In this document: one piece after another, positions 1 through 64,000 of the stretch
Layout: every line of letters starts with the position of its first letter
Position numbering within the stretch: the first letter of the stretch is position 1
Source: Paracoccaceae bacterium
GTDB lineage: Bacteria > Pseudomonadota > Alphaproteobacteria > Rhodobacterales > Rhodobacteraceae
Direction of reading: 5' to 3'
NCBI GenBank assembly: GCA_027013095.1
Contig: JALUYI010000054.1
Coordinates: 62,001-126,000, forward strand
Length of the DNA stretch: 64,000 bases
Made by a program: the position numbers and the translations under genes
The notes under the pieces: model-generated
Seen by the model: only the letters and a program-made list of their open reading frames with translations
Database searches by the model: none
What the model was told of the DNA's origin: nothing

Positions 1-25
1 CATAGATCTTCTTACGGCGTGCCAT
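1..25 (-). CDS. purC: Phosphoribosylaminoimidazole-succinocarboxamide synthase, first codons only
   Basis: Only the first eight codons (MARRKKIY) lie inside the window; the gene continues past the left edge. This start is typical of alphaproteobacterial PurC, the SAICAR synthase of purine synthesis. The identity is supported by context, because purB, which acts on the product of PurC, lies about 1.2 kb away on the same strand with DUF1476 genes between them, an arrangement known from Rhodobacterales. The assignment rests on eight residues and gene order. Confidence 0.6.
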
Positions 26-240
26 CGTGATCTCCGATCCGGGTCTGGGGGTGTAAGCAGCGGTCGCGCATTTTGCGCGGGATTTGGTGCGGGATTTGGC
101 GCTTCTATAGATAATGTCCGGGCAGGGGGCAAGCTGCCTGCGTCTTTTTGCCGGGCGCGGGCTTGCAGCGGTGGGGATTGATCGTCATATAAAGCCAGAC
201 AACCCCGTGGGCCATGCCCCGAGCCAAGCAGGAGACAGAC

Positions 241-555
241 ATGACCACCTTTGATGAGCGCGAAAGCGGATTTGAGGCCAAATACGCCCATGACGAGGCA
301 ATGCAGTTCAAGGCGCAGGCGCGTGCGAACAAGCTGGTCGGGCTGTGGGCGGCAGAGCTGCTGGGAAAATCCGGCGATGCGGCCGAGGCCTATGCGATGG
401 AGGTGGTCAAATCCGATTTTCAGGAGGCCGGTCTTGAGGACGTTCTGCGGAAACTGGCCCAGGATCTGGGGGATCGGGCCACCGAGGCCGCGATCCGTGA
501 CAAGATGGCGCAATGTCTGGCCGAGGCCAAGGCCCAGTTGATGCCGGAAGAATAG
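241..555 (+). CDS. DUF1476 protein, F1-ATPase inhibitor zeta-subunit type
   Basis: A 104-residue, charged, mostly helical protein without signal peptide or membrane segment. It matches the DUF1476 family (MTTFDERE-x-G-x-EAKYAHDEA start, GLWAAELLG core). The Paracoccus denitrificans member is the zeta subunit, which inhibits ATP hydrolysis by the F1Fo-ATP synthase, so the likely site of action is F1 on the cytoplasmic membrane. The start at 241 is chosen because AGGAGA lies at good distance in front of it; an upstream in-frame ATG at 214 lacks this. It lies divergent from purC and is followed by a second, diverged copy of the same family. Confidence 0.85.
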   Translation: MTTFDERESGFEAKYAHDEAMQFKAQARANKLVGLWAAELLGKSGDAAEAYAMEVVKSDFQEAGLEDVLRKLAQDLGDRATEAAIRDKMAQCLAEAKAQLMPEE

Positions 556-763
556 ACTCAGGCCGCTCAAAACCTCGGCTCGCCCATTCACCCACCACTT
601 TACACCCCGTCCGACCCTGATCCTGTCCGGCGTCGCCCGGGCGTGCGGTCGTTGACAAGACGTCTAAAATGCCCGGCAAGTTCCGGTCCGGCATTAACCC
701 CTGATTCACACCCTGCAGGCACCCTTGACATGTGGGGGCCTCAATGGATGGGATTGTGGTCAG

Positions 764-1048
764 ATGACGATTTTTGAAACCAGACGAAAAGGGTGCGAAG
801 CACTGTTTGCACGGAAAAACGAAGAATCCTACTACCGGCAGGCGCGGGCCTTGCGCCATATCGGCCTGTGGGCCGCGGCAACAATGGGAAAGGCGGGGCA
901 TGCGGCCGAGGACTATGTCAGCAACCTGCTGGGCTGTCTGGCCCGCGCCTCGGGCGTGCGTCACGCGCTGCAGCAGGTCGAGACCGATTTGCAGGGTCTT
1001 GAGGACGCGCAAGCGATCCGCCAAAAATTCAGCGCGTTCATGCCGTGA
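764..1048 (+). CDS. Second DUF1476 paralogue, diverged zeta-subunit-like protein
   Basis: A 94-residue protein (start MTIFETRRKG) that aligns with the upstream DUF1476 protein: the starts match, and GLWAAATMGKAGHAAEDY corresponds to GLWAAELLGKSGDAAEAY. The N-terminal segment, which in the Paracoccus zeta subunit is the inhibitory region, is altered: the usual EAKYAHDEAM becomes EALFARKNEE. It also carries Cys residues that the first copy lacks. No strong ribosome-binding site is seen before 764, and an upstream in-frame ATG at 725 is possible. It is probably a duplicated, specialised or decaying inhibitor; its function is not known. Confidence 0.65.
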   Translation: MTIFETRRKGCEALFARKNEESYYRQARALRHIGLWAAATMGKAGHAAEDYVSNLLGCLARASGVRHALQQVETDLQGLEDAQAIRQKFSAFMP

Positions 1049-1180
1049 GGGGCACCACCGGGATAGGCGATCCATGGCGGATGGCCCGACACGCCACAGG
1101 CCGCGCGGCAGGTCGGTCGCGCGGCGGATGACCTCTGGCGTGACGGGCTGACAGCAACAGGGGACGGTCCGCCTTGCCGG

Positions 1181-2488
<1,308 letters not shown>

Positions 2489-2648
2489 GGGGTGCGCCTT
2501 TCGTGTGGACGGCCGCGGTTGCGACCTGTTTGGCGCGTCATAGACCGGGGCGGGCAGGGCGACAAGTGTTTCGCTCCAATGAGCTTGCATTCGCGGGGTA
2601 GTTTCGCCAGAACAGCCGGGAACCGAGGCAATTCAAGGGAAAACCAAA

Positions 2649-3254
2649 ATGCAGACGATCCGGCACACGCGTGTTCTGAGCGATGAAATCTGGCCCGCCC
2701 AAGGGGCGGCGCTGGCGTTGAAACGGGCGGCTTTGCTGGCCCTTGGCATCGCCTTGCTGGCGCTGTCGGCCAAGATCCGGGTGCCACTCTGGCCGTCGCC
2801 GGTGCCACTGACCTTCGGCACCTTTGCGGTGATGCTGTTGGGGGCGGCCTATGGCCCGCGTCTGGGGCTGGCAACGCTTCTGGGCTATCTGGGTCTGGGC
2901 GCGCTGGGGTTTGACGTTTTTGCCAATTCCTCGGCCACCGAAAATGGGCTGAGCTACATGGCCGGCCCCACGGGCGGCTATCTTGTCGGTTTTGTGCTGG
3001 CCAGCCTGGCGCTGGGGGTGGCGGCGCGCCGGGGCTGGGACCGCAACGTCTGGCGCATGGCGCTGGCCATGGCGATCGGCAACGCGCTGATCTATGCGCC
3101 CGGCCTGCTGTGGCTGGGGCATGTTTACGGCTGGAACAAGCCGATTCTGGCCTGGGGACTGACCCCGTTTCTGATTGGTGATGCGTTAAAGCTGGCCTTG
3201 GCGGCGGTTTTGTTGCCGGGCGTCTGGCGGATTGTGGGTCGCGCCCGGGGCTGA
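2649..3254 (+). CDS. bioY: Biotin transporter S component BioY
   Basis: A 201-residue integral membrane protein with about six hydrophobic segments. It has BioY hallmarks: the ALSAKIRVPLWPSPVPLTFGTFAVMLLGAAYGPRLG stretch spans positions 2757-2864, and GPTGGYLVGF follows. BioY binds biotin as the substrate-specific component of an ECF transporter, or acts alone in some proteobacteria. No bioM/bioN ATPase or T component is next to it, which fits the solitary BioY type or use of shared components. It is transcribed away from purB and ends convergent with the ribosomal protein operon. Confidence 0.9.
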   Translation: MQTIRHTRVLSDEIWPAQGAALALKRAALLALGIALLALSAKIRVPLWPSPVPLTFGTFAVMLLGAAYGPRLGLATLLGYLGLGALGFDVFANSSATENGLSYMAGPTGGYLVGFVLASLALGVAARRGWDRNVWRMALAMAIGNALIYAPGLLWLGHVYGWNKPILAWGLTPFLIGDALKLALAAVLLPGVWRIVGRARG

Positions 3255-3273
3255 TCCCCGCGGCGATCGGCAC

Positions 3274-3304
3274 AAAAAACCGCGCCCGAGATCATCGGGC
3301 GCGG
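3274..3304 (-). terminator. Intrinsic terminator of the rpsF-rpsR-rplI operon
   Basis: A perfect 10-bp stem (CCGCGCCCGA at 3280-3289, TCGGGCGCGG at 3295-3304) with a 5-nt loop. On the minus strand it is followed by a run of six T. It lies 24 bp behind rplI and faces the end of bioY. Confidence 0.85.
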
Positions 3305-3327
3305 CGGGATCAGTAATACGGAAACTC

Positions 3328-3978
3328 TCAGGCTTCTTCGTCGTTCTCCTCGGGGACATCGACAGGGGCGTCGGCATCTGCGTCGGACTGCGCTTCGGAC
3401 TCGTCGCCGAATTCCTCGGCCGCAGCCGCCCCCATATCGTCAAACAGCTCGGCGATCTCGAATTCCGCTTCGGCCTCGGCCTCGGCTGCGAGCTGCTGGA
3501 TCGACTTGCCAGAAGCTTGCAATTCGGCCTCTTCGGCCGAGCGGGCGACGTTGACCGCCACCTTGCACGAGACCTCGGGGTGCAGCACGACGGTGACGTC
3601 ATGCAGGCCCAGTTCCTTGATCGGGCGATCCAGAACGATCTGTTTGCGCCCGACGGTAAAGCCGCCTTCGGTGGCCGCCTCGGCGACGTCGCGGTTCGAG
3701 ACCGACCCGTAGAGCGAGCCGGTGTCGGAGGCCGAGCGAATCACGATGAACTGCTGGCCGTCCAGCTTGGCGGCGACAGCTTCGGCCTCGCCGCGGGCTT
3801 CGAGGTTCTGGGCCTCAAGCTGCGCTTTCTGGGTTTCGAAATGCTTTACATTCGCTTCGGTCGCCCGCAGCGCCTTGCCCTGCGGCAAGAGGAAGTTGCG
3901 CGCGTAGCCCTGTTTGACAGAGACCACGTCCCCCATCTGCCCAAGCTTGGCGACACGTTCAAGAAGGATGACATCCAT
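3328..3978 (-). CDS. rplI: 50S ribosomal protein L9 with long acidic tail
   Basis: A 216-residue protein. The L9 N-terminal domain is clear ([17 protein letters not shown], then [16 protein letters not shown]) and the linking helix and C-terminal RNA-binding domain follow ([22 protein letters not shown]). L9 is usually about 150 residues. This one has an extra tail of about 50 residues rich in Asp, Glu and Ala, a feature of Rhodobacterales L9. It is the last gene of the rpsF-rpsR-rplI operon, 12 bp behind rpsR. Confidence 0.95.
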
Positions 3979-3990
3979 TGTTTGCGCTCC

Positions 3991-4218
3991 TTATTTGACG
4001 GCGTAGGGCAAAAGCGCGAGGAAGCGGGCGCGCTTGATGGCGCGGGCCAGTTCCCGTTGTTTCTTGCTCGAGACGGCGGTGATGCGGCGCGGCACGATCT
4101 TGCCCCGCTCCGAGACATAGCGTTGCAGCAGCTTCACGTCCTTGTAGTCGATTTTCGGCGCGTTATCGCCGGAAAACGGACAGGTCTTGCGACGGCGGAA
4201 AAATGGTTTGTTGGCCAT
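3991..4218 (-). CDS. rpsR: 30S ribosomal protein S18
   Basis: A 75-residue basic protein with the S18 signatures [30 protein letters not shown] (4093-4173 region) and [20 protein letters not shown]. It binds 16S rRNA as a heterodimer with S6, whose gene lies directly upstream. The spacing to rpsF is 20 bp with a clear ribosome-binding site (GGAAAGGA), consistent with a single transcript. Confidence 0.97.
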
Positions 4219-4238
4219 GGTTTGATGTCCTTTCCCGA

Positions 4239-4604
4239 TCAGTTGCGACGAGGGCCACGGGGGCCGCGTTCATCGCGTGAATTTTTTGCCTGAAGGACCA
4301 CCGAGGGACCTTCTTCGTGGGCGTCGACCTTGATCGTCAGAACCCGCATGACGTCCTCATGGAGACGCATCAGGCGCTCCATCTCTTGCACGGCGGTGGC
4401 CGGGGCGTCGGACTTCATAAAGGCGTAATGCCCTTTGCGGTTCTTGTTGATCTTGTAGGCCATGGTTTTCAGGCCCCAGTATTCGGTATCGACGAATTTG
4501 CCGCCATTGTCGGCAAGGATCGCGCCGAAATGCTCGATCAGCCCTTCGGCCTGCGCGTTGGACAGATCCTGACGCGCGATCATGACATGCTCATAGAGCG
4601 CCAT
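4239..4604 (-). CDS. rpsF: 30S ribosomal protein S6
   Basis: A 121-residue protein with the S6 start [15 protein letters not shown] and the conserved [19 protein letters not shown] block. The C-terminal part is Arg/Gly-rich ([12 protein letters not shown]). It forms the S6:S18 pair on the 30S platform. It is the first gene of the ribosomal operon; the ribosome-binding site GGAAAAGGAAAAG sits directly upstream. Confidence 0.97.
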
Positions 4605-4797
4605 ATGCTTTTCCTTTTCCAGCGTGCTTCAAAATGCGGCCCGGTGATCTTCTGCTGGTCGCATACGAGAGGCATCCGCGTTCAAGATTGGTGCAGAAGA
4701 TGTGGCGTTATAGCCGTTTGCAGGCCGGGCGCAAGGGCCAAGTTGAGAGGCGGCGCCGGGCGGCCCCGATCGGCGGGGGCGGCGCCGCATCGGCACA
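4605..4797. other. Leader of the ribosomal protein operon
   Basis: No convincing gene between rpsF and the divergent pilin-like gene. The stretch 4748-4787 contains a GC-rich inverted repeat (GCGGCGCC ... GGCGCCGC) that could fold in the rpsF leader RNA. S6:S18 are known to bind leader RNA in other bacteria, but no specific match is claimed. Confidence 0.35.
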
Positions 4798-4826
4798 ATT
4801 GTTTCAAAATACCCCATAATCGTCAA
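4798..4826 (-). promoter_or_regulatory. Possible sigma-70 promoter of rpsF
   Basis: On the minus strand TTGACG (4821-4826) is followed after 17 bp by AACAAT (4798-4803). The -35 is good and the -10 is poor. The position about 200 bp before rpsF would leave a long leader. Confidence 0.35.
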
Positions 4827-4933
4827 ATTCTGGCCGTATTGCGCTGCGAGGTTAAACCATGACGTGTCAAAGGGCGCGGCAAAACCCGCAGGTCCGCAAG
4901 GCCGGGCCGGCGGGCCGGGTAAAGAGGTGAGCT

Positions 4934-5992
4934 ATGCGTATTGTTCAAATGATAATCTCGCGGTTTCTGCGCGATCAGGCCGGGGTGGCGACGGTCAACA
5001 TGGTGGTTTTGATCGCGGCGCTTTCGGGGCTCGGGCTGGCGGTGGTCAGCACCGTTCGCGGCGGGCTGTCCAACGAGGCCAACCGGGTCAGCGACCAATT
5101 GACCTCGATGAGCGGCATCGTCAGCGGCAACAATGGCAACAGCAGCTGGTTCGATACGATTCGCAATGGCGGCACGGTCGCCACCGCTGCCGGTGGTGGC
5201 GGCAAGACGACCTCGGCCAGCCAGAGCGCGATCGCCAATGCCAAGGCCGCGGCTCAGATTGCCCTCTCGAACATGCTTGGGGCCAAGGCACGCTATGCCG
5301 CAGCCAGATCGGCGCTGAAGGCGGCGTTGAAAGCCTATAAATCCGCTAGCCCGGCCAACCGCGCCGCGGCCAAACAGGCCTATCTGGCCGCCAAGGCCAA
5401 GGCTGGTGCTTTGCACAAGACTTATAGAGCGGCTCTTGGCAGTTACAAGAGTGCGCGGAAATCCCTGAGTGCTGCCCGGAAGGCGGCCACCGCTGCCGCA
5501 AAGGCCAAGACCGCCGCCGCCAAGGCGGTTACGAAATCGACCAAGGCTGCAGCCCGCGCCAAGGCCCAACAGGCCGCAACCGCCAAGAAAGCCGCGGCCA
5601 GAGCGGCCAAGCAGAAGGCGCAGAAAGCGGCCGCCGCTGCGAAGGCCGCTGCCAGGGCTGCAAAGGCCAAGGCCGCGAAATCAGTTGCCGCCAAGAAAGC
5701 CGCGGCCAGAATAGCCGCACAGAAGGCAGCGCAAGCCAAGGCAGCGAAGGCGGCCAAGGCAAGGGCGGCGGCCGCCAAAGCACGACAGGCCGCGGCCGCA
5801 AAGAAGGCCAAGGCCGCACGGGAAAAGGCCGCAAAGAGCGAGAAAAAGCACAAGTCCGAGAAATCAAGCTCTGAGCAGAAAGACGGCCACAAGAAAGACG
5901 GCCACAAGAAAGACGGCCACAAGAAAGACGGCCACAAGAAAGACGGCCACAAGAAGGACGGCCACAAAAAAGACCGCCACAAGAAGGACTGA
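4934..5992 (+). CDS. Pilin-like N-terminus with histone H1-like Ala/Lys tail and DGHKK repeats
   Basis: A 352-residue protein in three parts. Residues about 1-45 resemble Flp/Tad-type pilins: basic start, then RDQAGVATVN and one hydrophobic helix (MVVLIAALSGLGLAVVS). The residue at +5 after the processing Gly is Asn, not the usual Glu. Residues about 75-310 are almost only Ala, Lys and some Arg, like bacterial histone H1-like or AlgP tails. The last 40 residues are six DGHKK units plus DRHKK. The predicted charge is very high. The ribosome-binding site AGAGGTGAG precedes the ATG. It has a neighbour of the same architecture but different composition. The tail could bind DNA, polyphosphate or acidic polysaccharide at the membrane or outside; function unknown. 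Confidence 0.8.
   Translation: MRIVQMIISRFLRDQAGVATVNMVVLIAALSGLGLAVVSTVRGGLSNEANRVSDQLTSMSGIVSGNNGNSSWFDTIRNGGTVATAAGGGGKTTSASQSAIANAKAAAQIALSNMLGAKARYAAARSALKAALKAYKSASPANRAAAKQAYLAAKAKAGALHKTYRAALGSYKSARKSLSAARKAATAAAKAKTAAAKAVTKSTKAAARAKAQQAATAKKAAARAAKQKAQKAAAAAKAAARAAKAKAAKSVAAKKAAARIAAQKAAQAKAAKAAKARAAAAKARQAAAAKKAKAAREKAAKSEKKHKSEKSSSEQKDGHKKDGHKKDGHKKDGHKKDGHKKDGHKKDRHKKD
5882..5986 (+). repeat. 15-bp coding tandem repeat (DGHKK x6 + DRHKK)
   Basis: Seven units of GACGGCCACAAGAAA or close variants, starting at 5882, 5897, 5912, 5927, 5942, 5957 and 5972. The first four are virtually identical in DNA, which suggests recent slippage growth; the later units carry AAG/AAA changes and one GGC to CGC change (Gly to Arg). 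Confidence 0.95.
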
Positions 5993-6017
5993 TCTTGTTG
6001 CCTGAAGGCCCACCGAG

Positions 6018-6029
6018 AATTCTAGAATT
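6018..6029. promoter_or_regulatory. AT-rich palindrome between the two pilin-like genes
   Basis: AATTCTAGAATT is a perfect 12-bp palindrome in an AT-richer patch of the 160-bp gap. It could be an operator for the second gene. No clear -35/-10 pair could be fixed around it. Confidence 0.3.
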
Positions 6030-6152
6030 TGCCACATTATTGCCGCAGAAATGCAACGATCTCTTGGCAAGACTCCGGTTGGACAGGACCCGCGCGTGGG
6101 GCGGCAGGTGGGGATGAGTCGCGGATTTGATAAGAGTAGAAGGCTTATTGAT

Positions 6153-7121
6153 ATGGAACGTATGCAACGTAAAGACGGCCGCCTTGCCCGGGTGATCCGC
6201 GAGTTTGTCGCCGACGATCTGGGCGCAATCACCACGGATCAGGTGGTCATCATGGCCGGGGTGGTCGGCATTGCGCTGGCCGCGGTGGGGCAATATTCGC
6301 GCGGCGCAAAATCCTTGGCCACGGACAGGAAGCATGTGTTGTCCAGCTATCACGGGATCACCTCGTCAGCCGTGGATGGTGGTGCCTCGGGCGGTGTCGT
6401 TATCGCCTCGACCGGAGGCGGCTCGGCGGGCAACACCGCCAGCGGTGGTAGCAGCAGCGCCACGACGAGCAGCAGCAACGAGGGCAGTGGCGCGGAGGGC
6501 AGCAGTTCCAGCGGCTCCAGCGGTAGCAGCGGCAGTTCCAGCAGCTCCAGCAGCTCCAGTAGCAGTTCCAGTGGTGCCAGCAGTTCCAGCGGCAGCTCCG
6601 GCAGCAGTGCCAGCAGTGGCGGCGGCGCAACGGGCGGCAGTTCGGGTGACAGCGGGGCGACATCTTCGTCCGGGGATTCGGGCAGCTCGGGAGCAACCGG
6701 GGGGGATGGCCACTCGGCCGGTTCGTCGGGTACGCATCACGACAGCAGCAGTTCGGGCGACGGCAAGACAAGCGAGGGCGGCTCGAAGGCCAAGAACGGC
6801 ACCGGCGGCGGTGATGGTGGCTCGATAATTTCCGGCAGTTCGGAAAGCGCCGGCAAATCCAGTGCCAAGGCCGGAACCGGGGGCGATAGCGGCTACAAAA
6901 GCGGCGACAGCGAAAAGTCCAAGTCCGGGGGCAAGTCAGAGGACCACAAGAAGAAAGACGGCGAGCACAAGGACCACAAGAAGAAAGACGGCGAGCACAA
7001 GGACCACAAAAAGAAAGACGGCGAGCACAAGGATCACAAAAAGAAAGACAGCGAGCATGCGGCACTGTCGCCGTTTGATTACGTGACCGGCGGACTGGGC
7101 GCGGATATCGTCTTTTCCTGA
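6153..7121 (+). CDS. Pilin-like N-terminus with Ser/Gly-rich tail and DHKKKDGEHK repeats
   Basis: A 322-residue protein of the same plan as its upstream neighbour. A short basic start is followed by REFVADDLGAITTD and a hydrophobic helix (QVVIMAGVVGIALAAVG), as in Flp-type pilins; the residue at +5 after the Gly is Asp. The middle (about 75-260) is Ser/Gly/Ala low complexity with scattered acidic residues. Then come four near-identical DHKKKDGEHK units. The last 20 residues (HAALSPFDYVTGGLGADIVFS) are not low complexity and could be a sorting or packing segment. Start 6153 is preferred because GAAGG lies upstream; 6051 and 6114 are alternatives. A terminator follows. Function unknown; a surface or matrix protein is the simplest guess. 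Confidence 0.75.
   Translation: MERMQRKDGRLARVIREFVADDLGAITTDQVVIMAGVVGIALAAVGQYSRGAKSLATDRKHVLSSYHGITSSAVDGGASGGVVIASTGGGSAGNTASGGSSSATTSSSNEGSGAEGSSSSGSSGSSGSSSSSSSSSSSSSGASSSSGSSGSSASSGGGATGGSSGDSGATSSSGDSGSSGATGGDGHSAGSSGTHHDSSSSGDGKTSEGGSKAKNGTGGGDGGSIISGSSESAGKSSAKAGTGGDSGYKSGDSEKSKSGGKSEDHKKKDGEHKDHKKKDGEHKDHKKKDGEHKDHKKKDSEHAALSPFDYVTGGLGADIVFS
6942..7061 (+). repeat. 30-bp coding tandem repeat (DHKKKDGEHK x4)
   Basis: Four 30-bp units start at 6942, 6972, 7002 and 7032. The unit encodes DHKKKDGEHK and the last copy ends DSEHA. The first copies differ only at AAG/AAA third positions. The composition is the same as in the 15-bp repeat of the upstream gene but the period is doubled. 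Confidence 0.95.
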
Positions 7122-7156
7122 GCGCCGGGCCTTTTTCAGGTTTTGCGAGTGATAAG

Positions 7157-7180
7157 CGAGCGTCCGGGGCGCTCGTTTTC
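7157..7180 (+). terminator. Intrinsic terminator behind the pilin-like pair
   Basis: Stem CGAGCG (7157-7162) and CGCTCG (7170-7175) with a 7-nt loop, followed by TTTT. It separates the pilin-like genes from fabD. Confidence 0.75.
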
Positions 7181-7313
7181 ATGTGTTCCGATCGCGCTCC
7201 GACCCCCACAGTTTGATTGGTGTAACGTGATTGGCGCAATTTGACTGGACGCTCTGGTGCCTTGGGGCTAGACCTCGGCAACACATGATAACAGGCATAA
7301 CAAGGGGGGCTTT

Positions 7314-8255
7314 ATGTCAAAAGCGTTCGTTTTTCCCGGTCAGGGCGCGCAGGTCATCGGCATGGGGCAGGCGTTGGCCCAGGCCTATCCGGCGGCGCAG
7401 GCGGTCTTTGACGAGGTCGATGCGGCCCTTGATGAGCCCCTGTCCCGGCTGATCTGGGAGGGCGACAGTGCCGATCTGACCCTGACTGAAAACGCACAGC
7501 CAGCGCTGATGGCGACGTCGATGGCGGCGATGGCGGCGCTTGGGGCAGAAGGCGTGGATGTCAGCGCGGCGGCGTTTGTTGCCGGACATTCGTTGGGTGA
7601 ATATTCGGCGTTATGCGCGGCGGGAGCGATCTCGCTGGCGGATACGGCGCGCCTGTTGCGGATCCGCGGCCGCGCCATGCAGGCGGCGGTGCCGGTGGGC
7701 GTCGGGGCGATGGCGGCATTGCTGGGGCTCGATTTTGCCAGTGCCAGCGCCATTGCCCGTCAGGCGACCGGCGAGAATGAGGTCTGTCAGGCGGCCAATG
7801 ACAATGACCCGGGGCAGGTGGTGATCTCGGGCCACAAGGCGGCGGTCGAGCGCGCCCTGCCCCTGGCCAAGGAGATGGGCGCAAAGCGGGCGATCCTGCT
7901 GCCGGTCTCGGCCCCCTTTCACTGCGCGCTGATGCAGCCCGCCGCCGAGGAGATGGCCGCGGCGCTAGAGAGCGTCACTATCCGTGCGCCCCGCGTACCG
8001 CTGGTGGCCAATGTGCGCGCCCAAGCGGTGCAGGATCCCGACGAGATCCGGGCGTTGCTGGTCGAGCAGGTTACCGGCTCGGTCCGCTGGCGCGAAAGTG
8101 TTGCGTGGATGATCGGCAAGGGGGTCGGTGCGTTTTATGAAATCGGCTCCGGCAAGGCCCTGAGCGGCATGATCCGACGGATAGAGCGCAGCGTTGTCTG
8201 CAAGACGGTGGGGACCCCCGAGGGGGTATCGGCGGCTCTGGAAGATTTGAAGTGA
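7314..8255 (+). CDS. fabD: Malonyl-CoA:ACP transacylase
   Basis: A 313-residue cytosolic enzyme that moves malonyl from CoA to the acyl carrier protein for type II fatty acid synthesis. The N-terminal FPGQGAQVIGMG, the nucleophile motif GHSLGEYSAL (Ser93) and the APFHCALM His motif are present. The ribosome-binding site AAGGGGGG precedes the ATG. It is the first gene of fabD-fabG-acpP-fabF-mltG; fabG starts 9 bp behind it. Confidence 0.97.
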   Translation: MSKAFVFPGQGAQVIGMGQALAQAYPAAQAVFDEVDAALDEPLSRLIWEGDSADLTLTENAQPALMATSMAAMAALGAEGVDVSAAAFVAGHSLGEYSALCAAGAISLADTARLLRIRGRAMQAAVPVGVGAMAALLGLDFASASAIARQATGENEVCQAANDNDPGQVVISGHKAAVERALPLAKEMGAKRAILLPVSAPFHCALMQPAAEEMAAALESVTIRAPRVPLVANVRAQAVQDPDEIRALLVEQVTGSVRWRESVAWMIGKGVGAFYEIGSGKALSGMIRRIERSVVCKTVGTPEGVSAALEDLK

Positions 8256-8264
8256 GGGTATGAA

Positions 8265-9002
8265 ATGTTTGATTTAGCAGGAAAAAAAGCACTTGTGACC
8301 GGGGCCTCCGGTGGCATTGGCGGGGCCATTGCGCGGCTCTTGCATGGCGCCGGAGCGGATGTCGCGCTGTCTGGCACCCGGGTTGAACCGCTGCAGGCGC
8401 TGGCCGCCGATCTGGGGCCGCGGGCGCATGTGCTGCCCTGTAACCTGTCGGATGCTTCGCAGGTGGATGCTCTGCCCAAGGCGGCGACCGAGGCGATGGG
8501 TGGGCTGGATATTCTGGTCAACAATGCCGGGGTCACGCGGGACAATATCTTTATGCGGATGAAGGATGAGGAATGGGCGACGGTGCTGGAGGTCAACCTG
8601 ACCTCGACCATGCGCCTCTGCCGGGGGGTCATGCGGGGCATGATGCGGGCGCGCTGGGGGAGGATTATCAACATCAGCTCGGTCGTCGGCACCACCGGCA
8701 ATCCGGGGCAGGTCAATTATGCGGCCTCCAAGGCGGGGATGGTGGGGATGACTAAAAGTATCGCCCAAGAGGTTGCCAGCCGCGGAATCACGGCAAATTG
8801 CGTCGCCCCCGGTTTTATCGAAACAGCGATGACTGAAAAGCTGACCGATGCGCAGAAAGAGGCCATCCTTGGCGCCATTCCCGCCGGGCGGATGGGTACG
8901 GCCCGGGAGGTCGCCGTGGCAGTTCTGTTTCTGGCCAGCCCCGAGGCCGCCTATGTGACGGGACAGACCTTGCACGTCAACGGCGGCATGGCGATGATCT
9001 GA
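8265..9002 (+). CDS. fabG: 3-oxoacyl-ACP reductase
   Basis: A 245-residue short-chain dehydrogenase that reduces 3-oxoacyl-ACP with NADPH. It has the nucleotide-binding TGASGGIGGAIA, NNAG, the active-site Ser in NISSVVG, the Tyr152-x3-Lys156 pair (YAASK), and the C-terminal GGMAMI typical of FabG. It is only 9 bp behind fabD, so co-transcribed. Confidence 0.97.
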   Translation: MFDLAGKKALVTGASGGIGGAIARLLHGAGADVALSGTRVEPLQALAADLGPRAHVLPCNLSDASQVDALPKAATEAMGGLDILVNNAGVTRDNIFMRMKDEEWATVLEVNLTSTMRLCRGVMRGMMRARWGRIINISSVVGTTGNPGQVNYAASKAGMVGMTKSIAQEVASRGITANCVAPGFIETAMTEKLTDAQKEAILGAIPAGRMGTAREVAVAVLFLASPEAAYVTGQTLHVNGGMAMI

Positions 9003-9286
9003 GGTCCACCGTCGGCTCGGCAACGGGGGCGGGTTTGAGATCGGTTCGAAGGCGGGCTCGGGCTGCGGCTGGCAGAGGCCAGTGCGCAATCCGATTGCAC
9101 AAACCATTTGCACAAACCATTTGCCAAGCGCAAAACTTGTGTTATAGCGCGGCTCAGATTTGCCAAGGGGGCTTTTGCGCGCATTTGCGGTTCCGCCTTT
9201 CCTGGAACGGCAAACTGCCGATTCTATGTTGGGTCGAAAAAGCCGAAAAAACGGGGCCTTGCCCCTGAACTATGAGGAATGGAAAT
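9003..9286 (+). promoter_or_regulatory. acpP upstream region with tandem 13-bp repeats and possible promoter
   Basis: A 284-bp gap with no gene. It contains two exact head-to-tail copies of TTGCACAAACCAT and a third, partial copy (see the repeat entry). TTGCCA (9121-9126) with TTATAG (9142-9147) could be a promoter with a short 15-bp spacer. An own promoter for acpP is common because ACP is needed in large amounts. Confidence 0.4.
9095..9120 (+). repeat. Two tandem copies of TTGCACAAACCAT upstream of acpP
   Basis: Exact 13-bp direct repeats at 9095-9107 and 9108-9120, followed at 9121 by a partial third copy (TTGCCAAGCG). Their place at the -35 region of the possible acpP promoter suggests a regulator-binding array or a slipped duplication. 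Confidence 0.7.
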
Positions 9287-9520
9287 ATGAGCGACATCGC
9301 AGATCGCGTACGGAAAATTGTTGTTGAGCATCTGAGCGTCGATGCGGACAAAGTCACGGATAACGCCTCGTTCATCGACGATCTGGGCGCCGACAGTCTG
9401 GATACGGTCGAGTTGGTCATGGCGTTTGAAGAAGAGTTCGGCATCGAAATCCCCGATGACGCGGCGGAAACGATCCAGTCCTTTGGCGATGCGGTGAAAT
9501 TCATTACCGAAGCCTCGTGA
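9287..9520 (+). CDS. acpP: Acyl carrier protein
   Basis: A 77-residue acidic protein. The phosphopantetheine attachment site is Ser37 in [15 protein letters not shown]. It carries the growing acyl chain in fatty acid synthesis. The start MSDIADRV at 9287 is preceded by GAGGAATGGA; a second ATG at 9272 is less likely. A terminator follows. Confidence 0.97.
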
Positions 9521-9582
9521 TCTCTGGTCGGCTGGACCGTCACGGTTCGGTCGGTTCGGTTTGACCTCTCCACGAGTCAGCG

Positions 9583-9610
9583 AAAAGGCGTCCCTTGCGG
9601 GCGCCTTTTT
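9583..9610 (+). terminator. Intrinsic terminator behind acpP
   Basis: AAAGGCG-T-CCC pairs with GGG-CGCCTTT around a TTGC loop, with one bulged T, and ends in TTTTT. It could partly isolate the highly expressed acpP from fabF. Confidence 0.8.
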
Positions 9611-9716
9611 CGGTTGCGGGGCATGGGGCGGCGAAAAGCCGCCGCCTTTTGCTTGCCCCTTGCGGGAAAGATTGTGTATCAGTCGGGCAACGAGGCAGAT
9701 TGTTTGAGGTAAGCGC

Positions 9717-10979
9717 ATGCGACGTGTTGTGATCACGGGGTTGGGAATGGTGACCCCTCTGGCCTGCGGGGTCGAGGAAACCTGGGCGCGCCTGCTGGCG
9801 GGCGAATCCGGGATTGGAACGATCAAACGCTTTGATGCGTCCCATCTGGCCACCGATTACGCTGGCGAGGTGCCGCTGGGCGAGGGCGGGAACGGCGCCT
9901 TTAACCCGGGGGACTGGATGTCGCCCAAGGATCGGCGCAAGGTGGATGATTTCATCCTTTATGCCATGGCCTCGAGCGTGCAGGCGGTGACCGACGCGGG
10001 CTGGACGCCCGAGGATGAAGAGTCGCGTCAGCGAACCGGGGTTCTGATCGGCTCGGGCATCGGCGGGCTGAACACCATTGCCGAGACCGCCATCCTGTTG
10101 AAAGAGCGCGGGCCGCGGCGGATCTCGCCGTTTTTCATTCCCGGAACACTGATCAATCTGGCCTCGGGTCAGGTCTCGATCCGCTATGGGTTCAAGGGGC
10201 CAAACCATGCGGTGGTGACGGCCTGCTCGACTGGCGCCCACGCGATTGGCGATGCGGCGCGCCTGATCATGCTGGACGATGCAGATGTTATGATTGCCGG
10301 CGGAGCCGAAGCGCCGATCTCGGAAATCGGGATTGCCGGATTTAATGCGTGCAAGGCGCTGAGCACGTCGCGCAAGGATGCCCCCGAGACTGCCTCGCGC
10401 CCCTATGACCGAGACCGGGACGGGTTCGTGATGGGCGAAGGCGCCGGGATCGTGGTGCTGGAAGAACTGGAGCATGCCCGGGCCCGCGGCGCCCATATCT
10501 ATGCCGAAGTGATCGGCTATGGCCTGTCGGGAGACGCCTATCATATCACTGCGCCGGCCAGCGATGGCGATGGCGGGTATCGGGCCATGCAGGCGGCGCT
10601 GAAGCGGGCCGGTCTGGTCCCGGCGGATGTGGATTACATCAACGCCCACGGCACCTCGACCATGGCCGACACGATCGAGCTGGCGGCGGTTGAGCGCCTG
10701 TTGGGTGAGGCGGCTTCGGGGGCGACGATGTCCTCGACAAAGTCGGCAACCGGTCACCTGCTGGGTGCTGCCGGCGCGGTCGAAGCGATCTTTTCGGTTC
10801 TGGCGATTCGCGACCAGATTGCGCCGCCAACCATCAACCTTGATAACCCGCCGGAGGGGGCGGTTCTGGACCTTGCCGCCAATGCGGCAGTCGAGCGGCG
10901 CATTGACGTTGCCCTGTCCAATTCCTTTGGCTTTGGTGGGACCAACGCCTCGGTCGTGTTTCGCAAACTGGAGCAATAA
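9717..10979 (+). CDS. fabF: 3-oxoacyl-ACP synthase II
   Basis: A 420-residue condensing enzyme that elongates acyl-ACP with malonyl-ACP. The Cys-His-His triad is complete: Cys170 in VVTACSTGAHAIGDA, His311 in NAHGTST and His347 in SATGHLLGAAGA. C-terminal SNSFGFGGTNASVVF is typical. GAGGTAAGCGC precedes the ATG. It is followed after 5 bp by mltG. Confidence 0.97.
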   Translation: MRRVVITGLGMVTPLACGVEETWARLLAGESGIGTIKRFDASHLATDYAGEVPLGEGGNGAFNPGDWMSPKDRRKVDDFILYAMASSVQAVTDAGWTPEDEESRQRTGVLIGSGIGGLNTIAETAILLKERGPRRISPFFIPGTLINLASGQVSIRYGFKGPNHAVVTACSTGAHAIGDAARLIMLDDADVMIAGGAEAPISEIGIAGFNACKALSTSRKDAPETASRPYDRDRDGFVMGEGAGIVVLEELEHARARGAHIYAEVIGYGLSGDAYHITAPASDGDGGYRAMQAALKRAGLVPADVDYINAHGTSTMADTIELAAVERLLGEAASGATMSSTKSATGHLLGAAGAVEAIFSVLAIRDQIAPPTINLDNPPEGAVLDLAANAAVERRIDVALSNSFGFGGTNASVVFRKLEQ

Positions 10980-10984
10980 GGCCA

Positions 10985-11992
10985 ATGGTTCGGCATATTG
11001 CCTCGAACGCGCTGACCCTTTTGATTGTCGCGATGACGCTGGTTGGCGGCATCATTGCCTGGGGCGCGCGCGAGATGCAGGCGCCGGGAAATTTCAGTCA
11101 GGACGTCGTGTTCGAGGTCAAGGCTGGCGACCGCCTGAAGGGGGTCTCGGAACGTCTGGCGGCGGCGGGGCTGATCTCCAACGGGCTGATTTTTCGCATT
11201 GCGGCGCGCAATGCGGGCGACGACCAGAAGCTGAAATTCGGTGAATACAAGATCCCCGCCTATGCCTCGATGAAACAGATTCTGGGCATTGTGACCAGCG
11301 GCAAGGCGCTGACCTATCAAGTCACGATCCCCGAGGGATTGACCAGTTTTCAGATCGTCATGTTGTTGAAAAACCAGCCGTATCTGACCGGAGATGTCAA
11401 GGAGATACCCCCCGAGGGGTCGTTGGCGCCGGACACTTATTCGATTTCAAAGGGGGACACGGTGGCCTCGGTCATTCGCCGCATGACGTTGGCGCAGCAC
11501 CGGATCATTACCGACGCGTGGGCGTTGCGGGCCGAGGGGTTGCCGCTGAAATCGCCCGATGACGCGCTGACGCTGGCCTCGATCGTGGAAAAGGAAACCT
11601 CGGTGCCGGCCGAGCGGCCAATCGTGGCCTCGGTCTTTATCAACCGGCTGAATCGGGGAATGCGCCTGCAGACAGACCCGACAGTGATTTACGGGATCAC
11701 CGGCGGCAAGGGCAATCTGGGGCGGGGGCTGCGCCAGAGCGAGCTGCGCAAGAAAACGCCGTGGAATACCTATGTTATCGACGGGTTGCCGGAAACGCCG
11801 ATTGCCAACCCGGGCAAGGCCTCGATCGAGGCGGCGCTGAACCCGGCGAAAACCAATTATTTGTTTTTCGTGGCCGACGGAACCGGAGGGCATGTGTTTT
11901 CCGAAACCATTGGCGAGCATAACAAGAACGTGGCCAAGTGGCGTAAGATCGAAGCGCGAAAAAAGGCCAAGAGGTTGAAAAAGAAGAAGTAA
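10985..11992 (+). CDS. mltG: Endolytic murein transglycosylase MltG
   Basis: A 335-residue membrane-anchored YceG-like protein. One N-terminal transmembrane helix (residues about 8-26) is followed by a LysM-like segment (EVKAGDRLKGVSERLAAAGLI, positions 11113-11175) and the catalytic domain with ASIVEKET (Glu202) and RLQTDPTVIYG. It cuts nascent peptidoglycan strands in the periplasm. The Lys-rich end (KKAKRLKKKK) is unusual. It sits with the fab genes in the common alphaproteobacterial order fabF-mltG. Confidence 0.93.
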   Translation: MVRHIASNALTLLIVAMTLVGGIIAWGAREMQAPGNFSQDVVFEVKAGDRLKGVSERLAAAGLISNGLIFRIAARNAGDDQKLKFGEYKIPAYASMKQILGIVTSGKALTYQVTIPEGLTSFQIVMLLKNQPYLTGDVKEIPPEGSLAPDTYSISKGDTVASVIRRMTLAQHRIITDAWALRAEGLPLKSPDDALTLASIVEKETSVPAERPIVASVFINRLNRGMRLQTDPTVIYGITGGKGNLGRGLRQSELRKKTPWNTYVIDGLPETPIANPGKASIEAALNPAKTNYLFFVADGTGGHVFSETIGEHNKNVAKWRKIEARKKAKRLKKKK

Positions 11993-12035
11993 TTATTTTG
12001 CTCGGAAAAATATGTCACAACCATAAAGAAAGTTG

Positions 12036-12064
12036 TTGACTTTGCGAACGATCTAAAGTATAAA
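12036..12064 (+). promoter_or_regulatory. Strong sigma-70-like promoter in front of the GTA cluster
   Basis: TTGACT (12036-12041), 17-bp spacer, TATAAA (12059-12064). It is close to consensus and unusual for this GC-rich genome. Transcription would start near 12071, about 90 bp before the first GTA gene and before the hairpin at 12092. Confidence 0.7.
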
Positions 12065-12091
12065 CCTGTCAAGCTGGAAGAAATGGGCGAG

Positions 12092-12121
12092 CGACGCATC
12101 GGCAACGATGGGTCGTTTTTT
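12092..12121 (+). terminator. Intrinsic terminator/attenuator in the GTA leader
   Basis: CGACGCATCG (12092-12101) pairs with CGATGGGTCG (12106-12115), one mismatch, around a GCAA tetraloop, followed by six T. Because it lies between the promoter and the first GTA gene, most transcripts should stop here unless antitermination occurs. It is too far from mltG to be only its terminator, since the promoter lies between them. Confidence 0.75.
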
Positions 12122-12161
12122 CGTTTCTACTCGTGCGGTGCATGAGAAAGCCTGAGCATTT

Positions 12162-12485
12162 ATGACAACAAAAACACCTCCGGGGGAGCCCCGGGCCGAT
12201 GCGATTCTGCAAACGGCACGGGCGCATTATGCCGAAATTTCCGCAGCTTTGCGGGCGGCGACTGCAAATCTGGACGCCAGTGATGACAAGGGCCTCAGGG
12301 CCTTTATCGGCGCGACGCAAAGCCATTGGAAGGCGCTTCAGAGTGTTCTGGACAAGGAGAGAGAGCTTGAAAAAAGCGCGCGTGAACGCGCCGGGATCGT
12401 CAATGGCTATGCCGTCGATCTCGACGCCGCCCGATCTGAGGTCGGGCGCAGACTGGCTTGCCTCAAGGCCGCAAGCACAGATTGA
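12162..12485 (+). CDS. GTA small terminase (g1)
   Basis: A 107-residue helical protein at the place of RcGTA g1, which is the small terminase subunit TerS that recruits the large terminase. The long helical middle (residues 40-95, rich in Glu/Arg/Lys/Leu) could form the oligomerisation coiled coil. A modest GAGAAAG lies upstream of the ATG. Its 3' end overlaps the large terminase gene by about 83 bp. The assignment rests on position and size more than on sequence motifs. Confidence 0.8.
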   Translation: MTTKTPPGEPRADAILQTARAHYAEISAALRAATANLDASDDKGLRAFIGATQSHWKALQSVLDKERELEKSARERAGIVNGYAVDLDAARSEVGRRLACLKAASTD

Positions 12486-13779
12486 GGCGTTTCTGGCGGA
12501 CCTTGGCGAGAACGCGATTCTGGCGTTGCCCTATCTGTTTGATTTCTGGGCGATGGAGCACCAGCGGCCCCCTCAAGGCGACTGGAAAACCTGGGTGATT
12601 CTGGGCGGTCGCGGAGCCGGCAAGACCCGGGCCGGTGCAGAATGGGTGCGCGCCGAGGTCGAAGGGCCAAAGCCGCTGGACCGGGGGCGTGCGCAACGCG
12701 TGGCGCTGGTGGGGGAAACCATTGATCAGGTGCGCGAGGTGATGGTGTTTGGCGACAGCGGTATTCTGGCCTGCAGTCCGCCAGATCGGCGACCGCGCTG
12801 GGAGGCCGGTCGTAAACAGCTGGTGTGGTCTAATGGCGCGGTGGCGCAGGCGTTCTCGGCCTTTGACCCCGACCGGCTGCGCGGGCCGCAGTTTGACGCA
12901 GCCTGGGTCGATGAGTTGGCGAAATGGAAAAAGGCGCGCGCCACGTGGGATATGCTGCAGTTTGGCCTGCGTCTTGGTTCGTCGCCGCGTCAGGTGGTGA
13001 CGACGACTCCGCAGAATAACGCCGTTTTGCGCGAAATACTGGGGGCGCCGGCGACGGTTGTGACCTCGGCGCCGACCTGGGCGAACCGGGCCTATCTGGC
13101 ACGCTCGTTTCTTGAGGAGGTGCGGTCAAAATACGGTGGCACGCGTCTTGGGCGTCAGGAGCTGGAGGGCGAGATGCTGCGGGAAAGCGATGGCGCACTG
13201 TGGAGCGGTGCGATGATCGAAGCCGCGCGGGTGGATGCGATCGAGGAATTTGACCGCGTAGTGGTGGCGGTGGATCCGCCGGTCAGCGGACATCAGCGCT
13301 CGGATGAATGCGGGATCGTCGTCGTTGGCGCGGTGACAAAGGGACCGGTTGGCGAATGGCGCGCCTGTGTGCTGGCCGATGAGAGCCTGCGCGGCGCATC
13401 ACCGCAGAAATGGGCGGCGGCTGCGGTTCGGGCCTATCACGAATATGGGGCGGACCGCCTGGTGGCCGAGGTCAATCAGGGCGGAGATCTGGTCGAGGCG
13501 GTGGTGCGGCAGATCGATCCGCTGGTCAGTTATCGGGGCGTTCGGGCCTCGCGGGGCAAGGTTGCGCGCGCCGAGCCGGTTGCGGCGCTTTATGAGCAGG
13601 GGCGGGTCCGGCATGTGCGCGGATTGGCGGCGCTTGAGGATCAGATGGTGCTGATGACATCGCGCGGTTTTGAAGGGCGTGGCAGCCCGGACCGGGTCGA
13701 TGCGCTGGTCTGGGCCCTGAGTGATCTGATTATTGGACGCGCCGCAGCACGGCTGGCACCGCGTCTGCGGGAATTGTGA
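12403..13779 (+). CDS. GTA large terminase (g2)
   Basis: About 458 residues. The ATPase P-loop GGRGAGKTRAG is at residues 68-78, with Walker B in AAWVDELAKW and the motor motif TTTPQNN. The C-terminal RNase H-like nuclease shows VVVAVDPPVSG and later DALVWALSDLI. It pumps and cuts host DNA into GTA heads. The start is uncertain: ATG 12403 or ATG 12409 gives the conserved STPPDLRSGADWLAS start, inside the g1 gene; the longer open frame upstream is just the shadow of g1. Confidence 0.92.
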   Translation: MAMPSISTPPDLRSGADWLASRPQAQIEAFLADLGENAILALPYLFDFWAMEHQRPPQGDWKTWVILGGRGAGKTRAGAEWVRAEVEGPKPLDRGRAQRVALVGETIDQVREVMVFGDSGILACSPPDRRPRWEAGRKQLVWSNGAVAQAFSAFDPDRLRGPQFDAAWVDELAKWKKARATWDMLQFGLRLGSSPRQVVTTTPQNNAVLREILGAPATVVTSAPTWANRAYLARSFLEEVRSKYGGTRLGRQELEGEMLRESDGALWSGAMIEAARVDAIEEFDRVVVAVDPPVSGHQRSDECGIVVVGAVTKGPVGEWRACVLADESLRGASPQKWAAAAVRAYHEYGADRLVAEVNQGGDLVEAVVRQIDPLVSYRGVRASRGKVARAEPVAALYEQGRVRHVRGLAALEDQMVLMTSRGFEGRGSPDRVDALVWALSDLIIGRAAARLAPRLREL

Positions 13780-13804
13780 ATTTTCAGGAATTGGAGTGAT
13801 TTCA

Positions 13805-14968
13805 ATGGGTTTGAAGCTATTCGGACGGGTCGCCCCTGAGGCCAAGGCCTCGGTAACGGGACCTGTGATCGCGTTTCACGGTCCCGGTCGCGTGGCCTGG
13901 TCTCCGCGGGATACGGCGTCGCTGACGCGCACGGGGTTTGCCGGAAATCCGGTCGGGTTTCGCTGCGTGAAAATGATTGCCGAGGCGGCGGCGGCGTTGC
14001 CGCTGCTGTTGCAGGATTCCGAGCGGCGCTATGAGACGCACCCGGTTCTGAGCCTGCTGCAGCGCCCTAATGCGGGGCAGGGGCGCGCGGATTTTCTGGA
14101 AAACCTGTTTGGTCAGATTTTGTTAAGCGGTGACGGGTATCTTGAAGCCGTTGCCGGCGAATCGGGGCTGCCGCTGGAACTGCATGTGCTGCGCTCGGAC
14201 CGGATGCGGATCGTGCCGGGGGCAGATGGCTGGCCGGTGGCATATGAATACAAGGTCGGGGCGCGCAAGCACCGGTTCGACATGATGGGGGATGTGGCGC
14301 CGATCTGTCATGTGCGCAGTTTTCATCCGCAGGACGACCATTACGGCCTGTCCCCGATGCAGGCGGCAGCGGCGGCGCTGGATGTGCATAATGCGGCCTC
14401 GCGCTGGTCAAAGGCGCTGCTGGACAATGCCGCGCGCCCCTCGGGAGCGATTGTTTATCGGGGTGCGGACGGGCAGGGCCAATTGGGGGCTGAACAATAC
14501 GCCCGTCTTCAGGGCGAGATGGAAAGCTATCATCAGGGCGCGGCGAATGCGGGCCGGCCGATGTTGCTGGAGGGCGGTCTGGACTGGAAACCCATGGGGT
14601 TCAGCCCCTCGGATATGGAGTTCCAGAAAACTAAGGAGGCGGCGGCCCGCGAAGTGGCGCTGGCCTTTGGTGTGCCGCCGATGCTGCTGGGCCTGCCGGG
14701 GGATGCGACCTACGCCAATTACGCCGAGGCGCATCGGGCCTTTTATCGTCTGACGGTGTTGCCGCTGGCCAGCAAGGTACTGGCGCGTCTTTCGGGCTGG
14801 CTGGCGGAATATTCCGGCACGACGGCGGCGCTGACCCCGGATCTTGACGCCATTCCTGCGCTTTCGAGCGAGCGCGACGCACGTTGGCGACGTGTTTCAG
14901 AGGCCGGGTTTTTGAGCAGCGCGGAAAAACGTGCCATGCTGGGCCTGCCGAAAGAGGCCGATGCGTGA
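13805..14968 (+). CDS. GTA portal protein (g3)
   Basis: A 387-residue HK97-type portal protein (phage portal family) that forms the dodecameric DNA gate of the head. Recognisable stretches are NPVGFRCVKMIAEAAAALPLLL (near residues 40-60), GNGYLEA-like SGDGYLEAV, YGLSPMQAAAAALD and GVPPMLLGLPGDATYANYAEA. GGAG precedes the ATG at 13805. The end overlaps the next gene by 8 bp. Confidence 0.93.
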   Translation: MGLKLFGRVAPEAKASVTGPVIAFHGPGRVAWSPRDTASLTRTGFAGNPVGFRCVKMIAEAAAALPLLLQDSERRYETHPVLSLLQRPNAGQGRADFLENLFGQILLSGDGYLEAVAGESGLPLELHVLRSDRMRIVPGADGWPVAYEYKVGARKHRFDMMGDVAPICHVRSFHPQDDHYGLSPMQAAAAALDVHNAASRWSKALLDNAARPSGAIVYRGADGQGQLGAEQYARLQGEMESYHQGAANAGRPMLLEGGLDWKPMGFSPSDMEFQKTKEAAAREVALAFGVPPMLLGLPGDATYANYAEAHRAFYRLTVLPLASKVLARLSGWLAEYSGTTAALTPDLDAIPALSSERDARWRRVSEAGFLSSAEKRAMLGLPKEADA

Positions 14969-15206
14969 GGGTGTGCGCGGTGGCGGCTCACGCTTTTTAT
15001 ACGAGCCGTTTGACGCAGCCTCGGCCCGGCTGGAAACCCATGAGCGAGTCAATGAGGAACGCTGGAACGCCTTGGAACGGCGCCTGAATTCCATCGAGAC
15101 GATGCTGGAACGCCTGGAGCGGCGGCTGTGGCTGGCGGTTTACGGGGTCGTGGCATTCACCCTGACACAGGGGTTTATTGCGCTTGTGGATATCTCACCA
15201 AAGTGA
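14961..15206 (+). CDS. GTA head formation protein (g3.5)
   Basis: An 81-residue protein with a central heptad-like helix (ARLETHERVNEERWNALERR, then LNSIETMLERLERRLW) and one C-terminal hydrophobic helix (LAVYGVVAFTLTQGFIALV). It matches in place and type the small RcGTA protein between portal and protease (rcc01685 type), which is needed for head formation. Start ATG 14961 overlaps the portal stop. Confidence 0.8.
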   Translation: MREGVRGGGSRFLYEPFDAASARLETHERVNEERWNALERRLNSIETMLERLERRLWLAVYGVVAFTLTQGFIALVDISPK

Positions 15207-15217
15207 AGGAAAACAAT

Positions 15218-15817
15218 ATGTTGGAAGGCAAACCTGCGACGGGACTGGAAGTTAAGTTCTGTTGCTTCGAGGAGGGGGTTTCGGTCGAGAATGACGGTGC
15301 GATCCGGGGCTATGCCTCGATTTTCGGCCTAAGCGATCAGGGCGGGGATGTGGTGCAGAAGGGCGCCTACGCGGCCTCGCTGACACGGTTGAAACAGGAC
15401 GGGCGCGCGGTCAAGATGTTATGGCAACACGACGCGGCGCAACCCATCGGAATTTGGGAGGAGGTCCGCGAGGACGATCGCGGTCTGCTGGTCAAGGGTC
15501 GCATTCTGGCGGATGTGCAAAAGGGCGCGGAGGCGCTGGCGCTGATCGGAGCGGGGGCGATCGACGGCTTGTCGATCGGATACCGTACGGTGCGGGCCGA
15601 AAAGGATGCCAAGGGCCGGCGGCTCTTGCATGAGCTGGAGTTGTGGGAAGTGTCGTTGGTGACATTTCCGATGCTTCCAGAGGCGCGGATCAAGGGTCGG
15701 GAAGACGCCGGCGCAAGTGATCTGGCGCGTGAACTGGCGGGGGCTTTTTCGGCGGCCCGCAGCATGCTGGCGGACATCGGCCAGCATTCGTTTTCATCAA
15801 AAAACAGGAATGATTGA
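15218..15817 (+). CDS. GTA prohead protease (g4)
   Basis: A 199-residue HK97-family prohead protease. It has GYASIFGLSDQGGDVVQKGAY, the catalytic His in MLWQHDAAQPIG, and the catalytic Ser in IDGLSIGY. It removes the N-terminal delta domain of the capsid protein during maturation. GAAGGA precedes the ATG. The stop overlaps the capsid gene start by 1 bp. Confidence 0.93.
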   Translation: MLEGKPATGLEVKFCCFEEGVSVENDGAIRGYASIFGLSDQGGDVVQKGAYAASLTRLKQDGRAVKMLWQHDAAQPIGIWEEVREDDRGLLVKGRILADVQKGAEALALIGAGAIDGLSIGYRTVRAEKDAKGRRLLHELELWEVSLVTFPMLPEARIKGREDAGASDLARELAGAFSAARSMLADIGQHSFSSKNRND

Positions 15818-17010
15818 TGCGCAAGACAGAGACGGGGGCGGGGCTGGAACATGCGGCCTCGGCTGTCGGTGAGGTGAAAACCGAACTGGCGGGTTTTTTT
15901 AATGATTTCAGCAAGTTTCAGGCCGATATTGCGGCGAAAATTCAACGACAGGAAGACCGATTGACCATGATTGATCGCAAAAACATGCTTGCCGCCCGGC
16001 GTCCGGTTCTGAGCCGGGAAGCCGAGATTGACGCGCCCCACAAAAAGGCGTTTTCGGCCTATCTGCGCCGAGGTGACGATGACGGGCTACGCGGGCTTGA
16101 GTTGGAGGAAAAGGCGCTGTCCAGCGCGGTGGCGGCCGATGGCGGCTATCTGGTGGACCCGGTGACGGCGGACCGGATCGCGGGCGTTCTGCGCAACGCG
16201 GCGAGCATTCGCGCGATTGCCAATGTGGTGCAGGTCGAGGCGACTGCCTTTGATGTGCTGATCGACCACACCGATATCGGCGCGGGTTGGGCCAGCGAGA
16301 CGGCGCCGACGGTGGAAACGGGAACACCGGCGCTGGATCGCATCTCGATCCCGCTGCACGAGCTGAGCGCCCTGCCCAAGGCCAGCCAGCGGCTGCTGGA
16401 TGACAGCGCCTTTAACGTCGAGGACTGGCTGGCCAGCCGGATTGCCGACAAGTTTGCCCGCTCGGAAGGGGCGGCGTTTGTCTCGGGCGATGGTATCGAC
16501 AAGCCCACCGGCTTTTTGAACTATGCGGCGGTGGCGGACAATCTGTGGGCCTGGGGCAAGCTGGGCTATGTGGCCACAGGTGCAGCCGGGGATTTCAACG
16601 CCACCAATCAGGCCGATGCGATCGTCGATCTGGTCTATGCGCTGGGGGCACGGTATCGGGCCAATGCGACCTTTGTGATGAACAGCAAGACCGCCGGAGC
16701 AGTGCGCAAGATGAAGGATGTGGACGGGCGCTTTTTGTGGTCCGATGGTTTGGCGGCCAGCGAGCCGGCGCGGCTGATGGGCTATCCTGTGCTGATTGCC
16801 GAGGACATGCCCGACATTGCTCTGGACACGACCGCGATTGCCTTTGGCGATTTTGCCGCCGGATACACGGTGGCCGAGCGCCCCGATCTGCGGATCCTGC
16901 GCGACCCCTTCAGTGCCAAGCCCAATGTGCTGTTTTACGCCACCAAGCGCGTTGGCGGAGATGTCAGCGATTTCGCCGCGATCAAACTGCTGAAATTCTC
17001 GCTGAGCTAA
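15817..17010 (+). CDS. GTA major capsid protein (g5)
   Basis: A 397-residue HK97-fold capsid protein. The N-terminal about 100 residues are a coiled-coil delta domain removed by the protease. The mature part begins around ALSSAVAADGGYLVDPVTADRI. Further family features are DNFLNYAAV-like KPTGFLNYAAV and the end FYATKRVGGDVSDFAAIKLLKFS (16935-17003). Start ATG 15817 overlaps the protease stop (TGATG). Confidence 0.95.
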   Translation: MRKTETGAGLEHAASAVGEVKTELAGFFNDFSKFQADIAAKIQRQEDRLTMIDRKNMLAARRPVLSREAEIDAPHKKAFSAYLRRGDDDGLRGLELEEKALSSAVAADGGYLVDPVTADRIAGVLRNAASIRAIANVVQVEATAFDVLIDHTDIGAGWASETAPTVETGTPALDRISIPLHELSALPKASQRLLDDSAFNVEDWLASRIADKFARSEGAAFVSGDGIDKPTGFLNYAAVADNLWAWGKLGYVATGAAGDFNATNQADAIVDLVYALGARYRANATFVMNSKTAGAVRKMKDVDGRFLWSDGLAASEPARLMGYPVLIAEDMPDIALDTTAIAFGDFAAGYTVAERPDLRILRDPFSAKPNVLFYATKRVGGDVSDFAAIKLLKFSLS

Positions 17011-17240
17011 GGGAAACCCCTTGGTTTGACGGGAACATGCGCCGCCCGGGGGGTTCGGGTGACGCATGGTTTCGCGCGTGCGTCTGGCATTGTCCAGCTG
17101 CTCTCCCCTCCGTTCGAGCAATGCGGGCGCGCGCGCGATTTCACAGGATTTTTCAGCGTTTCGGGATGTTGTTGCGGCGTTGTTTGGTGCGCAAGCGGCT
17201 TTCCGACCGCGCGTAGGCGGGGCGATTTTGGAGGTTTTTG
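17011..17240 (+). other. Non-coding gap inside the GTA cluster
   Basis: The 230 bp between capsid and first connector is the only long gap in an otherwise overlapping gene run. The short open frames crossing it do not look like proteins. No clear promoter or terminator is seen; GGAGG at 17230 is the ribosome-binding site of the connector. Confidence 0.6.
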
Positions 17241-17837
17241 ATGATGTTGGTTGAACTGAGCACGGTGCCGGCTGCGGCGCTGCCAGTTGCGGAATTTGCA
17301 GATCATCTGCATCTGGGGACCGGGTTTGCCGATGATGGCTCGCAAAATGCGGTGCTGGAGGCCTATTTGCGCGCCAGCATGGCCGCAATCGAGGCGCGGA
17401 TTGGCAAGGCGCTGATCATGCGGCGGTTTTCCTGGCAGGTCACGGCATGGAGATTGCCGGATGCGCAGGGGTTGCCAGTGGCACCGGTGCAGGCCATCAC
17501 CGCCGTCAAGCTGAGCGACCGCACCGGCAATGTGACGCTGGCCGATCCCGCGGGCTATGTTCTGGAAAAGGACGGGCAGCAGCCGCGGCTGGTGGCGTTG
17601 AGCGGCTCTCTGCCGCCGATTCCAGCGGGCGGGGCGGCGGATATTGAATTCGACGCGGGCTTTGGTCCGGTCTGGAGCGATGTGCCGGTGGATCTGGCGC
17701 AGGCGGTGTTTTTGCTGGCGGCGCATTATTATGCGCATCGTCGCGGTGAGGGCAGCCGCGCCGATCTGATGCCCTTTGGCGTGATGGCGTTGATCGAGAG
17801 CTGGCGCAATGTGCGCCTGCTGGGAGGCGCGGCATGA
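17241..17837 (+). CDS. GTA head-tail connector, adaptor type (g6)
   Basis: A 198-residue protein of the phage gp6/gp8-like connector family: helical N-terminus with AVLEAYLRASMAAIEARIGKAL (17350-17415), a beta domain, and a final helical part (VPVDLAQAVFLLAAHYYAHR). It forms the adaptor ring below the portal. GGAGG is well placed in front of ATG 17241. It overlaps the next gene by 4 bp. Confidence 0.88.
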   Translation: MMLVELSTVPAAALPVAEFADHLHLGTGFADDGSQNAVLEAYLRASMAAIEARIGKALIMRRFSWQVTAWRLPDAQGLPVAPVQAITAVKLSDRTGNVTLADPAGYVLEKDGQQPRLVALSGSLPPIPAGGAADIEFDAGFGPVWSDVPVDLAQAVFLLAAHYYAHRRGEGSRADLMPFGVMALIESWRNVRLLGGAA

Positions 17838-18178
17838 GGCGGGGCGGGGTTCTGTTATACCGCAAGCTGACGCTGGAGGCGGTGACGCGCCAGCCGGACA
17901 ATGCCGGTGGTTTTACCGAGGCCTGGGCGGCCTTGGGCATGCTGTGGGCGGATATTCGCGCTGGCCTGGGGCGTGAGCGCGACAGTGCGGCGGCGACGCT
18001 GTCCTATGTGCCTTATCGGGTAATCGTGCGGGCGGCGCCTGTGGGGGCGCCCTCGCGGCCGGTGCCGGGGCAGCGGTTTGTGGATGGCGCGCGGGTGTTT
18101 TCGATCCACGCGGTTGCGGATTACGGGCAGGACGGGCGGTTTCTGCAATGTTTTTGCAAAGAGGAGCGGGCGGCATGA
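17834..18178 (+). CDS. GTA head closure / stopper protein (g7)
   Basis: A 114-residue beta-rich protein of the phage head-closure family (SPP1 gp16-like), at the g7 position. Typical are LTLEAVTRQPDNAGGFTEAW (17865-17924), WADIRAG and the end AVADYGQDGRFLQCFCKEE. It seals the connector after packaging. ATGA-type overlaps on both sides. Confidence 0.85.
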   Translation: MRRGGVLLYRKLTLEAVTRQPDNAGGFTEAWAALGMLWADIRAGLGRERDSAAATLSYVPYRVIVRAAPVGAPSRPVPGQRFVDGARVFSIHAVADYGQDGRFLQCFCKEERAA

Positions 18179-18585
18179 GCTATGCGGTTTCAGCCGCGTT
18201 GCAGGCGGCGGTTTTTGCCCGGGTGGCCAATGATGCGGCGGTGCAGGCTCTGGTGGGGAGCGATGTCTATGACGCTGTGCCGTCGGGGACGCTGCCCCTG
18301 ACCTATGTGGTTCTGGGCGAAGAGGATGTGCGCGCCTGGTCGAATATTTCGGCCAATGGTGCGGTGCATGATTTTGCTATTGCGGTGGTCTCGGACGCGG
18401 CCGGATTTTCGGCCGCCAAGGCGGTGGCGGTGGCGGTGAATGACGCGCTGATCGACGCGCCTCTGATGTTGTCGCGCGGGTCTCTGGTGACGCTGGATTT
18501 CCTGTCGGCGCGGGCGAGGCGCGGCAAGGCGCCCGATGGGCGGCGGATCGACATGCGTTTTCGCGCCCGGGTCGAAGATATTTAA
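18175..18585 (+). CDS. GTA tail terminator, DUF3168 (g8)
   Basis: A 136-residue DUF3168 protein with the family start ALQAAVFARVANDAAVQALVG and VYDAVPSGTLPLTYVVLGEED (18265-18327). These proteins cap the tail tube where it joins the head. Start ATG 18175 overlaps the g7 stop. Confidence 0.87.
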   Translation: MSYAVSAALQAAVFARVANDAAVQALVGSDVYDAVPSGTLPLTYVVLGEEDVRAWSNISANGAVHDFAIAVVSDAAGFSAAKAVAVAVNDALIDAPLMLSRGSLVTLDFLSARARRGKAPDGRRIDMRFRARVEDI

Positions 18586-18609
18586 CACACAGTTTTGAAA
18601 GGAAAAATT

Positions 18610-19023
18610 ATGGTTGCCCAAAAAGGCAAGGATTTGCTGATCAAGGTGGACCTGAGCGGGTCCGGGTCGTTTCAGACATTGGCGGGCCTGCGCGCCACGC
18701 GGATCACGTTCAACGCCGATACGGTTGATGTGACAACGCTGGACAGCACCGGCGGCTGGCGTGAGCTGCTGGGCGGGGCCGGGGTAAAATCGGCGGCGAT
18801 CAGCGGCTCGGGCGTGTTTCGGGATGCGGCCACGGATGAGCGCGCGCGGGCGATCTTTTTTAACGGAGAGCTGCCGGCGTTTCAGGTGATCATCCCGAAT
18901 TTCGGCATTATCGAGGGACCGTTCCAGATTGCTTCGATTGAATATGCGGGCAGTCACAATGGCGAGGCGACCTATGATCTGGCGATGGAATCCGCCGGCG
19001 CGCTGAGCTTTACGGTGATCTGA
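18610..19023 (+). CDS. GTA major tail protein (g9)
   Basis: A 137-residue tail tube protein of the phage major tail protein family. Key stretches are GKDLLIKVD, RATRITFNADTVDVTTLDS and YAGSHNGEATYDLAMESAGAL (18945-19007). The AAAGGAAAAATT ribosome-binding site is strong, in line with the many copies needed. The stop overlaps the next start. Confidence 0.92.
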   Translation: MVAQKGKDLLIKVDLSGSGSFQTLAGLRATRITFNADTVDVTTLDSTGGWRELLGGAGVKSAAISGSGVFRDAATDERARAIFFNGELPAFQVIIPNFGIIEGPFQIASIEYAGSHNGEATYDLAMESAGALSFTVI

Positions 19024-19346
19024 TGGCCAATCCTTATCGTGGTGAAGTGGAGTTGGTTTTGGACGGTCGGGCGCAGAAGTTACGTCTGACGCTGGGGGCG
19101 CTGGCGGAGTTGGAGGAGGCGCTGGAGGCGGGCTCGGTTCTGGAACTGGTCGAGCGTTTTGAGAGCGGCGCCTTTGCTACCCGCGACATGCTGGCGTTGC
19201 TTTATGCCGGGTTGCGGGGCGGCGGTTGGTGCGGCGGAATGGCCGAGCTTTGTGCCGCCGAGATCGACGGTGGCCCGGTGGGTGCGGCGCAGGTGGCGGC
19301 GCGCCTGTTGGCGGTGTCCTTTGCCCTACCCGGAGGCGGCAAATGA
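19023..19346 (+). CDS. GTA tail assembly chaperone (g10, GTA-gp10 family)
   Basis: A 107-residue protein with NPYRGEVELVLDGRAQKLRLTLGALAELEEAL (19026-19121), the start typical of the gene transfer agent gp10 family. It is likely the first of the paired tail assembly chaperones that coat the tape measure protein. It overlaps both neighbours. Confidence 0.88.
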   Translation: MANPYRGEVELVLDGRAQKLRLTLGALAELEEALEAGSVLELVERFESGAFATRDMLALLYAGLRGGGWCGGMAELCAAEIDGGPVGAAQVAARLLAVSFALPGGGK

Positions 19347-19573
19347 GGGGTTTTGACTGGCCGGCGATGTTGCGGGCGGGGTTGCGGGGTCTGGGCTTGC
19401 GTCCGGCCGAGTTCTGGGGGCTGACGCCGGTTGAGCTGATGGTGATGCTGGGGATCGAGGGCGGCGGGCGCGGGGCGTTGAGCCGGGAGGGGCTGGTTGA
19501 GTTGAGCCGCCGGTTTCCCGATGAGAGGGCCAATGGAATGGATGATGACAGGCAGGAACAGGAGCTGGCATGA
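19343..19573 (+). CDS. GTA small tail assembly protein (g10.1)
   Basis: A 76-residue protein (FDWPAMLRAGLRGLGLRPAEFW, then LTPVELMVMLGIEG), the short gene found between gp10 and tape measure in RcGTA-type clusters (rcc01693 type). The start ATG 19343 overlaps the g10 stop. In phages the second tail chaperone is often made by frameshifting; here it is a separate overlapping gene. Confidence 0.8.
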   Translation: MRGFDWPAMLRAGLRGLGLRPAEFWGLTPVELMVMLGIEGGGRGALSREGLVELSRRFPDERANGMDDDRQEQELA

Positions 19574-20235
19574 CAAGTTTACAATCGCAGATGGGGGCGC
19601 TGGATGCGCAGATTGCCGATCTGGAGGCAACGATTGGCGGCGCGCAGTCGGTCTCGCAGGCGTTCAAGGGTGAGCTGGCGGCGATGCAGGTGACCATGAC
19701 GGCGGCGGGCCAGCAGGTGGACGGGCTGAGCCGTTCCATCGGCTGGGGGTTGCGCAAGGCGTTTGACGGGCTGGTGTTTGATGGTGCGCGCCTGTCGGAT
19801 GCGCTGAAGATGTTGGGGCGCAGCATGGTTAACGCAACCCTGACGCAGGCGCTGAAACCGGTGCAGAATGCCCTTGGTAGCGCGCTTGTGGCCGGGGTTC
19901 AGGGGCTGGTCTCGGCGGCCCTGCCGTTTCGCAACGGCGCGGCGTTTTCCTCGGGCAAGGTGATGCCGTTCGCCCGCGGCGGGGTGGTTTCGCAGGCGAC
20001 CGGATTTCCGATGCGTGGCGGCATGGGGTTGATGGGCGAAGCCGGGCCGGAGGCGATCATGCCGCTGACCCGTGGCCCCGGTGGCAAGCTGGGGGTGCAG
20101 GCGCTTGGTGGCGGACAGAGCGTTCATGTCACGATGAATATCAGCACGCCGGATGTCGGCGGGTTTCGCCGCTCACAAAGCCAGATCGCCGCCGAGATGG
20201 CGCGGGCACTGGGACGCGGAAGGCGAAACAGCTGA
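19570..20235 (+). CDS. GTA tape measure protein (g11)
   Basis: A 221-residue protein, short as in RcGTA whose tail is short. The first 70 residues are helical (coiled coil), followed by a hydrophobic mid region (LTQALKPVQNALGSALVAGVQGLVSAALPF, positions 19840-19929) and FARGGVVSQATGFPM with GLMGEAGPEAIMPLTRG, a motif typical of tape measure proteins. It sets tail length and may help DNA cross the membrane. Confidence 0.9.
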   Translation: MTSLQSQMGALDAQIADLEATIGGAQSVSQAFKGELAAMQVTMTAAGQQVDGLSRSIGWGLRKAFDGLVFDGARLSDALKMLGRSMVNATLTQALKPVQNALGSALVAGVQGLVSAALPFRNGAAFSSGKVMPFARGGVVSQATGFPMRGGMGLMGEAGPEAIMPLTRGPGGKLGVQALGGGQSVHVTMNISTPDVGGFRRSQSQIAAEMARALGRGRRNS

Positions 20236-20268
20236 CCCTATAAATCCATGACTTCGGGGAGTAACCTT

Positions 20269-20901
20269 ATGAATTTTCACGATATTCGATTTCCAGCTAG
20301 CCTGAGCTTTGGCTCCACAGGGGGGCCGGAACGGCGCACCGAGATCGTTACGCTGGCCAATGGTTTTGAGGAGCGCAACAGCCCCTGGGCGGACAGTCGC
20401 CGGCGCTATGATGCCGGTGTGGGGATGCGCAGCCTTGATGATATCGAGACGCTGATCGGGTTTTTCGAGGCCCGCCACGGGCAGCTCTATGGGTTTCGCT
20501 GGAAGGACTGGACCGACTATAAATCTACGCTGCCGTCAAAGGCCGTCACCCATGGGGATCAGTTGATTGGCACCGGCGACGGAACAACGCGGGCCTTTCA
20601 ACTGTCGAAAACTTACCGTTCGGGTGGGGCGGCGTATCGGCGGCTGATCTCCAAACCGGTTGCCGGCAGTGTCCGAGTTGCCGTGGCGGCGGACAAGCTG
20701 GTCGAGGGGGTGCATTTCAGTGCCGATACGAGCACCGGATTCGTCCATTTCGTCGATGCTCCGGCCGACGGGGTCGAGATCACCGCAGGGTTTGAATTCG
20801 ACGTTCCGGTGCGCTTTGACACTGACAAGCTGGAGATGAGTTTGCAGAGCTTTTCGGCCGGTGAGATCCCGACGGTGCCAGTGATCGAGGTGCGGGTCTG
20901 A
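20269..20901 (+). CDS. GTA distal tail protein, DUF2460 (g12)
   Basis: A 210-residue DUF2460 protein, with the start FHDIRFPASLSFGSTGGPERRTEIVTLANGFEERN (20275-20379) and YGFRWKDWTDYKS. It forms the distal tail/baseplate ring of the GTA tail. GGGGAGTAA precedes the ATG. It overlaps the next gene by 1 bp. Confidence 0.93.
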   Translation: MNFHDIRFPASLSFGSTGGPERRTEIVTLANGFEERNSPWADSRRRYDAGVGMRSLDDIETLIGFFEARHGQLYGFRWKDWTDYKSTLPSKAVTHGDQLIGTGDGTTRAFQLSKTYRSGGAAYRRLISKPVAGSVRVAVAADKLVEGVHFSADTSTGFVHFVDAPADGVEITAGFEFDVPVRFDTDKLEMSLQSFSAGEIPTVPVIEVRV

Positions 20902-21791
20902 TGCGGGTTCTGGATGCGGGGCTGCTGGCCCATCTTAAAGCCGGGGCGACGACTTTGGCGCGCTGCTGGCGGATCACGCGGAGCGACGGGGTGGTGCAGG
21001 GGTTTACCGACCATGACCGGGATCTGGGTTTTGGTGGGGTGGTCTATCGGGCCAGCACGGGCCTTGATGCGACGGCCTTGCAGCAGACCACGGGGCTGAG
21101 TGTGGACAATGCCGAGGCGACGGGGGCGCTGAGCGACTTCAGCCTGACGGACACGGATATTCGCGCCGGGCGTTATGACGGCGCCGAGGTGGTGATCTGG
21201 CTGGTGAACTGGAATAATCCGGCCGAGAGGGTGATGCAGTTTCGTGGCTCACTTGGCGAAATTCGCCGAGCGGGCGGGGTGTTCAAGGCCGAGCTGCGCG
21301 GGCTGTCCGAAGCGTTGAACCAGCCGGTGGGGCGGGCCTATCATCGCGATTGCAGTGCCGTTCTGGGCGACAGTCACTGCCGATTCAACCCCTTGTCAGC
21401 GGGGTATTTCACCGAGTTCACCATGGCCGCCGCAGACAGTGCCGAGCGGTTTGAATTGCCCGACGGGGCCGGATTTGAGGACGGCTGGTTTGAAGGCGGC
21501 CGCCTGCTGGTTTTGAGCGGCGCGGCCAAGGGGCTGAGCGGGATGGTCCGGCGCGACCGTTTCGAGGCGGCGATACGCCGGGTCGAGCTGTGGCAGGCGT
21601 TGGCGGTAACGCCGACGAAGGGTGACCGGATGCGCCTTGAGGCGGGTTGTGACAAACGTCCGGAGACCTGCCGTTTGAAATTTCATAACTTTTTGAATTA
21701 TAGGGGTTTTCCGAATATTCCTGGTGAGGACTGGGCGATGTCCTATCCGGTTCGGTCGGGGCAGAACAATGGCGGGAGCCTGAGCCAGTGA
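20901..21791 (+). CDS. GTA baseplate hub protein, DUF2163 (g13)
   Basis: A 296-residue DUF2163 protein. Stretches such as CWRITRSDGVVQGFTDHDRDLGF (20964-21032), GLRGLSE-like LRGLSEALNQPVGR and a Cys-rich C-terminal part (CRFNP, GCDKRPETCRLKFHNFLNYRGF) match the family. The four cysteines are known to bind a metal or Fe-S cluster in the RcGTA hub structure. It overlaps the next gene by 4 bp. Confidence 0.92.
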   Translation: MRVLDAGLLAHLKAGATTLARCWRITRSDGVVQGFTDHDRDLGFGGVVYRASTGLDATALQQTTGLSVDNAEATGALSDFSLTDTDIRAGRYDGAEVVIWLVNWNNPAERVMQFRGSLGEIRRAGGVFKAELRGLSEALNQPVGRAYHRDCSAVLGDSHCRFNPLSAGYFTEFTMAAADSAERFELPDGAGFEDGWFEGGRLLVLSGAAKGLSGMVRRDRFEAAIRRVELWQALAVTPTKGDRMRLEAGCDKRPETCRLKFHNFLNYRGFPNIPGEDWAMSYPVRSGQNNGGSLSQ

Positions 21792-22252
21792 CCGGTGCGG
21801 AGCGCGAGGTTGGCGGGCCGACGGGCGAGCGGATCGTGGCAGCGGCGCGGGGCTGGATTGGCACGCCCTATTTGCATCAGGCCTCGTGCCGGGGGGCGGG
21901 GTGTGACTGTCTTGGCCTGCTGCGCGGCGTCTGGCGGGACCTCTTTGGTGATGAGCCGGCGTCGGTTCCGGCCTATACACCGGACTGGTCCGAGCCGGGC
22001 GGGCAGGAGCGTCTCTGGGAGGCGGCGAACCGGTATTTGCGACCAAAGCCCTTGCATGCTGCGGCGCGCGGCGATGTTTTGCTGTTTCGCATGGGAGCCG
22101 GCCACGTCGCAAAGCATCTGGGCCTTGCGACAGAGACCGGCCCGGCGGCGCGCTTTGTTCACGCCTATATGGGCCACGGGGTCGTGGAAAGTTCGCTTTC
22201 GCGACCGTGGGAGCGGCGAATCGTGGCGCGGTTTCAATTTCCAGAAATGTAA
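21788..22252 (+). CDS. GTA cell-wall peptidase, NlpC/P60 (g14)
   Basis: A 154-residue peptidase with the catalytic Cys41 in GCDCLGLLRG and His110 in HVAKHLGLA. RARGWIGTPY-like AARGWIGTPYLHQ at the N-terminus is typical. It opens peptidoglycan when the particle delivers DNA. The start is GTG 21788, overlapping the g13 stop by 4 bp; no ATG upstream fits. Confidence 0.92.
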   Translation: MTGAEREVGGPTGERIVAAARGWIGTPYLHQASCRGAGCDCLGLLRGVWRDLFGDEPASVPAYTPDWSEPGGQERLWEAANRYLRPKPLHAAARGDVLLFRMGAGHVAKHLGLATETGPAARFVHAYMGHGVVESSLSRPWERRIVARFQFPEM

Positions 22253-22274
22253 GTGACAAGAAACGGGGGGTCTG

Positions 22275-25200
22275 ATGGCCACTTTGGTATTATCTGCGGT
22301 TGGCGCGTCGGTTGGCGGCGCAATCGGGGGCTCGGTTCTGGGACTGTCCTCGGCGGTGCTGGGGCGTGCGGTCGGGGCGACCGTGGGGCGGGTGCTGGAT
22401 CAACGCCTGTTGGGGCATGGGGCGAAAGCGGTGCCCACCGGGCGTATTGACCGGTTTCATCTGAGCGGCGCCAGTGAAGGGGCGGCGATGACGCGCAGCT
22501 TTGGTCGCGTGCGGCTGGGAGGGCAGGTCATCTGGGCCTCACGCTTTGTCGAGCAGGTGGTCACGCAGGGGGGCGGCGGCAAGGGCACAAGGCGGGCCGC
22601 GACACAAAGCAGTTATAGTTACAGCGTCAGTCTGGCGCTGGCCTTGGGGCAGGGGGTGGTGACACGGGTCGGGCGCATCTGGGCGGACGGGATTCTGATC
22701 CCGAAGGATTCGCTGAACTGGCGGTTTTATCCGGGCGACGAGGCGCAACTGCCGGACCCCAAGATCGAAGCGGTCGAGGGGGCGGGGCAGGCTCCGGCGT
22801 TTCGCGGGACGGCCTATGTGGTGTTTGAGGATCTGGATCTGTCGCGGTTTGGCAATCGGGTGCCGCAGTTCAGTTTCGAGGTGAGCCGTCGGGCAACCCC
22901 ACGGGCGGGGAGCAGCGATCCGGCGGCGGCAATCAAGGGGGTTGCGCTGATTCCGGGGACCGGGGAATACGGGCTGGCGACGACGCCAGTGCATTTCTCG
23001 AACGGGCCTGGAAACAATCGCACCGCCAATGAAAACACCGCCAGCGGCAGAACGGATTTCGTGACCTCGATGTCTGATCTGCGCGAAGAGCTGGGGGAGT
23101 GCCGTTCGGTCTCGATGGTGGTGTCGTGGTTTGGGGATGATCTGCGCTGTGGCAAATGCCGGTTGGACCCGCGGGTCGAGCAAACGATGCAGGACGGGGT
23201 CGGGATGGCGTGGTCCGTTTCGGGAGTGGGGCGCGCGGCGGCGCGGCCGGTAAGCCGCCTGAAGGGGCGACCGGTGTTTGGCGGCACGCCCACCGACCGC
23301 TCGGTGATCGAGGCCATTCACGAGATTCAGGCTGGTGGGCAGGAGGTGATGTTCTATCCATTCATCCTGATGGATATTCAGGCCAAAAACGGTCTGGCCG
23401 ATCCGTGGAGCGGTGGTGCGGATCAGCCGGTGATGCCGTGGCGGGGGCGGATCACGCTGTCGGTGGCACCGGGGCAGGCGGCCTCACCCGACCAGAGTGC
23501 GGTGGCCGAGGCGGAGGTTCTGAGTTTCTTTGGTCAGGCGCAGCCCGGCGATTTTACCGTAACCGGGGATGGTGTTGATTACAGCGGCCCGACGGAGTGG
23601 TCCTATCGGCGCTTTGTTTTGCACTATGCGCATCTCTGCGCCGCTGCCGGTGGGGTCGAGGCGTTTTGCATTGGCTCGGAGTTGCGCGGGCTGACCCAGA
23701 TTCGGGGGGCGGCGGGCAATTTTCCGGTTGTGGATGCCCTGCGCGTGCTGGCTGGGGAGGTGCGGGCCATTCTGGGGCCGACGACCAAGATCGGCTATGC
23801 GGCGGACTGGTCGGAGTATTTCGGCTATCATCCGGCGGATGGCTCGGGGGATGTCCTGTTTCATCTGGACGATTTGTGGGCCGATGCGAATATCGATTTC
23901 GTCGGCATCGACAATTACATGCCGCTGGCGGACTGGCGCGATGGCACGGCGCATCTGGATCAGGATCACGGCTCGATTTATGCGCTGGAGTATCTGGAGG
24001 GCAATATTGCCGGTGGCGAGGGCTATGACTGGTATTACGCCAGCCAAGCGGCGCGGGATCGGCAGCTTCGCACCCCGATTCGCGATGGCGCCCATGGCGA
24101 GGACTGGGTCTTTCGCTATAAGGATTTGCGCGGCTGGTGGCAGAATACTCATCACAACCGGATTGGTGGGGTTCGTCTGGCCAGCCCCACCGCGTGGGTG
24201 CCCGAGAGCAAGCCGTTTCGCTTTACCGAGTTTGGCTGCGCGGCGATTGACAAGGGGGCGAACCAGCCGAATGCTTTTGTCGATGCGAAATCCTCGGAAT
24301 CGATGACGCCCTATTATTCCAGCGGGGTTCGGGATGATTTGATGCAGGCACAATATCTGCGTGCCATGCTGCATTACTGGAGCGTCGCGGCAAACAATCC
24401 GTTGTCCTCGGTTTACAAGGCCCCCATGGTTGATATGGAGCACGCCCATGTCTGGGCTTGGGATGCCCGCCCGTGGCCGGATTTCCCCGGCAATCTGGCG
24501 CTGTGGAGCGACGGTGTGAATTATGCTCGCGGCCATTGGCTGAATGGACGTCTGGGGGCGCAGGCGCTGGCCGATGTGATTTTGGAGATATGTGAGACAA
24601 GCGGCGTGGAGGCGGTGGATGTCAGCGCGCTCTATGGCTTGTTGAAAGGTTATGTGATCAGCGATGTGACCTCGGCCCGCAGCGCCTTGCAGCCGCTTAT
24701 GCTGGCGTTTTCGCTGGACGCGATCGAGGCGGACGGGATGCTGCGGTTTCAAAAGCGTACCGGCCGGGCGGTGGCCAAGATTGCCGCCGACGAGATTGTG
24801 TGGGACAAGGCGGGGCAGGGTGACCTGACCCGGCTGCGGGCGCCGGAGGCCGATTTGTCGGGCAAGGTGCGCCTTGGCTATATCCGGGCGGACGGCAGTT
24901 ACGAGACCGGCGCGGCCGAAGCGATTTTACCCGATGAGACGGCGCTGGGCGTACATCACAGCGAGTTGCCGATCGTTATGTCGGCAGCCCAGGCGCGGCT
25001 GCTGACCCGGCGCTGGTTGGCTGAGTCCCGGGTGGCGCGCGAGAGTGTTACCCTCAGTCTGCCGCCCTCGAAAATGGCGGTCGGGGCGGGCGATGTGATC
25101 GCGTTGCCCAAGAGCGCGGGCGGTGGCCTTGTGCGGGTGGATCGGGTGGAGGATGCCGGGGCGCGCCGCCTTGAAGCGGTGCGGGTAGATCCCGCGGTTT

Positions 25201-26195
25201 ATGCCGGGGTGCCCGAGCCGGAACTGGGCGCGCGCTCAAGTGGATTTGTTCCACCGCTGCCGGTCTTTCCGCTGTTTCTGGACCTGCCGCTGTTGTCCGG
25301 GCAGGAGCGCCCCGATGCCCCCCATGTCGCGGTTTCGGCCCGGCCCTGGCCCGGCTCGGTGGCGGTGTTCAGCGCGTCGTCGGACAACGGCTATGTTTTA
25401 AACCGGATGATCACGCGCTCGGCGGCGATCGGGGTGACGCAGGATCCCATGTTTCGGGCCCGACCTGATTGCTGGGACCGGGGGGCCACGGTGCGGGTAC
25501 AGATGAGCGGCGCAAATCTGGCCTCGGCGTCGCCAGATGCGGTGCTGAACGGTGCCAATGCCATGGCCATCGGTCCGGGCAGTGGCGGGCCGTGGGAAGT
25601 GTTCCAGTTTAGCGAGGCCAAGCTGATTCAGCCGGGTTTATACACCCTTTCAGGCCTGCTGCGCGGGCAGGCGGGAACTGAGTCGGTAATGCCCGACAGC
25701 TGGCCGGTGGGCAGCTATGTGGTGCTGCTCGATGCGGGCGCAATGCAGCAGGTCACGCTGGCGGCCTCGGCGCGCAATCTGGCCCGGCATTACCGGATCG
25801 GGCCGGCGACCCGCCCCTATTCCGACAAGTCCTATGTGCATGAGGTCTGGGCCTTTGAGGGGGTCGGGCTGCGTCCCTATGCGCCGGTGCATTTGCGCAC
25901 GACGCGGCAGGCCAATGGCGACCGCGCCTTTCGGTGGATCCGGCGCACGCGCATTGACGGCGATATCTGGGGGACTGCGGATGTGCCCTTGGGAGAGGCG
26001 TTTGAGGCCTATCACCTGCGGGTGCGCGATGCTTCGGGGGTGCGGCGCGAACTGGATGTCAGCACCCCGGACTGGGTCTATCGCGCATCCGACAAGGCGG
26101 CGGACGGGACTGCGCCAGTTTATCGGCTGGAAGTTGCGCAGGTTTCCGATCGCTTTGGCCCCGGTTCACTTGCGACACTTGATGTAAAGGATTGA
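22275..26195 (+). CDS. GTA tail tip megatron protein, TIM-barrel type (g15)
   Basis: A 1306-residue protein. The N-terminal part has a hydrophobic Gly/Ala segment (LSAVGASVGGAIGGSVLGLSSAVLG, 22287-22361) like tail-tip insertion segments. The middle (about 430-740) is the GTA TIM-barrel-like domain with LCAAAGGVEAFCIGSELRGLTQ and KIGYAADWSEYFGYHPADGSGD. The C-terminal part carries the phage-tail fold and a beta-rich end. In RcGTA this protein closes the tail and is thought to contact the cell surface and its glycans. Length and order match the family. Confidence 0.93.
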   Translation: MATLVLSAVGASVGGAIGGSVLGLSSAVLGRAVGATVGRVLDQRLLGHGAKAVPTGRIDRFHLSGASEGAAMTRSFGRVRLGGQVIWASRFVEQVVTQGGGGKGTRRAATQSSYSYSVSLALALGQGVVTRVGRIWADGILIPKDSLNWRFYPGDEAQLPDPKIEAVEGAGQAPAFRGTAYVVFEDLDLSRFGNRVPQFSFEVSRRATPRAGSSDPAAAIKGVALIPGTGEYGLATTPVHFSNGPGNNRTANENTASGRTDFVTSMSDLREELGECRSVSMVVSWFGDDLRCGKCRLDPRVEQTMQDGVGMAWSVSGVGRAAARPVSRLKGRPVFGGTPTDRSVIEAIHEIQAGGQEVMFYPFILMDIQAKNGLADPWSGGADQPVMPWRGRITLSVAPGQAASPDQSAVAEAEVLSFFGQAQPGDFTVTGDGVDYSGPTEWSYRRFVLHYAHLCAAAGGVEAFCIGSELRGLTQIRGAAGNFPVVDALRVLAGEVRAILGPTTKIGYAADWSEYFGYHPADGSGDVLFHLDDLWADANIDFVGIDNYMPLADWRDGTAHLDQDHGSIYALEYLEGNIAGGEGYDWYYASQAARDRQLRTPIRDGAHGEDWVFRYKDLRGWWQNTHHNRIGGVRLASPTAWVPESKPFRFTEFGCAAIDKGANQPNAFVDAKSSESMTPYYSSGVRDDLMQAQYLRAMLHYWSVAANNPLSSVYKAPMVDMEHAHVWAWDARPWPDFPGNLALWSDGVNYARGHWLNGRLGAQALADVILEICETSGVEAVDVSALYGLLKGYVISDVTSARSALQPLMLAFSLDAIEADGMLRFQKRTGRAVAKIAADEIVWDKAGQGDLTRLRAPEADLSGKVRLGYIRADGSYETGAAEAILPDETALGVHHSELPIVMSAAQARLLTRRWLAESRVARESVTLSLPPSKMAVGAGDVIALPKSAGGGLVRVDRVEDAGARRLEAVRVDPAVYAGVPEPELGARSSGFVPPLPVFPLFLDLPLLSGQERPDAPHVAVSARPWPGSVAVFSASSDNGYVLNRMITRSAAIGVTQDPMFRARPDCWDRGATVRVQMSGANLASASPDAVLNGANAMAIGPGSGGPWEVFQFSEAKLIQPGLYTLSGLLRGQAGTESVMPDSWPVGSYVVLLDAGAMQQVTLAASARNLARHYRIGPATRPYSDKSYVHEVWAFEGVGLRPYAPVHLRTTRQANGDRAFRWIRRTRIDGDIWGTADVPLGEAFEAYHLRVRDASGVRRELDVSTPDWVYRASDKAADGTAPVYRLEVAQVSDRFGPGSLATLDVKD

Positions 26196-26200
26196 AAGAA

Positions 26201-26914
26201 ATGAGCATGACAACGCAATTCGGCCTGCCGTTGCTGGCCGCCGCGCAGGCGCAAAAGCACGTTACCGTGAATGAGGCGCTGGCCGTTCTGGACGCAATGG
26301 CGCAGATCAGGTTGGTTTCCGTGACCAGTACGACTCCGCCTCTGACGGCGACCGAGGGAGCGGCCTATTTCGTGCCGGTGGGGGCGGTCAATGCGTGGGA
26401 CACGCATGCCGGAAATATCGCGGTTTTTGCCAACGGCGGCTGGGTTTTCGTTTCGCCAAAGCTGGGCTGGCGGGCCTGGATCGAGGATCAGGCGCTGGAG
26501 GCCATGTTTGATGGCGCGGGCTGGGTTGCGGGGCTGATGGCGCGCGCGCCCAACGGCGCCGGGACCCGGCAGGTGGTGATCGAGTTCGATCATGTGATCA
26601 CCGCCGGGGCAAGCAATGACACGCAGATCACAATTGACAACGGAATGCTGGTTTTTGGCGTGACCGGGCGTGTCTTGACGGCGCTGAGCGGCAGCGGGCT
26701 GACCGGTTGGGATCTGGGCGTGGCTGGTGCGACGAACCGATATGGCGCCGGCCTTTCCGTAGCCAAGGGGGCGTGGATCAATGCGATGGCCTATCAGCCG
26801 CAGGCCTATTGGGGCGGCACTCCGCTGCATCTGAGTGCCAATGGCGGCAGTTTTTCCGCCGGTGTCGTGCGTCTGGCGGTGCATGGGCTGAAACTGATCC
26901 CACCGCAGGGCTGA
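26201..26914 (+). CDS. DUF2793 protein behind the GTA cluster
   Basis: A 237-residue protein with the DUF2793 start FGLPLLAAAQAQKHVTVNEAL and GAAYFVPVGAVNAWDTHAGNIA (26358-26423), then a C-terminal beta-rich region. DUF2793 also occurs in the Rhodobacter GTA head spike/fibre genes (ghs), so a role as receptor-binding fibre is a reasonable inference. The start at ATG 26201 is chosen over ATG 26207; AAGGA lies 12-16 bases upstream. It follows the tip gene after 5 bp and probably shares its transcript. Confidence 0.8.
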   Translation: MSMTTQFGLPLLAAAQAQKHVTVNEALAVLDAMAQIRLVSVTSTTPPLTATEGAAYFVPVGAVNAWDTHAGNIAVFANGGWVFVSPKLGWRAWIEDQALEAMFDGAGWVAGLMARAPNGAGTRQVVIEFDHVITAGASNDTQITIDNGMLVFGVTGRVLTALSGSGLTGWDLGVAGATNRYGAGLSVAKGAWINAMAYQPQAYWGGTPLHLSANGGSFSAGVVRLAVHGLKLIPPQG

Positions 26915-26915
26915 A

Positions 26916-27326
26916 GTGCGGCCGGTCCTGCACGCTGATGTGGTGGCGGCGGCGCGCTGTCTGCTGGCGGTGCCCGTGCGGTGTCGTTCGGGTTTGATCC
27001 GCTGGCTGATCCTGACCGCCGGAATCGCCGATCGCTATCGGTGTCGTGCCGGGCGCGCCCATCCCCGTTTTGGCGGCGGCTGCCTTGAGACGGCAACCCT
27101 TGGGTTTCGGAAATGTCCCGAGCCGTCGCTGGATGACCCGGAGTATTGCGAATGCCTGGTTCTGGTGCTGGAGGCGCTGGTCGCGTGGCGTCTGGCAGCG
27201 GGTCGGGGAATGGGTCGAGCCCGGGCGCGGGGATATGCACGGGAGCGTGAATTTCGCTATTCGCCCTTTACTGGCGGCAAATTTGGCTTATCAAGAAAGG
27301 ATAACGGCGCAAGTCAGGGAAGGCGC
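26916..27326 (+). CDS. Small GTA-adjacent protein, frame continues into cysE
   Basis: A GTG at 26916 starts RPVLHADVVAAARCLLAVP, and the next about 95 residues (IADRYRCRAGRAHPRFGGG, LDDPEYCECLVLVLEALVAW) resemble a small uncharacterised Rhodobacterales protein often found behind GTA clusters (I believe DUF7742, not checked). Those proteins normally end near here. In this sequence no stop follows: about 40 low-quality residues lead in frame into the cysE start at 27327. So either this gene lost its stop and makes a 405-residue fusion, or translation ends are mis-set by a frameshift. It is 1 bp from the DUF2793 stop. Confidence 0.5.
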
Positions 27327-28133
27327 ATGGCTGAAAGCAAGGCGAATATTGCCGGGTTTGACCCGGTGTGGGAGCGTATCCGCACCGAAGCCCACGCAGT
27401 TGTCGAACACGAGCCAATTCTGGGTGGACTGGTTCATTCCGGCATATTGCATCACCGGGATCTGGAGCGATCATTGGCCTATCGTATGGCGCTGAAGCTG
27501 GCGTCGGGCGAGATGACCGACCAGATCTTGCGCGAGATCGTCGATGAGGCCTATCGCAGCGAGCCCGATCTGGGGCAGGCGGCGCGGGCCGATATCGTGG
27601 CGGTGTTCGAACGCGATCCCGCCTGCCACCGATTTATACAGCCGGTTCTTTTTTTCAAGGGATTTCAAGGTGTTCAGGCCTATCGTGTGGCGCACTGGTT
27701 GTGGCAGCAGGATCGGCGCGAGCTGGCCTATTTCATCCAGATGCGGGTCAGCGAAGTGTTTGGTATCGACATTCACCCGGCGGCCCGGATCGGGCAGGGT
27801 ATCATGATCGACCATGCCCATTCCATCGTGATCGGCGAGACGGCGGTGGTCGGGGACAATGTTTCGATGCTGCATTCGGTGACGCTGGGAGGGACCGGCA
27901 AGGCGGATGGCGACCGTCATCCCAAGATCGAAAACGGGGTTCTGATTGGCGCCGGGGCCAAGGTTCTGGGCAATATCACCGTGGGTTATTGCACGCGGAT
28001 TGCGGCGGGCTCGGTGGTGTTGCAGGATGTGCCGCCGTGCAAGACGGTGGCTGGCGTTCCAGCGCGGATCGTTGGCGAAGCGGGCTGCGCGCAGCCCTCG
28101 GTGACGATGAATCAGGTGCTCGATGGCCGTTAG
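27327..28133 (+). CDS. cysE: Serine O-acetyltransferase
   Basis: 268 residues from ATG 27327 (MAESKANIAGFDPVWERI). The helical N-terminal domain and the left-handed hexapeptide-repeat domain are clear: IHPAARIGQGIMIDHAHSIVIGE (27769-27837), VSMLHSVTLGGTG, DRHPKIENGVLIGAGAKVLGNI and VVLQDVPP. It makes O-acetylserine from serine and acetyl-CoA for cysteine synthesis. AGGGAAGG precedes this ATG. The frame is open upstream into the GTA-adjacent gene. It ends at an inverted repeat and faces pdhC. Confidence 0.95.
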   Translation: MAESKANIAGFDPVWERIRTEAHAVVEHEPILGGLVHSGILHHRDLERSLAYRMALKLASGEMTDQILREIVDEAYRSEPDLGQAARADIVAVFERDPACHRFIQPVLFFKGFQGVQAYRVAHWLWQQDRRELAYFIQMRVSEVFGIDIHPAARIGQGIMIDHAHSIVIGETAVVGDNVSMLHSVTLGGTGKADGDRHPKIENGVLIGAGAKVLGNITVGYCTRIAAGSVVLQDVPPCKTVAGVPARIVGEAGCAQPSVTMNQVLDGR

Positions 28134-28233
28134 GGCGTTTTGACAGGATTTTCATATCGCCAAGACCTCGCCACGACCTTGTTGCCCTCGGGCGTGTGGC
28201 GATGGCAATGTCTCAACAATTTGTCAAAACGCC
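28134..28233. repeat. Nested inverted repeat between cysE and pdhC
   Basis: Outer arms GGCGTTTTGACA (28134-28145) and TGTCAAAACGCC (28222-28233) are perfect 12-bp complements. Inside are TCGCCAC and GTGGCGA arms and a small GCCC-TC-GGGC hairpin at the centre. The whole 100 bp could fold into one cruciform-like stem. It lies directly behind cysE and before the end of the convergent pdhC, so it may be a two-way terminator or a dispersed intergenic repeat; there is no clear T run. Confidence 0.8.
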
Positions 28234-28280
28234 TTAAAATGGCTTTTCTGCGGATGGGGTTGAGTGCCATCCAGCCGGGG

Positions 28281-29618
28281 TCAGGCCAGCATTGACAGGG
28301 GTTCTTCCAGATAGGCGGTGAGTGCGGCCAGGAATTTTGCGCCGAGCGCACCGTCAATGACCCGGTGATCGACGGAGAGGGTGACCGACATGACGGTGGC
28401 TGTGGCGATCTGGCCGTCGGCATCCACGACCGGAGTCTTTTGACCGGCGCCAACGGCAAGGATCGAGCCGTGGGGCGGGTTGATCACGGCGTCGAAATTC
28501 TTGATCCCGAACATGCCCAGATTGGAGATGGCAAAGCTGCCGCCCTGATATTCGTGCGGGGCGAGACGGCGGGCGCGGGCACGCTCGGCGAGGTCTTTCA
28601 TCTCGGCGCTGAGACTGGACAATGTCCGGCTGTCGGCGTCGCGAAGGACTGGTGTGAAAAGCCCGCCGTCGATAGCCACCGCGACCGCGACATCTGACGG
28701 TTTCAGGCGCAGGATTCGGTCACCGGCCCAGACCGCGTTGCAATCGGGCACGTCTTGCAGGGCAAGGGCGCTGGCCTTGATGATATAGTCGTTGACGCTG
28801 AGCTTGATGCCGCGGGATTGCAGCCCGGCGTTCATTTCGGCGCGCAGTTTCAGCAGCGCGTCGATCCTGATGTCCCGGCGCAGGTAAAAATGCGGGATCG
28901 TCTGTTTGGCCTCGCTGAGGCGTGCGGCGATGATCTTGCGCATGCCATCAAGCGGCACCTCTTCAAAGTTGCGTTCGGCGTAAAGGGCCTTGACCTGTTC
29001 GGCATCGGCTGCGGGCGGGGCGGTCTTGGCGCTGGGGGTTGCGGCGCCTTCGGTTGCGGTGGAGGCGCCTGTGCTGGCGGCGATGACGTCGGCCTTGATG
29101 ATCCGCCCATGTGGCCCGGAGCCGGTGATCGTGGAGATGTCCAACCCCTTGTCGGCAGCGATGCGGCGGGCAAGCGGGGTGGCAAAAATGCGCGGACCCC
29201 GATCGCTGTCGGCAGACGGGGACGAGGGCGGGGACGAGGGCAGGGACGAGGGCAGGGACGGGGGCGCGGCGGCGGGTGTGTCTGCGCGGGGTGGCGTTGG
29301 CGCGTCCTCGGCTGGCTTAACAGCGGTTTCTGTGGCAGGAGAGGCCGTGGCGGCCGGAATTTCGGCGGCGGTTTCGCCCTCTTCCAGCAGGATCGCGATG
29401 GGGGTGTTGACGGCGACCCCTTCCTGACCATCGGGGATCAGGATCTTGCCGATGATGCCGTCGTCCACGGCCTCGAATTCCATCGTCGCCTTGTCGGTTT
29501 CAATCTCGGCCAGAAGGTCGCCTGCCGCGACGCTGTCGCCCTCCTTGACCAGCCATTTTGCCAAAGTTCCCTCCTCCATCGTGGGAGACAGGGCGGGCAT
29601 GAGGATTTCAATGGACAT
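28281..29618 (-). CDS. pdhC: Pyruvate dehydrogenase E2, dihydrolipoamide acetyltransferase
   Basis: A 445-residue E2. One N-terminal lipoyl domain with the lipoylated Lys in [12 protein letters not shown], a Pro/Ala-rich linker (about 85-140), the peripheral-subunit-binding domain ([20 protein letters not shown], then GSGPHGRI), and the catalytic domain ending in [14 protein letters not shown] with the active His. It transfers acetyl groups to CoA and forms the complex core. The linker has a repetitive DNA region coding [15 protein letters not shown]. It is 11 bp behind pdhB in pdhA-pdhB-pdhC. Confidence 0.96.
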
Positions 29619-29629
29619 GGGGGGGCTCC

Positions 29630-30991
29630 TTACCGGTAAGTCACGGATTTCACGGCGGCAATCACGTCGTCGGTGGTGACGAGCGCCAGTTTTTCCAGAT
29701 TTGCCGCATAGGGCATGGGCACATCCCGGCCGGTGACGTTCAGAACCGGCGCGTCGAGATAGTCAAAGGCCTCGGCCATGATCCGGGCGCCGATATGGTT
29801 GCCAATGGCGCCGACTGGCCAGCCCTCTTCGATGGTCACGCAGCGGTTGGTCTTGCGCACGCTGTCCAGAACCGTTTCAGTGTCGATGGGGCGAAGGGTT
29901 CTGAGGTCGATGACTTCGGCGGAAATCCCCTCGACGGCCAGTTTCTCGGCGGCGTCAAGCGCGTATTGCATGCCAATGCCAAAGCTGACGAGGGTGACAT
30001 CCGTGCCCTCCTGCCAGATCCGGGCGCGACCAAGGGGGATGGTGAAATCGTCAAGCTCGGGCACATCGAAACTGCGACCGTAAAGGATCTCGTTTTCCAG
30101 AAAGATCACCGGGTTGGGGTCGCGGATCGCCGATTTCAGCAGCCCTTTGGCGTCGGCGGCGGAATAGGGCTGCACGACCTTGAGGCCGGGGATTTGCGCA
30201 TACCACGCGGCGTAGTCCTGACTGTGCTGAGCGGCCACCCGTGCGGCGGCGCCGTTGGGGCCGCGAAAGACGATCGGGCAGGTCATCTGGCCGCCGGACA
30301 TGTAATGGGTTTTGGCCGCCGAATTGACGATCTGGTCCATTGCCTGCATGGCAAAGTTGAAGGTCATGTATTCGACGATGGGCTTGAGGCCGGCGAAGGC
30401 GGCCCCGACCGCGATGCCGGTAAAGCCGTGTTCGGTGATCGGAGTGTCGATGACGCGCCGCTCGCCGAATTCGTCCAGCAGACCTTGCGAGACCTTGTAG
30501 GCGCCCTGATATTGGGCGACTTCTTCGCCCATCAGAAAGACCTCGTCGTCGCGCCGCATTTCTTCGGCCATGGCTTCGCGCAGGGCCTCGCGCACGGTCA
30601 TGGTCTTGAACGCGGTCCCAGCGGGAATGTCCTCGGCGAGCGGTCGCACCGGAGTTGCGGGGACCGGAGAGGCGGCTTGTGTTGGGGGTGCCGCCGGCGC
30701 CGGGGTTGCGGGTGCTGGGTCGGTTTTGGCGGCGGATGTCATGTCCTCGCCCTCTTCCAGCAGAACGGCAATCGGGGTGTTGACCGCAACGCCTTCGCTG
30801 CCCTCGGGGATCAGGATCTGGCCGATGATGCCGTCATCCACGGCCTCGAATTCCATCGTCGCCTTGTCGGTCTCGATTTCCGCCAGAATATCGCCGGAGG
30901 TAACGCTGTCGCCTTGCTTGACCAGCCATTTGGCCAGCGTGCCCTCCTCCATCGTTGGCGACAGGGCGGGCATGAGGATATTGGTTGCCAT
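29630..30991 (-). CDS. pdhB: Pyruvate dehydrogenase E1 beta with N-terminal lipoyl domain
   Basis: 453 residues. An N-terminal lipoyl domain ([22 protein letters not shown], 30926-30991, and [12 protein letters not shown]) and an Ala/Pro linker precede the E1 beta domain ([54 protein letters not shown]). The lipoyl fusion on E1 beta is characteristic of alphaproteobacteria. E1 alpha-beta decarboxylates pyruvate with thiamine diphosphate. Start at 30991; further upstream codons are not conserved. Confidence 0.96.
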
Positions 30992-31004
30992 GATGTGTCT
31001 CCTG

Positions 31005-32045
31005 TCAGGCGTAAACGTCGGTCCAGAGCTCGGATGGCGCGGGCTCGGGGCTGGATTGAGCGAAGGTTGCGCTGTCGTTGACAACGGATTTGATTTCTTT
31101 GTCGATCTCCTTGAGCCCCTCTTCGGTCATGTGTTTGCCCTGCAACAGGAGGTCGCGGACGTGGTCGATGGGGTCTTTTTCCGCCCGCACCTTCTGGACC
31201 TCTTCGCGTGAGCGGTATTTTGCCGGGTCCGACATCGAATGGCCGCGGTACCGGTAGGTTTTCATTTCCAGAATATAGGGGCCCTTGCCGGCCCGGCAGT
31301 GGGCGACGGCCTTGTCTCCGGCGGCCTTGACGGCCAGAACATCCATCCCGTCCACGCCCTCTCCGGGGATGCCAAAGGCGTTGCCCCGGTGGTAGATGTC
31401 CGGCGTCGAGGTTGAGCGGCGCATTGCCGTTCCCATGGCGTATTGGTTGTTTTCAATGACAAAAACGACTGGCAACTGCCAGAGGCTGGCCATGTTGAAG
31501 CTTTCGTACACCTGTCCCTGATTGGCTGCGCCATCGCCGAAATAAGCAAAGGAGACGTGATCGTTTCCACGGTATTTGTTGGCAAATGCCAGCCCCGCAC
31601 CAATCGGCACCTGTGCGGCAACAATGCCGTGACCGCCATAAAAATTGGCCTCTTTGGAGAACATGTGCATGCTGCCGCCCTTACCCTTGGAATAGCCATC
31701 TTCCCGGCCGGTCAGCTCGGCCATGACGCGGTTCGGGTCCATACCCGCAGCCAGCATATGTCCGTGGTCGCGATAGGAGGTGACGCGCTGATCACCCGGC
31801 TTGCTGGAGGATTGCAGGCCGACGACAACCGCCTCTTGCCCGATATAGAGGTGGCAAAAGCCGCCGATCAGCCCCATCCCGTAAAGCTGGCCGGCCTTTT
31901 CCTCAAAGCGGCGGATCAGGAGCATGCGGCGGAAATAATCGAGAAGCTCCTCGGACGAGGTGTTGGAGCGGGCGGTTTTCGGTTTTGTTTTGGGCTTTGT
32001 AGTCGGTTTTGCGGTGGACTTCCTGGTGGCTTTTTTGGCGGCCAT
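31005..32045 (-). CDS. pdhA: Pyruvate dehydrogenase E1 alpha
   Basis: 346 residues. A Lys/Thr-rich start ([20 protein letters not shown]) is followed by the E1 alpha fold with the thiamine-diphosphate motif [17 protein letters not shown] and the phosphorylation-loop region [15 protein letters not shown]. Start ATG 32045 is preceded by GGGGAG; an in-frame GTG at 32084 lies inside the operator palindrome and is unlikely. First gene of the pdh operon. Confidence 0.96.
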
Positions 32046-32072
32046 GGTGCGGGCACTCCCCGGTTTCAAAAA

Positions 32073-32092
32073 GTAGTTTAGCACTAAACTAC
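32073..32092. promoter_or_regulatory. Palindromic operator upstream of pdhA
   Basis: GTAGTTTAGCACTAAACTAC: 9-bp perfect arms around a 2-bp centre, 28 bp before the pdhA start. On the minus strand a possible promoter, TTTGCA-N16-TGTAGA, ends just before the palindrome, so a bound repressor would block transcription start. The binding protein is not known; the symmetry is typical of MarR or GntR dimers. Confidence 0.75.
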
Positions 32093-32104
32093 CTTCTACA
32101 CGAT

Positions 32105-32458
32105 CTCGGGGGGGAATGCAAAAAGAAATCCCGAGAGCGTATCTTTTGGGAAGAGGTTCACCGGCGTTGATATCGTGAATGGGGGAATCCGAACACGCAG
32201 GATGTGTGGAAATTCCGCGCCACCTTGCCGGGCGGGGTGATGGGGCCGGTCGCGGGCGGGTTTAATGCGCAGTTTCGTGGCTGGGTGTGCCCGGGGCTAC
32301 CGAACCCAACCTGCGTGGCCTGCGATCCGAAAGGGCTGCGACGTTTCCAAGCATTTTACTCGGGAATTTCAACTTGTGCCGGGAAATCAATGATGATAGG
32401 CATTCGCAAGTTGCGCCGAGACCCCGCGTGGACGTGGTGGTTTGCAAGGGAAATACCC
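32105..32458 (+). other. Long upstream region of the Nramp-like gene
   Basis: About 350 bp without a convincing gene. Apart from the pdhA promoter region at its left end it shows no tRNA and no riboswitch I recognise. GC-rich short inverted repeats suggest a folded leader, but no Mn or Mg riboswitch core was found. The ribosome-binding site AAGGGAAA lies before 32459. Confidence 0.5.
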
Positions 32459-33751
32459 ATGTCACAGCCCAATCCGGACCTTTCGCTTTCCCCCAGACCG
32501 CACCCCCCTGCCTATGGGCGGAATTTTGGCCGAAAACGCGCCGTTCTGGCGGTGATCGGACCGGGGCTGGTGGTGATGCTGGCGGATACCGATGTCGGCA
32601 GCCTTGTGACCGCGGCCCAAAGTGGGGCGCGCTGGGGGTATCGGCTGCTGCTGCTGCAACTGGTCCTGATTCCGATTCTATATGTGGTGCAGGAATTGAC
32701 GGTGCACCTTGGGGTGCATACGGGGTTGGGTCACGGTGAGTTGATCCGCAAGATATTCGGCCCCGGCTGGGCGTGGTTATCGGTCAGTGGCCTGGTGGTG
32801 GCCTGTTTTGGCGCGCTCCTGACCGAGTTTTCCGGTGTCGCCAGTATCGGCTCGCTTTTCGGGGTGCCCGAGTGGCTTAGCCTCGGGCTGGCAGTGGGGT
32901 TCCTGCTGGCGGTGGTCTGGACTGGCTCTTATCGGCGGGTCGAGCGGGTTGCTGTCCTGTTCGGTCTATTCGAGCTGGTATTTTTCCTGATCGCTCTGGC
33001 CTCGAGACCGGATCCCTCTGCCATGCTGCAGGGGCTGGCTCATGTGCCGTTTGCCAATGCCGATTATCGGTTTCTGATCGCCGCCAATATCGGTGCGGTG
33101 ATCATGCCCTGGATGATTTTTTACCAGCAATCGGCGATTGCCGACAAGGGGCTGGCGCCGGCGGATTATCGTGCCGCGCGGCTGGACACGGCGCTGGGGG
33201 CGGTTATTACTCAACTGGTCATGGCAGCGGTTCTGGTGGCCACGGCGGCAACTATCGGGCGGGTCCGCCCGGACGCCTCGCTGGAAAATGTCGGACAGAT
33301 TGTCGAGGCCTTTGTTCCCTTCCTTGGCGAAATGCTGGGCAAGGTGGTGTTCTCGGCGGGCATCCTCGGGGCGGCCTTTGTGGCCGCGATCGTGGTCTCT
33401 CTGGCCACCGCCTGGGGCCTAGGCGAGGTCACCGGATATAGCCATTCGCTGCAGCGCAAGCCGGGGCAGGCGCCGTGGTTTTACATCGTTTACAGCGTCA
33501 TGGTGCTGGGCAGCGCGCTGGTCGTGGCCTATGCCCCCAGTCTGGTCAGCCTGAATGTCGCGGTCGAGGTCATGAACGCGCTACTACTGCCACTGGTTCT
33601 GGGCTTTCTTTACCTGTTGGCGATGCGCGCCCTGCCGCCAGCGGCCCGGCCGGGTCCAGTCTATCGCTGGATCGTGCTGGCGGTGGTCGGCGTCACCTCG
33701 GTCTTGGGTGTTTATGCCGGGATCAGTGGTGCCCTGACGCTGGGCGGTTAA
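32459..33751 (+). CDS. Nramp-family divalent metal transporter, divergent binding site
   Basis: A 430-residue membrane protein with about 11 helices and the Nramp fold. The two metal-binding helices are changed. In helix 1 the canonical DPGN is DTDVG (residues 43-47), and in helix 6 the canonical MPHN is MPWM (residues 216-219 in GAVIMPWMIFYQQS). Such changes occur in Nramp-related transporters for ions other than Mn2+/Fe2+, for example Mg2+. So substrate cannot be inferred as manganese. Start ATG 32459 is preceded by AAGGGAAA; the longer frame upstream has no family similarity. It ends 12 bp from the convergent fcl-like gene. Confidence 0.85.
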   Translation: MSQPNPDLSLSPRPHPPAYGRNFGRKRAVLAVIGPGLVVMLADTDVGSLVTAAQSGARWGYRLLLLQLVLIPILYVVQELTVHLGVHTGLGHGELIRKIFGPGWAWLSVSGLVVACFGALLTEFSGVASIGSLFGVPEWLSLGLAVGFLLAVVWTGSYRRVERVAVLFGLFELVFFLIALASRPDPSAMLQGLAHVPFANADYRFLIAANIGAVIMPWMIFYQQSAIADKGLAPADYRAARLDTALGAVITQLVMAAVLVATAATIGRVRPDASLENVGQIVEAFVPFLGEMLGKVVFSAGILGAAFVAAIVVSLATAWGLGEVTGYSHSLQRKPGQAPWFYIVYSVMVLGSALVVAYAPSLVSLNVAVEVMNALLLPLVLGFLYLLAMRALPPAARPGPVYRWIVLAVVGVTSVLGVYAGISGALTLGG

Positions 33752-33763
33752 GGCCCTGGTGCG

Positions 33764-34801
33764 TCAACCGACGGCCCGCCGGCTGCGCTGGTCGGGGGCA
33801 TGCGCCACCCTCGGCGTCGGGGATGCATCTGTGCCCCGGATCCTTCCCTGATTGGCCAGAAACCAGTGATAGGTCTGCCTGAGCCCGGTCGCCAGATCGA
33901 TCCGTGGGTGCCAGCCAAGGGTGTTGAGGCGCGACGTATCCAGCAATTTTCGCGGCATTCCGTCGGGCTTGGAGGCATCAAACAGCAGCCGACCCGTGAA
34001 CCCGGTGACCTCGGCCATGATCTCGGCCAGCTGGCGGATCGTGCAGTCCCGTCCGGTGCCGACATTGATATGCCCACGCATCGGCTGAACCTGCGCGGCC
34101 AGCGTTTGCGCGGGCAACTCCATCAGGTGAATGCAGGCTGCCGCCATGTCGTCCACATGCATGAATTCACGCATAGGTCGGCCACTGCCCCAGATGGTGA
34201 TCTGCTCGGCTCCACCCTCGACCGCCTCGTGAAAGCGTCGCAGCAGGGCGGGGATGACATGCGCGTTTTCGGGGTGAAAATTGTCGTGCGGGCCGTAAAG
34301 GTTGGTGGGGATCACGCTGCGATAATCGCGCCCGTATTGGCGGTTATAGCTTTCGCAGAGCTTGATCCCGGCGATTTTTGCCACCGCGTAGGGTTCGTTC
34401 GTAGGTTCCAGAGGGCCGCTCAGCAGGGCCTCTTCGATGATCGGTTGGGCCGCGGCGCGCGGATAAATGCAGCTTGAGCCCAGAAACATGACCTTTTGCA
34501 CCCCGGCGCGGTGGGCGGCGTGGATGGTGTTGGTTTCGACCATCAGATTGTCATAGATGAATTCGGCGGGGCAGGTGTCGTTGGCGAGGATTCCGCCGAC
34601 CTTGGCGGCCGCAAAATAGACCTCGTCAATGCGCTCGCGGGCGAAAAAGGCGGCGGTGGCGCGTTGGTCCATCAGGTCAAGATCGTGGTGGGCGCGGCCG
34701 AACACCTCGACCCCGGGCATTCGGCCCAACCGCCTGACAAGAGCCCGCCCCACCATCCCGTTATGTCCGGCAACGAAGATGCGTTTTGCAGGTTTTGTCA
34801 T
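33764..34801 (-). CDS. fcl: GDP-L-fucose synthase
   Basis: 345 residues of the extended short-chain dehydrogenase family. NADP-binding GHNGMVG near the start, [18 protein letters not shown], the catalytic Ser in LGSSCIYPR and Tyr-x3-Lys in [10 protein letters not shown], and [11 protein letters not shown] are classic for GDP-4-keto-6-deoxymannose epimerase/reductase. It makes GDP-L-fucose for surface polysaccharide. No GDP-mannose dehydratase gene (gmd) is nearby. Start 34801 follows AGGAGA. Confidence 0.93.
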
Positions 34802-35042
34802 GGACGAATTCTCCTGCGTTGGGGCCGAGACGAATCGGCGTGGCGTTTTGCTGCCGCCCAGCCTAGGCAGCAAATCTTAATGTCTGATAAATTGCCCAAT
34901 GAGCGCTCTGGGCGTCGCCATCTTTGGTCACGGCGCCGTGGGTTTTGGCGTGCTGCCGGCCCAGCTATCCTCTGCCTTGCCTGTTTGCGCCGAATGGCCT
35001 AGACGAAGGGCCAGTTTTGCAACAAGCCGGAGCCTCCAGCCC

Positions 35043-36383
35043 ATGCGTCTTAGCCGATATTTCCTGCCCGTTCTAAAAGAGACCCCGTCCGAAGCGCAAA
35101 TCGTCAGCCACCGCCTGATGCTGCGCAGCGGCATGATCCGGCAGGCCAGCGCCGGGATCTACTCGTGGTTGCCGCTTGGCTTCAAGGTGCTGAAAAAGAT
35201 CGAGGCCATCGTCCACGAGGAACAGCAGCGCGCCGGCCACATCCCGATGCTGATGCCGACCCTGCAATCGGCCGATCTGTGGCGCGAAAGCGGGCGCTAT
35301 GAGGATTATGGCGATGAAATGCTGCGCATCACCGATCGCCACGGGCATGACATGCTCTATGGCCCCACCAATGAAGAGCTGATCACCGACATCTTTCGCA
35401 ACACGGTGCAGTCCTACAAGGATCTGCCCCTGACCCTCTACCACATCCAGTGGAAGTTCCGCGATGAGCGCCGCCCACGGTTTGGCGTCATGCGCGGGCG
35501 CGAGTTCTACATGAAGGACGGCTATAATTTCGACATCGACCGCGACAGCGCCATCCACGCCTATAACCGCCACATGGTCAGCTATCTCAGAACCTACGAA
35601 CGCATGGGGTTGAAAGCGATTCCGATGCGTGCCGACAGCGGCCCCATTGGCGGCGATGACACCCATGAATTTCTGGTGCTGGCCGACACCGGTGAAAGCG
35701 AAGTGTTCTATGACAGCGCGATCCTCGATTTGCAGCTGGGCCAGCGCGCGGTGGATTTCGATGACCGCGAACAATGCGCGGCGATCCGGCAGGAGTGGAC
35801 CAGCCCCTATGCGCGCACCGATGAAACCCACGATGCGGCGCTGTTTGAGGCCGAGGTCCCGGCCGAGCGCCGCCGCAGCTCACGCGCAATCGAGGTCGGG
35901 CAGATTTTTTACTTTGGCACCAAATATTCCGACAAGATGGGGGCCAGCGTGGTCACCCCCGAGGGGACACGGGTGCCGGTCCATATGGGCAGTCACGGCA
36001 TTGGCGTCAGCCGTCTGGTCGGGGCGATTATCGAGGCCAGCCATGACGAGCGCGGCATCATCTGGCCCGAGGCCGTTGCCCCGTTCAAGGTGGGGATCGT
36101 CAATCTGAAACAGGGCGACGGGGCGGCGGATGCGGCCTGTGAGACGCTCTATGCCCAGCTTCAGGCTGCAGGGCTTGAACCGCTCTATGACGACCGCAGC
36201 GAACGCGCCGGGGCAAAATTCGCAACCATGGACCTGATCGGCCTGCCCTGGCGGATCACGGTCGGGCCGCGGGGGTTGAAAAACGGGGTGGTTGAGCTGA
36301 CCAGCCGGAAAAGCGGCGCCACCCAAGAGCTGCGCCCAGAGGACGCTGTTGCACGACTGCGCGATATCTATGCCGGGGTCTGA
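35043..36383 (+). CDS. proS: Prolyl-tRNA synthetase, short form
   Basis: 446 residues, class II aminoacyl-tRNA synthetase. [46 protein letters not shown] (35043-35180) is the family start; motif 2 shows the [24 protein letters not shown] block and motif 3 [14 protein letters not shown]. It lacks the large editing insertion of the E. coli type enzyme, as usual in alphaproteobacteria. Start at 35043; the upstream open frame is not conserved. Confidence 0.95.
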
Positions 36384-36488
36384 GTCGACGGACCCGGCGC
36401 CGGTATCCGCGCCACTTTGTTCCATCGACATTGCTTGACCTTCAGGCGGATTTCCCGCCATTGTCGCGGGCAAGAGAAAGAGACGCAG

Positions 36489-37775
36489 TTGGCACGAGTA
36501 ACCCCCCCGTTTGCATCTTTTGAATGGCAGATCGCCTGGCGTTATCTGCGCGCGCGACGGCGTGAAGGGGGGGTCAGCGTGATGACGGTGATCTCGCTGG
36601 TGGGAATCGCGCTGGCGGTGTTTGCGCTGGTGGCGACGCTGGCGGTGCGCTCGGGGTTTCGCTATGAATTCGTGCGCACGATCCTTGGGGCCAACGCCCA
36701 TCTGACGGTTTACGCCGCAACCCATCGGGACGGCAGCGGGCGACTCAGCCGCGCGATCACCGGCTATTCGGAAATGGTCCAGCGCATCCGCAAGGTGCCT
36801 GGCGTGCTCCGCGCTGCCCCGGCCATTCGCGGCCAGTTGATGGTCTCGGCCAACGGGCGCAACGCCGGGGTCGAGGTTTTCGGCGAGCGCAAGCGCGACG
36901 TTCTGGGCCTGCGCCTGTTCGTGCACCCCGAAAGCCACTCGGGCGATACCGCCAGTTTCGATCAGGGGATATCGCTGGGCTCGGGGGTGGCGCGCGAACT
37001 GGGGGTCAGCGTCGGGGATCGGGTCAAGCTGATCTCGCCGGACGGGGTCAAGACCGCCTTTGGCACCGCCCCGCGCGTAAAAAGCTACCATGTCGTATAT
37101 ATCTTTAGCGTTGGCCGCTATGACATCGACCGCACCCGCGCCTATCTGCCCTTTTCCGAGGCCCAAACCTTTTTCAACCGTGAGGGCACGGCGGATGAGA
37201 TCGAGGTGGATGTGGCCCACCCTGACAAGGTTGACCGCTATGTGTTGCCGATCATTCGGGCCGCGGGCCGGGGCAGCATCATCTGGACATGGCGCGATGC
37301 CTCGGGCAGCTTTTTGCAGGCGCTCAAGACCGAGGACAATGTCATGTTTATCATCCTCTCGATTCTGGTTCTGATCGCCACGATGAATATCGTTTCGGGC
37401 CTGATCATGCTGGTGAAAAACAAGGGTGGAGATGTCGGAATCCTGCGCACGATGGGGCTGACCCAAGGATCGATCCTGCGTATCTTTTTTCTTGTCGGAG
37501 CGGCGATCGGGATTATCGGCACCCTGATCGGAGTCGTGTTCGGGGTCCTGTTTGCAATCTACATCGACCCGATCTTTACCTTTGTGAATGCGGCCCTTGG
37601 GGGCGGGGTGTGGGATCCCTCGGTTCGCTATCTTTCGGAACTGCCGGCGCGGCTGGAGTTCTGGGACGTTGCGCGCGCTGTCCTGTTGTCGCTGGGCCTG
37701 TCGTTCGGGGCCACCATCTTTCCGGCGCGCCGTGCGGCGCGGATGAACCCGGTCGAGGCCCTGCGTTATGAATAG
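36489..37775 (+). CDS. Lipoprotein-releasing ABC permease LolC/LolE
   Basis: About 428 residues. One N-terminal and three C-terminal transmembrane helices flank a large periplasmic domain, the LolC/E plan. FEWQIAWRYLRARRREGGVSVMTVISLVGIALAV (36516-36617) and LIMLVKNKGGDVGILRTMGLTQGSI are typical. It pulls lipoproteins from the inner membrane for LolA. The start is probably TTG 36489 (AAGAGAAAGAGACG upstream); an ATG at 36417 is possible but the extra residues are not conserved. It overlaps lolD by 8 bp. A single permease gene suggests a homodimer. Confidence 0.9.
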   Translation: MARVTPPFASFEWQIAWRYLRARRREGGVSVMTVISLVGIALAVFALVATLAVRSGFRYEFVRTILGANAHLTVYAATHRDGSGRLSRAITGYSEMVQRIRKVPGVLRAAPAIRGQLMVSANGRNAGVEVFGERKRDVLGLRLFVHPESHSGDTASFDQGISLGSGVARELGVSVGDRVKLISPDGVKTAFGTAPRVKSYHVVYIFSVGRYDIDRTRAYLPFSEAQTFFNREGTADEIEVDVAHPDKVDRYVLPIIRAAGRGSIIWTWRDASGSFLQALKTEDNVMFIILSILVLIATMNIVSGLIMLVKNKGGDVGILRTMGLTQGSILRIFFLVGAAIGIIGTLIGVVFGVLFAIYIDPIFTFVNAALGGGVWDPSVRYLSELPARLEFWDVARAVLLSLGLSFGATIFPARRAARMNPVEALRYE

Positions 37776-38454
37776 TCCGGCCCTGACCCTCAGGAAGATC
37801 AGCAAAAGCTACAGCTCGGGGTCCAAGGTGGCGGTCACGGTTCTGCGCGGATGTGATCTGGATCTGGCCCCCGGCGAGATCGTCGCGCTGGTCGCGCCCT
37901 CGGGGGCGGGAAAATCCACCCTTTTGCATATTGCGGGGTTGCTGGATACGCCGGATTCAGGTGAGGTGCTGCTGGCGGGCCAACCCATGACTGGCCACGC
38001 AGACCGCCGCCGCACCGCTGCCCGGCGGGCCGGAATCGGCTTTATCTACCAGTTCCACCACCTGTTGCCCGAGTTCTCGGCCTTGGAAAACATCACCTTG
38101 CCGCAGCGCGCGAACGGGGTCGGGAAACGCGCGGCCAGCAGTCGGGCGCGCGATCTTTTGCAGGCGGTCGGGCTGGCGGATCGCGCCGCGCACCGCCCCG
38201 CCGAACTGTCCGGCGGCGAGCAGCAACGCGTTGCCTTTTGCCGCGCTCTGGCCAATCGCCCCAGCGTCCTGTTGGCAGATGAGCCGACCGGAAACCTTGA
38301 CACCGAGACGGCCGCGCAGGTGTTTGACGTGTTGACCGGGCTGGTGCGTCAAACCGGGATGGCGGCGCTGATCGCCACGCACAACATGGAACTGGCCGCC
38401 AAGATGGATCGCACCCTGCATCTGCGCCGCGGTGTCCTGACCACCTCGGACTGA
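37768..38454 (+). CDS. lolD: Lipoprotein-releasing ABC ATPase
   Basis: 228 residues. Walker A APSGAGKSTLLH, signature LSGGEQQRVAFCRAL, Walker B VLLADEPTGNLD and switch His in IATHN. The motif following Walker B and the FQHHLLPEFSALEN-like QFHHLLPEFSALEN are typical of LolD. It drives lipoprotein release with the permease encoded just upstream. It ends 15 bp from a convergent gene. Confidence 0.95.
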   Translation: MNSPALTLRKISKSYSSGSKVAVTVLRGCDLDLAPGEIVALVAPSGAGKSTLLHIAGLLDTPDSGEVLLAGQPMTGHADRRRTAARRAGIGFIYQFHHLLPEFSALENITLPQRANGVGKRAASSRARDLLQAVGLADRAAHRPAELSGGEQQRVAFCRALANRPSVLLADEPTGNLDTETAAQVFDVLTGLVRQTGMAALIATHNMELAAKMDRTLHLRRGVLTTSD

Positions 38455-38469
38455 GGTGCGCGAACGGAT

Positions 38470-39486
38470 TTAGGCGCCGCAAATCCCTTGCAGGCTGACC
38501 CAGTCGGCGTCTGACAGAACCGGGGCGTAGGGGCGGTTTCGAAACGGGTCCGCCTCGATCAGCGACAGAGATTCTTCGCCGGTCATATCCAGTTGATAGG
38601 CCAGCGGCGCGCTGGAAAACCCCGCTTTTTCAAAGGCATCCAGCAAGGTCTTGTCATCGGGCTGCGGTGTTTTTCCGGTCAGGATGACGCGCGCGTATTC
38701 CGCCAGATGCGCCGGATCGATGCGCCCGGTCGTCAGCAGGCGAAAGGCCGAAAGGGGGCCGGACTGGGTCAGTAGACGGGCCAGCGGGTCGGCGTGTTTG
38801 GCGTAGATATCCTCAATCAGCGCATAGCTGGCCGCGACCTCGGGTTGGTCATAATTCTCGACGAGTTCCCGGTTCAAAAGGATGACCCGCCCCGGCAACA
38901 TCGCGCTTTTGGCGGTGCCCCCGGCCAGGATCAAAATGCGGCCCGGCGCCCCGCCAAACAGCCGTTTGGCCAGATGTTTCAGGGCCCGATCACCCGCAAC
39001 GCTGGAGCAGACAGGCCCGGTCAAGCGGGCGATCTGGGTCAAGACGTCCCGGCCGATCAGTTGGCGGGTTTCAAAGGGAACCGTGCCCACCGCATGACGG
39101 GCCAGCGCACCGGGCAGCCAGAGGATCAGGGCAAGGGCAAAGGCGGCCGTGATCCCCAGCGTCCCCACAAGGCGCAACCGCCCCGGATGCGGGCGCCGCC
39201 GGTTGATGGCGGAACGCACCTGTTCGATGGCCTCTATCATCGTCTCGTCGTCGATTTCGATGGTCTCGCCGCTGTCCAGCTTTGGCGTGAAAATTGCCGG
39301 TTTGCCGCCGGGATTCATGCGGATTACAGCCGGCAGCGACCAATGTGACAGGGGATTGTCGTTCTTGTCGCGGATGATCAGCGAGGTCTTGCCAAAGCTG
39401 ACATAAACCTCGCGCCGCTGTTCAGAGGCCACCGCCCGCCAGAGCCCGGTGGATTCAAGGCGGGTATATTTCTTCAGCGCCGTCAT
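38470..39486 (-). CDS. Membrane-anchored M48-like protein without zinc motif
   Basis: 338 residues. An N-terminal domain (about 1-95) with DDETMIEAIEQVRSAI, one transmembrane helix (about 103-126), then a C-terminal domain. The pattern AKSAMLPGRVILLNRELVEN, EVAASYALIEDIY and a later hydrophobic helix resembles the core of M48 peptidases (NAFALPGG, then AVLAHELGH). Where HExxH should stand the sequence is SYALIED, so zinc binding is lost. It may be a pseudopeptidase. The likeness is my own reading of the pattern, not a search result. Function unknown. Confidence 0.6.
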   Translation of the reverse strand: MTALKKYTRLESTGLWRAVASEQRREVYVSFGKTSLIIRDKNDNPLSHWSLPAVIRMNPGGKPAIFTPKLDSGETIEIDDETMIEAIEQVRSAINRRRPHPGRLRLVGTLGITAAFALALILWLPGALARHAVGTVPFETRQLIGRDVLTQIARLTGPVCSSVAGDRALKHLAKRLFGGAPGRILILAGGTAKSAMLPGRVILLNRELVENYDQPEVAASYALIEDIYAKHADPLARLLTQSGPLSAFRLLTTGRIDPAHLAEYARVILTGKTPQPDDKTLLDAFEKAGFSSAPLAYQLDMTGEESLSLIEADPFRNRPYAPVLSDADWVSLQGICGA

Positions 39487-39542
39487 CGCCGTGCCTGCCT
39501 GTCGTTTCTTGTTTTTTCTGCCCGCCGGACCTTAGCCCATCG

Positions 39543-39571
39543 TCGGCCGCTTTCAAAGCAAAAGCGGCCGA
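39543..39571. terminator. Strong stem-loop behind the acyl-CoA synthetase gene
   Basis: TCGGCCGCTTT (39543-39553) and AAAGCGGCCGA (39561-39571) form a perfect 11-bp stem with a 7-nt loop. It lies 40 bp behind the minus-strand synthetase gene and before the start of the M48-like gene. There is no T run, so it may act in RNA stability instead. Confidence 0.6.
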
Positions 39572-39610
39572 GCAGGGGGCAAAATCAGGCTGCTCCGCTT
39601 ATCGTGACGG

Positions 39611-41242
39611 TTACAGGGATCGGGCAATCTCGCGCAGCACGAATTTTTGTATTTTCCCGGTCGAGGTTTTGGGAAGCTCCTGAAAAACAATCGTTTTCGG
39701 TGTCTTGAAGCCCGCTAATCTGTCGCGGCAAAAGGCGATCAGCTCGGCCTCGGTGGCGCTGGCGCCGGGCTTTAGCTCGACAAAGGCGCAAGGGGTCTCG
39801 CCCCATTTCTCGTCCGGGCGCGCAACCACCGCGGCCAGCAACACCGCGGGATGATGCATGAGGGCCCCTTCGACCTCGACCGAGCTAACATTTTCGCCGC
39901 CGGAAATGATCACATCCTTTAGCCGGTCGGTGATCTTGATATAACCATCGGGATGCTGAAAGGCGATATCGCCCGAGTGGAAATAGCCGCCCGCAAATGC
40001 CTCGGTGGTCGCCTCGGGGTTCTTGTAATAGCCTTTCATCGTGCAGTTGCCGCGGATGACGATTTCGCCCAAGGTCTGGCCGTCGCGCGGCACCGGGGAC
40101 TGGCTGTCCTGATCGACAACGTGGATATCCTCCATCATCGGCATCAGAACGCCGGTGCGGGCCTTGATCGCGGCGCGCTCTTCGCCCTCAAGATCGCCCC
40201 ATTTGTCGTCATCCCACAGACATTCGGTGACATGGCCAAAGGTTTCGGTCAGGCCGTAAACCTGCGTGACCTCAAAGCCCAGCTTTTCGATGGCCAGCAA
40301 GGTGGCGGCGGGGGGCGGCGCACCGGCGGTATAGATGTTGACGAGGTGGTCAAAATGCCGACGCTCGTCCTCACGCGCGTTGACGATCATGTTCAGGACG
40401 ATGGGGGCGCCGCCGAAATAGCTGACCCCCTCGTCGGCGATGGCGTCATAAATCGCCCGGGCGGTGATGTCGCGGCAGCAGACGACGGTGCCGCCCAGCA
40501 TCGGGATCGTCCATGTGTGGATCCAGTTGTTGCAGTGAAACAGGGGCACGATGGTCAGGTATTTGGCGAACAGTTTCATCTGCCAGGCAACGGCAGTCCC
40601 CATGGTCATCAGATAGGCCCCGCGGTGGTGATAGACCACACCTTTGGGGCGTCCCGTGGTGCCCGAGGTATAGTTCAGCGCAAGGCTTTCCCATTCATCC
40701 TCTGGCATGATCCACGGGAATTCCGCATCCCCCGTGGCCAAGAACGCCTCATATTCCGGGTGTCGCCCGCTGGCTGGATACCCGGCCCGAACGTCCTCAA
40801 TCTCAACCAGTTGCGGGATTGGCCCCTCGAGCCGCGAGATCGCCGCCTCGGCCAGATCGAGGAACTGGCTGTCCACCAGCAACAGCCGGGTTTCGGCGTG
40901 CCCCAGAATATAGGCGACGGTGTCCACATCCAGCCGGGTGTTGATCGCGTTCAGAACCGCCCCGGCGGCGGGGACACCGTAATGCGCTTCGACCATCGCC
41001 GGAATATTGGGGGCAATGGTCGAGACGACATCTCCCGGTTTGATCCCCGCCTGCGCCAGCGCCGACGCCAGTTGCGAGCAGCGCGCCTGCATCTGCTGAT
41101 AGTTGAAGCGGCGGTCCTGATAGACCAGTGCCGTACGGGCCGCAAAAACATCCGCCGCCCGCCGCAAATGCGACAGCGGAGTCAGCGGCACATGGTTGGC
41201 CGCGTTCTTGTTCAGGCCGGTTTCGTCTGCCATCAGACCCAC
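39611..41242 (-). CDS. Acyl-CoA synthetase (AMP-forming)
   Basis: About 543 residues of the adenylate-forming family. The P-loop-like YTSGTTGRPKG, YGLTETFGHVTE, the hinge YIKITDRLKDVIISGGENVSSVE (39879-39947) and the C-terminal catalytic Lys in PKTSTGKIQKF are complete. It activates a carboxylic acid (medium/short chain acids are likely) to its CoA ester. AGGAGG lies 6 bp before GTG 41242, so this GTG is preferred over ATG 41233. It is divergent from the EamA transporter. Substrate not resolved; some relatives act on methylmercaptopropionate. Confidence 0.9.
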   Translation of the reverse strand: MGLMADETGLNKNAANHVPLTPLSHLRRAADVFAARTALVYQDRRFNYQQMQARCSQLASALAQAGIKPGDVVSTIAPNIPAMVEAHYGVPAAGAVLNAINTRLDVDTVAYILGHAETRLLLVDSQFLDLAEAAISRLEGPIPQLVEIEDVRAGYPASGRHPEYEAFLATGDAEFPWIMPEDEWESLALNYTSGTTGRPKGVVYHHRGAYLMTMGTAVAWQMKLFAKYLTIVPLFHCNNWIHTWTIPMLGGTVVCCRDITARAIYDAIADEGVSYFGGAPIVLNMIVNAREDERRHFDHLVNIYTAGAPPPAATLLAIEKLGFEVTQVYGLTETFGHVTECLWDDDKWGDLEGEERAAIKARTGVLMPMMEDIHVVDQDSQSPVPRDGQTLGEIVIRGNCTMKGYYKNPEATTEAFAGGYFHSGDIAFQHPDGYIKITDRLKDVIISGGENVSSVEVEGALMHHPAVLLAAVVARPDEKWGETPCAFVELKPGASATEAELIAFCRDRLAGFKTPKTIVFQELPKTSTGKIQKFVLREIARSL

Positions 41243-41355
41243 GGGGCACCTCCTTGATATTCTGCATCGGAAAATCTGCTTCGGTGTCGCATTCTGGACA
41301 GATTCCGCCGATGTGCAAGGGCCATTCAGGGGTGTTTGAGAACGAGGCTGAGCCA

Positions 41356-42267
41356 ATGAACAACATTTTGCAAACCCGTCCGGTTCTGGGCGTGGTTCTG
41401 GTGATTTCGTCCATGGGGATGATCGGCCTGATCGACAATTTCATCCGCCTGATCGCCAAGGAGGCCGGGTTGTGGCAGTTCCATTTGCTGCGCTCGCTGG
41501 TGGTGTGCAGCTGTCTGTTGGTGATCGCGCGACTGATGCATTGGCGGCTGCGGCCAAAGAACTGGAGGGCGGTGGTGTTGCGCAGCTTTGCGTTTTCCAG
41601 CGCGATGGTGCTGTATTTTGGCTCGGCTGGCATTATCTCGGTCTCACAGGCGGCCTCGGGTCTGTTTACCGGGCCGGTATTCGTGCTGCTGATTTCGGCG
41701 TCGTTTCTGGGGGTTCGTATCGGCATCTGGCGGATTCTGGCGGTGGCCATCGGCTTTGGCGGAGTCCTTTTGATTTTGCGTCCCGATCGGGGCGCGCTGT
41801 CGATAATGAGCGTCCTGCCGCTATTTGCCGGCCTGTTTTATGCGCTGAGCGGAATCGCCACCCGTCGCTGGTGCGGACAAGAGAGCACCATGACCCTGAA
41901 CATGGGCGCGTTCCTTGGGCTGGGCCTGTGGGGGGCGCTGGGAGTTGTCGTGTTTACGCTGTTTCCGGTCCCGCCCGAGATTGCCCGGGCGCTGCCGTTC
42001 TTTACCAGAGGTTGGGTGCATCCCAGCGGCGCCTTTGTGCTGTGGATGCTGGTGCAGGCCTTTGGGTCGATGGCGGCAACGGCGCTGTTGACGCGGGGGT
42101 ATCTGCTGGCGGATGTCTCGTTTGCATCGGGGGCGGAATATTCCTTTCTGATTTTTGTGGCGCTCTGGGGTTATGTGCTGTGGGGAAGCGTGCCCGATCC
42201 GGTCTCGGCTCTCGGGGCGGGGGCCATTGTGCTGTCGGGTGTGATCATTCTTGTGCGTTCACGGTGA
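41356..42267 (+). CDS. DMT/EamA-family transporter
   Basis: 303 residues with ten predicted transmembrane helices in two EamA halves. Motifs include RSLVVCSCLLVIARLMHWRLRPKNWRAV (41491-41574) and GLFYALSGIATRRWCGQES at the middle loop. It is probably an exporter of metabolites or amino acids in the inner membrane. ATG 41356 follows GAGG. It starts 113 bp from the divergent acyl-CoA synthetase. Confidence 0.88.
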   Translation: MNNILQTRPVLGVVLVISSMGMIGLIDNFIRLIAKEAGLWQFHLLRSLVVCSCLLVIARLMHWRLRPKNWRAVVLRSFAFSSAMVLYFGSAGIISVSQAASGLFTGPVFVLLISASFLGVRIGIWRILAVAIGFGGVLLILRPDRGALSIMSVLPLFAGLFYALSGIATRRWCGQESTMTLNMGAFLGLGLWGALGVVVFTLFPVPPEIARALPFFTRGWVHPSGAFVLWMLVQAFGSMAATALLTRGYLLADVSFASGAEYSFLIFVALWGYVLWGSVPDPVSALGAGAIVLSGVIILVRSR

Positions 42268-42334
42268 GCAAGGGCTGGGCCCCGGTTTGCCCCCCCGCCT
42301 TGACCCCGGTAATGGAATCGCCCAAGAGGGGGCC

Positions 42335-42670
42335 ATGATTTACAAGATTTTCCGCCAGACCGAATGGGATGCCTTCAGGGCCGCCGGTCAGACCCGCGGC
42401 GCGCCAATCGACATCGCCGACGGGTTCATCCATTTCTCGACCGCGACGCAGCTGCGCGGAACGCTGGACAAGCATTTTGCCGGCGTTGCCGAGCTGTGGC
42501 TGGCTGCGCTTGCGGCCGAGTCGCTGGGCGATGCGCTGAAATGGGAGGTCTCGCGCGGCGGGGCACTGTTTCCGCATCTCTACCGGCCGCTGGCGCTGGA
42601 CGAGATCCGCTGGTGCCGCCCGATCCCGCTGGGCCGCTCGGGGCATGAGCTGCCGGACAACCTTGCATGA
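42335..42670 (+). CDS. DUF952 protein
   Basis: A 111-residue protein with the DUF952 features [21 protein letters not shown] (42338-42400), [20 protein letters not shown] and FPHLYRPL. Proteins of this family are related to glutathione S-transferase-like folds and are of unknown function. It overlaps pyrD by 4 bp (ATGA) and is therefore co-translated with it, an arrangement common in Rhodobacterales. Confidence 0.88.
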
Positions 42671-43749
42671 CGGCGTCTGGTCGTCCGGCGTTTGAGCGGG
42701 CCGGTCTGTGGCTGCTGCATCGCCTTGAGCCCGAGCGCGCCCATTCCCTGTCGCTGTGGGCGCTGAGGCTTGGTCTTGCTCCCTTGCCGGCGCCGGTCAC
42801 GTCGCCCCGTCTGGCGCAACGGCTGGCCGGGCTCGATCTGCCCAATCCGGTGGGGCTGGCGGCGGGATATGACAAGAATGCGGTGGCGATTGCGCCGCTG
42901 TTGCGCGCCGGCTTTGGCTTTGTCGAACTGGGGGCGGTGACCCCGCGCGCCCAACCGGGAAATCCACGCCCGCGTCTGTTTCGCCTGCCCGCCGATCGGG
43001 CCGTGATCAACCGCTTTGGCTTTAACAACGAGGGGGCCGCGCGGATTTCTGCACGCCTGCGGGCGCGCCCTGCGCGGGGCATTGTCGGCCTCAATCTGGG
43101 GGCCAACAAGGACAGCCACGACCGAGCGGCGGATTATGTCTCGGTCTTGACACAGCTGGGGCCGCTGGTCGATTTCGTCACCGTCAATGTGTCCTCGCCC
43201 AACACCCGTGCCCTCAGGGATCTGCAGCAGGGGGCGGCGCTGAGCGACCTCTTGAGCCGGGTTCTGAGCGCCCGCGAGCGTCTGGCATCACCGTTGCCGG
43301 TGTTTCTGAAGATCGCCCCGGATCTGGACCTGCCGGCGCTTGATGCGATTGCCACGATCAGCCGCGCCCAGCGTCTGGATGCGCTGATTGCCACCAATAC
43401 GACCGTCGCGCGCCCGACCTTGTCGGGCCGCTTTGCAACCGAAAGCGGTGGCCTGTCGGGGGCGCCGTTGTTTGCCCCCTCGACGCGTATCCTTGCGTTG
43501 CTGGCCCAGCGGTTGGAGGGGCAGGTGCCCCTGATCGGGGTTGGCGGCATTTCTTCGCCCGAGGACGCCTATGCCAAGATCAGAGCCGGGGCTGCGGCGG
43601 TTCAGATTTATACCGGGCTGGTCTATCGCGGCCTGTCCCTCGTGGCGGAAATCAACCGCGGGCTTGAGCGCCTGCTGGCCGCGGACGGGTTCTCGCATGT
43701 TTCCGAGGCGGTCGGGCTGGATCGCGACCGGGTTGCCGGGCAGGGCTAA
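42667..43749 (+). CDS. pyrD: Dihydroorotate dehydrogenase, class 2
   Basis: 360 residues. The N-terminal helix that docks to the membrane is followed by the FMN barrel: [39 protein letters not shown] (42910-42987), [10 protein letters not shown], the catalytic Ser in [15 protein letters not shown], and [20 protein letters not shown]. It oxidises dihydroorotate to orotate with quinone in pyrimidine synthesis. Overlaps DUF952 upstream. Confidence 0.96.
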
Positions 43750-43761
43750 GGGCAGGCGCGC

Positions 43762-45102
43762 TCAGACCTCTGTTGCGTGCCCGACCCCGGCGGCGCGCAG
43801 CAGCGCCGGATAGCGCTGCATGAGGGTCAGCGCCCGCGCGGCAAACAGGATCATCATCGCCGCCCACAGCCCGTGATTGCCAAAGAGGGGCAACAGAATG
43901 ACCACGCTTGCGCCATAGATCAGGGTTGAAACCAGCATCGCATCGCGCATGTCCCTTGTCCGCGTTGCCCCGATGAAGACTCCGTCCAGCATCCATGACG
44001 CCACCCCGATCACCGGCCCTAGCACCAGCCAGATCAGATAGACCCGCGCCGCCACACGAACGTCCGGGGCGCGGGTCATCAGATCGATCAAAAAGGGGCC
44101 GGACAGCGCAAATACGGCCGCCAGCAGCAGCACGACCGCACCCGCCCAGAGGCCGCTCAGCCAGACCGTGCGTCTGAGCGCGCCGGGATCCCGCGCCCCC
44201 ATCGCCTGCCCGACCAGAGACTCGGCGGCAAAGGCAAACCCGTCCAGCGCAAAGGCGGTGATATAGAGAAACTGCATCAGCACCTGATTGGCCGCCAGCG
44301 TCACGTCGCCAAGACCGGCGCCGAGAAACAGAAACGACAGAAAGGCGATCTGCAGCAGAACCGAGCGCAGCATGATATCGACATTGACCTGCAGCATCCG
44401 CCGCAGCCGGCGGGGGTCGAAAATCCGCGGCGGGCGCACCCAACGGCCGCTGAAAAAGGCCCCGCGGCAGAGGAAAAGCCCAAGGGCCAGCCCGGACCAT
44501 TCCGACAGGAACGTGGCCAGTGCGACGCCGTTGACCCCCCAGCCAAGGCCCAGCACAAACCACAGGTCCAGCGCGATGTTCAAACCGTTCATCCAGACCT
44601 GCATCAGGAACACGGCGCGGGTGCGCTCCAGCGCGATCAGCCAGCCGGTCACGCCGAAAATCGCGATTGCTGCCGGGGCCGAATAGATACGGATCTCGGT
44701 ATAGCTGCGGGCCAGAGTTTCCACCTCGACCGAAGCCGGCGACAGGCCGAACGCCACCCACATCAACGGGCGCTGCAACAGGATCAGGCCAAGGCCGGCA
44801 GTAAGGGCAATCATCAGCACCCGCCAGAGCAGGGCGGCAACCTCGTCCTGATCCCGCGCCCCGTGCGCCTGCGCCACCAGCCCCGTCGTGCCCATCCGCA
44901 AAAAGCCGAAAATCCAGTAAATCGCCGACAGGATCACGGCGCCGATTCCCACCGCGCCGATGGGCACGGCCGAGCCGATCTGTCCGACGACTCCAGTATC
45001 CACCGCGCCAAGAATCGGAATCGTGGCATTGGACAGGATAATGGGGGCGGCGATGGTCAGGATGCGGCGATGGGTCAGGGTCTGCGGGGCCGGGGCGCTC
45101 AT
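43762..45102 (-). CDS. MATE-family efflux protein (DinF type)
   Basis: 446 residues with twelve hydrophobic helices. ILSNATIPILGAVDTGVVGQIG (44991-45056 region), FGFLRMGTTGLVAQAHGARD and the second-half repeat ANQVLMQFLYITAFALDGFAFAAESLVGQAMGARD are typical of the DinF branch. It probably exports drugs or organic cations by Na+ or H+ antiport. It overlaps the downstream-coded thioesterase by 4 bp, so they share a transcript with it. Confidence 0.9.
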   Translation of the reverse strand: MSAPAPQTLTHRRILTIAAPIILSNATIPILGAVDTGVVGQIGSAVPIGAVGIGAVILSAIYWIFGFLRMGTTGLVAQAHGARDQDEVAALLWRVLMIALTAGLGLILLQRPLMWVAFGLSPASVEVETLARSYTEIRIYSAPAAIAIFGVTGWLIALERTRAVFLMQVWMNGLNIALDLWFVLGLGWGVNGVALATFLSEWSGLALGLFLCRGAFFSGRWVRPPRIFDPRRLRRMLQVNVDIMLRSVLLQIAFLSFLFLGAGLGDVTLAANQVLMQFLYITAFALDGFAFAAESLVGQAMGARDPGALRRTVWLSGLWAGAVVLLLAAVFALSGPFLIDLMTRAPDVRVAARVYLIWLVLGPVIGVASWMLDGVFIGATRTRDMRDAMLVSTLIYGASVVILLPLFGNHGLWAAMMILFAARALTLMQRYPALLRAAGVGHATEV

Positions 45103-45644
45103 TGCGGCGCGGCGGTTTTCGGGGCGGCCTGCGGCTCGGTTTTCTGAGAGGGCATCAGGAAATGCCCGGTCCCTTGGGCAAACAGGCGGGCGCGGTTGTC
45201 TTGCCATGCTTCGACATGCACGCTGGCATAGCGCCGCCCCGAGCGGTTGACCCGCGCCCGTGCATAGGCGTCGCGCGGCAGGCCAGAGCGCAGGTAATCA
45301 ACGGAAAAATCAATGGTTTTCGGTATCCGGGGCAGATGCGCGGGATCCCATTGGTCAATGCCCCGGCTGCCGTTCTCCATCCGCTCCCAAGCCAGCGACC
45401 AACTGAGGACGATAATCGCTGTGACCTCTAGAAACGCCGCCGTGACGCCGCCGTGCAAGGCTGGAAGAAAGGGGTTTCCGATCAGCTTTTCGTCAAATGG
45501 CATGACCGCGGTCAACTCATCGCCGCGGCGGTCAAAGCGGATGCCGAGGTAGCGGATATAGGGAACGCCATTGACCAGCGCGGCAAGGGCGTCGTCCCGG
45601 CGCTGGCGCACGACTTGAACCGGTTCGAGGGGTTTGCGGCTCAT
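45099..45644 (-). CDS. Hotdog-fold thioesterase, PaaI type
   Basis: 181 residues. PYIRYLGIRFDRRGDELTAVMPFDEKLIGNPFLPALHGGVTAAFLE (45426-45563) is the PaaI-like acyl-CoA thioesterase core, with HGGVTAAFLE as the active-site helix. It hydrolyses an acyl-CoA in the cytosol. The C-terminal tail is Lys/Ala/Pro-rich. It overlaps the next thioesterase and the MATE gene by 4 bp each. Confidence 0.88.
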   Translation of the reverse strand: MSRKPLEPVQVVRQRRDDALAALVNGVPYIRYLGIRFDRRGDELTAVMPFDEKLIGNPFLPALHGGVTAAFLEVTAIIVLSWSLAWERMENGSRGIDQWDPAHLPRIPKTIDFSVDYLRSGLPRDAYARARVNRSGRRYASVHVEAWQDNRARLFAQGTGHFLMPSQKTEPQAAPKTAAPQ

Positions 45645-46114
45645 GCTTGTCCTCCTGCGGGGTCGGCTTTGGCGTCGTTGGGGGGGCGCTCGACGGTAAA
45701 GGCCCCGGTGACCGTGGCGACCGGACGGCTGCGGTCCTCGTCATAGGCGGTGGCGCGCACAAAGGCGATCGAACGCGTAACATGGTAACATTCCGCATGA
45801 GCCAGCAAGGCCTGCCCCGCTGTGGCCGGGCGCATGTAGTCGATGCGCAGGTCGATGGTGGCGGTGCCCAGCGGCGAATCCGGGTGGCTCATCACCGCCG
45901 CGCCGCAACAGGTGTCCATCAGGGCCGAGACCGCACCGCCGTGAATGACCCCGGTGCTGGGATCGCCGATCAGCTTCTTATCATAGGGCATGGTGGTTTC
46001 AGCAACCCCGTTCTCGATCAGGGTCAGCGCCATGCCAAGGCTGCGGGCATGGGGGATCGCCTCCATGAAATGTCGCGCCAGCTGGTCTTTCATTTGGTCG
46101 CTCAGTTCGGCCAT
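45641..46114 (-). CDS. Second hotdog-fold thioesterase, PaaI type
   Basis: 157 residues. The core is NGVAETTMPYDKKLIGDPSTGVIHGGAVSALMDTCCGAAV (45891-46013), with the HGGAVSALMD active-site helix, and the YMRPATAGQ strand. It is a paralogue of the thioesterase that follows. First gene of a three-gene transcript with the second thioesterase and MATE pump. Possibly linked to the nearby beta-oxidation genes through acyl-CoA turnover. Confidence 0.88.
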   Translation of the reverse strand: MAELSDQMKDQLARHFMEAIPHARSLGMALTLIENGVAETTMPYDKKLIGDPSTGVIHGGAVSALMDTCCGAAVMSHPDSPLGTATIDLRIDYMRPATAGQALLAHAECYHVTRSIAFVRATAYDEDRSRPVATVTGAFTVERPPNDAKADPAGGQA

Positions 46115-46328
46115 GGTGTCGCTCTGCCTCCGTCATCTGTGTCTTGGGTGATATTGGCCCGACCCGTCAGAAGGCAAGCCAAAAGTTCGGCGCGCGGCTG
46201 GGCGCCAAGGCGCGCAGCAAAGCGATAAAGGAAACCGGCGCGAAAAAATGGCGCAAGAAAATGGCGGGGCTTGAACTTTTCCGATGTTCGCGCCAGCATC
46301 CGTTGGCAATGCAAAGCGGATACCCCTG

Positions 46329-46703
46329 ATGAGCGACGAGAAATACACCCTGAAACAGATGTGCGCGATGTTTGACGTGACCCCGCGAACCCTGCGCCAC
46401 TATGAATATATCGAGCTGCTCCAACCCGAAAAACAGGGGCGGACCCGCTATTACGGCCCGCGTGAGGTGGCCCGGCTAAAGCTGATTCTGCGCGGGCGAC
46501 GCTTTGGGTTTGCACTGGAGGAGGTGCGCCAGTGGCTGTTGCTCTATGATGCCGACCCCAAGGGCCGCCTGCAAACCGAGGCGTGGATCGAAATGGCTGG
46601 CCGCCAGATCAACGAGCTGGAGTCCCGACGCGACGAACTGAACGCCGCCATTGCCGATTTGCGCGCCTTGCGGCAGATCTCGATCGACAGCCTGAACGGA
46701 TGA
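46329..46703 (+). CDS. MerR-family regulator (first)
   Basis: 124 residues. Winged helix start YTLKQMCAMFDVTPRTLRHYEYIELLQPEKQGRTRYYGPREVARL (46344-46478), then a coiled-coil dimer helix at the C-terminus. No Cys-rich metal site, so an acyl-CoA or redox ligand is more likely. It is a paralogue of the second MerR gene 127 bp downstream. Start at 46329; no strong ribosome-binding site. Its targets are unknown. Confidence 0.88.
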   Translation: MSDEKYTLKQMCAMFDVTPRTLRHYEYIELLQPEKQGRTRYYGPREVARLKLILRGRRFGFALEEVRQWLLLYDADPKGRLQTEAWIEMAGRQINELESRRDELNAAIADLRALRQISIDSLNG

Positions 46704-46732
46704 GCCGGGCCGTCGCCTGACGCGATTTTTTG

Positions 46733-46761
46733 TGACGTAACGTCTTTTGACGTAAACGTCA
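46733..46761. promoter_or_regulatory. Two TGACGT inverted-repeat operators
   Basis: TGACGTAACGTC (46733-46744, arms GACGT/ACGTC) and TGACGTAAACGTCA (46748-46761, perfect 6-bp arms). The motif resembles sites of LiuR-type MerR regulators of fatty acid and branched-chain catabolism. They stand just upstream of the promoter of the second MerR gene, so autoregulation is likely. Confidence 0.75.
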
Positions 46762-46762
46762 T

Positions 46763-46792
46763 TTGCCTCTTGCCCCCGACCCGTTCTAGCAT
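46763..46792 (+). promoter_or_regulatory. Possible promoter of the second MerR/beta-oxidation operon
   Basis: TTGCCT (46763-46768), 18-bp spacer, TAGCAT (46787-46792). The operator pair ends 1 bp before the -35. The start ATG follows 38 bp behind. Confidence 0.45.
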
Positions 46793-46830
46793 CATTTCAG
46801 ACGTGCAGACAGATGAGTTGAGGCAACGAA

Positions 46831-47247
46831 ATGACGGTTTCCACCCCGCCAGAGCCGAATTTGACGATCCGCGAGATGTGTGAGCTGTTCAAGGTCACAC
46901 CGCGCACCCTGCGCTTTTACGAGGCCAAAGAGTTGCTGGCCCCGATCCGACAGGGCCAGCGCCGCCTGTTTACCCGCCGCGACCGCGCCCGCATGACGCT
47001 GATCCAGCGGGGCAAGCGGTTCGGGTTTTCGCTTGAGGAAATCCGCCAACTGTTAAACCTTTACAATATCGGCGACGGGCAGGTGCAACAGATCCGCCGG
47101 ACGCTGGAAATTGCCAATGAACGCCTGCACGAGATGCAGCAGCGCCGCGCCGAACTGGACAGCGCCATTGCCGAGCTGAAATCTCAGATCAGCGAGGGGC
47201 AAACCTTTCTTGATCACGTCAAAACCCAACACAAAGCCGCCGAGTAG
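46831..47247 (+). CDS. MerR-family regulator of the beta-oxidation operon
   Basis: 138 residues. [48 protein letters not shown] (46861-47004) is the MerR DNA-binding domain, followed by a long coiled coil ([37 protein letters not shown]). It is the first gene of the run MerR, acyl-CoA dehydrogenases, GST, thiolase, FadB/J. The TGACGT operators in front suggest that it controls the operon in response to an acyl-CoA. Confidence 0.9.
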
Positions 47248-47264
47248 CAAAGGACCCGCCAACC

Positions 47265-49043
47265 ATGCCCACATATACCGCACCCATCAAAGACATGCAG
47301 TTCCTGCTGCACGACATGCTGAAAATCAACGACAGCGACGTGCCCGGTTATGACGAACTGGACCGTGAGTTCACCGCCGCGGTTCTCGAGGAAGCGGGCA
47401 AAATCACCTCGGAGGTTCTGGCGCCGCTCAATCAGGTCGGCGATGTCGAGGGCTGCCGGTTTGAAAACGGTGTGGTTTCTACGCCGACGGGGTTCAAGGC
47501 GGCCTTTGATCAGGTGCGTGAGGGCGGCTGGACCGGGCTTGATTGCGATCCCGAATATGGCGGGCAGGGCATGCCCTATATTCTGGCCACTGCGGTTGGC
47601 GAGATGTTCTCGGCCTCGAACCAGTCCTTTACCATGTATCAGGGCCTGACGCACGGGGCCTATAGCGCTATCCACGCCCACGGCACAGACGCGCAAAAGG
47701 CCAGATATCTGCCGAAAATGGTGAGCTGCGAATGGACCGGCACGATGAACCTGACCGAGCCGAACTGCGGCACGGATCTGGGTCTGATGCGCACCCGCGC
47801 CGAACCGCAGGATGACGGCAGCTACAAGATTACCGGCACCAAGATTTTCATCTCGGCGGGCGATCACGATCTGGCCGACAACATCATCCATCTGGTTCTG
47901 GCCAAGATCCCCGGCGGGCCGAAGGGGATCAAGGGGGTCAGCCTGTTCATCGTGCCAAAATTTCTGGTCAATGATGACGGCAGCCTTGGTGCCCGCAACG
48001 GCGTCTCGGTGGGTAACATCGAGGAAAAAATGGGCATCCACGGCAATGCGACCTGCGTGATGAACTATGACGGGGCGACCGGCTGGTTGCTGGGGGAACA
48101 GCACAAGGGAATGCGCGCGATGTTCACGATGATGAACGAAGCGCGCCTCGGAGTTGGCATGCAAGGGCTCTCACAGGCCGAGGCCGCCTACCAGAATGCC
48201 CTTACCTATGCGCGCGAACGCCTACAAGGGCGCGCGGTCACCGGCGCTCAGAACCCGGATGGCCCGGCCGATCCGATCATCGTTCATCCCGATATCCGCC
48301 GCAGCCTGATGGATCAGAAAAGCTTTACCGAAGGGGCGCGGGCGTTTATTTTCTGGGGAGCCGAGATGATCGACCGGGCGCTCAGATTGCAGGATCAGGA
48401 TGCCCATGGCCTGATCTCGCTCTTGACGCCGGTGATCAAGGGTTTCCTGACCGACCGTGGCTATGACATGACGGTGCAGGCGCAGCAGATCTATGGCGGT
48501 CACGGCTATATCGAAGAGCAAGGCATGAGCCAGTTCACCCGTGATGCCCGCATTGCCATGATATATGAGGGGGCCAATGGCGTGCAGGCGCTGGATCTGG
48601 TCGGGCGCAAGCTGGCGCTTGATGGCGGCAAGCACGTCATGGCCTTTTTCGATCTGGTCAAGGGTTTTATCAAAGAGAACGGCGACACCGAGGCGCTGAA
48701 AGAGGATTTCCTCGACCCGCTCAAGGGGGCCAGCAAGGACCTGCAGGCGGCGGCCATGTTCTTTATGGCTGAGGGGATGAAAAACCCCAACGCGGCGCTG
48801 GCGGGGTCAACCGATTTCATGCACCTCTTTGGCCATGTCTGTCTGGGCCTGATGTGGTCGATGATGGCCAAGACCGCGACCGAGGCGTTGGCGGCCGGGG
48901 CCTCTGACGTGACGTTTTACGAGACAAAACTGGCCACCGGGCGCTATTACATGGCGCGCCAGTTGCCGGCCACCAAAATGCACCTTGCCCGTATCCAGTC
49001 GGGCGCCGACACGGTGATGGCGTTGGATGCCGAGAACTTTTAG
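47265..49043 (+). CDS. Acyl-CoA dehydrogenase, large (DmdC/FadE5-like) type
   Basis: 592 residues, longer than the usual 380-400 because of an N-terminal lid and a C-terminal extension. The start [20 protein letters not shown] is typical of this class. [28 protein letters not shown] and [32 protein letters not shown] (48486-48581) are FAD/substrate motifs; Glu435 in MIYEGANG is the catalytic base. It oxidises acyl-CoA to enoyl-CoA. DmdC of DMSP demethylation belongs here too, so a role there cannot be excluded; next to thiolase and FadB a fatty acid role is more likely. Confidence 0.9.
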
Positions 49044-49050
49044 GGAGACC

Positions 49051-50208
49051 ATGATGAGCGCCCCAAACCTGCAATCCAGCTGGATGACCGACGAACACCG
49101 GATGCTGGCCGAGATGACAGCCAGTTTCATCGCCAAGGAATGGGCGCCCAAATTCGACCGGTGGCGCAAACAAGGCGAAATGGACCGTGAAACATGGGCC
49201 GAGGCTGGTGAGCTGGGCCTGCTTTGCCCCTCAATCCCCGAGGAATACGGCGGCGCGGGCGGTGATTTCGGTCACGAAGCGGTGATCCTGATGGAGGCGA
49301 GCCGCGCCAATCTGGCCAGTTGGGGGCAAGGCATCCATTCGGGCATCGTGGCGCATTACATCCTGAATTGCGGCACCGAGGAACAGAAAAAACGCTGGCT
49401 GCCCAAGATGGTCACGGGTGAGTTGGTCGGGGCGCTGGCCATGACCGAACCCTCGGGCGGCTCGGACGTGCAGGCGATAAAAACCCGCGCGATCAAAGAG
49501 GGAAATTCCTATCGCATGAGCGGGCAGAAAACCTTTATCACCAATGGCCAGCATGCCAACCTGATTGTCGTCGCAGCCAAGACTGACCCCGCCGAGGGCT
49601 CGAAAGGCACCTCGCTGATGGTGCTGGAAACCGACGGCGCGGCAGGATTTACCCGTGGGCGCAACCTAGACAAGATCGGCCTGAAGGCTGCCGATACCAG
49701 CGAACTGTTTTTCGACAATGTCGAAATTCCGCCGGAAAACCTGCTGGGCGGCGAAGAGGGGCGTGGCTTTTACCAGATGATGCAACAACTGCCGCAGGAA
49801 CGCCTGATCATCGGCTGCGGTGCGGTTGGCGCGATGGAGGGCGCGGTTGAGCGCACCATCGCCTACACCAAAGAGCGCGAGGCCTTTGGCAAGCCGATCA
49901 TCAGCTTTCAGAACACCCGCTTCAAACTGGCCGAGTGCAAGACCAACACGACCGTGGCGCGCGCCTTTCTGGACAGTTGCATTAGCGCGCATCTGAAGGG
50001 CGAACTTTCCGTGGAAACCGCTGCCATGTGCAAATACTGGCTCAGCGACATGCAGGGGCGCGTACTGGATGAATGTCTGCAACTGTTTGGCGGCTACGGG
50101 TTCATGCAGGAGTATCCCATCGCCGAAATGTGGACTGACGCTCGCGTGCAGCGGATTTACGGCGGCACCAACGAGATCATGAAAGAATTGATTTCACGCG
50201 GCTTGTGA
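49051..50208 (+). CDS. Acyl-CoA dehydrogenase, long-chain (LCAD) type
   Basis: 385 residues. [37 protein letters not shown] and [16 protein letters not shown] are family motifs. The last block is [15 protein letters not shown] with Gly where medium-chain enzymes have Glu; the base is then the Glu in [14 protein letters not shown], as in LCAD. AGGGAGA precedes ATG 49051. It follows the large dehydrogenase after 7 bp. Confidence 0.93.
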
Positions 50209-50236
50209 AGAATGGCAAAGAGGGAGCAGATTGACA

Positions 50237-50275
50237 CGATGGGATGCCTCCGGCGGGAGTATTTGGGCAAAAAAG
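50237..50275 (+). repeat. Rhodobacterales-style intergenic motif
   Basis: GATGCCTCCGGCGGGAGTAT, followed by TTGGGC and an A-rich stretch. CTCC-GGCG-GGAG can form a small stem. The same words recur behind many genes in Rhodobacterales genomes in my experience. A single copy is seen in this window. Confidence 0.45.
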
Positions 50276-50285
50276 AAATTGCGCG

Positions 50286-50308
50286 CACCCCTGCCAGATT
50301 GCGGCAGG
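50286..50308 (+). terminator. Stem-loop between acyl-CoA dehydrogenase and GST gene
   Basis: CCCCTGCC (50286-50293) and GGCAGGGG (50301-50308) form a perfect 8-bp stem around a 7-nt loop. The following sequence is pyrimidine-rich (CACTGTCTTCTTT) without a clean T run. It may end the first part of the operon. Confidence 0.55.
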
Positions 50309-50457
50309 GGCACTGTCTTCTTTGGCGGCCATCGGCTCTCCAGCCTGTTCCGCGTGGTCAGTTTCAGCAGAGCAAGGTTAATATTCGGTTATGTCTTCTT
50401 TGAAAAAATACTCGAATTCCGGCGATTTCAGCCGGGTGCAAACGTAAGGGGAACAAG

Positions 50458-51096
50458 ATGACGATCAAACTGCATTGCTTTGGGGAAAGCGGCAACAGCT
50501 ACAAGGCGGCACTGTCGTTGCAGCTGGCGGGGCTGGACTGGGAACCGGTCTTTGTCGATTTCTTCAAGGGTGAGACCCGCAGCCCCGAATATCGCCAAGG
50601 GCTGAATGTTCTGGGCGAGGCGCCGGTCATGGTGGACGGTGATTACAAGCTGTCGCAATCCGGGGCCATTCAGGACTATGTCGCGGAAAAATCCGGTCGG
50701 CTGGGTGGCAAGACCTCAAACGAGCGGCGTGAAATCCTGCGCTGGGTTCTGTGGGACAATCACAAGCTGAGCTCGGTTGCCGGGATGACCCGGTTTTTGA
50801 TGAATTTCCTGTCCGAGGACAAGCAACCCAAAGAGGTGATCGCCTTTATGCAGGGGCGCCTGAAGGCTGCCTATGACACCCTGAACTCCGCCCTTGAGGG
50901 GCGCGACTGGCTGGTTGGCGACACCATCACCAACGCGGATATTTCGTGCTGTGGGTATCTTTATTACCCCGAGCCGTTCGGGTTTGATCGCAATGACTAT
51001 CCCAATATCGACGCCTGGCTTGACCGTATCGCGGCTGAGCCCGGCTGGAAACATCCGTATGATTTGATGCCCGGCAGCCCAGCTGACCGTGCCTGA
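50458..51096 (+). CDS. Glutathione S-transferase family protein
   Basis: 212 residues. Thioredoxin-like N-terminal domain (KLHCFGESGNSYKAALSLQLAG, 50464-50529, with Ser in the active-site position and the cis-Pro in GEAPVMVDG) and all-helical C-terminal domain (WLVGDTITNADISCCGYL). It sits between dehydrogenase and thiolase genes, so it may act on an intermediate or detoxify by-products of acid breakdown. AAGGGGAAC precedes the ATG. A possible promoter within the 250-bp gap upstream cannot be fixed. Confidence 0.9.
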   Translation: MTIKLHCFGESGNSYKAALSLQLAGLDWEPVFVDFFKGETRSPEYRQGLNVLGEAPVMVDGDYKLSQSGAIQDYVAEKSGRLGGKTSNERREILRWVLWDNHKLSSVAGMTRFLMNFLSEDKQPKEVIAFMQGRLKAAYDTLNSALEGRDWLVGDTITNADISCCGYLYYPEPFGFDRNDYPNIDAWLDRIAAEPGWKHPYDLMPGSPADRA

Positions 51097-51113
51097 TGAA
51101 AGAGGACCGAAAA

Positions 51114-52325
51114 ATGACAGAGGCTTATATCTACGACAGCGTGCGCAGTCCGCGCGGCAAAGGCAAAACCGACGGCACCCTTAACGAGGTTCCCGCCGTG
51201 CGGTTGAGCGCGCTTGCGCTGAATGAAATCAAGACCCGCAACAACCTTGACGGCCACGCGGTTGAGGATGTGATTTGGGGTAACGTCACGCAGGTCGGCG
51301 AGCAGGGGGCGTGCCTTGCGCGCTCGGCGGTGCTTTACTCGGACCTTGACGAGAGCATCCCCGGCGTTGCGGTCAACCGCTTTTGCTCCTCCGCGCTTGA
51401 AAGCGTTAACATGGCCGCGGCGCAGGTGATGGCAGGCATGGGCGAGGGGTATATCGCCGGTGGTGTTGAAAGCATGAGCCGCGTTCCCATGGGCAGTGAT
51501 GGTGGCGCGATTGCCGCCGATCCGACGTTGGCGATGAAATCCTATTTCGTGCCGCAGGGTATTTCCGCCGATATTATCGCCACCAAATACGGGTTTTCGC
51601 GCGACGATTGCGACGCGTTGGCGGTCGAGAGCCAGCGCCGCGCCGCGCGGGCGCAAAAAGAGGGACGGTTTGCCAAATCAATGTTTACGGTGCGCGATCA
51701 AAACGGCATTGCCATTCTGGATCACGACGAAATGGTGCGCGAAAGCACCGACATGCAGACGCTTGGCGCGCTGAGGCCCAGCTTCAAGGACATGGGCGAA
51801 ACGATGCCGGGGTTTGATGCGGTCGCGCTGATGAAATACCCCGAGCTTGAGAAAATCAACCACGTGCATCACGCGGGCAACTCGTCGGGGATTGCCGATG
51901 GCACCTCGGCGATGCTGGTCGGCTCCAAGGCGTTTGGCGAGAAATACGGCCTCACCCCCCGCGCGCGGTTCAAGCGGATGACGAAAATCGGCACCGATCC
52001 GACCATCATGCTGACCGGTCCCGTGTCTGTCACCGAGAAAATCCTGAAAGAAACCGGGATGAAATTCAGCGACATCGACCTCTTTGAGGTGAACGAGGCC
52101 TTTGCCGCCGTCGTCCTGCGCTTCATGACATATTTTGATGCCGATCCCGACAAGGTGAACGTGAACGGTGGCGCAATTGCGATGGGCCACCCCCTTGGCG
52201 CAACCGGCGCTGTGATCCTTGGCACGCTTCTGGACGAGATGGAGCGCGCCGACAAGGAAACCGGCCTTGCCACATTGTGTATCGGGTCGGGCATGGGCGT
52301 TGCAACGATCATCGAGCGGGTTTGA
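51114..52325 (+). CDS. fadA: Acetyl-CoA C-acyltransferase (thiolase)
   Basis: 403 residues. The catalytic Cys91 is in NRFCSSALESVNMAA, with the later NEAFAAVVLRF, GGAIAMGHPLGATGA and the second Cys in LCIGSGMGVATI. It cleaves 3-oxoacyl-CoA in beta-oxidation. Start ATG 51114 is preceded by AGAGGACC; the frame is open to 51096 but this looks like the leader. It precedes fadB/J by 14 bp. Confidence 0.94.
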   Translation: MTEAYIYDSVRSPRGKGKTDGTLNEVPAVRLSALALNEIKTRNNLDGHAVEDVIWGNVTQVGEQGACLARSAVLYSDLDESIPGVAVNRFCSSALESVNMAAAQVMAGMGEGYIAGGVESMSRVPMGSDGGAIAADPTLAMKSYFVPQGISADIIATKYGFSRDDCDALAVESQRRAARAQKEGRFAKSMFTVRDQNGIAILDHDEMVRESTDMQTLGALRPSFKDMGETMPGFDAVALMKYPELEKINHVHHAGNSSGIADGTSAMLVGSKAFGEKYGLTPRARFKRMTKIGTDPTIMLTGPVSVTEKILKETGMKFSDIDLFEVNEAFAAVVLRFMTYFDADPDKVNVNGGAIAMGHPLGATGAVILGTLLDEMERADKETGLATLCIGSGMGVATIIERV

Positions 52326-52339
52326 AAAGGAACAAGAAA

Positions 52340-54547
52340 ATGGCTGAATTTCACTATAAACTGGACGATGACGGCATTGCCACAATCACCTGGGACGTGC
52401 CGGAAAAATCCATGAACGTGCTGAGCTTTGATGGCTTGCGCGAGCTGGACGCCCATGTTGATACGGCGCTGGGCGATGACGCGGTCAAGGGGGTGATCAT
52501 CACCTCGGGCAAAAAGGATTTTGCCGGCGGGATGGATTTGAACATCCTTGCGCGCATGGGGGCCGAAGCGGGCGACAACCCTGCCGAGGGGATATTCAAC
52601 GGTATCATGCAGCTGCACGGGGCGTTGCGCAAAATCGAGCTGGCGGGCATGGATCGCAAGACCAAAAAAGGCGGCAAGCCGATTGTTGCGGCCCTGCCGG
52701 GCACCGCCGCTGGGATTGGGTTTGAACTGCCGTTGGCGTGCCACCATATCATCGTGGCCGACAATCCCAAGGCCAAGCTGGGCCTGCCGGAAATCCTTGT
52801 TGGTCTGTTTCCCGGCGCCGGTGGTGCCACGCGCGTTCCGCGCAAGATCGGCCTGATGGCCGCCGCCCCGATCCTGATGGAGGGGCGCATGCAATCGCCT
52901 GCCAAGATGAAGGGCCTTGGCCTGATTGACGAGGTGGTGCCTGCTGAAAACCTGATTGCGGCGGCCAAGGCGTGGATTTCCTCGGCCAAGGATGCGGACC
53001 TCGTAAAGCCGTGGGATCAGAAGGGATACAAATATCCGGGCGGTGCGCCCTATCACCCGGCGGGCTTTCAGATGTTTGTCGGGGCCAATGTGATGATCCA
53101 CGGCAAGACCCAAGGCGTCTATCCGGCGGCGAAATCCCTGCTGGCCGCAATTTACGAGGGCGCCATTGTGCCATTTGACACCGCATTGAAGGTCGAGGCC
53201 CGCTGGTTCACCAAGGTGATGACCACGCCTTCGACCGCCGGCATGATCCGCTCGCTGTTCCTGAACAAGCAGGCGCTGGAAAAAGGCGCCGTGCGGCCCA
53301 AGGAGATCGACGATCAGCGGGTGAAAAAGCTGGGCGTTCTGGGTGCGGGCATGATGGGGGCGGGGATCGCCTATGTCTCGGCCCTTGCGGGGATCGAAGT
53401 GGTTTTGATCGACGCAACACAAGAGGCCGCCGAGCGTGGCAAGGCCCATTCCGAGGGCATCCTCGATGGCGGCATCAAGCGCAAGAAAGTCACCCCGGAA
53501 AAGAAAGAGGCGGTTCTGGCGAATATCACCCCGACCACGGATTACGGCGCCCTCAAGGGCTGTGATCTGATTATCGAGGCGGTGTTTGAGGACCCCAAGG
53601 TCAAGGCCGGCGTGACCAAACAGGCCGAGGAGGTCATTCCCGCGGACTGCATCTTTGCCTCCAACACCTCGACCTTGCCGATCAGCAGTCTGGCCAGCGC
53701 CAGCACGCGCCCCGAGCAGTTCATCGGCATCCACTTTTTCAGCCCGGTTCACAAGATGAATCTGGTTGAGATCATCAAGGGCCATAAAACTGGCCCGCGC
53801 GCTGTGGCCAAGGCGCTGGATTTCGTCCGCCAGATCCGCAAAACCCCGATTGTCGTCAACGACGAGCGCTTTTTCTATGCCAACCGCTGCATCATTCCCT
53901 ATATCAACGAGGGGGTTTTGATGGTCAAGGAAGGGGTGCGTCCCGCCCTGATCGAGCACGCGGCACGGCTGTTTGGGATGCCATTGGGGCCGTTGCAGCT
54001 GACCGATGAAACCTCGATTGACCTTGGCGTCAAGATTGCCAAGGCGACCAAGGCAGCGATGGGCAATGCCTATCCCAACGATGCCGCGGACGAGGTCATG
54101 TTCAAGTTGTTTGACGAGGGGCGCTATGGGCGCAAGACCAACGGCGGGTTTTACGCCTATGACGACAAGGGCAAGCGCATCGGTCTGTGGCAGGGGCTGG
54201 CCCAGCACTGGCCGCCAAAAGCCGAGCAACCCTCGCTTGAGGACGTCAAGATGCGTCTTGCCATGGTGCAAACGCTTGAGGCAGTTCGGGCCTTTGAAAC
54301 CCATGTGCTTGAGGATATTCGCGAGGGTGATGTCGGCGCGATTCTTGGCTGGGGCTTTGCCCCATGGTCCGGCGGGCCGTTCTCGTGGTTGGATATTCTG
54401 GGGGCGAAACAGGCGGTCGGGATTTGCGACCACCTAGAGAAAACCTATGGCGCCCGCTTTGCCGCACCGGACCTGTTGCGTGAGCTTGCCGCCAAGGGCG
54501 AGACCTTTTATGGCCGATTTGGTCCGGCCGATCAGGCGGCCGCCTGA
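52340..54547 (+). CDS. fadJ: Fatty oxidation multienzyme protein (hydratase/3-hydroxyacyl-CoA dehydrogenase)
   Basis: 735 residues. The N-terminal enoyl-CoA hydratase fold has GTAAGIGFELPLACHHIIVAD and LGLPEILVGLFPGAGGATR (52779-52835) with the catalytic Glu. The NAD-binding 3-hydroxyacyl-CoA dehydrogenase domain has LGVLGAGMMGAGIAYVSALAG near residue 330, the HFFSPVHKMNLVEII His motif and a C-terminal helical domain. With FadA it runs the last three steps of beta-oxidation. ATG 52340 follows GGAACAAG. FadB and FadJ cannot be told apart here. Confidence 0.95.
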   Translation: MAEFHYKLDDDGIATITWDVPEKSMNVLSFDGLRELDAHVDTALGDDAVKGVIITSGKKDFAGGMDLNILARMGAEAGDNPAEGIFNGIMQLHGALRKIELAGMDRKTKKGGKPIVAALPGTAAGIGFELPLACHHIIVADNPKAKLGLPEILVGLFPGAGGATRVPRKIGLMAAAPILMEGRMQSPAKMKGLGLIDEVVPAENLIAAAKAWISSAKDADLVKPWDQKGYKYPGGAPYHPAGFQMFVGANVMIHGKTQGVYPAAKSLLAAIYEGAIVPFDTALKVEARWFTKVMTTPSTAGMIRSLFLNKQALEKGAVRPKEIDDQRVKKLGVLGAGMMGAGIAYVSALAGIEVVLIDATQEAAERGKAHSEGILDGGIKRKKVTPEKKEAVLANITPTTDYGALKGCDLIIEAVFEDPKVKAGVTKQAEEVIPADCIFASNTSTLPISSLASASTRPEQFIGIHFFSPVHKMNLVEIIKGHKTGPRAVAKALDFVRQIRKTPIVVNDERFFYANRCIIPYINEGVLMVKEGVRPALIEHAARLFGMPLGPLQLTDETSIDLGVKIAKATKAAMGNAYPNDAADEVMFKLFDEGRYGRKTNGGFYAYDDKGKRIGLWQGLAQHWPPKAEQPSLEDVKMRLAMVQTLEAVRAFETHVLEDIREGDVGAILGWGFAPWSGGPFSWLDILGAKQAVGICDHLEKTYGARFAAPDLLRELAAKGETFYGRFGPADQAAA

Positions 54548-54628
54548 CGCCGCTTTTCCGCGTCCTGCCCGGCAAGGGGCCGGGCGCGGGGTTCTGTCCT
54601 TCCAATCCGGCCGCAAAGGAGACCTCCG

Positions 54629-54982
54629 TTGAGCATCACCCGCCTTGGCACAGGGCCGCGCATGGCGCAGGCCGTCATTCACGGCACCACCGTTCATCTG
54701 GCCGGGCAGGTCGGAAACGGTGCCGATATCACCGCGCAGACCCGCGACATGCTGGCCAATGTCGAGCATTGGCTGGACGCTGCGGGCAGCGATAAATCGC
54801 ACCTTGTATCGGCGACGATCTGGCTGGCCAATATGGATGATTTTGCCGCCATGAACGCGGTGTGGGAGGCATGGGTGGACCCCGAAAACCCGCCCGCGCG
54901 GGCCTGCACCGAGGCGCGTCTGGCAGCGCCCGAGTTTCTGGTCGAGGTCATGGTCACTGCAGCGCGGAGGGCCGATCGATGA
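54629..54982 (+). CDS. RidA-family protein
   Basis: 117 residues, YjgF/RidA fold: GPRMAQAVIHGTTVHLAGQVGNG, QTRDMLANVEHWLDAAGSDKSHLV, NPPARACTEARLAAPEFLVEVMVTA. The Arg in PARACTEA corresponds to the conserved substrate-binding Arg. Members deaminate reactive enamines/imines. The start is TTG 54629, with AGGAGA well placed, rather than a later ATG. It overlaps the aldolase gene by 4 bp. Confidence 0.88.
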   Translation: MSITRLGTGPRMAQAVIHGTTVHLAGQVGNGADITAQTRDMLANVEHWLDAAGSDKSHLVSATIWLANMDDFAAMNAVWEAWVDPENPPARACTEARLAAPEFLVEVMVTAARRADR

Positions 54983-55755
54983 GCGTTTTCAGCCGTGAGA
55001 ACCCGTTCAAGGCCGCGCTGGCCGAGGGGCGCTTGCAAATCGGCCTCTGGCAAAGCCTTGCAACCGCGATCACCGCCGAGATTTGCGCCCATGCCGGGTT
55101 TGACTGGCTGCTGATCGACGGCGAGCACGGGGTCAATGACATCCGCTCAATCCGCGATCAGCTGCAGGTGATTACCGCCTCGCCAAGCCACGCGGTCGTG
55201 CGCGTTCCCAGTGTCGATGTGGTGGCGGTGAAACAGGTGATGGATGCCGGAGCGCAAACGATCCTTGTGCCGATCGTGAACACCGCCGCCGATGCCGCCA
55301 TGATGGCCGGGGCGATGCGCTATCCACCGGCGGGAATTCGTGGCAACGGGGCGGGGGTCGCGCGGGTCTCGGGTTATGGGCGTGATGGTGACTATCTGGC
55401 CCGTGCGAATGAGCGGGCCTGTCTACTGGTGCAGGCCGAAACCCGTGAGGCCCTTGATAACCTTGAGGAAATATGCGCGGTTGACGGCGTTGACGGGGTC
55501 TTTATCGGGCCCAGCGATCTGGCCACCAGTCTGGGCCATCACGGCAACCCAGCCCACCCCGAGGTCGAAACGGCCATTCTGGATGCAATTGCGCGGATTC
55601 GCGATGCGGGCAAGGCGCCGGGGATCCTGATGGCCGACGAAACCCGCGCCCGGCGCTATATTGAGACCGGGGCGCTATTCGTCGCCGTTGGCTCGGATGT
55701 GGCCTTGCTGGCCAAGGGCAGTTCGGCGCTGGCCGAGACCTACCGCGGGCCATGA
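54979..55755 (+). CDS. HpcH/HpaI-family aldolase
   Basis: 258 residues of the class II pyruvate aldolase family. FDWLLIDGEHGVNDIRSI, VPIVNTAADAAMMAGAMRYPPAGIRGNGAGVARVSGYG (55267-55384), the metal-binding Glu/Asp in LVQAETREALDNLEEI and VFIGPSDLATSLG. It cleaves 4-hydroxy-2-oxo acids to pyruvate (or oxaloacetate) and an aldehyde. Overlap with RidA links the two; RidA proteins often sit beside such catabolic enzymes. Natural substrate not determined. Confidence 0.9.
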   Translation: MSVFSRENPFKAALAEGRLQIGLWQSLATAITAEICAHAGFDWLLIDGEHGVNDIRSIRDQLQVITASPSHAVVRVPSVDVVAVKQVMDAGAQTILVPIVNTAADAAMMAGAMRYPPAGIRGNGAGVARVSGYGRDGDYLARANERACLLVQAETREALDNLEEICAVDGVDGVFIGPSDLATSLGHHGNPAHPEVETAILDAIARIRDAGKAPGILMADETRARRYIETGALFVAVGSDVALLAKGSSALAETYRGP

Positions 55756-55835
55756 ATTGTCCGGCCCCGCGGGAAAAGGCGGGGTCCGGTTTGGCATAAC
55801 GACAGGCCCGGGCGTTACTCTTGAGGTCCGGGGTA

Positions 55836-56051
55836 CTACTTGCGGGACTTGACCGCAGCGCTGAGGGCGCTTGCGATCAGCAACAGAACGCACCCAGCCA
55901 ACAGAATCCAGCCACCGGTCAGAGGCGCAACTACCGCCTTGTTGATCAGAAGTGCCACCAACGCCACCAGCGCCAGAATGGCCGTTGTCATGCGTGCATC
56001 GGCCATGAACATGCCGACGAGGTCTTTCAGAACCTGAAGAAAAATGCTCAT
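55836..56051 (-). CDS. Small membrane protein of the chr-like module
   Basis: 71 residues with two hydrophobic helices (ARMTTAILALVALVALLINK and LTGGWILLAGCVLLLIASAL). Start ATG 56051 overlaps the stop of the upstream membrane protein gene by 4 bp, so it is translationally coupled with it. No family recognised. Confidence 0.75.
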   Translation of the reverse strand: MSIFLQVLKDLVGMFMADARMTTAILALVALVALLINKAVVAPLTGGWILLAGCVLLLIASALSAAVKSRK

Positions 56052-56794
56052 GCGGTGGCCTCCGGTTTGGGGGTGCGGGCCAGCCATGCGGTCAACAGGC
56101 CGGTGGTCAGGAAGATGGCGGCGAAATACAGTAGCGCAAGGTCGGCACCGGGCCATGGAATGCCCAGCCCTTCGCCGGTCCAGAATACGCCAAAGGCCGA
56201 CAACATGACGCCAACGCCGAATTTCAGCGTGTTTTCAGGCACTTTAGACAGCGGCTTGTGAACCATCGCGCCAATTGCCAGCACCACCAGCGAGGCGGCC
56301 AACGCGCCACCGGCAGCAGGCCAGAGCAAGCCGCGCCCAGCGCCCACGGCGATGACGATAAAGACCACCTCCAGCCCCTCGAGCAGCACTGCCTTGAAGG
56401 CGGTGATCCCGGCAATCCAGTCCTGTGAGCTTTCCGATTGCGCGGCCTCCTGATTGAACTGCGCCTGTTTTTTCTGAAAAATCGCGTCCTCGTCATGCAG
56501 CGCGATCACCCCGGCGGCCCTCAGGCTGGCCTTGCGCAGCCAACCAAGACCGAACAACAGCAAGAGGATGCCAACAATCAGTTGCAGCAGATGCAACGGA
56601 ACCCGATCCAGAAGCGGGCCCAGAATGATGACAACCAGCGCCAGCACCGCAAGTGCGGCGAATGTGCCGATCAGGGCCGGGCGCCAGCTGCGCAGAGTGG
56701 CCACGGCAAGAATGATCGTAAAGGCCTCGACGACCTCCACAAGGGACGCCAGAAAAGCGGCGCTGACGGCAGGGGCGGCGGTGGACCAGTCCAT
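56048..56794 (-). CDS. COG4280-type membrane protein, possible metal transporter
   Basis: 248 residues with six hydrophobic helices in two halves. Each half has an acidic motif: SLVEVVEAFTIILAVATL near the start and VLLEGLEVVFIVIAVG in the middle. The pair resembles the E-x-x-E motifs of FTR1 iron permeases (REGLE). So it may move a metal cation, but the family is uncharacterised. It follows the ChrB-like gene after 11 bp and overlaps the small membrane protein gene. Confidence 0.75.
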   Translation of the reverse strand: MDWSTAAPAVSAAFLASLVEVVEAFTIILAVATLRSWRPALIGTFAALAVLALVVIILGPLLDRVPLHLLQLIVGILLLLFGLGWLRKASLRAAGVIALHDEDAIFQKKQAQFNQEAAQSESSQDWIAGITAFKAVLLEGLEVVFIVIAVGAGRGLLWPAAGGALAASLVVLAIGAMVHKPLSKVPENTLKFGVGVMLSAFGVFWTGEGLGIPWPGADLALLYFAAIFLTTGLLTAWLARTPKPEATA

Positions 56795-56805
56795 GGTCGG
56801 TCTCC

Positions 56806-57348
56806 TCAGTTGTTTTCATCGTGGGCGTTGAACACCCGGTTGGCATAATCGTCCAGAACGATCTCGCAACGGGCGACGCGCTGGCGCGCTTCTTCGGCCC
56901 GCGGCGCGCCGTAAAAATCCAGCGCCTCGATCCGCCGCAGCCAGCCCTGCAGTTTTTTCAGATCGACTTCGTTTTCCTCAAGCTCGGCAAAGGTCAGGTG
57001 ACGGGCGGTGATCTCTTTGGCGACCTCGGCCTCGAAATCGTCGCATTTGTCGATGATCTCTTCATAGGCGTCGTCGCGGTCCGCCTTGAATCGGGTGACG
57101 ACGCGCTCTTGCTGGGTATTGTCCAGCGCGACGGTTTCCAAAATGACGCAACTGCCGTTATTTTCCAGAATCTCGTTTTCCAGCATTTTCAGGCGCCGCA
57201 CATGGCGGTCTGTTTTGGGCAACAGGCAAACGCCGTTTTGCAGATAGACCGCCCCCAACCCCTTCAGCTTGCGCCACAGCGCAATGCGCTTGGAGGAGGG
57301 GTCCGGCGGAACCTTGTAGGTCAGCAAGAGCCATGTAATCTCGGGCAT
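56806..57348 (-). CDS. ChrB N-terminal-domain protein
   Basis: 180 residues. The start PEITWLLLTYKVPPDPSSKRIALWRKLKGLGAVYLQNGVCLLP (57217-57348) is the N-terminal domain of ChrB chromate resistance regulators. Full ChrB proteins have about 300 residues; the C-terminal part is absent. The rest is helical and highly charged. First gene of the three-gene module and close to the palindrome at 57360. No chrA transporter is nearby. Confidence 0.85.
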   Translation of the reverse strand: MPEITWLLLTYKVPPDPSSKRIALWRKLKGLGAVYLQNGVCLLPKTDRHVRRLKMLENEILENNGSCVILETVALDNTQQERVVTRFKADRDDAYEEIIDKCDDFEAEVAKEITARHLTFAELEENEVDLKKLQGWLRRIEALDFYGAPRAEEARQRVARCEIVLDDYANRVFNAHDENN

Positions 57349-57359
57349 GGTGCGGTATT

Positions 57360-57379
57360 AATGTAACGACTGTTACATT
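57360..57379. promoter_or_regulatory. Perfect palindrome upstream of the ChrB-like gene
   Basis: AATGTAACGACTGTTACATT: two 8-bp arms (57360-57367, 57372-57379) around GACT, 12 bp before the ChrB-like start. This symmetry is typical of TetR-family operators. There is no TetR gene in the window; the ChrB-like protein itself could be the binder. Confidence 0.75.
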
Positions 57380-57522
57380 TCAACCGAAATTCCAAGATGG
57401 CATCAAATCCGTGTCAAACCCCTTACAGCAGCTTGCGCAGGCCTGCAGATTGCGCCATTCTTTTTTCGGGCCGGCCCAGATGACCGACACGCTAAACCAA
57501 CCTCAGGGGATGGATGTAATCC

Positions 57523-58116
57523 ATGTGGAACAAACGATATTCGCAGCCGGGGTTCCTGTTTGGAACCGCACCCGCGCGTTTTCTGGCCGAGAACGCGTCC
57601 TATCTGATCCCCGGCCAAACGGCGCTGGCGGTGGCCGATGGCGAGGGCCGGAACTCGGTCTTCATGGCGGAAAAGGGGCTGCAGGTCACCGCGACCGACA
57701 GCTCGGATGTGGCCATCGACAAGGCTCGCGGTCTGGCTGCGGCGCGCAGTGTCAGCGTCGATTACCGGCTGGCCGATTTGCACGACTGGGACTGGCAGGC
57801 CGAGCAATACGATCTGGTGGCGGCCATATTCATTCAGTTTGCCGACCCGCCCTTTCGGGACCGAATCTTTCAGGGGATGAAAAAGACCCTGAAACCGGGT
57901 GGCGTTCTGTTACTGCACGGCTATCGCCCGAAACAGCTGGAATACGGCACCGGCGGCCCGCCCATCGCCGAAAACATGTATGAGGTGGACCTTTTGCAAT
58001 CGGCCTTTGGCGACATGGATATCCTGCGTCTAAAGGCCTATGATCGCGAGGTCGAGGAGGGGCGCGGGCATTCCGGCATGTCGGCGCTGATCGACCTGAT
58101 CGCCCGCAAACGCTAG
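57523..58116 (+). CDS. Class I SAM-dependent methyltransferase (TehB-like)
   Basis: 197 residues. MWNKRYSQPGFLFGTAPARFL is typical of TehB/thiopurine methyltransferase-like proteins. The SAM-binding motif is LAVADGEGRNSVFMAEKGLQVTATDSS (57628-57708), followed by YDLVAAIFIQFADP and LKPGGVLLLHGYRP. It probably methylates a small thiol, metalloid or tellurite-like compound. No upstream gene shares the transcript. Confidence 0.88.
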   Translation: MWNKRYSQPGFLFGTAPARFLAENASYLIPGQTALAVADGEGRNSVFMAEKGLQVTATDSSDVAIDKARGLAAARSVSVDYRLADLHDWDWQAEQYDLVAAIFIQFADPPFRDRIFQGMKKTLKPGGVLLLHGYRPKQLEYGTGGPPIAENMYEVDLLQSAFGDMDILRLKAYDREVEEGRGHSGMSALIDLIARKR

Positions 58117-58201
58117 TGGGAAACCCTGAGCGCCCCTGACCGCCCCTGAAGGGCCGTTTTCGCTCTTGCGGCCGGCCCGGCGCTTACCTAAGACTTGTCG
58201 G

Positions 58202-59572
58202 ATGACGTCTCAGGCTCCTCTCATGCCTTGGAGCGGCCATCTGAAGGCGACGCTCGTTCTGGGCCTTCCGATCATTGGCTCGCTTCTGGCGCAAATGGCC
58301 ATTGGGCTGACCGACACGATCATGGTTGGCTGGTATGGCGTTACCGAGCTGGCGGCGATGGTGCTGGCCAGTTCGGTGTTTTTCATATTTTTTATCGTCG
58401 GCTCGGGCTTTGCCATGGCGGTGATGCCCGTGGTTGCCGAGGCCGCCGGAGCCGAGGACCGCCGGCAGGTGCGCCGGGTCACCCGGATGGGGATCTGGAT
58501 TTCCCTGATCTACTGCGTGGTGGCGATGCCTGTTTTGTGGGATTTCAAGGCGTTGATGATCCTGATGGGGCAAAAACCGCAGATCGCCGCCATCGGGCAG
58601 GATTACATGAGGGTTGCCCAATGGGGGATGTTCCCGGCGATGCTGGTGATGACGCTGAAAAGCTTTTTGTCCGGGGTCGAGCGCCCGGGTTGGGTGCTGT
58701 GGGCGACGATTATCGGTGGCTTGGCCAACGGGGTTCTGAACTATGCGTTGATCTTTGGCCATTGGGGTGCCCCCGAGATGGGGGTGCGCGGAGCGGCGGT
58801 GGCCTCGGTCTCGACCGCGACGGTGACCTTTCTGGTGCTGGCGCTTTATTCCGGCTGGCACCGCGAGTTTCGCGGCTATGCAATTTTTACCCGGCTCTGG
58901 CGCTCGGACTGGCCGGCGTTTTTTGACCTGTTCCGCCTCGGCTGGCCGATAGGCGCGACCATGCTGGCCGAGGTTGGGCTGTTTTCGGCGGCGGCGGTGA
59001 TGATGGGCTGGATCGGGACACGCGAACTGGCAACGCACGGGATCGCGATCCAGATCGCCTCGATTTCGTTCATGGTCTATCTAGGGTTGGCTAATGCCGC
59101 AACGATTCGGGTGGGGCACGCCTTGGGACGGGGGGATCCCAGCGGGATATGGCGGGCCAGCGCGGTGGCGATGCTGTTGCAATTGGGCTTTGCGGCGCTG
59201 GCGGTGGCCTTGTTTCTGAGTTGGCCGAAAACCCTGATCGGCCTGTTTCTGGATGCCAGCCATCCGGGCAGTGCCGAGATCATGGCCTATGGCGTCGGTC
59301 TGTTGGCGCTGGCAGCGGTGTTTCAGGTGGTGGACGGATTGCAGGCGGTCACGCTGGGCCTGTTGCGCGGGCTCAAGGACACGCGTGTGCCGATGATCTG
59401 CGCGGTGTTCAGCTATTGGGTGGTCGGGTTGCCGGTGGCCTATCTGCTGGGATTTCCGCTGGGTTTCGGTGGCTATGGGGTCTGGGCCGGGCTGGTCGTG
59501 GGGCTGGCGCTGGCGGCGCTGACGCTGCTCGGGCGCTATCGCGTGGTGTTGCGGCGCCTGTACAGAGGTTGA
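58202..59572 (+). CDS. MATE-family efflux protein (NorM type)
   Basis: 456 residues with twelve helices. LPIIGSLLAQMAIGLTDTIMVGWYGVTELAAMVLASSVF (58262-58380) and the second-half LGWPIGATMLAEVGLFSAAAVMMGWIGTRELATHGIAIQIASISFM match NorM-like MATE proteins. It exports cationic drugs by cation antiport. ATG 58202 is chosen; ATG 58223 is an alternative. It is not closely related to the DinF-type protein at 43762-45102. Confidence 0.9.
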   Translation: MTSQAPLMPWSGHLKATLVLGLPIIGSLLAQMAIGLTDTIMVGWYGVTELAAMVLASSVFFIFFIVGSGFAMAVMPVVAEAAGAEDRRQVRRVTRMGIWISLIYCVVAMPVLWDFKALMILMGQKPQIAAIGQDYMRVAQWGMFPAMLVMTLKSFLSGVERPGWVLWATIIGGLANGVLNYALIFGHWGAPEMGVRGAAVASVSTATVTFLVLALYSGWHREFRGYAIFTRLWRSDWPAFFDLFRLGWPIGATMLAEVGLFSAAAVMMGWIGTRELATHGIAIQIASISFMVYLGLANAATIRVGHALGRGDPSGIWRASAVAMLLQLGFAALAVALFLSWPKTLIGLFLDASHPGSAEIMAYGVGLLALAAVFQVVDGLQAVTLGLLRGLKDTRVPMICAVFSYWVVGLPVAYLLGFPLGFGGYGVWAGLVVGLALAALTLLGRYRVVLRRLYRG

Positions 59573-59753
59573 GGGTCCTGCCGCGGGGGGGTGTTGCCGG
59601 GGCAGGAAAAAGAATACACTTTGGCGCGGCATTTTCGACCAAAACCGTCAAATGGGGCTTTGATCTTTTGGCCAAAGGTCATAAATGTCAGGCTGAGTGC
59701 AGTTGTCTGGGCGCGCAAAACGCGCGCTTGCAAGGTTAGATGGGAGATTCAAC

Positions 59754-59969
59754 ATGCTCAACAATATCGGATTGCCGGGGCTTTTGCTGATCGCGGTTGT
59801 GGTGCTGGTGCTTTTCGGGCGCGGCAAGATCTCGTCCCTGATGGGTGAGGTCGGCAAGGGAATTACCTCGTTCAAAAAAGGCGTGAACGAAGGAAAAGCC
59901 GAGATTGAGGCCGCCGCCGCCGAAGAGGCGCTGGACGTGACCCCGGCCGAAGAAAAAGAAAAATCCTGA
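59754..59969 (+). CDS. tatA: Twin-arginine translocase subunit TatA
   Basis: 71 residues. An N-terminal transmembrane helix ([16 protein letters not shown]), then an amphipathic helix ([23 protein letters not shown], 59817-59885), and an acidic tail. Start ATG 59754 follows GGGAGAT. TatA forms the pore for folded proteins. First gene of tatABC; tatB follows after 26 bp. Confidence 0.95.
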
Positions 59970-59995
59970 TCGCGACAGAGATCGGATAACGCATC

Positions 59996-60598
59996 ATGTT
60001 TGATATCGGATGGACCGAATTGCTGCTGGTCGGCATCGTCGCGCTGATCGTGGTCGGGCCGCAGGACTTGCCAAAGATGTTCCGCACTTTGGGCAAGTTC
60101 ACGGCCAAGGCGCGGGCCATGGCGCGCGAGTTTCAGACCTCGCTGGAGGCCGCGGCCGAGGAAAGCGGCGTCGGGGACATCACCAAGGATCTGAAGTCCG
60201 CTGCCTCGATGAAGAATCTGGGGCTGGATGCGGTCAAGGACGCGGTTGGCGACATGGCCAAAAGCCCGTTTGATCCAGACGAAATCAGACGCAAGATCGA
60301 GGCCAGTGATCAGGCCGCCGGGGTGACCTCGGGGATCGAGGCCGAAATCCCGGACGCCGCACCGAAAACGACGTCAAAAGCGGCATCGAAATCAGGCGCG
60401 AAAAAAAAGGCCGGTGCGGTAGCGAAAGCCAAGGCGGCCAAATCCGGGGCGGCCAAGCCTAAAGCGGCGAAATCCACGGCGGCGAAATCCACCGCGAACA
60501 AGGCCGCCGCCAAGAAACCCGCAAAAAAACCGGCGGCAAAAAAGCCCGCCACGAAGGCCTCTACATCAAAATCTCCGGCGGCGAAGGCTGAGAAATGA
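59996..60598 (+). CDS. tatB: Twin-arginine translocase subunit TatB with Ala/Lys-rich tail
   Basis: 200 residues. [35 protein letters not shown] (59996-60100) is the TatB transmembrane/hinge/amphipathic start. The last about 80 residues are Ala/Lys/Pro/Ser-rich ([20 protein letters not shown] and on), again histone H1-like and unusual in length. It is part of the receptor for Tat signal peptides. It overlaps tatC by 4 bp. Confidence 0.95.
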
Positions 60599-61455
60599 CC
60601 ACAGACCAGATCGATGATACCACCGCCCCTTTGATGGAGCATCTGAAGGAATTGCGCACCCGCCTGATCCACTCGGCGGTTGCCTTTGTCGTCGGCATGG
60701 TCATCAGCTTTGTCGTCTGGAACCCGATCTTCAACTTTCTGACCCATCCCTTGTGCAACGCGATGGCGGCGCGGGGACAGGAAAACTGCGGGCTGGTGAT
60801 GATCAAGCTGCAAGAAGGATTTTTCGTCGCGATCTCGATTTCCCTACTGGGCGGGCTGGTTCTGTCGTTCCCCTATATCAGCTATCAGCTGTGGCGGTTC
60901 GTGGCACCGGGTCTTTACAAATCCGAAAAGGGCGCGTTTCTGCCCTTCCTTCTGGCCTCGCCCTTCATGTTCCTGCTGGGGGCGGCCTTTGCTTATTACG
61001 TCATCACGCCGATGGCGTTCAATTTCTTCCTCGGGTTTCAGCAGGCCGGCAGCATCATCAACGGCAATTCCAGCGGCGGCGGGATTGCGGCCATCGCCTT
61101 TCAGGGCTCGGCGCAGGAATATCTGAAACTGACGATCAAGTTCATCGTCGCCTTTGGTCTGTGTTTTCAACTGCCGGTGCTGTTGACACTGATGGGCAAG
61201 GCCGGGCTGGTCAGCGCGGCGGGGCTGAAGTCGGTGCGCAAATATGCCATCGTCGGCATCCTCATTCTGGCCGCCATCGTCACCCCTCCGGATGTCGTGA
61301 CCCAAGTGATCCTGTTCACGGTGGTCTATGGTCTTTACGAAATATCCATCTTCCTTGTCCATCGTGTCGAGAAAAAACGTGAAGAGCGCCTGCGCGAAGA
61401 GGGGCTATATTTCGAGGATGACGACGACGACTATGACGAGGTCGATGCCGAATGA
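60595..61455 (+). CDS. tatC: Twin-arginine translocase subunit TatC
   Basis: 286 residues with six transmembrane helices. [23 protein letters not shown] at the start, [45 protein letters not shown] (60861-60989), and a cytoplasmic acidic tail [12 protein letters not shown]. TatC recognises the twin-arginine signal. The stop overlaps the next gene by 4 bp. Confidence 0.96.
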
Positions 61456-62294
61456 ACGAGAGTGCCCTGACGCGCATAGCCGATGCGCTGGAGCGGCTGA
61501 GCCCGGCACCCTTTGCCGCCCCGGATTTTGACGCCGCCGAGGGGTTCGTGTGGCATGTCGCCCCGGACCGTCTGGACCCTGTTGCGGCCATCAGACGGGT
61601 CGATATCGGCTTGTTGGTGGGGGTTGATCGGGCGCGCGACACGCTTTTGGAAAATACGCTGCAATTTGCCCGCGGCCTGCCGGCCAACAACGTCCTGCTG
61701 TGGGGGGCGCGCGGGATGGGAAAATCCTCGTTGGTGAAGGCGGCTCATGCGGTGGCCCTGAAGGCGGGCCTCGATCTGAAACTGATCGAGGTGCAGCGCG
61801 AGGATCTGCCCTCGATCGGGCGACTTCTGAATATTCTGCGCGCCGCTGGGACGCGGCGCTTTCTGTTGTTTTGCGATGATCTGTCCTTTGGTCAGGACGA
61901 CAGCCATTATAAATCCCTCAAAGCGGTGTTGGACGGCGGAATCGAGGGACGCCCCGACAATGTTCTGTTTTATGCCACCTCCAACCGGCGCCACCTGATG
62001 CCGCGGGACATGATTGAGAACGAGCGCTCGAGCGCCATCAACCCTTCAGAAGCGGTCGAGGAAAAGGTCTCGTTATCCGATCGTTTTGGCCTGTGGCTGG
62101 GCTTTCACCCCTGCGACCAGGCGCAGTTTCTGGCCATGATCCGCGGCTATTGCGACGCTTACGGGCTGGAGATCAGCGATTCAGACCTGCGCCGCGAGGC
62201 GATCGAATGGCAGCAGACCCGCGGCAGCCGCTCGGGTCGCGTGGCATGGCAGTATTTCGTCGATCTGGCTGGCCGGCGCGGGGTGACGCTGTAA
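61452..62294 (+). CDS. DUF815 AAA-type ATPase
   Basis: 280 residues. Walker [11 protein letters not shown] (residues 85-94), Walker [15 protein letters not shown], sensor region [15 protein letters not shown], and the C-terminal helical domain with [17 protein letters not shown]. Alphaproteobacterial DUF815 proteins often follow tatC; the role is unknown. The overlap (ATGA) suggests co-translation with tatC. Confidence 0.9.
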
Positions 62295-62300
62295 GGGCGG

Positions 62301-62822
62301 CTATTTGCTGGCGCGTTCGACCGCCACCAGACCCAGCTTGCGGGCCGAATCCAGTGACAGGGTGGCGCTGTCCAGCCCCAGAGGCTGCTGAAACCTGCGA
62401 ATCGCCCGGCGAGTGCGGGTATCATAGACGCCGCTGATACGCCCGTGATACAGGCCGCGCACCTTGAGGGCGCGTTGCACCGATGCGACGAAATCATCGA
62501 CCCGGTCATGGCGGCAAGGGGTCTTGAACCAGATGTCCTGACGCGGCACGACGATACGCTGCACGGTTTCCGAGCGATAAAGCGCTGGCCTCAGGACGGT
62601 GCCGTTGGCGCGATGGCTGGCCGGACGGGTCAGGATGTGTTGGGTCACGGTTTCGACCGTCGCGGGCGAGACCTCGTGCCCGTAGCAGGCCCCGGGCTCG
62701 GCATTGGGGGGGCGCAAATCCTCGCTCGCGGACATGTCCTCGATTCCGCTGATGCCCAGACTCGTGCAGGCCGACAGCGCCAGAAGGCCGCCGATGGCGT
62801 AGATTGCGCGAGGGATTTTCAT
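62301..62822 (-). CDS. Lipoprotein with peptidoglycan-binding-like domain
   Basis: 173 residues. Lipoprotein signal with lipobox LSAC (Cys19) behind a hydrophobic segment. The C-terminal 60 residues (VQRALKVRGLYHGRISGVYDTRTRRAIRRFQQPLG, 62396-62497) match the PG_binding_1 fold. Between them two Cys residues (ACYGHEV and KTPCRHD) could pair. It is likely an outer- or inner-membrane-anchored cell wall protein. Confidence 0.85.
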   Translation of the reverse strand: MKIPRAIYAIGGLLALSACTSLGISGIEDMSASEDLRPPNAEPGACYGHEVSPATVETVTQHILTRPASHRANGTVLRPALYRSETVQRIVVPRQDIWFKTPCRHDRVDDFVASVQRALKVRGLYHGRISGVYDTRTRRAIRRFQQPLGLDSATLSLDSARKLGLVAVERASK

Positions 62823-62882
62823 GCTGCCCGTCCCTTTTTCCGTTCAATCTAGCGGCAAACCGGGCGCGACAAAAGAAAATAA

Positions 62883-63308
62883 TCAGGGGACAACCCCCAG
62901 ACTCCCCCCGGGGTCGCTGTGCAGCAGGCAGTCAAGCATCGCGGAAATATCCTCGATGCGGCGGGCGATGACATGGACGACGCCGTCCGCGCGCTGCAAG
63001 GTTCCGGTGACGCGCAGCAGGCGCCCGGCAATGATGGCGCGTCGGCAGGAGTCATAGACCTTGGGCCAGATGATAATGTTTGAAACGCCGGTTTCATCCT
63101 CGAGCGTCAGAAAAACCACGCCGCCGGCGGTGCCGGGACGCTGGCGCACCAGAACCAGCCCGGCGACACAGACCAGCGCTCCGTTTGGCGGCTCGTTTAG
63201 CCGGGCATGGGGCAGGGCGCGGGGCGGGCGCGGCCAGTCCGCGGACGCGCTGGCCGGGGTCGGGTGGCGCGAGGTCCAGAGGCACGGGGATCGGGGCGAC
63301 GTCAACAT
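62883..63308 (-). pseudogene. dnaE2: dnaE2 remnant: C-terminal OB-fold of the error-prone polymerase
   Basis: An ATG at 63308 opens 141 codons. From about residue 35 on (PNGALVCVAGLVLVRQRPGTAGGVVFLTLEDETGVSNIIIWPKVYD, 63057-63192) the sequence equals the OB-fold near the C-terminus of DnaE2, normally over 1000 residues. The usual end of DnaE2 (SRDFH) is replaced by other residues. No imuA, imuB or further dnaE2 sequence lies upstream. A LexA box stands 3 bp in front of the ATG. So most of the SOS mutasome cassette seems deleted, leaving the control site joined to the last part; whether the small protein is made is open. Confidence 0.75.
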
Positions 63309-63310
63309 AA

Positions 63311-63325
63311 GAACAAAGATAGAAC
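63311..63325. promoter_or_regulatory. Alphaproteobacterial LexA (SOS) box
   Basis: GAAC-AAAGATA-GAAC; on the minus strand GTTC-N7-GTTC, the LexA motif of alphaproteobacteria, which usually precedes the imuA-imuB-dnaE2 cassette. It lies 2-3 bp before the ATG of the dnaE2 remnant and 110 bp before the ferredoxin gene. Confidence 0.7.
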
Positions 63326-63417
63326 AAAGACCCCGGAATGACAACAGTGTGAGGGAACGCGACAAAATCCCGCTGGCCTTGTCGATGTGCCTTTAGTAGA
63401 GAAAAGGCGACTTTTGA

Positions 63418-64000
<583 letters not shown>

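Follow-up and report, generated by a model that had tools for sequence, protein, structure and literature searches.

Two adjacent genes in the window (the whole 64,000-nucleotide stretch that was analyzed), here called A and B, each join an Asp/Glu+5 Flp-like family module to a long tail. Our favored reading, which we hold with about even confidence, is that the two products are accessory (non-major) Tad-type prepilins that display their tails on a filament or on the cell envelope. The module itself, the retention of such genes in their slot, the co-occurrence of the module with prepilin peptidase and the constraint on the proteins all speak for this reading. Speaking against it are the Asn at +5 in A, the length of the tails, the position of the genes outside the Tad locus and the TadE and TadG-like minor pilins that the genus genomes already have.

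Genomic setting

The window belongs to a 2.9-Mb genome (G000, 59 contigs) of a Rhodobacterales-type bacterium. Genes A and B, both on the plus strand, are flanked by minus-strand rplI-rpsR-rpsF on the left and by plus-strand fabD-fabG-acpP-fabF on the right, and the interval is referred to below as the slot (Table 1). The longest frame of B opens at 6051. Its start is likely the ATG at 6153, which is preceded by a ribosome-site-like AGAAGG, recognized by eye, and which also agrees with the relatives of B. The initial annotation had the pair end at a common terminator. The consensus scan listed no terminator 3' of B, but positions 7122-7190 fold as two hairpins with TTTT after the second (z -2.17; 5 of 200 shuffles folded equally well). 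Further along the plus strand, after mltG, positions 12199-26195 of the window contain head and tail genes like those of phages (terminase large subunit, portal, major head protein, a tape-measure match, tail assembly and a 1306-aa tail protein), which we take to resemble a Rhodobacter-type gene transfer agent.

Table 1. Features of genes A and B and of the borders of their slot, in window coordinates.
Feature	Coordinates	Strand	Basis
Left border of slot: rplI, rpsR, rpsF	3328..4604	-	synteny
Gene A, 352 aa: prepilin-type Flp-like module, then Ala/Lys rod and His/Lys/Asp repeats	4934..5992	+	ORF; ortholog in G199
A basic leader, residues 1-17, Gly last (putative peptidase site)	4934..4984	+	sequence
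A hydrophobic helix, Asn at +5	4985..5068	+	hydropathy maximum of protein A
A Ala/Lys-rich predicted helical rod, residues 95-306	5216..5851	+	AlphaFold2 and composition
A tandem 15-bp repeats, DGHKK-type units	5877..5989	+	repeat scan
Gene B, 322 aa: prepilin-type Flp-like module, then Ser/Gly tail with DHKKKDGEHK repeats and a conserved C-terminus	6153..7121	+	
B leader, residues 1-24, Gly last (putative peptidase site)	6153..6224	+	sequence
B hydrophobic helix (Asp at +5) and next helix	6225..6344	+	hydropathy, alignment, model
B tandem 30-bp repeats, DHKKKDGEHK-type units	6940..7057	+	repeat scan
B conserved C-terminal motif DYVTGGLGADIVFS	7077..7118	+	aligned in 6/6 B proteins
Two hairpins 3' of B, the second before TTTT; possible terminator	7123..7182	+	folding
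Right border of slot: fabD, fabG, acpP, fabF	7314..10979	+	synteny

The N-terminal module and the Tad genes

In both proteins a short basic leader, with Gly as its last residue, precedes a hydrophobic helix, and the Flp-pilin-like helices that had been noted after RDQAGVATVN in A and after ADDLGAITTD in B were confirmed, that of B also being the hydropathy maximum of its protein. The first 69 residues of A had matches in 165 of 198 sampled family genomes (E up to 0.1) and the first 71 residues of B in 166 of the 198. Many of these relatives, at the loci that were fetched, are about 60 aa long, of the type DEDGAVTVDWVVLTAAIVGLGIAVL, and often occur in tandem. Short members of the module family head the Tad gene sets of three genomes, G204, G199 and G203 (in which Tad genes were matched by order and sequence start), and the modules of A and B share one profile family with the short genes that precede cpaB in these three. 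Based on this profile kinship to Tad-locus pilins, both N-termini belong to the Flp/Tad-type prepilin family, in line with the initial annotation, and the module, as judged by its matches, is not exotic and is widespread in the bacterial family. The curated models were less informative. Flp1_like matched A at E 0.23 with 11.4 bits against a cut-off of 33.5, and Pfam gave no match for B; the Tad-locus pilin of G204, used as a control, also stayed under the curated Flp cut-off (13.7 bits), so the Pfam cut-off test does not discriminate.

Among 171 distinct module domains, which come from the fetched loci and are not a random set, Gly stood at -1 in 169, while the +5 column had Asp (158), Glu (11), a gap (1) or Asn (1), the last being A of the window. 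The commonest pair of residues at +5 and the next column was Asp-Trp. The +5 residues of both proteins had been regarded as a departure from Flp-type pilins. For B this did not hold, as Asp is usual throughout the family, also in Tad-locus pilins, and with 158 of the 171 domains carrying it we rejected Asp at +5 as the sign of a non-pilin; the Asn of A alone is odd. In the Caulobacter Tad pilus, the +5 Glu and the next Tyr are reported to form hydrogen bonds between subunits, and both residues are described as conserved across Tad pilins (PMC11067988).

With the Flp/Tad major pilins (type IVc; Flp_Fap PF04964, Flp1_like PF16982; Caulobacter PilA), A and B share a basic leader with Gly before the cut and a hydrophobic helix that has an acidic +5 residue in B and in the A of G199, and their family includes the short pilins that head the Tad sets of this clade. 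They differ in having tails of about 250-300 aa where the major pilins have a few residues, in lying outside the Tad locus, in scoring under the Pfam cut-offs and, for A, in the Asn at +5. A and B do not fit the description of major pilins themselves: such pilins are expected to have about 60 aa and to lie in the Tad locus, and these proteins, of 352 and 322 aa, are encoded in the rpsF-fabD slot.

A Pfam scan of G000 identified a Tad set with an A24 peptidase, two T2SSF proteins, a T2SSE ATPase, AAA_31, OmpA, a secretin, RcpC/CpaB and a TPR protein. The genome has a single prepilin-peptidase (A24) match, which adjoins the Tad genes. One short pilin-like gene heads the set near a contig end, and the first short pilin gene, present in relatives, was not found in the G000 assembly; at that contig end (locus L177 6846-7271, G000:C35) the set stops just short of the position of the relatives' first short pilin. 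In the genus, nine of ten genomes had one A24 match each, the tenth (G198) being 77% complete, and TadE and TadG-like minor pilins were found in all ten. Across the 198 family genomes the module and A24 occurred together in 162 and were both missing in 23, with 13 discordant genomes (A24 only in 10, module only in 3); the corresponding Fisher p of 3e-19 ignores ancestry and genome incompleteness. The initial annotation had suggested looking for such an association between the pair and a prepilin peptidase, and for the module it is present. Processing of A and B by prepilin peptidase is likely. The enzyme would cut after the Gly at residue 17 of A and residue 24 of B, and the helix of each protein would then reside in the inner membrane.

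The tails of A and B

The last 289 residues of A contain 35% Ala and 20% Lys and have a net charge of +61. The AlphaFold2 model of A, obtained with two sequences as input (pTM 0.34), consists chiefly of long helix: a low-confidence helix at residues 2-63, a linker, two further helices (95-137, 143-306) and an end without order. Averaged over ten residues, confidence in the rod was mostly 81-93, with 74 at residues 101-110 and 67-73 at 181-210. AlphaFold tends to render Ala/Lys runs as confident helices, and for that reason the model of the rod is suggestive only. The tail of A is probably a cationic, helical rod with a disordered His/Lys end, and its Ala/Lys stretch, previously put at about 235 residues, was corrected to about 212 (residues 95-306).

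A helix of this kind could also belong to a membrane-anchored periplasmic rod and linker, in which the Flp-like helix would be a mere anchor, A and B would never enter a filament, and the helix of A would cross the periplasm and contact peptidoglycan, LPS or an outer-membrane partner. TolA domain II is the comparison for such a periplasm-spanning helix, and TolA-like periplasmic linkers resemble A in combining a membrane anchor with a long Ala/Lys helix; A differs from them in having no TolA C-terminal domain, a strongly cationic tail and a prepilin-type anchor. The Asn at +5 in A, the long predicted helix and the distance of the genes from the Tad locus are all consistent with a periplasmic rod. 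We nevertheless consider it unlikely, because Asp stands at +5 in all six B proteins and in the A of G199, and because the module is tied to prepilin peptidase.

In B, the last 247 residues contain 31% Ser and 24% Gly with a net charge of -4, and in the model a helix gives way to disorder (mean pLDDT 43.5). Five relatives of B were available, all MAGs under the labels Rhodobacteraceae, Rhodobacterales, Paracoccaceae or Alphaproteobacteria. Their N-terminal stretches were 59-65% identical to that of B. Across species the B proteins range from about 190 to 440 aa, and the middle and the repeats vary. The C-terminus, in contrast to this variable stretch, has D, Y, G, G, D and F conserved across all six proteins (a DYxxGGxGxDxxF-like motif), and GGxGxD is present, as one motif only, at the end of five of the six. 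We take this conserved motif to resemble a single RTX nonapeptide. RTX proteins, however, have several calcium-binding nonapeptides or match an RTX domain model; B has the single motif, Pfam at E up to 1 reported no RTX model, and the end of B does not classify as RTX. The tail of B would be a disordered Ser/Gly chain whose conserved Gly/Asp terminus may serve in calcium binding or as a docking site for a partner.

Both tails carry tandem arrays, in A of a 15-bp unit (7.5 copies, score 198) that reads as six DGHKK and one DRHKK, and in B of a 30-bp unit (3.9 copies, score 208) that reads as three DHKKKDGEHK and one DHKKKDSEHA. The seven units at the end of A and the four near the end of B that had been described from the letters are thus real arrays. 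The further claim that the two proteins share these His/Lys/Asp repeats holds for their similar composition but not for the DNA: the longest word common to both genes is 12 bp, which rules out a single DNA repeat. Nor did the arrays stand up as a device joining the two proteins, as none of the other five B tails has the B-type array, though that of G204 has a short HKDGHKK patch, and no common word exceeds 12 bp. The arrays are lineage-specific. Sequence searches of Pfam, NCBIfam and the PDB for a known domain in the tails of A and B returned only weak matches that have no function in common.

It is conceivable, though we regard it as very unlikely, that the tails are products of slippage, i.e., tolerated repeat expansions without a job on a short pilin module that is functional alone. 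The nearly identical repeat units fit such an origin, as do the change in A from 352 aa in G000 to 192 aa in G199 and the species-to-species differences in the length and repeats of B. The C-terminus of B, however, is conserved past the variable stretch in all six proteins, the frames stay open and the slot is kept in eight of nine genomes. In addition, G205 and G201, which among the six B proteins compared are near twins at B, gave a dN/dS of about 0.1 in the N-terminal part against 0.2 in the tail. The tail dN of 0.05 against a dS of 0.25 argues for constraint, though this tail dS is far under the N-terminal dS of 0.99 and hints at recombination in the tail. More distant B pairs are near saturation and so tell little beyond the proteins being constrained. 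If A and B are accessory prepilins, repeat slippage would alter the tails while the modules and the end of B are retained.

The slot in relatives, other long tails and possible roles

We located rpsF in nine of ten genus genomes, and in eight of these nine testable genomes a long-tailed pilin-like gene lies beside it. The pair A and B occupies the slot in G000 and G199 (2/9), B without A in G198, G201, G204 and G205 (4/9), and other types in G169 (Asp/Ser/Gly-rich) and G202 (Asp/Gly-rich, cut by the contig end). The slot of G203 has no pilin-like gene; next to its rpsF stands an unrelated gene whose start is signal-peptide-like (L195 2149-2889, G203:C12). An obligate version of the two-part system originally proposed does not agree with this distribution. 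With both genes in G199, the pair does exist in one relative, so the refuting case named at the outset, a pair conserved in no relative, does not apply. The A ortholog there has 192 aa, is 48% identical over aligned columns and lacks most of the rod; it has Asp at +5 and a net charge of +26. A tree of the species built on rplI-rpsR-rpsF did not have the strength to separate a single gain from repeated loss of A.

Outside the genus, the best 28 rpsF loci from 194 genomes with rpsF included three (G120, G011 and G146) whose slot contains a pilin-like gene; that of G146 runs in the other direction, and one of the 28 loci is short upstream. G131, found by another route, has a slot gene whose +5 residue is Glu and whose Ser/Gly tail includes Asp/His stretches.

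Long tails are not confined to the slot. At least 100 residues follow the profile match in 34 of 203 distinct complete members from the fetched loci (one of the 34 contains a run of X), a proportion that is not a rate because long frames were fetched on purpose. Ala/Lys-rich tails occur in the A proteins of G000 and G199 and at G169:C66 and G180:C316, and the tail at G143:C8 is of Lys/Gly/Ala with acidic stretches; G143 (L212, C8) and G180 (L214, C316) represent two other genera, with their tails at unrelated loci. Further kinds are Ser/Gly/Thr or Asp/Gly chains, Pro/Asp repeats (G011) and C-terminal domains of about 170-185 aa on Flp-like modules (L063 and L064 in G011, L068 and L071 in G186, L081 in G144, L082 in G084). 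We label these domains beta-type from their sequence alone, and Pfam and PDB sequence searches gave no convincing match to a fold for them. Module copies number 13 in G011 and 14 in G186. Based on the recurrence of long tails, the Flp-like module seems to be reused as a handle. The architecture of A and B is a variation within a recurring pattern, one that deserves a systematic survey.

Precedents for extra pilins on Tad pili exist. CpaL of Caulobacter is described as a minor pilin fused to a vWA domain and thought to sit on the Tad pilus (PMC12607857). By that description it is like A and B in its pilin-like N-terminus, predicted peptidase site and large added part, and unlike them in that CpaL combines a folded vWA domain with a globular pilin-like part where A and B have a bare Flp-like helix and low-complexity tails. 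In Myxococcus, extra pilins are reported to customize the Tad pilus, namely the minor pilins of the Kil tip and KilK/KilO, which are Flp-type minor pilins, but the Kil tips are folded and KilO is a fully helical, tail-less protein of 59 aa (PMC12075869). Among the open-licence papers listed by the literature searches, no title or abstract opening mentions Flp pilins with long low-complexity tails.

As accessory prepilins, a minority of A and B subunits would enter or cap the Tad filament, with the tails projecting from the filament or the envelope. The tails would most likely provide electrostatic or weak multivalent adhesion to anionic surfaces, polysaccharide and extracellular DNA. A narrower possibility, in our judgment highly unlikely, is that the proteins are DNA-capturing pilins whose cationic A tail binds DNA on the Tad pilus for uptake or for holding extracellular DNA in biofilms. 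The charge of the A proteins (+61 in the tail of G000, +26 in G199) would suit this, and Tad pili are reported to be linked to DNA uptake in Liberibacter (PMC8513845). Yet A is missing from the slot in most genus genomes, the tails of B are mostly acidic (four relatives range from -9 to -27, and G204 has +4), and A and B have no DNA-binding fold.

We also entertain, as a quite unlikely extension, a joint reading in which the Tad pilin helix is a family-wide display handle and A and B supply a polycation and a flexible chain, from which an adhesive, coacervate-like layer arises on contact. Extra Flp-type pilins would then carry charged rods, disordered chains or beta-type domains as fusions, and one Tad machine would yield filaments or an envelope brush of exchangeable chemistry. 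If display of the tails proves true, the Tad pili of a common marine bacterial family would carry exchangeable, fast-evolving and partly strongly cationic tails rather than being uniform thin fibers, and new Tad pilus functions would have a simple route without a folded tip domain. It would also provide a concrete gene set for studying adhesion to algae, particles, DNA and each other. Rhodobacterales Tad genes have been linked to life on phytoplankton (PMC8383342).

Two other groups of loci were observed in the survey. At L079 2427-5243 (G169:C66) the A-like Ala/Lys-tailed gene is convergent to a gene for a 675-aa protein whose RTX-like repeats and Hint-like end were named from the sequence. 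Outside the rpsF slot, a further pilin-like type with a Ser/Gly/Thr tail is present at L113, L114 and L115 (G204, G201 and G205, respectively), and these tails end in similar xDIQF/xVDFN words.
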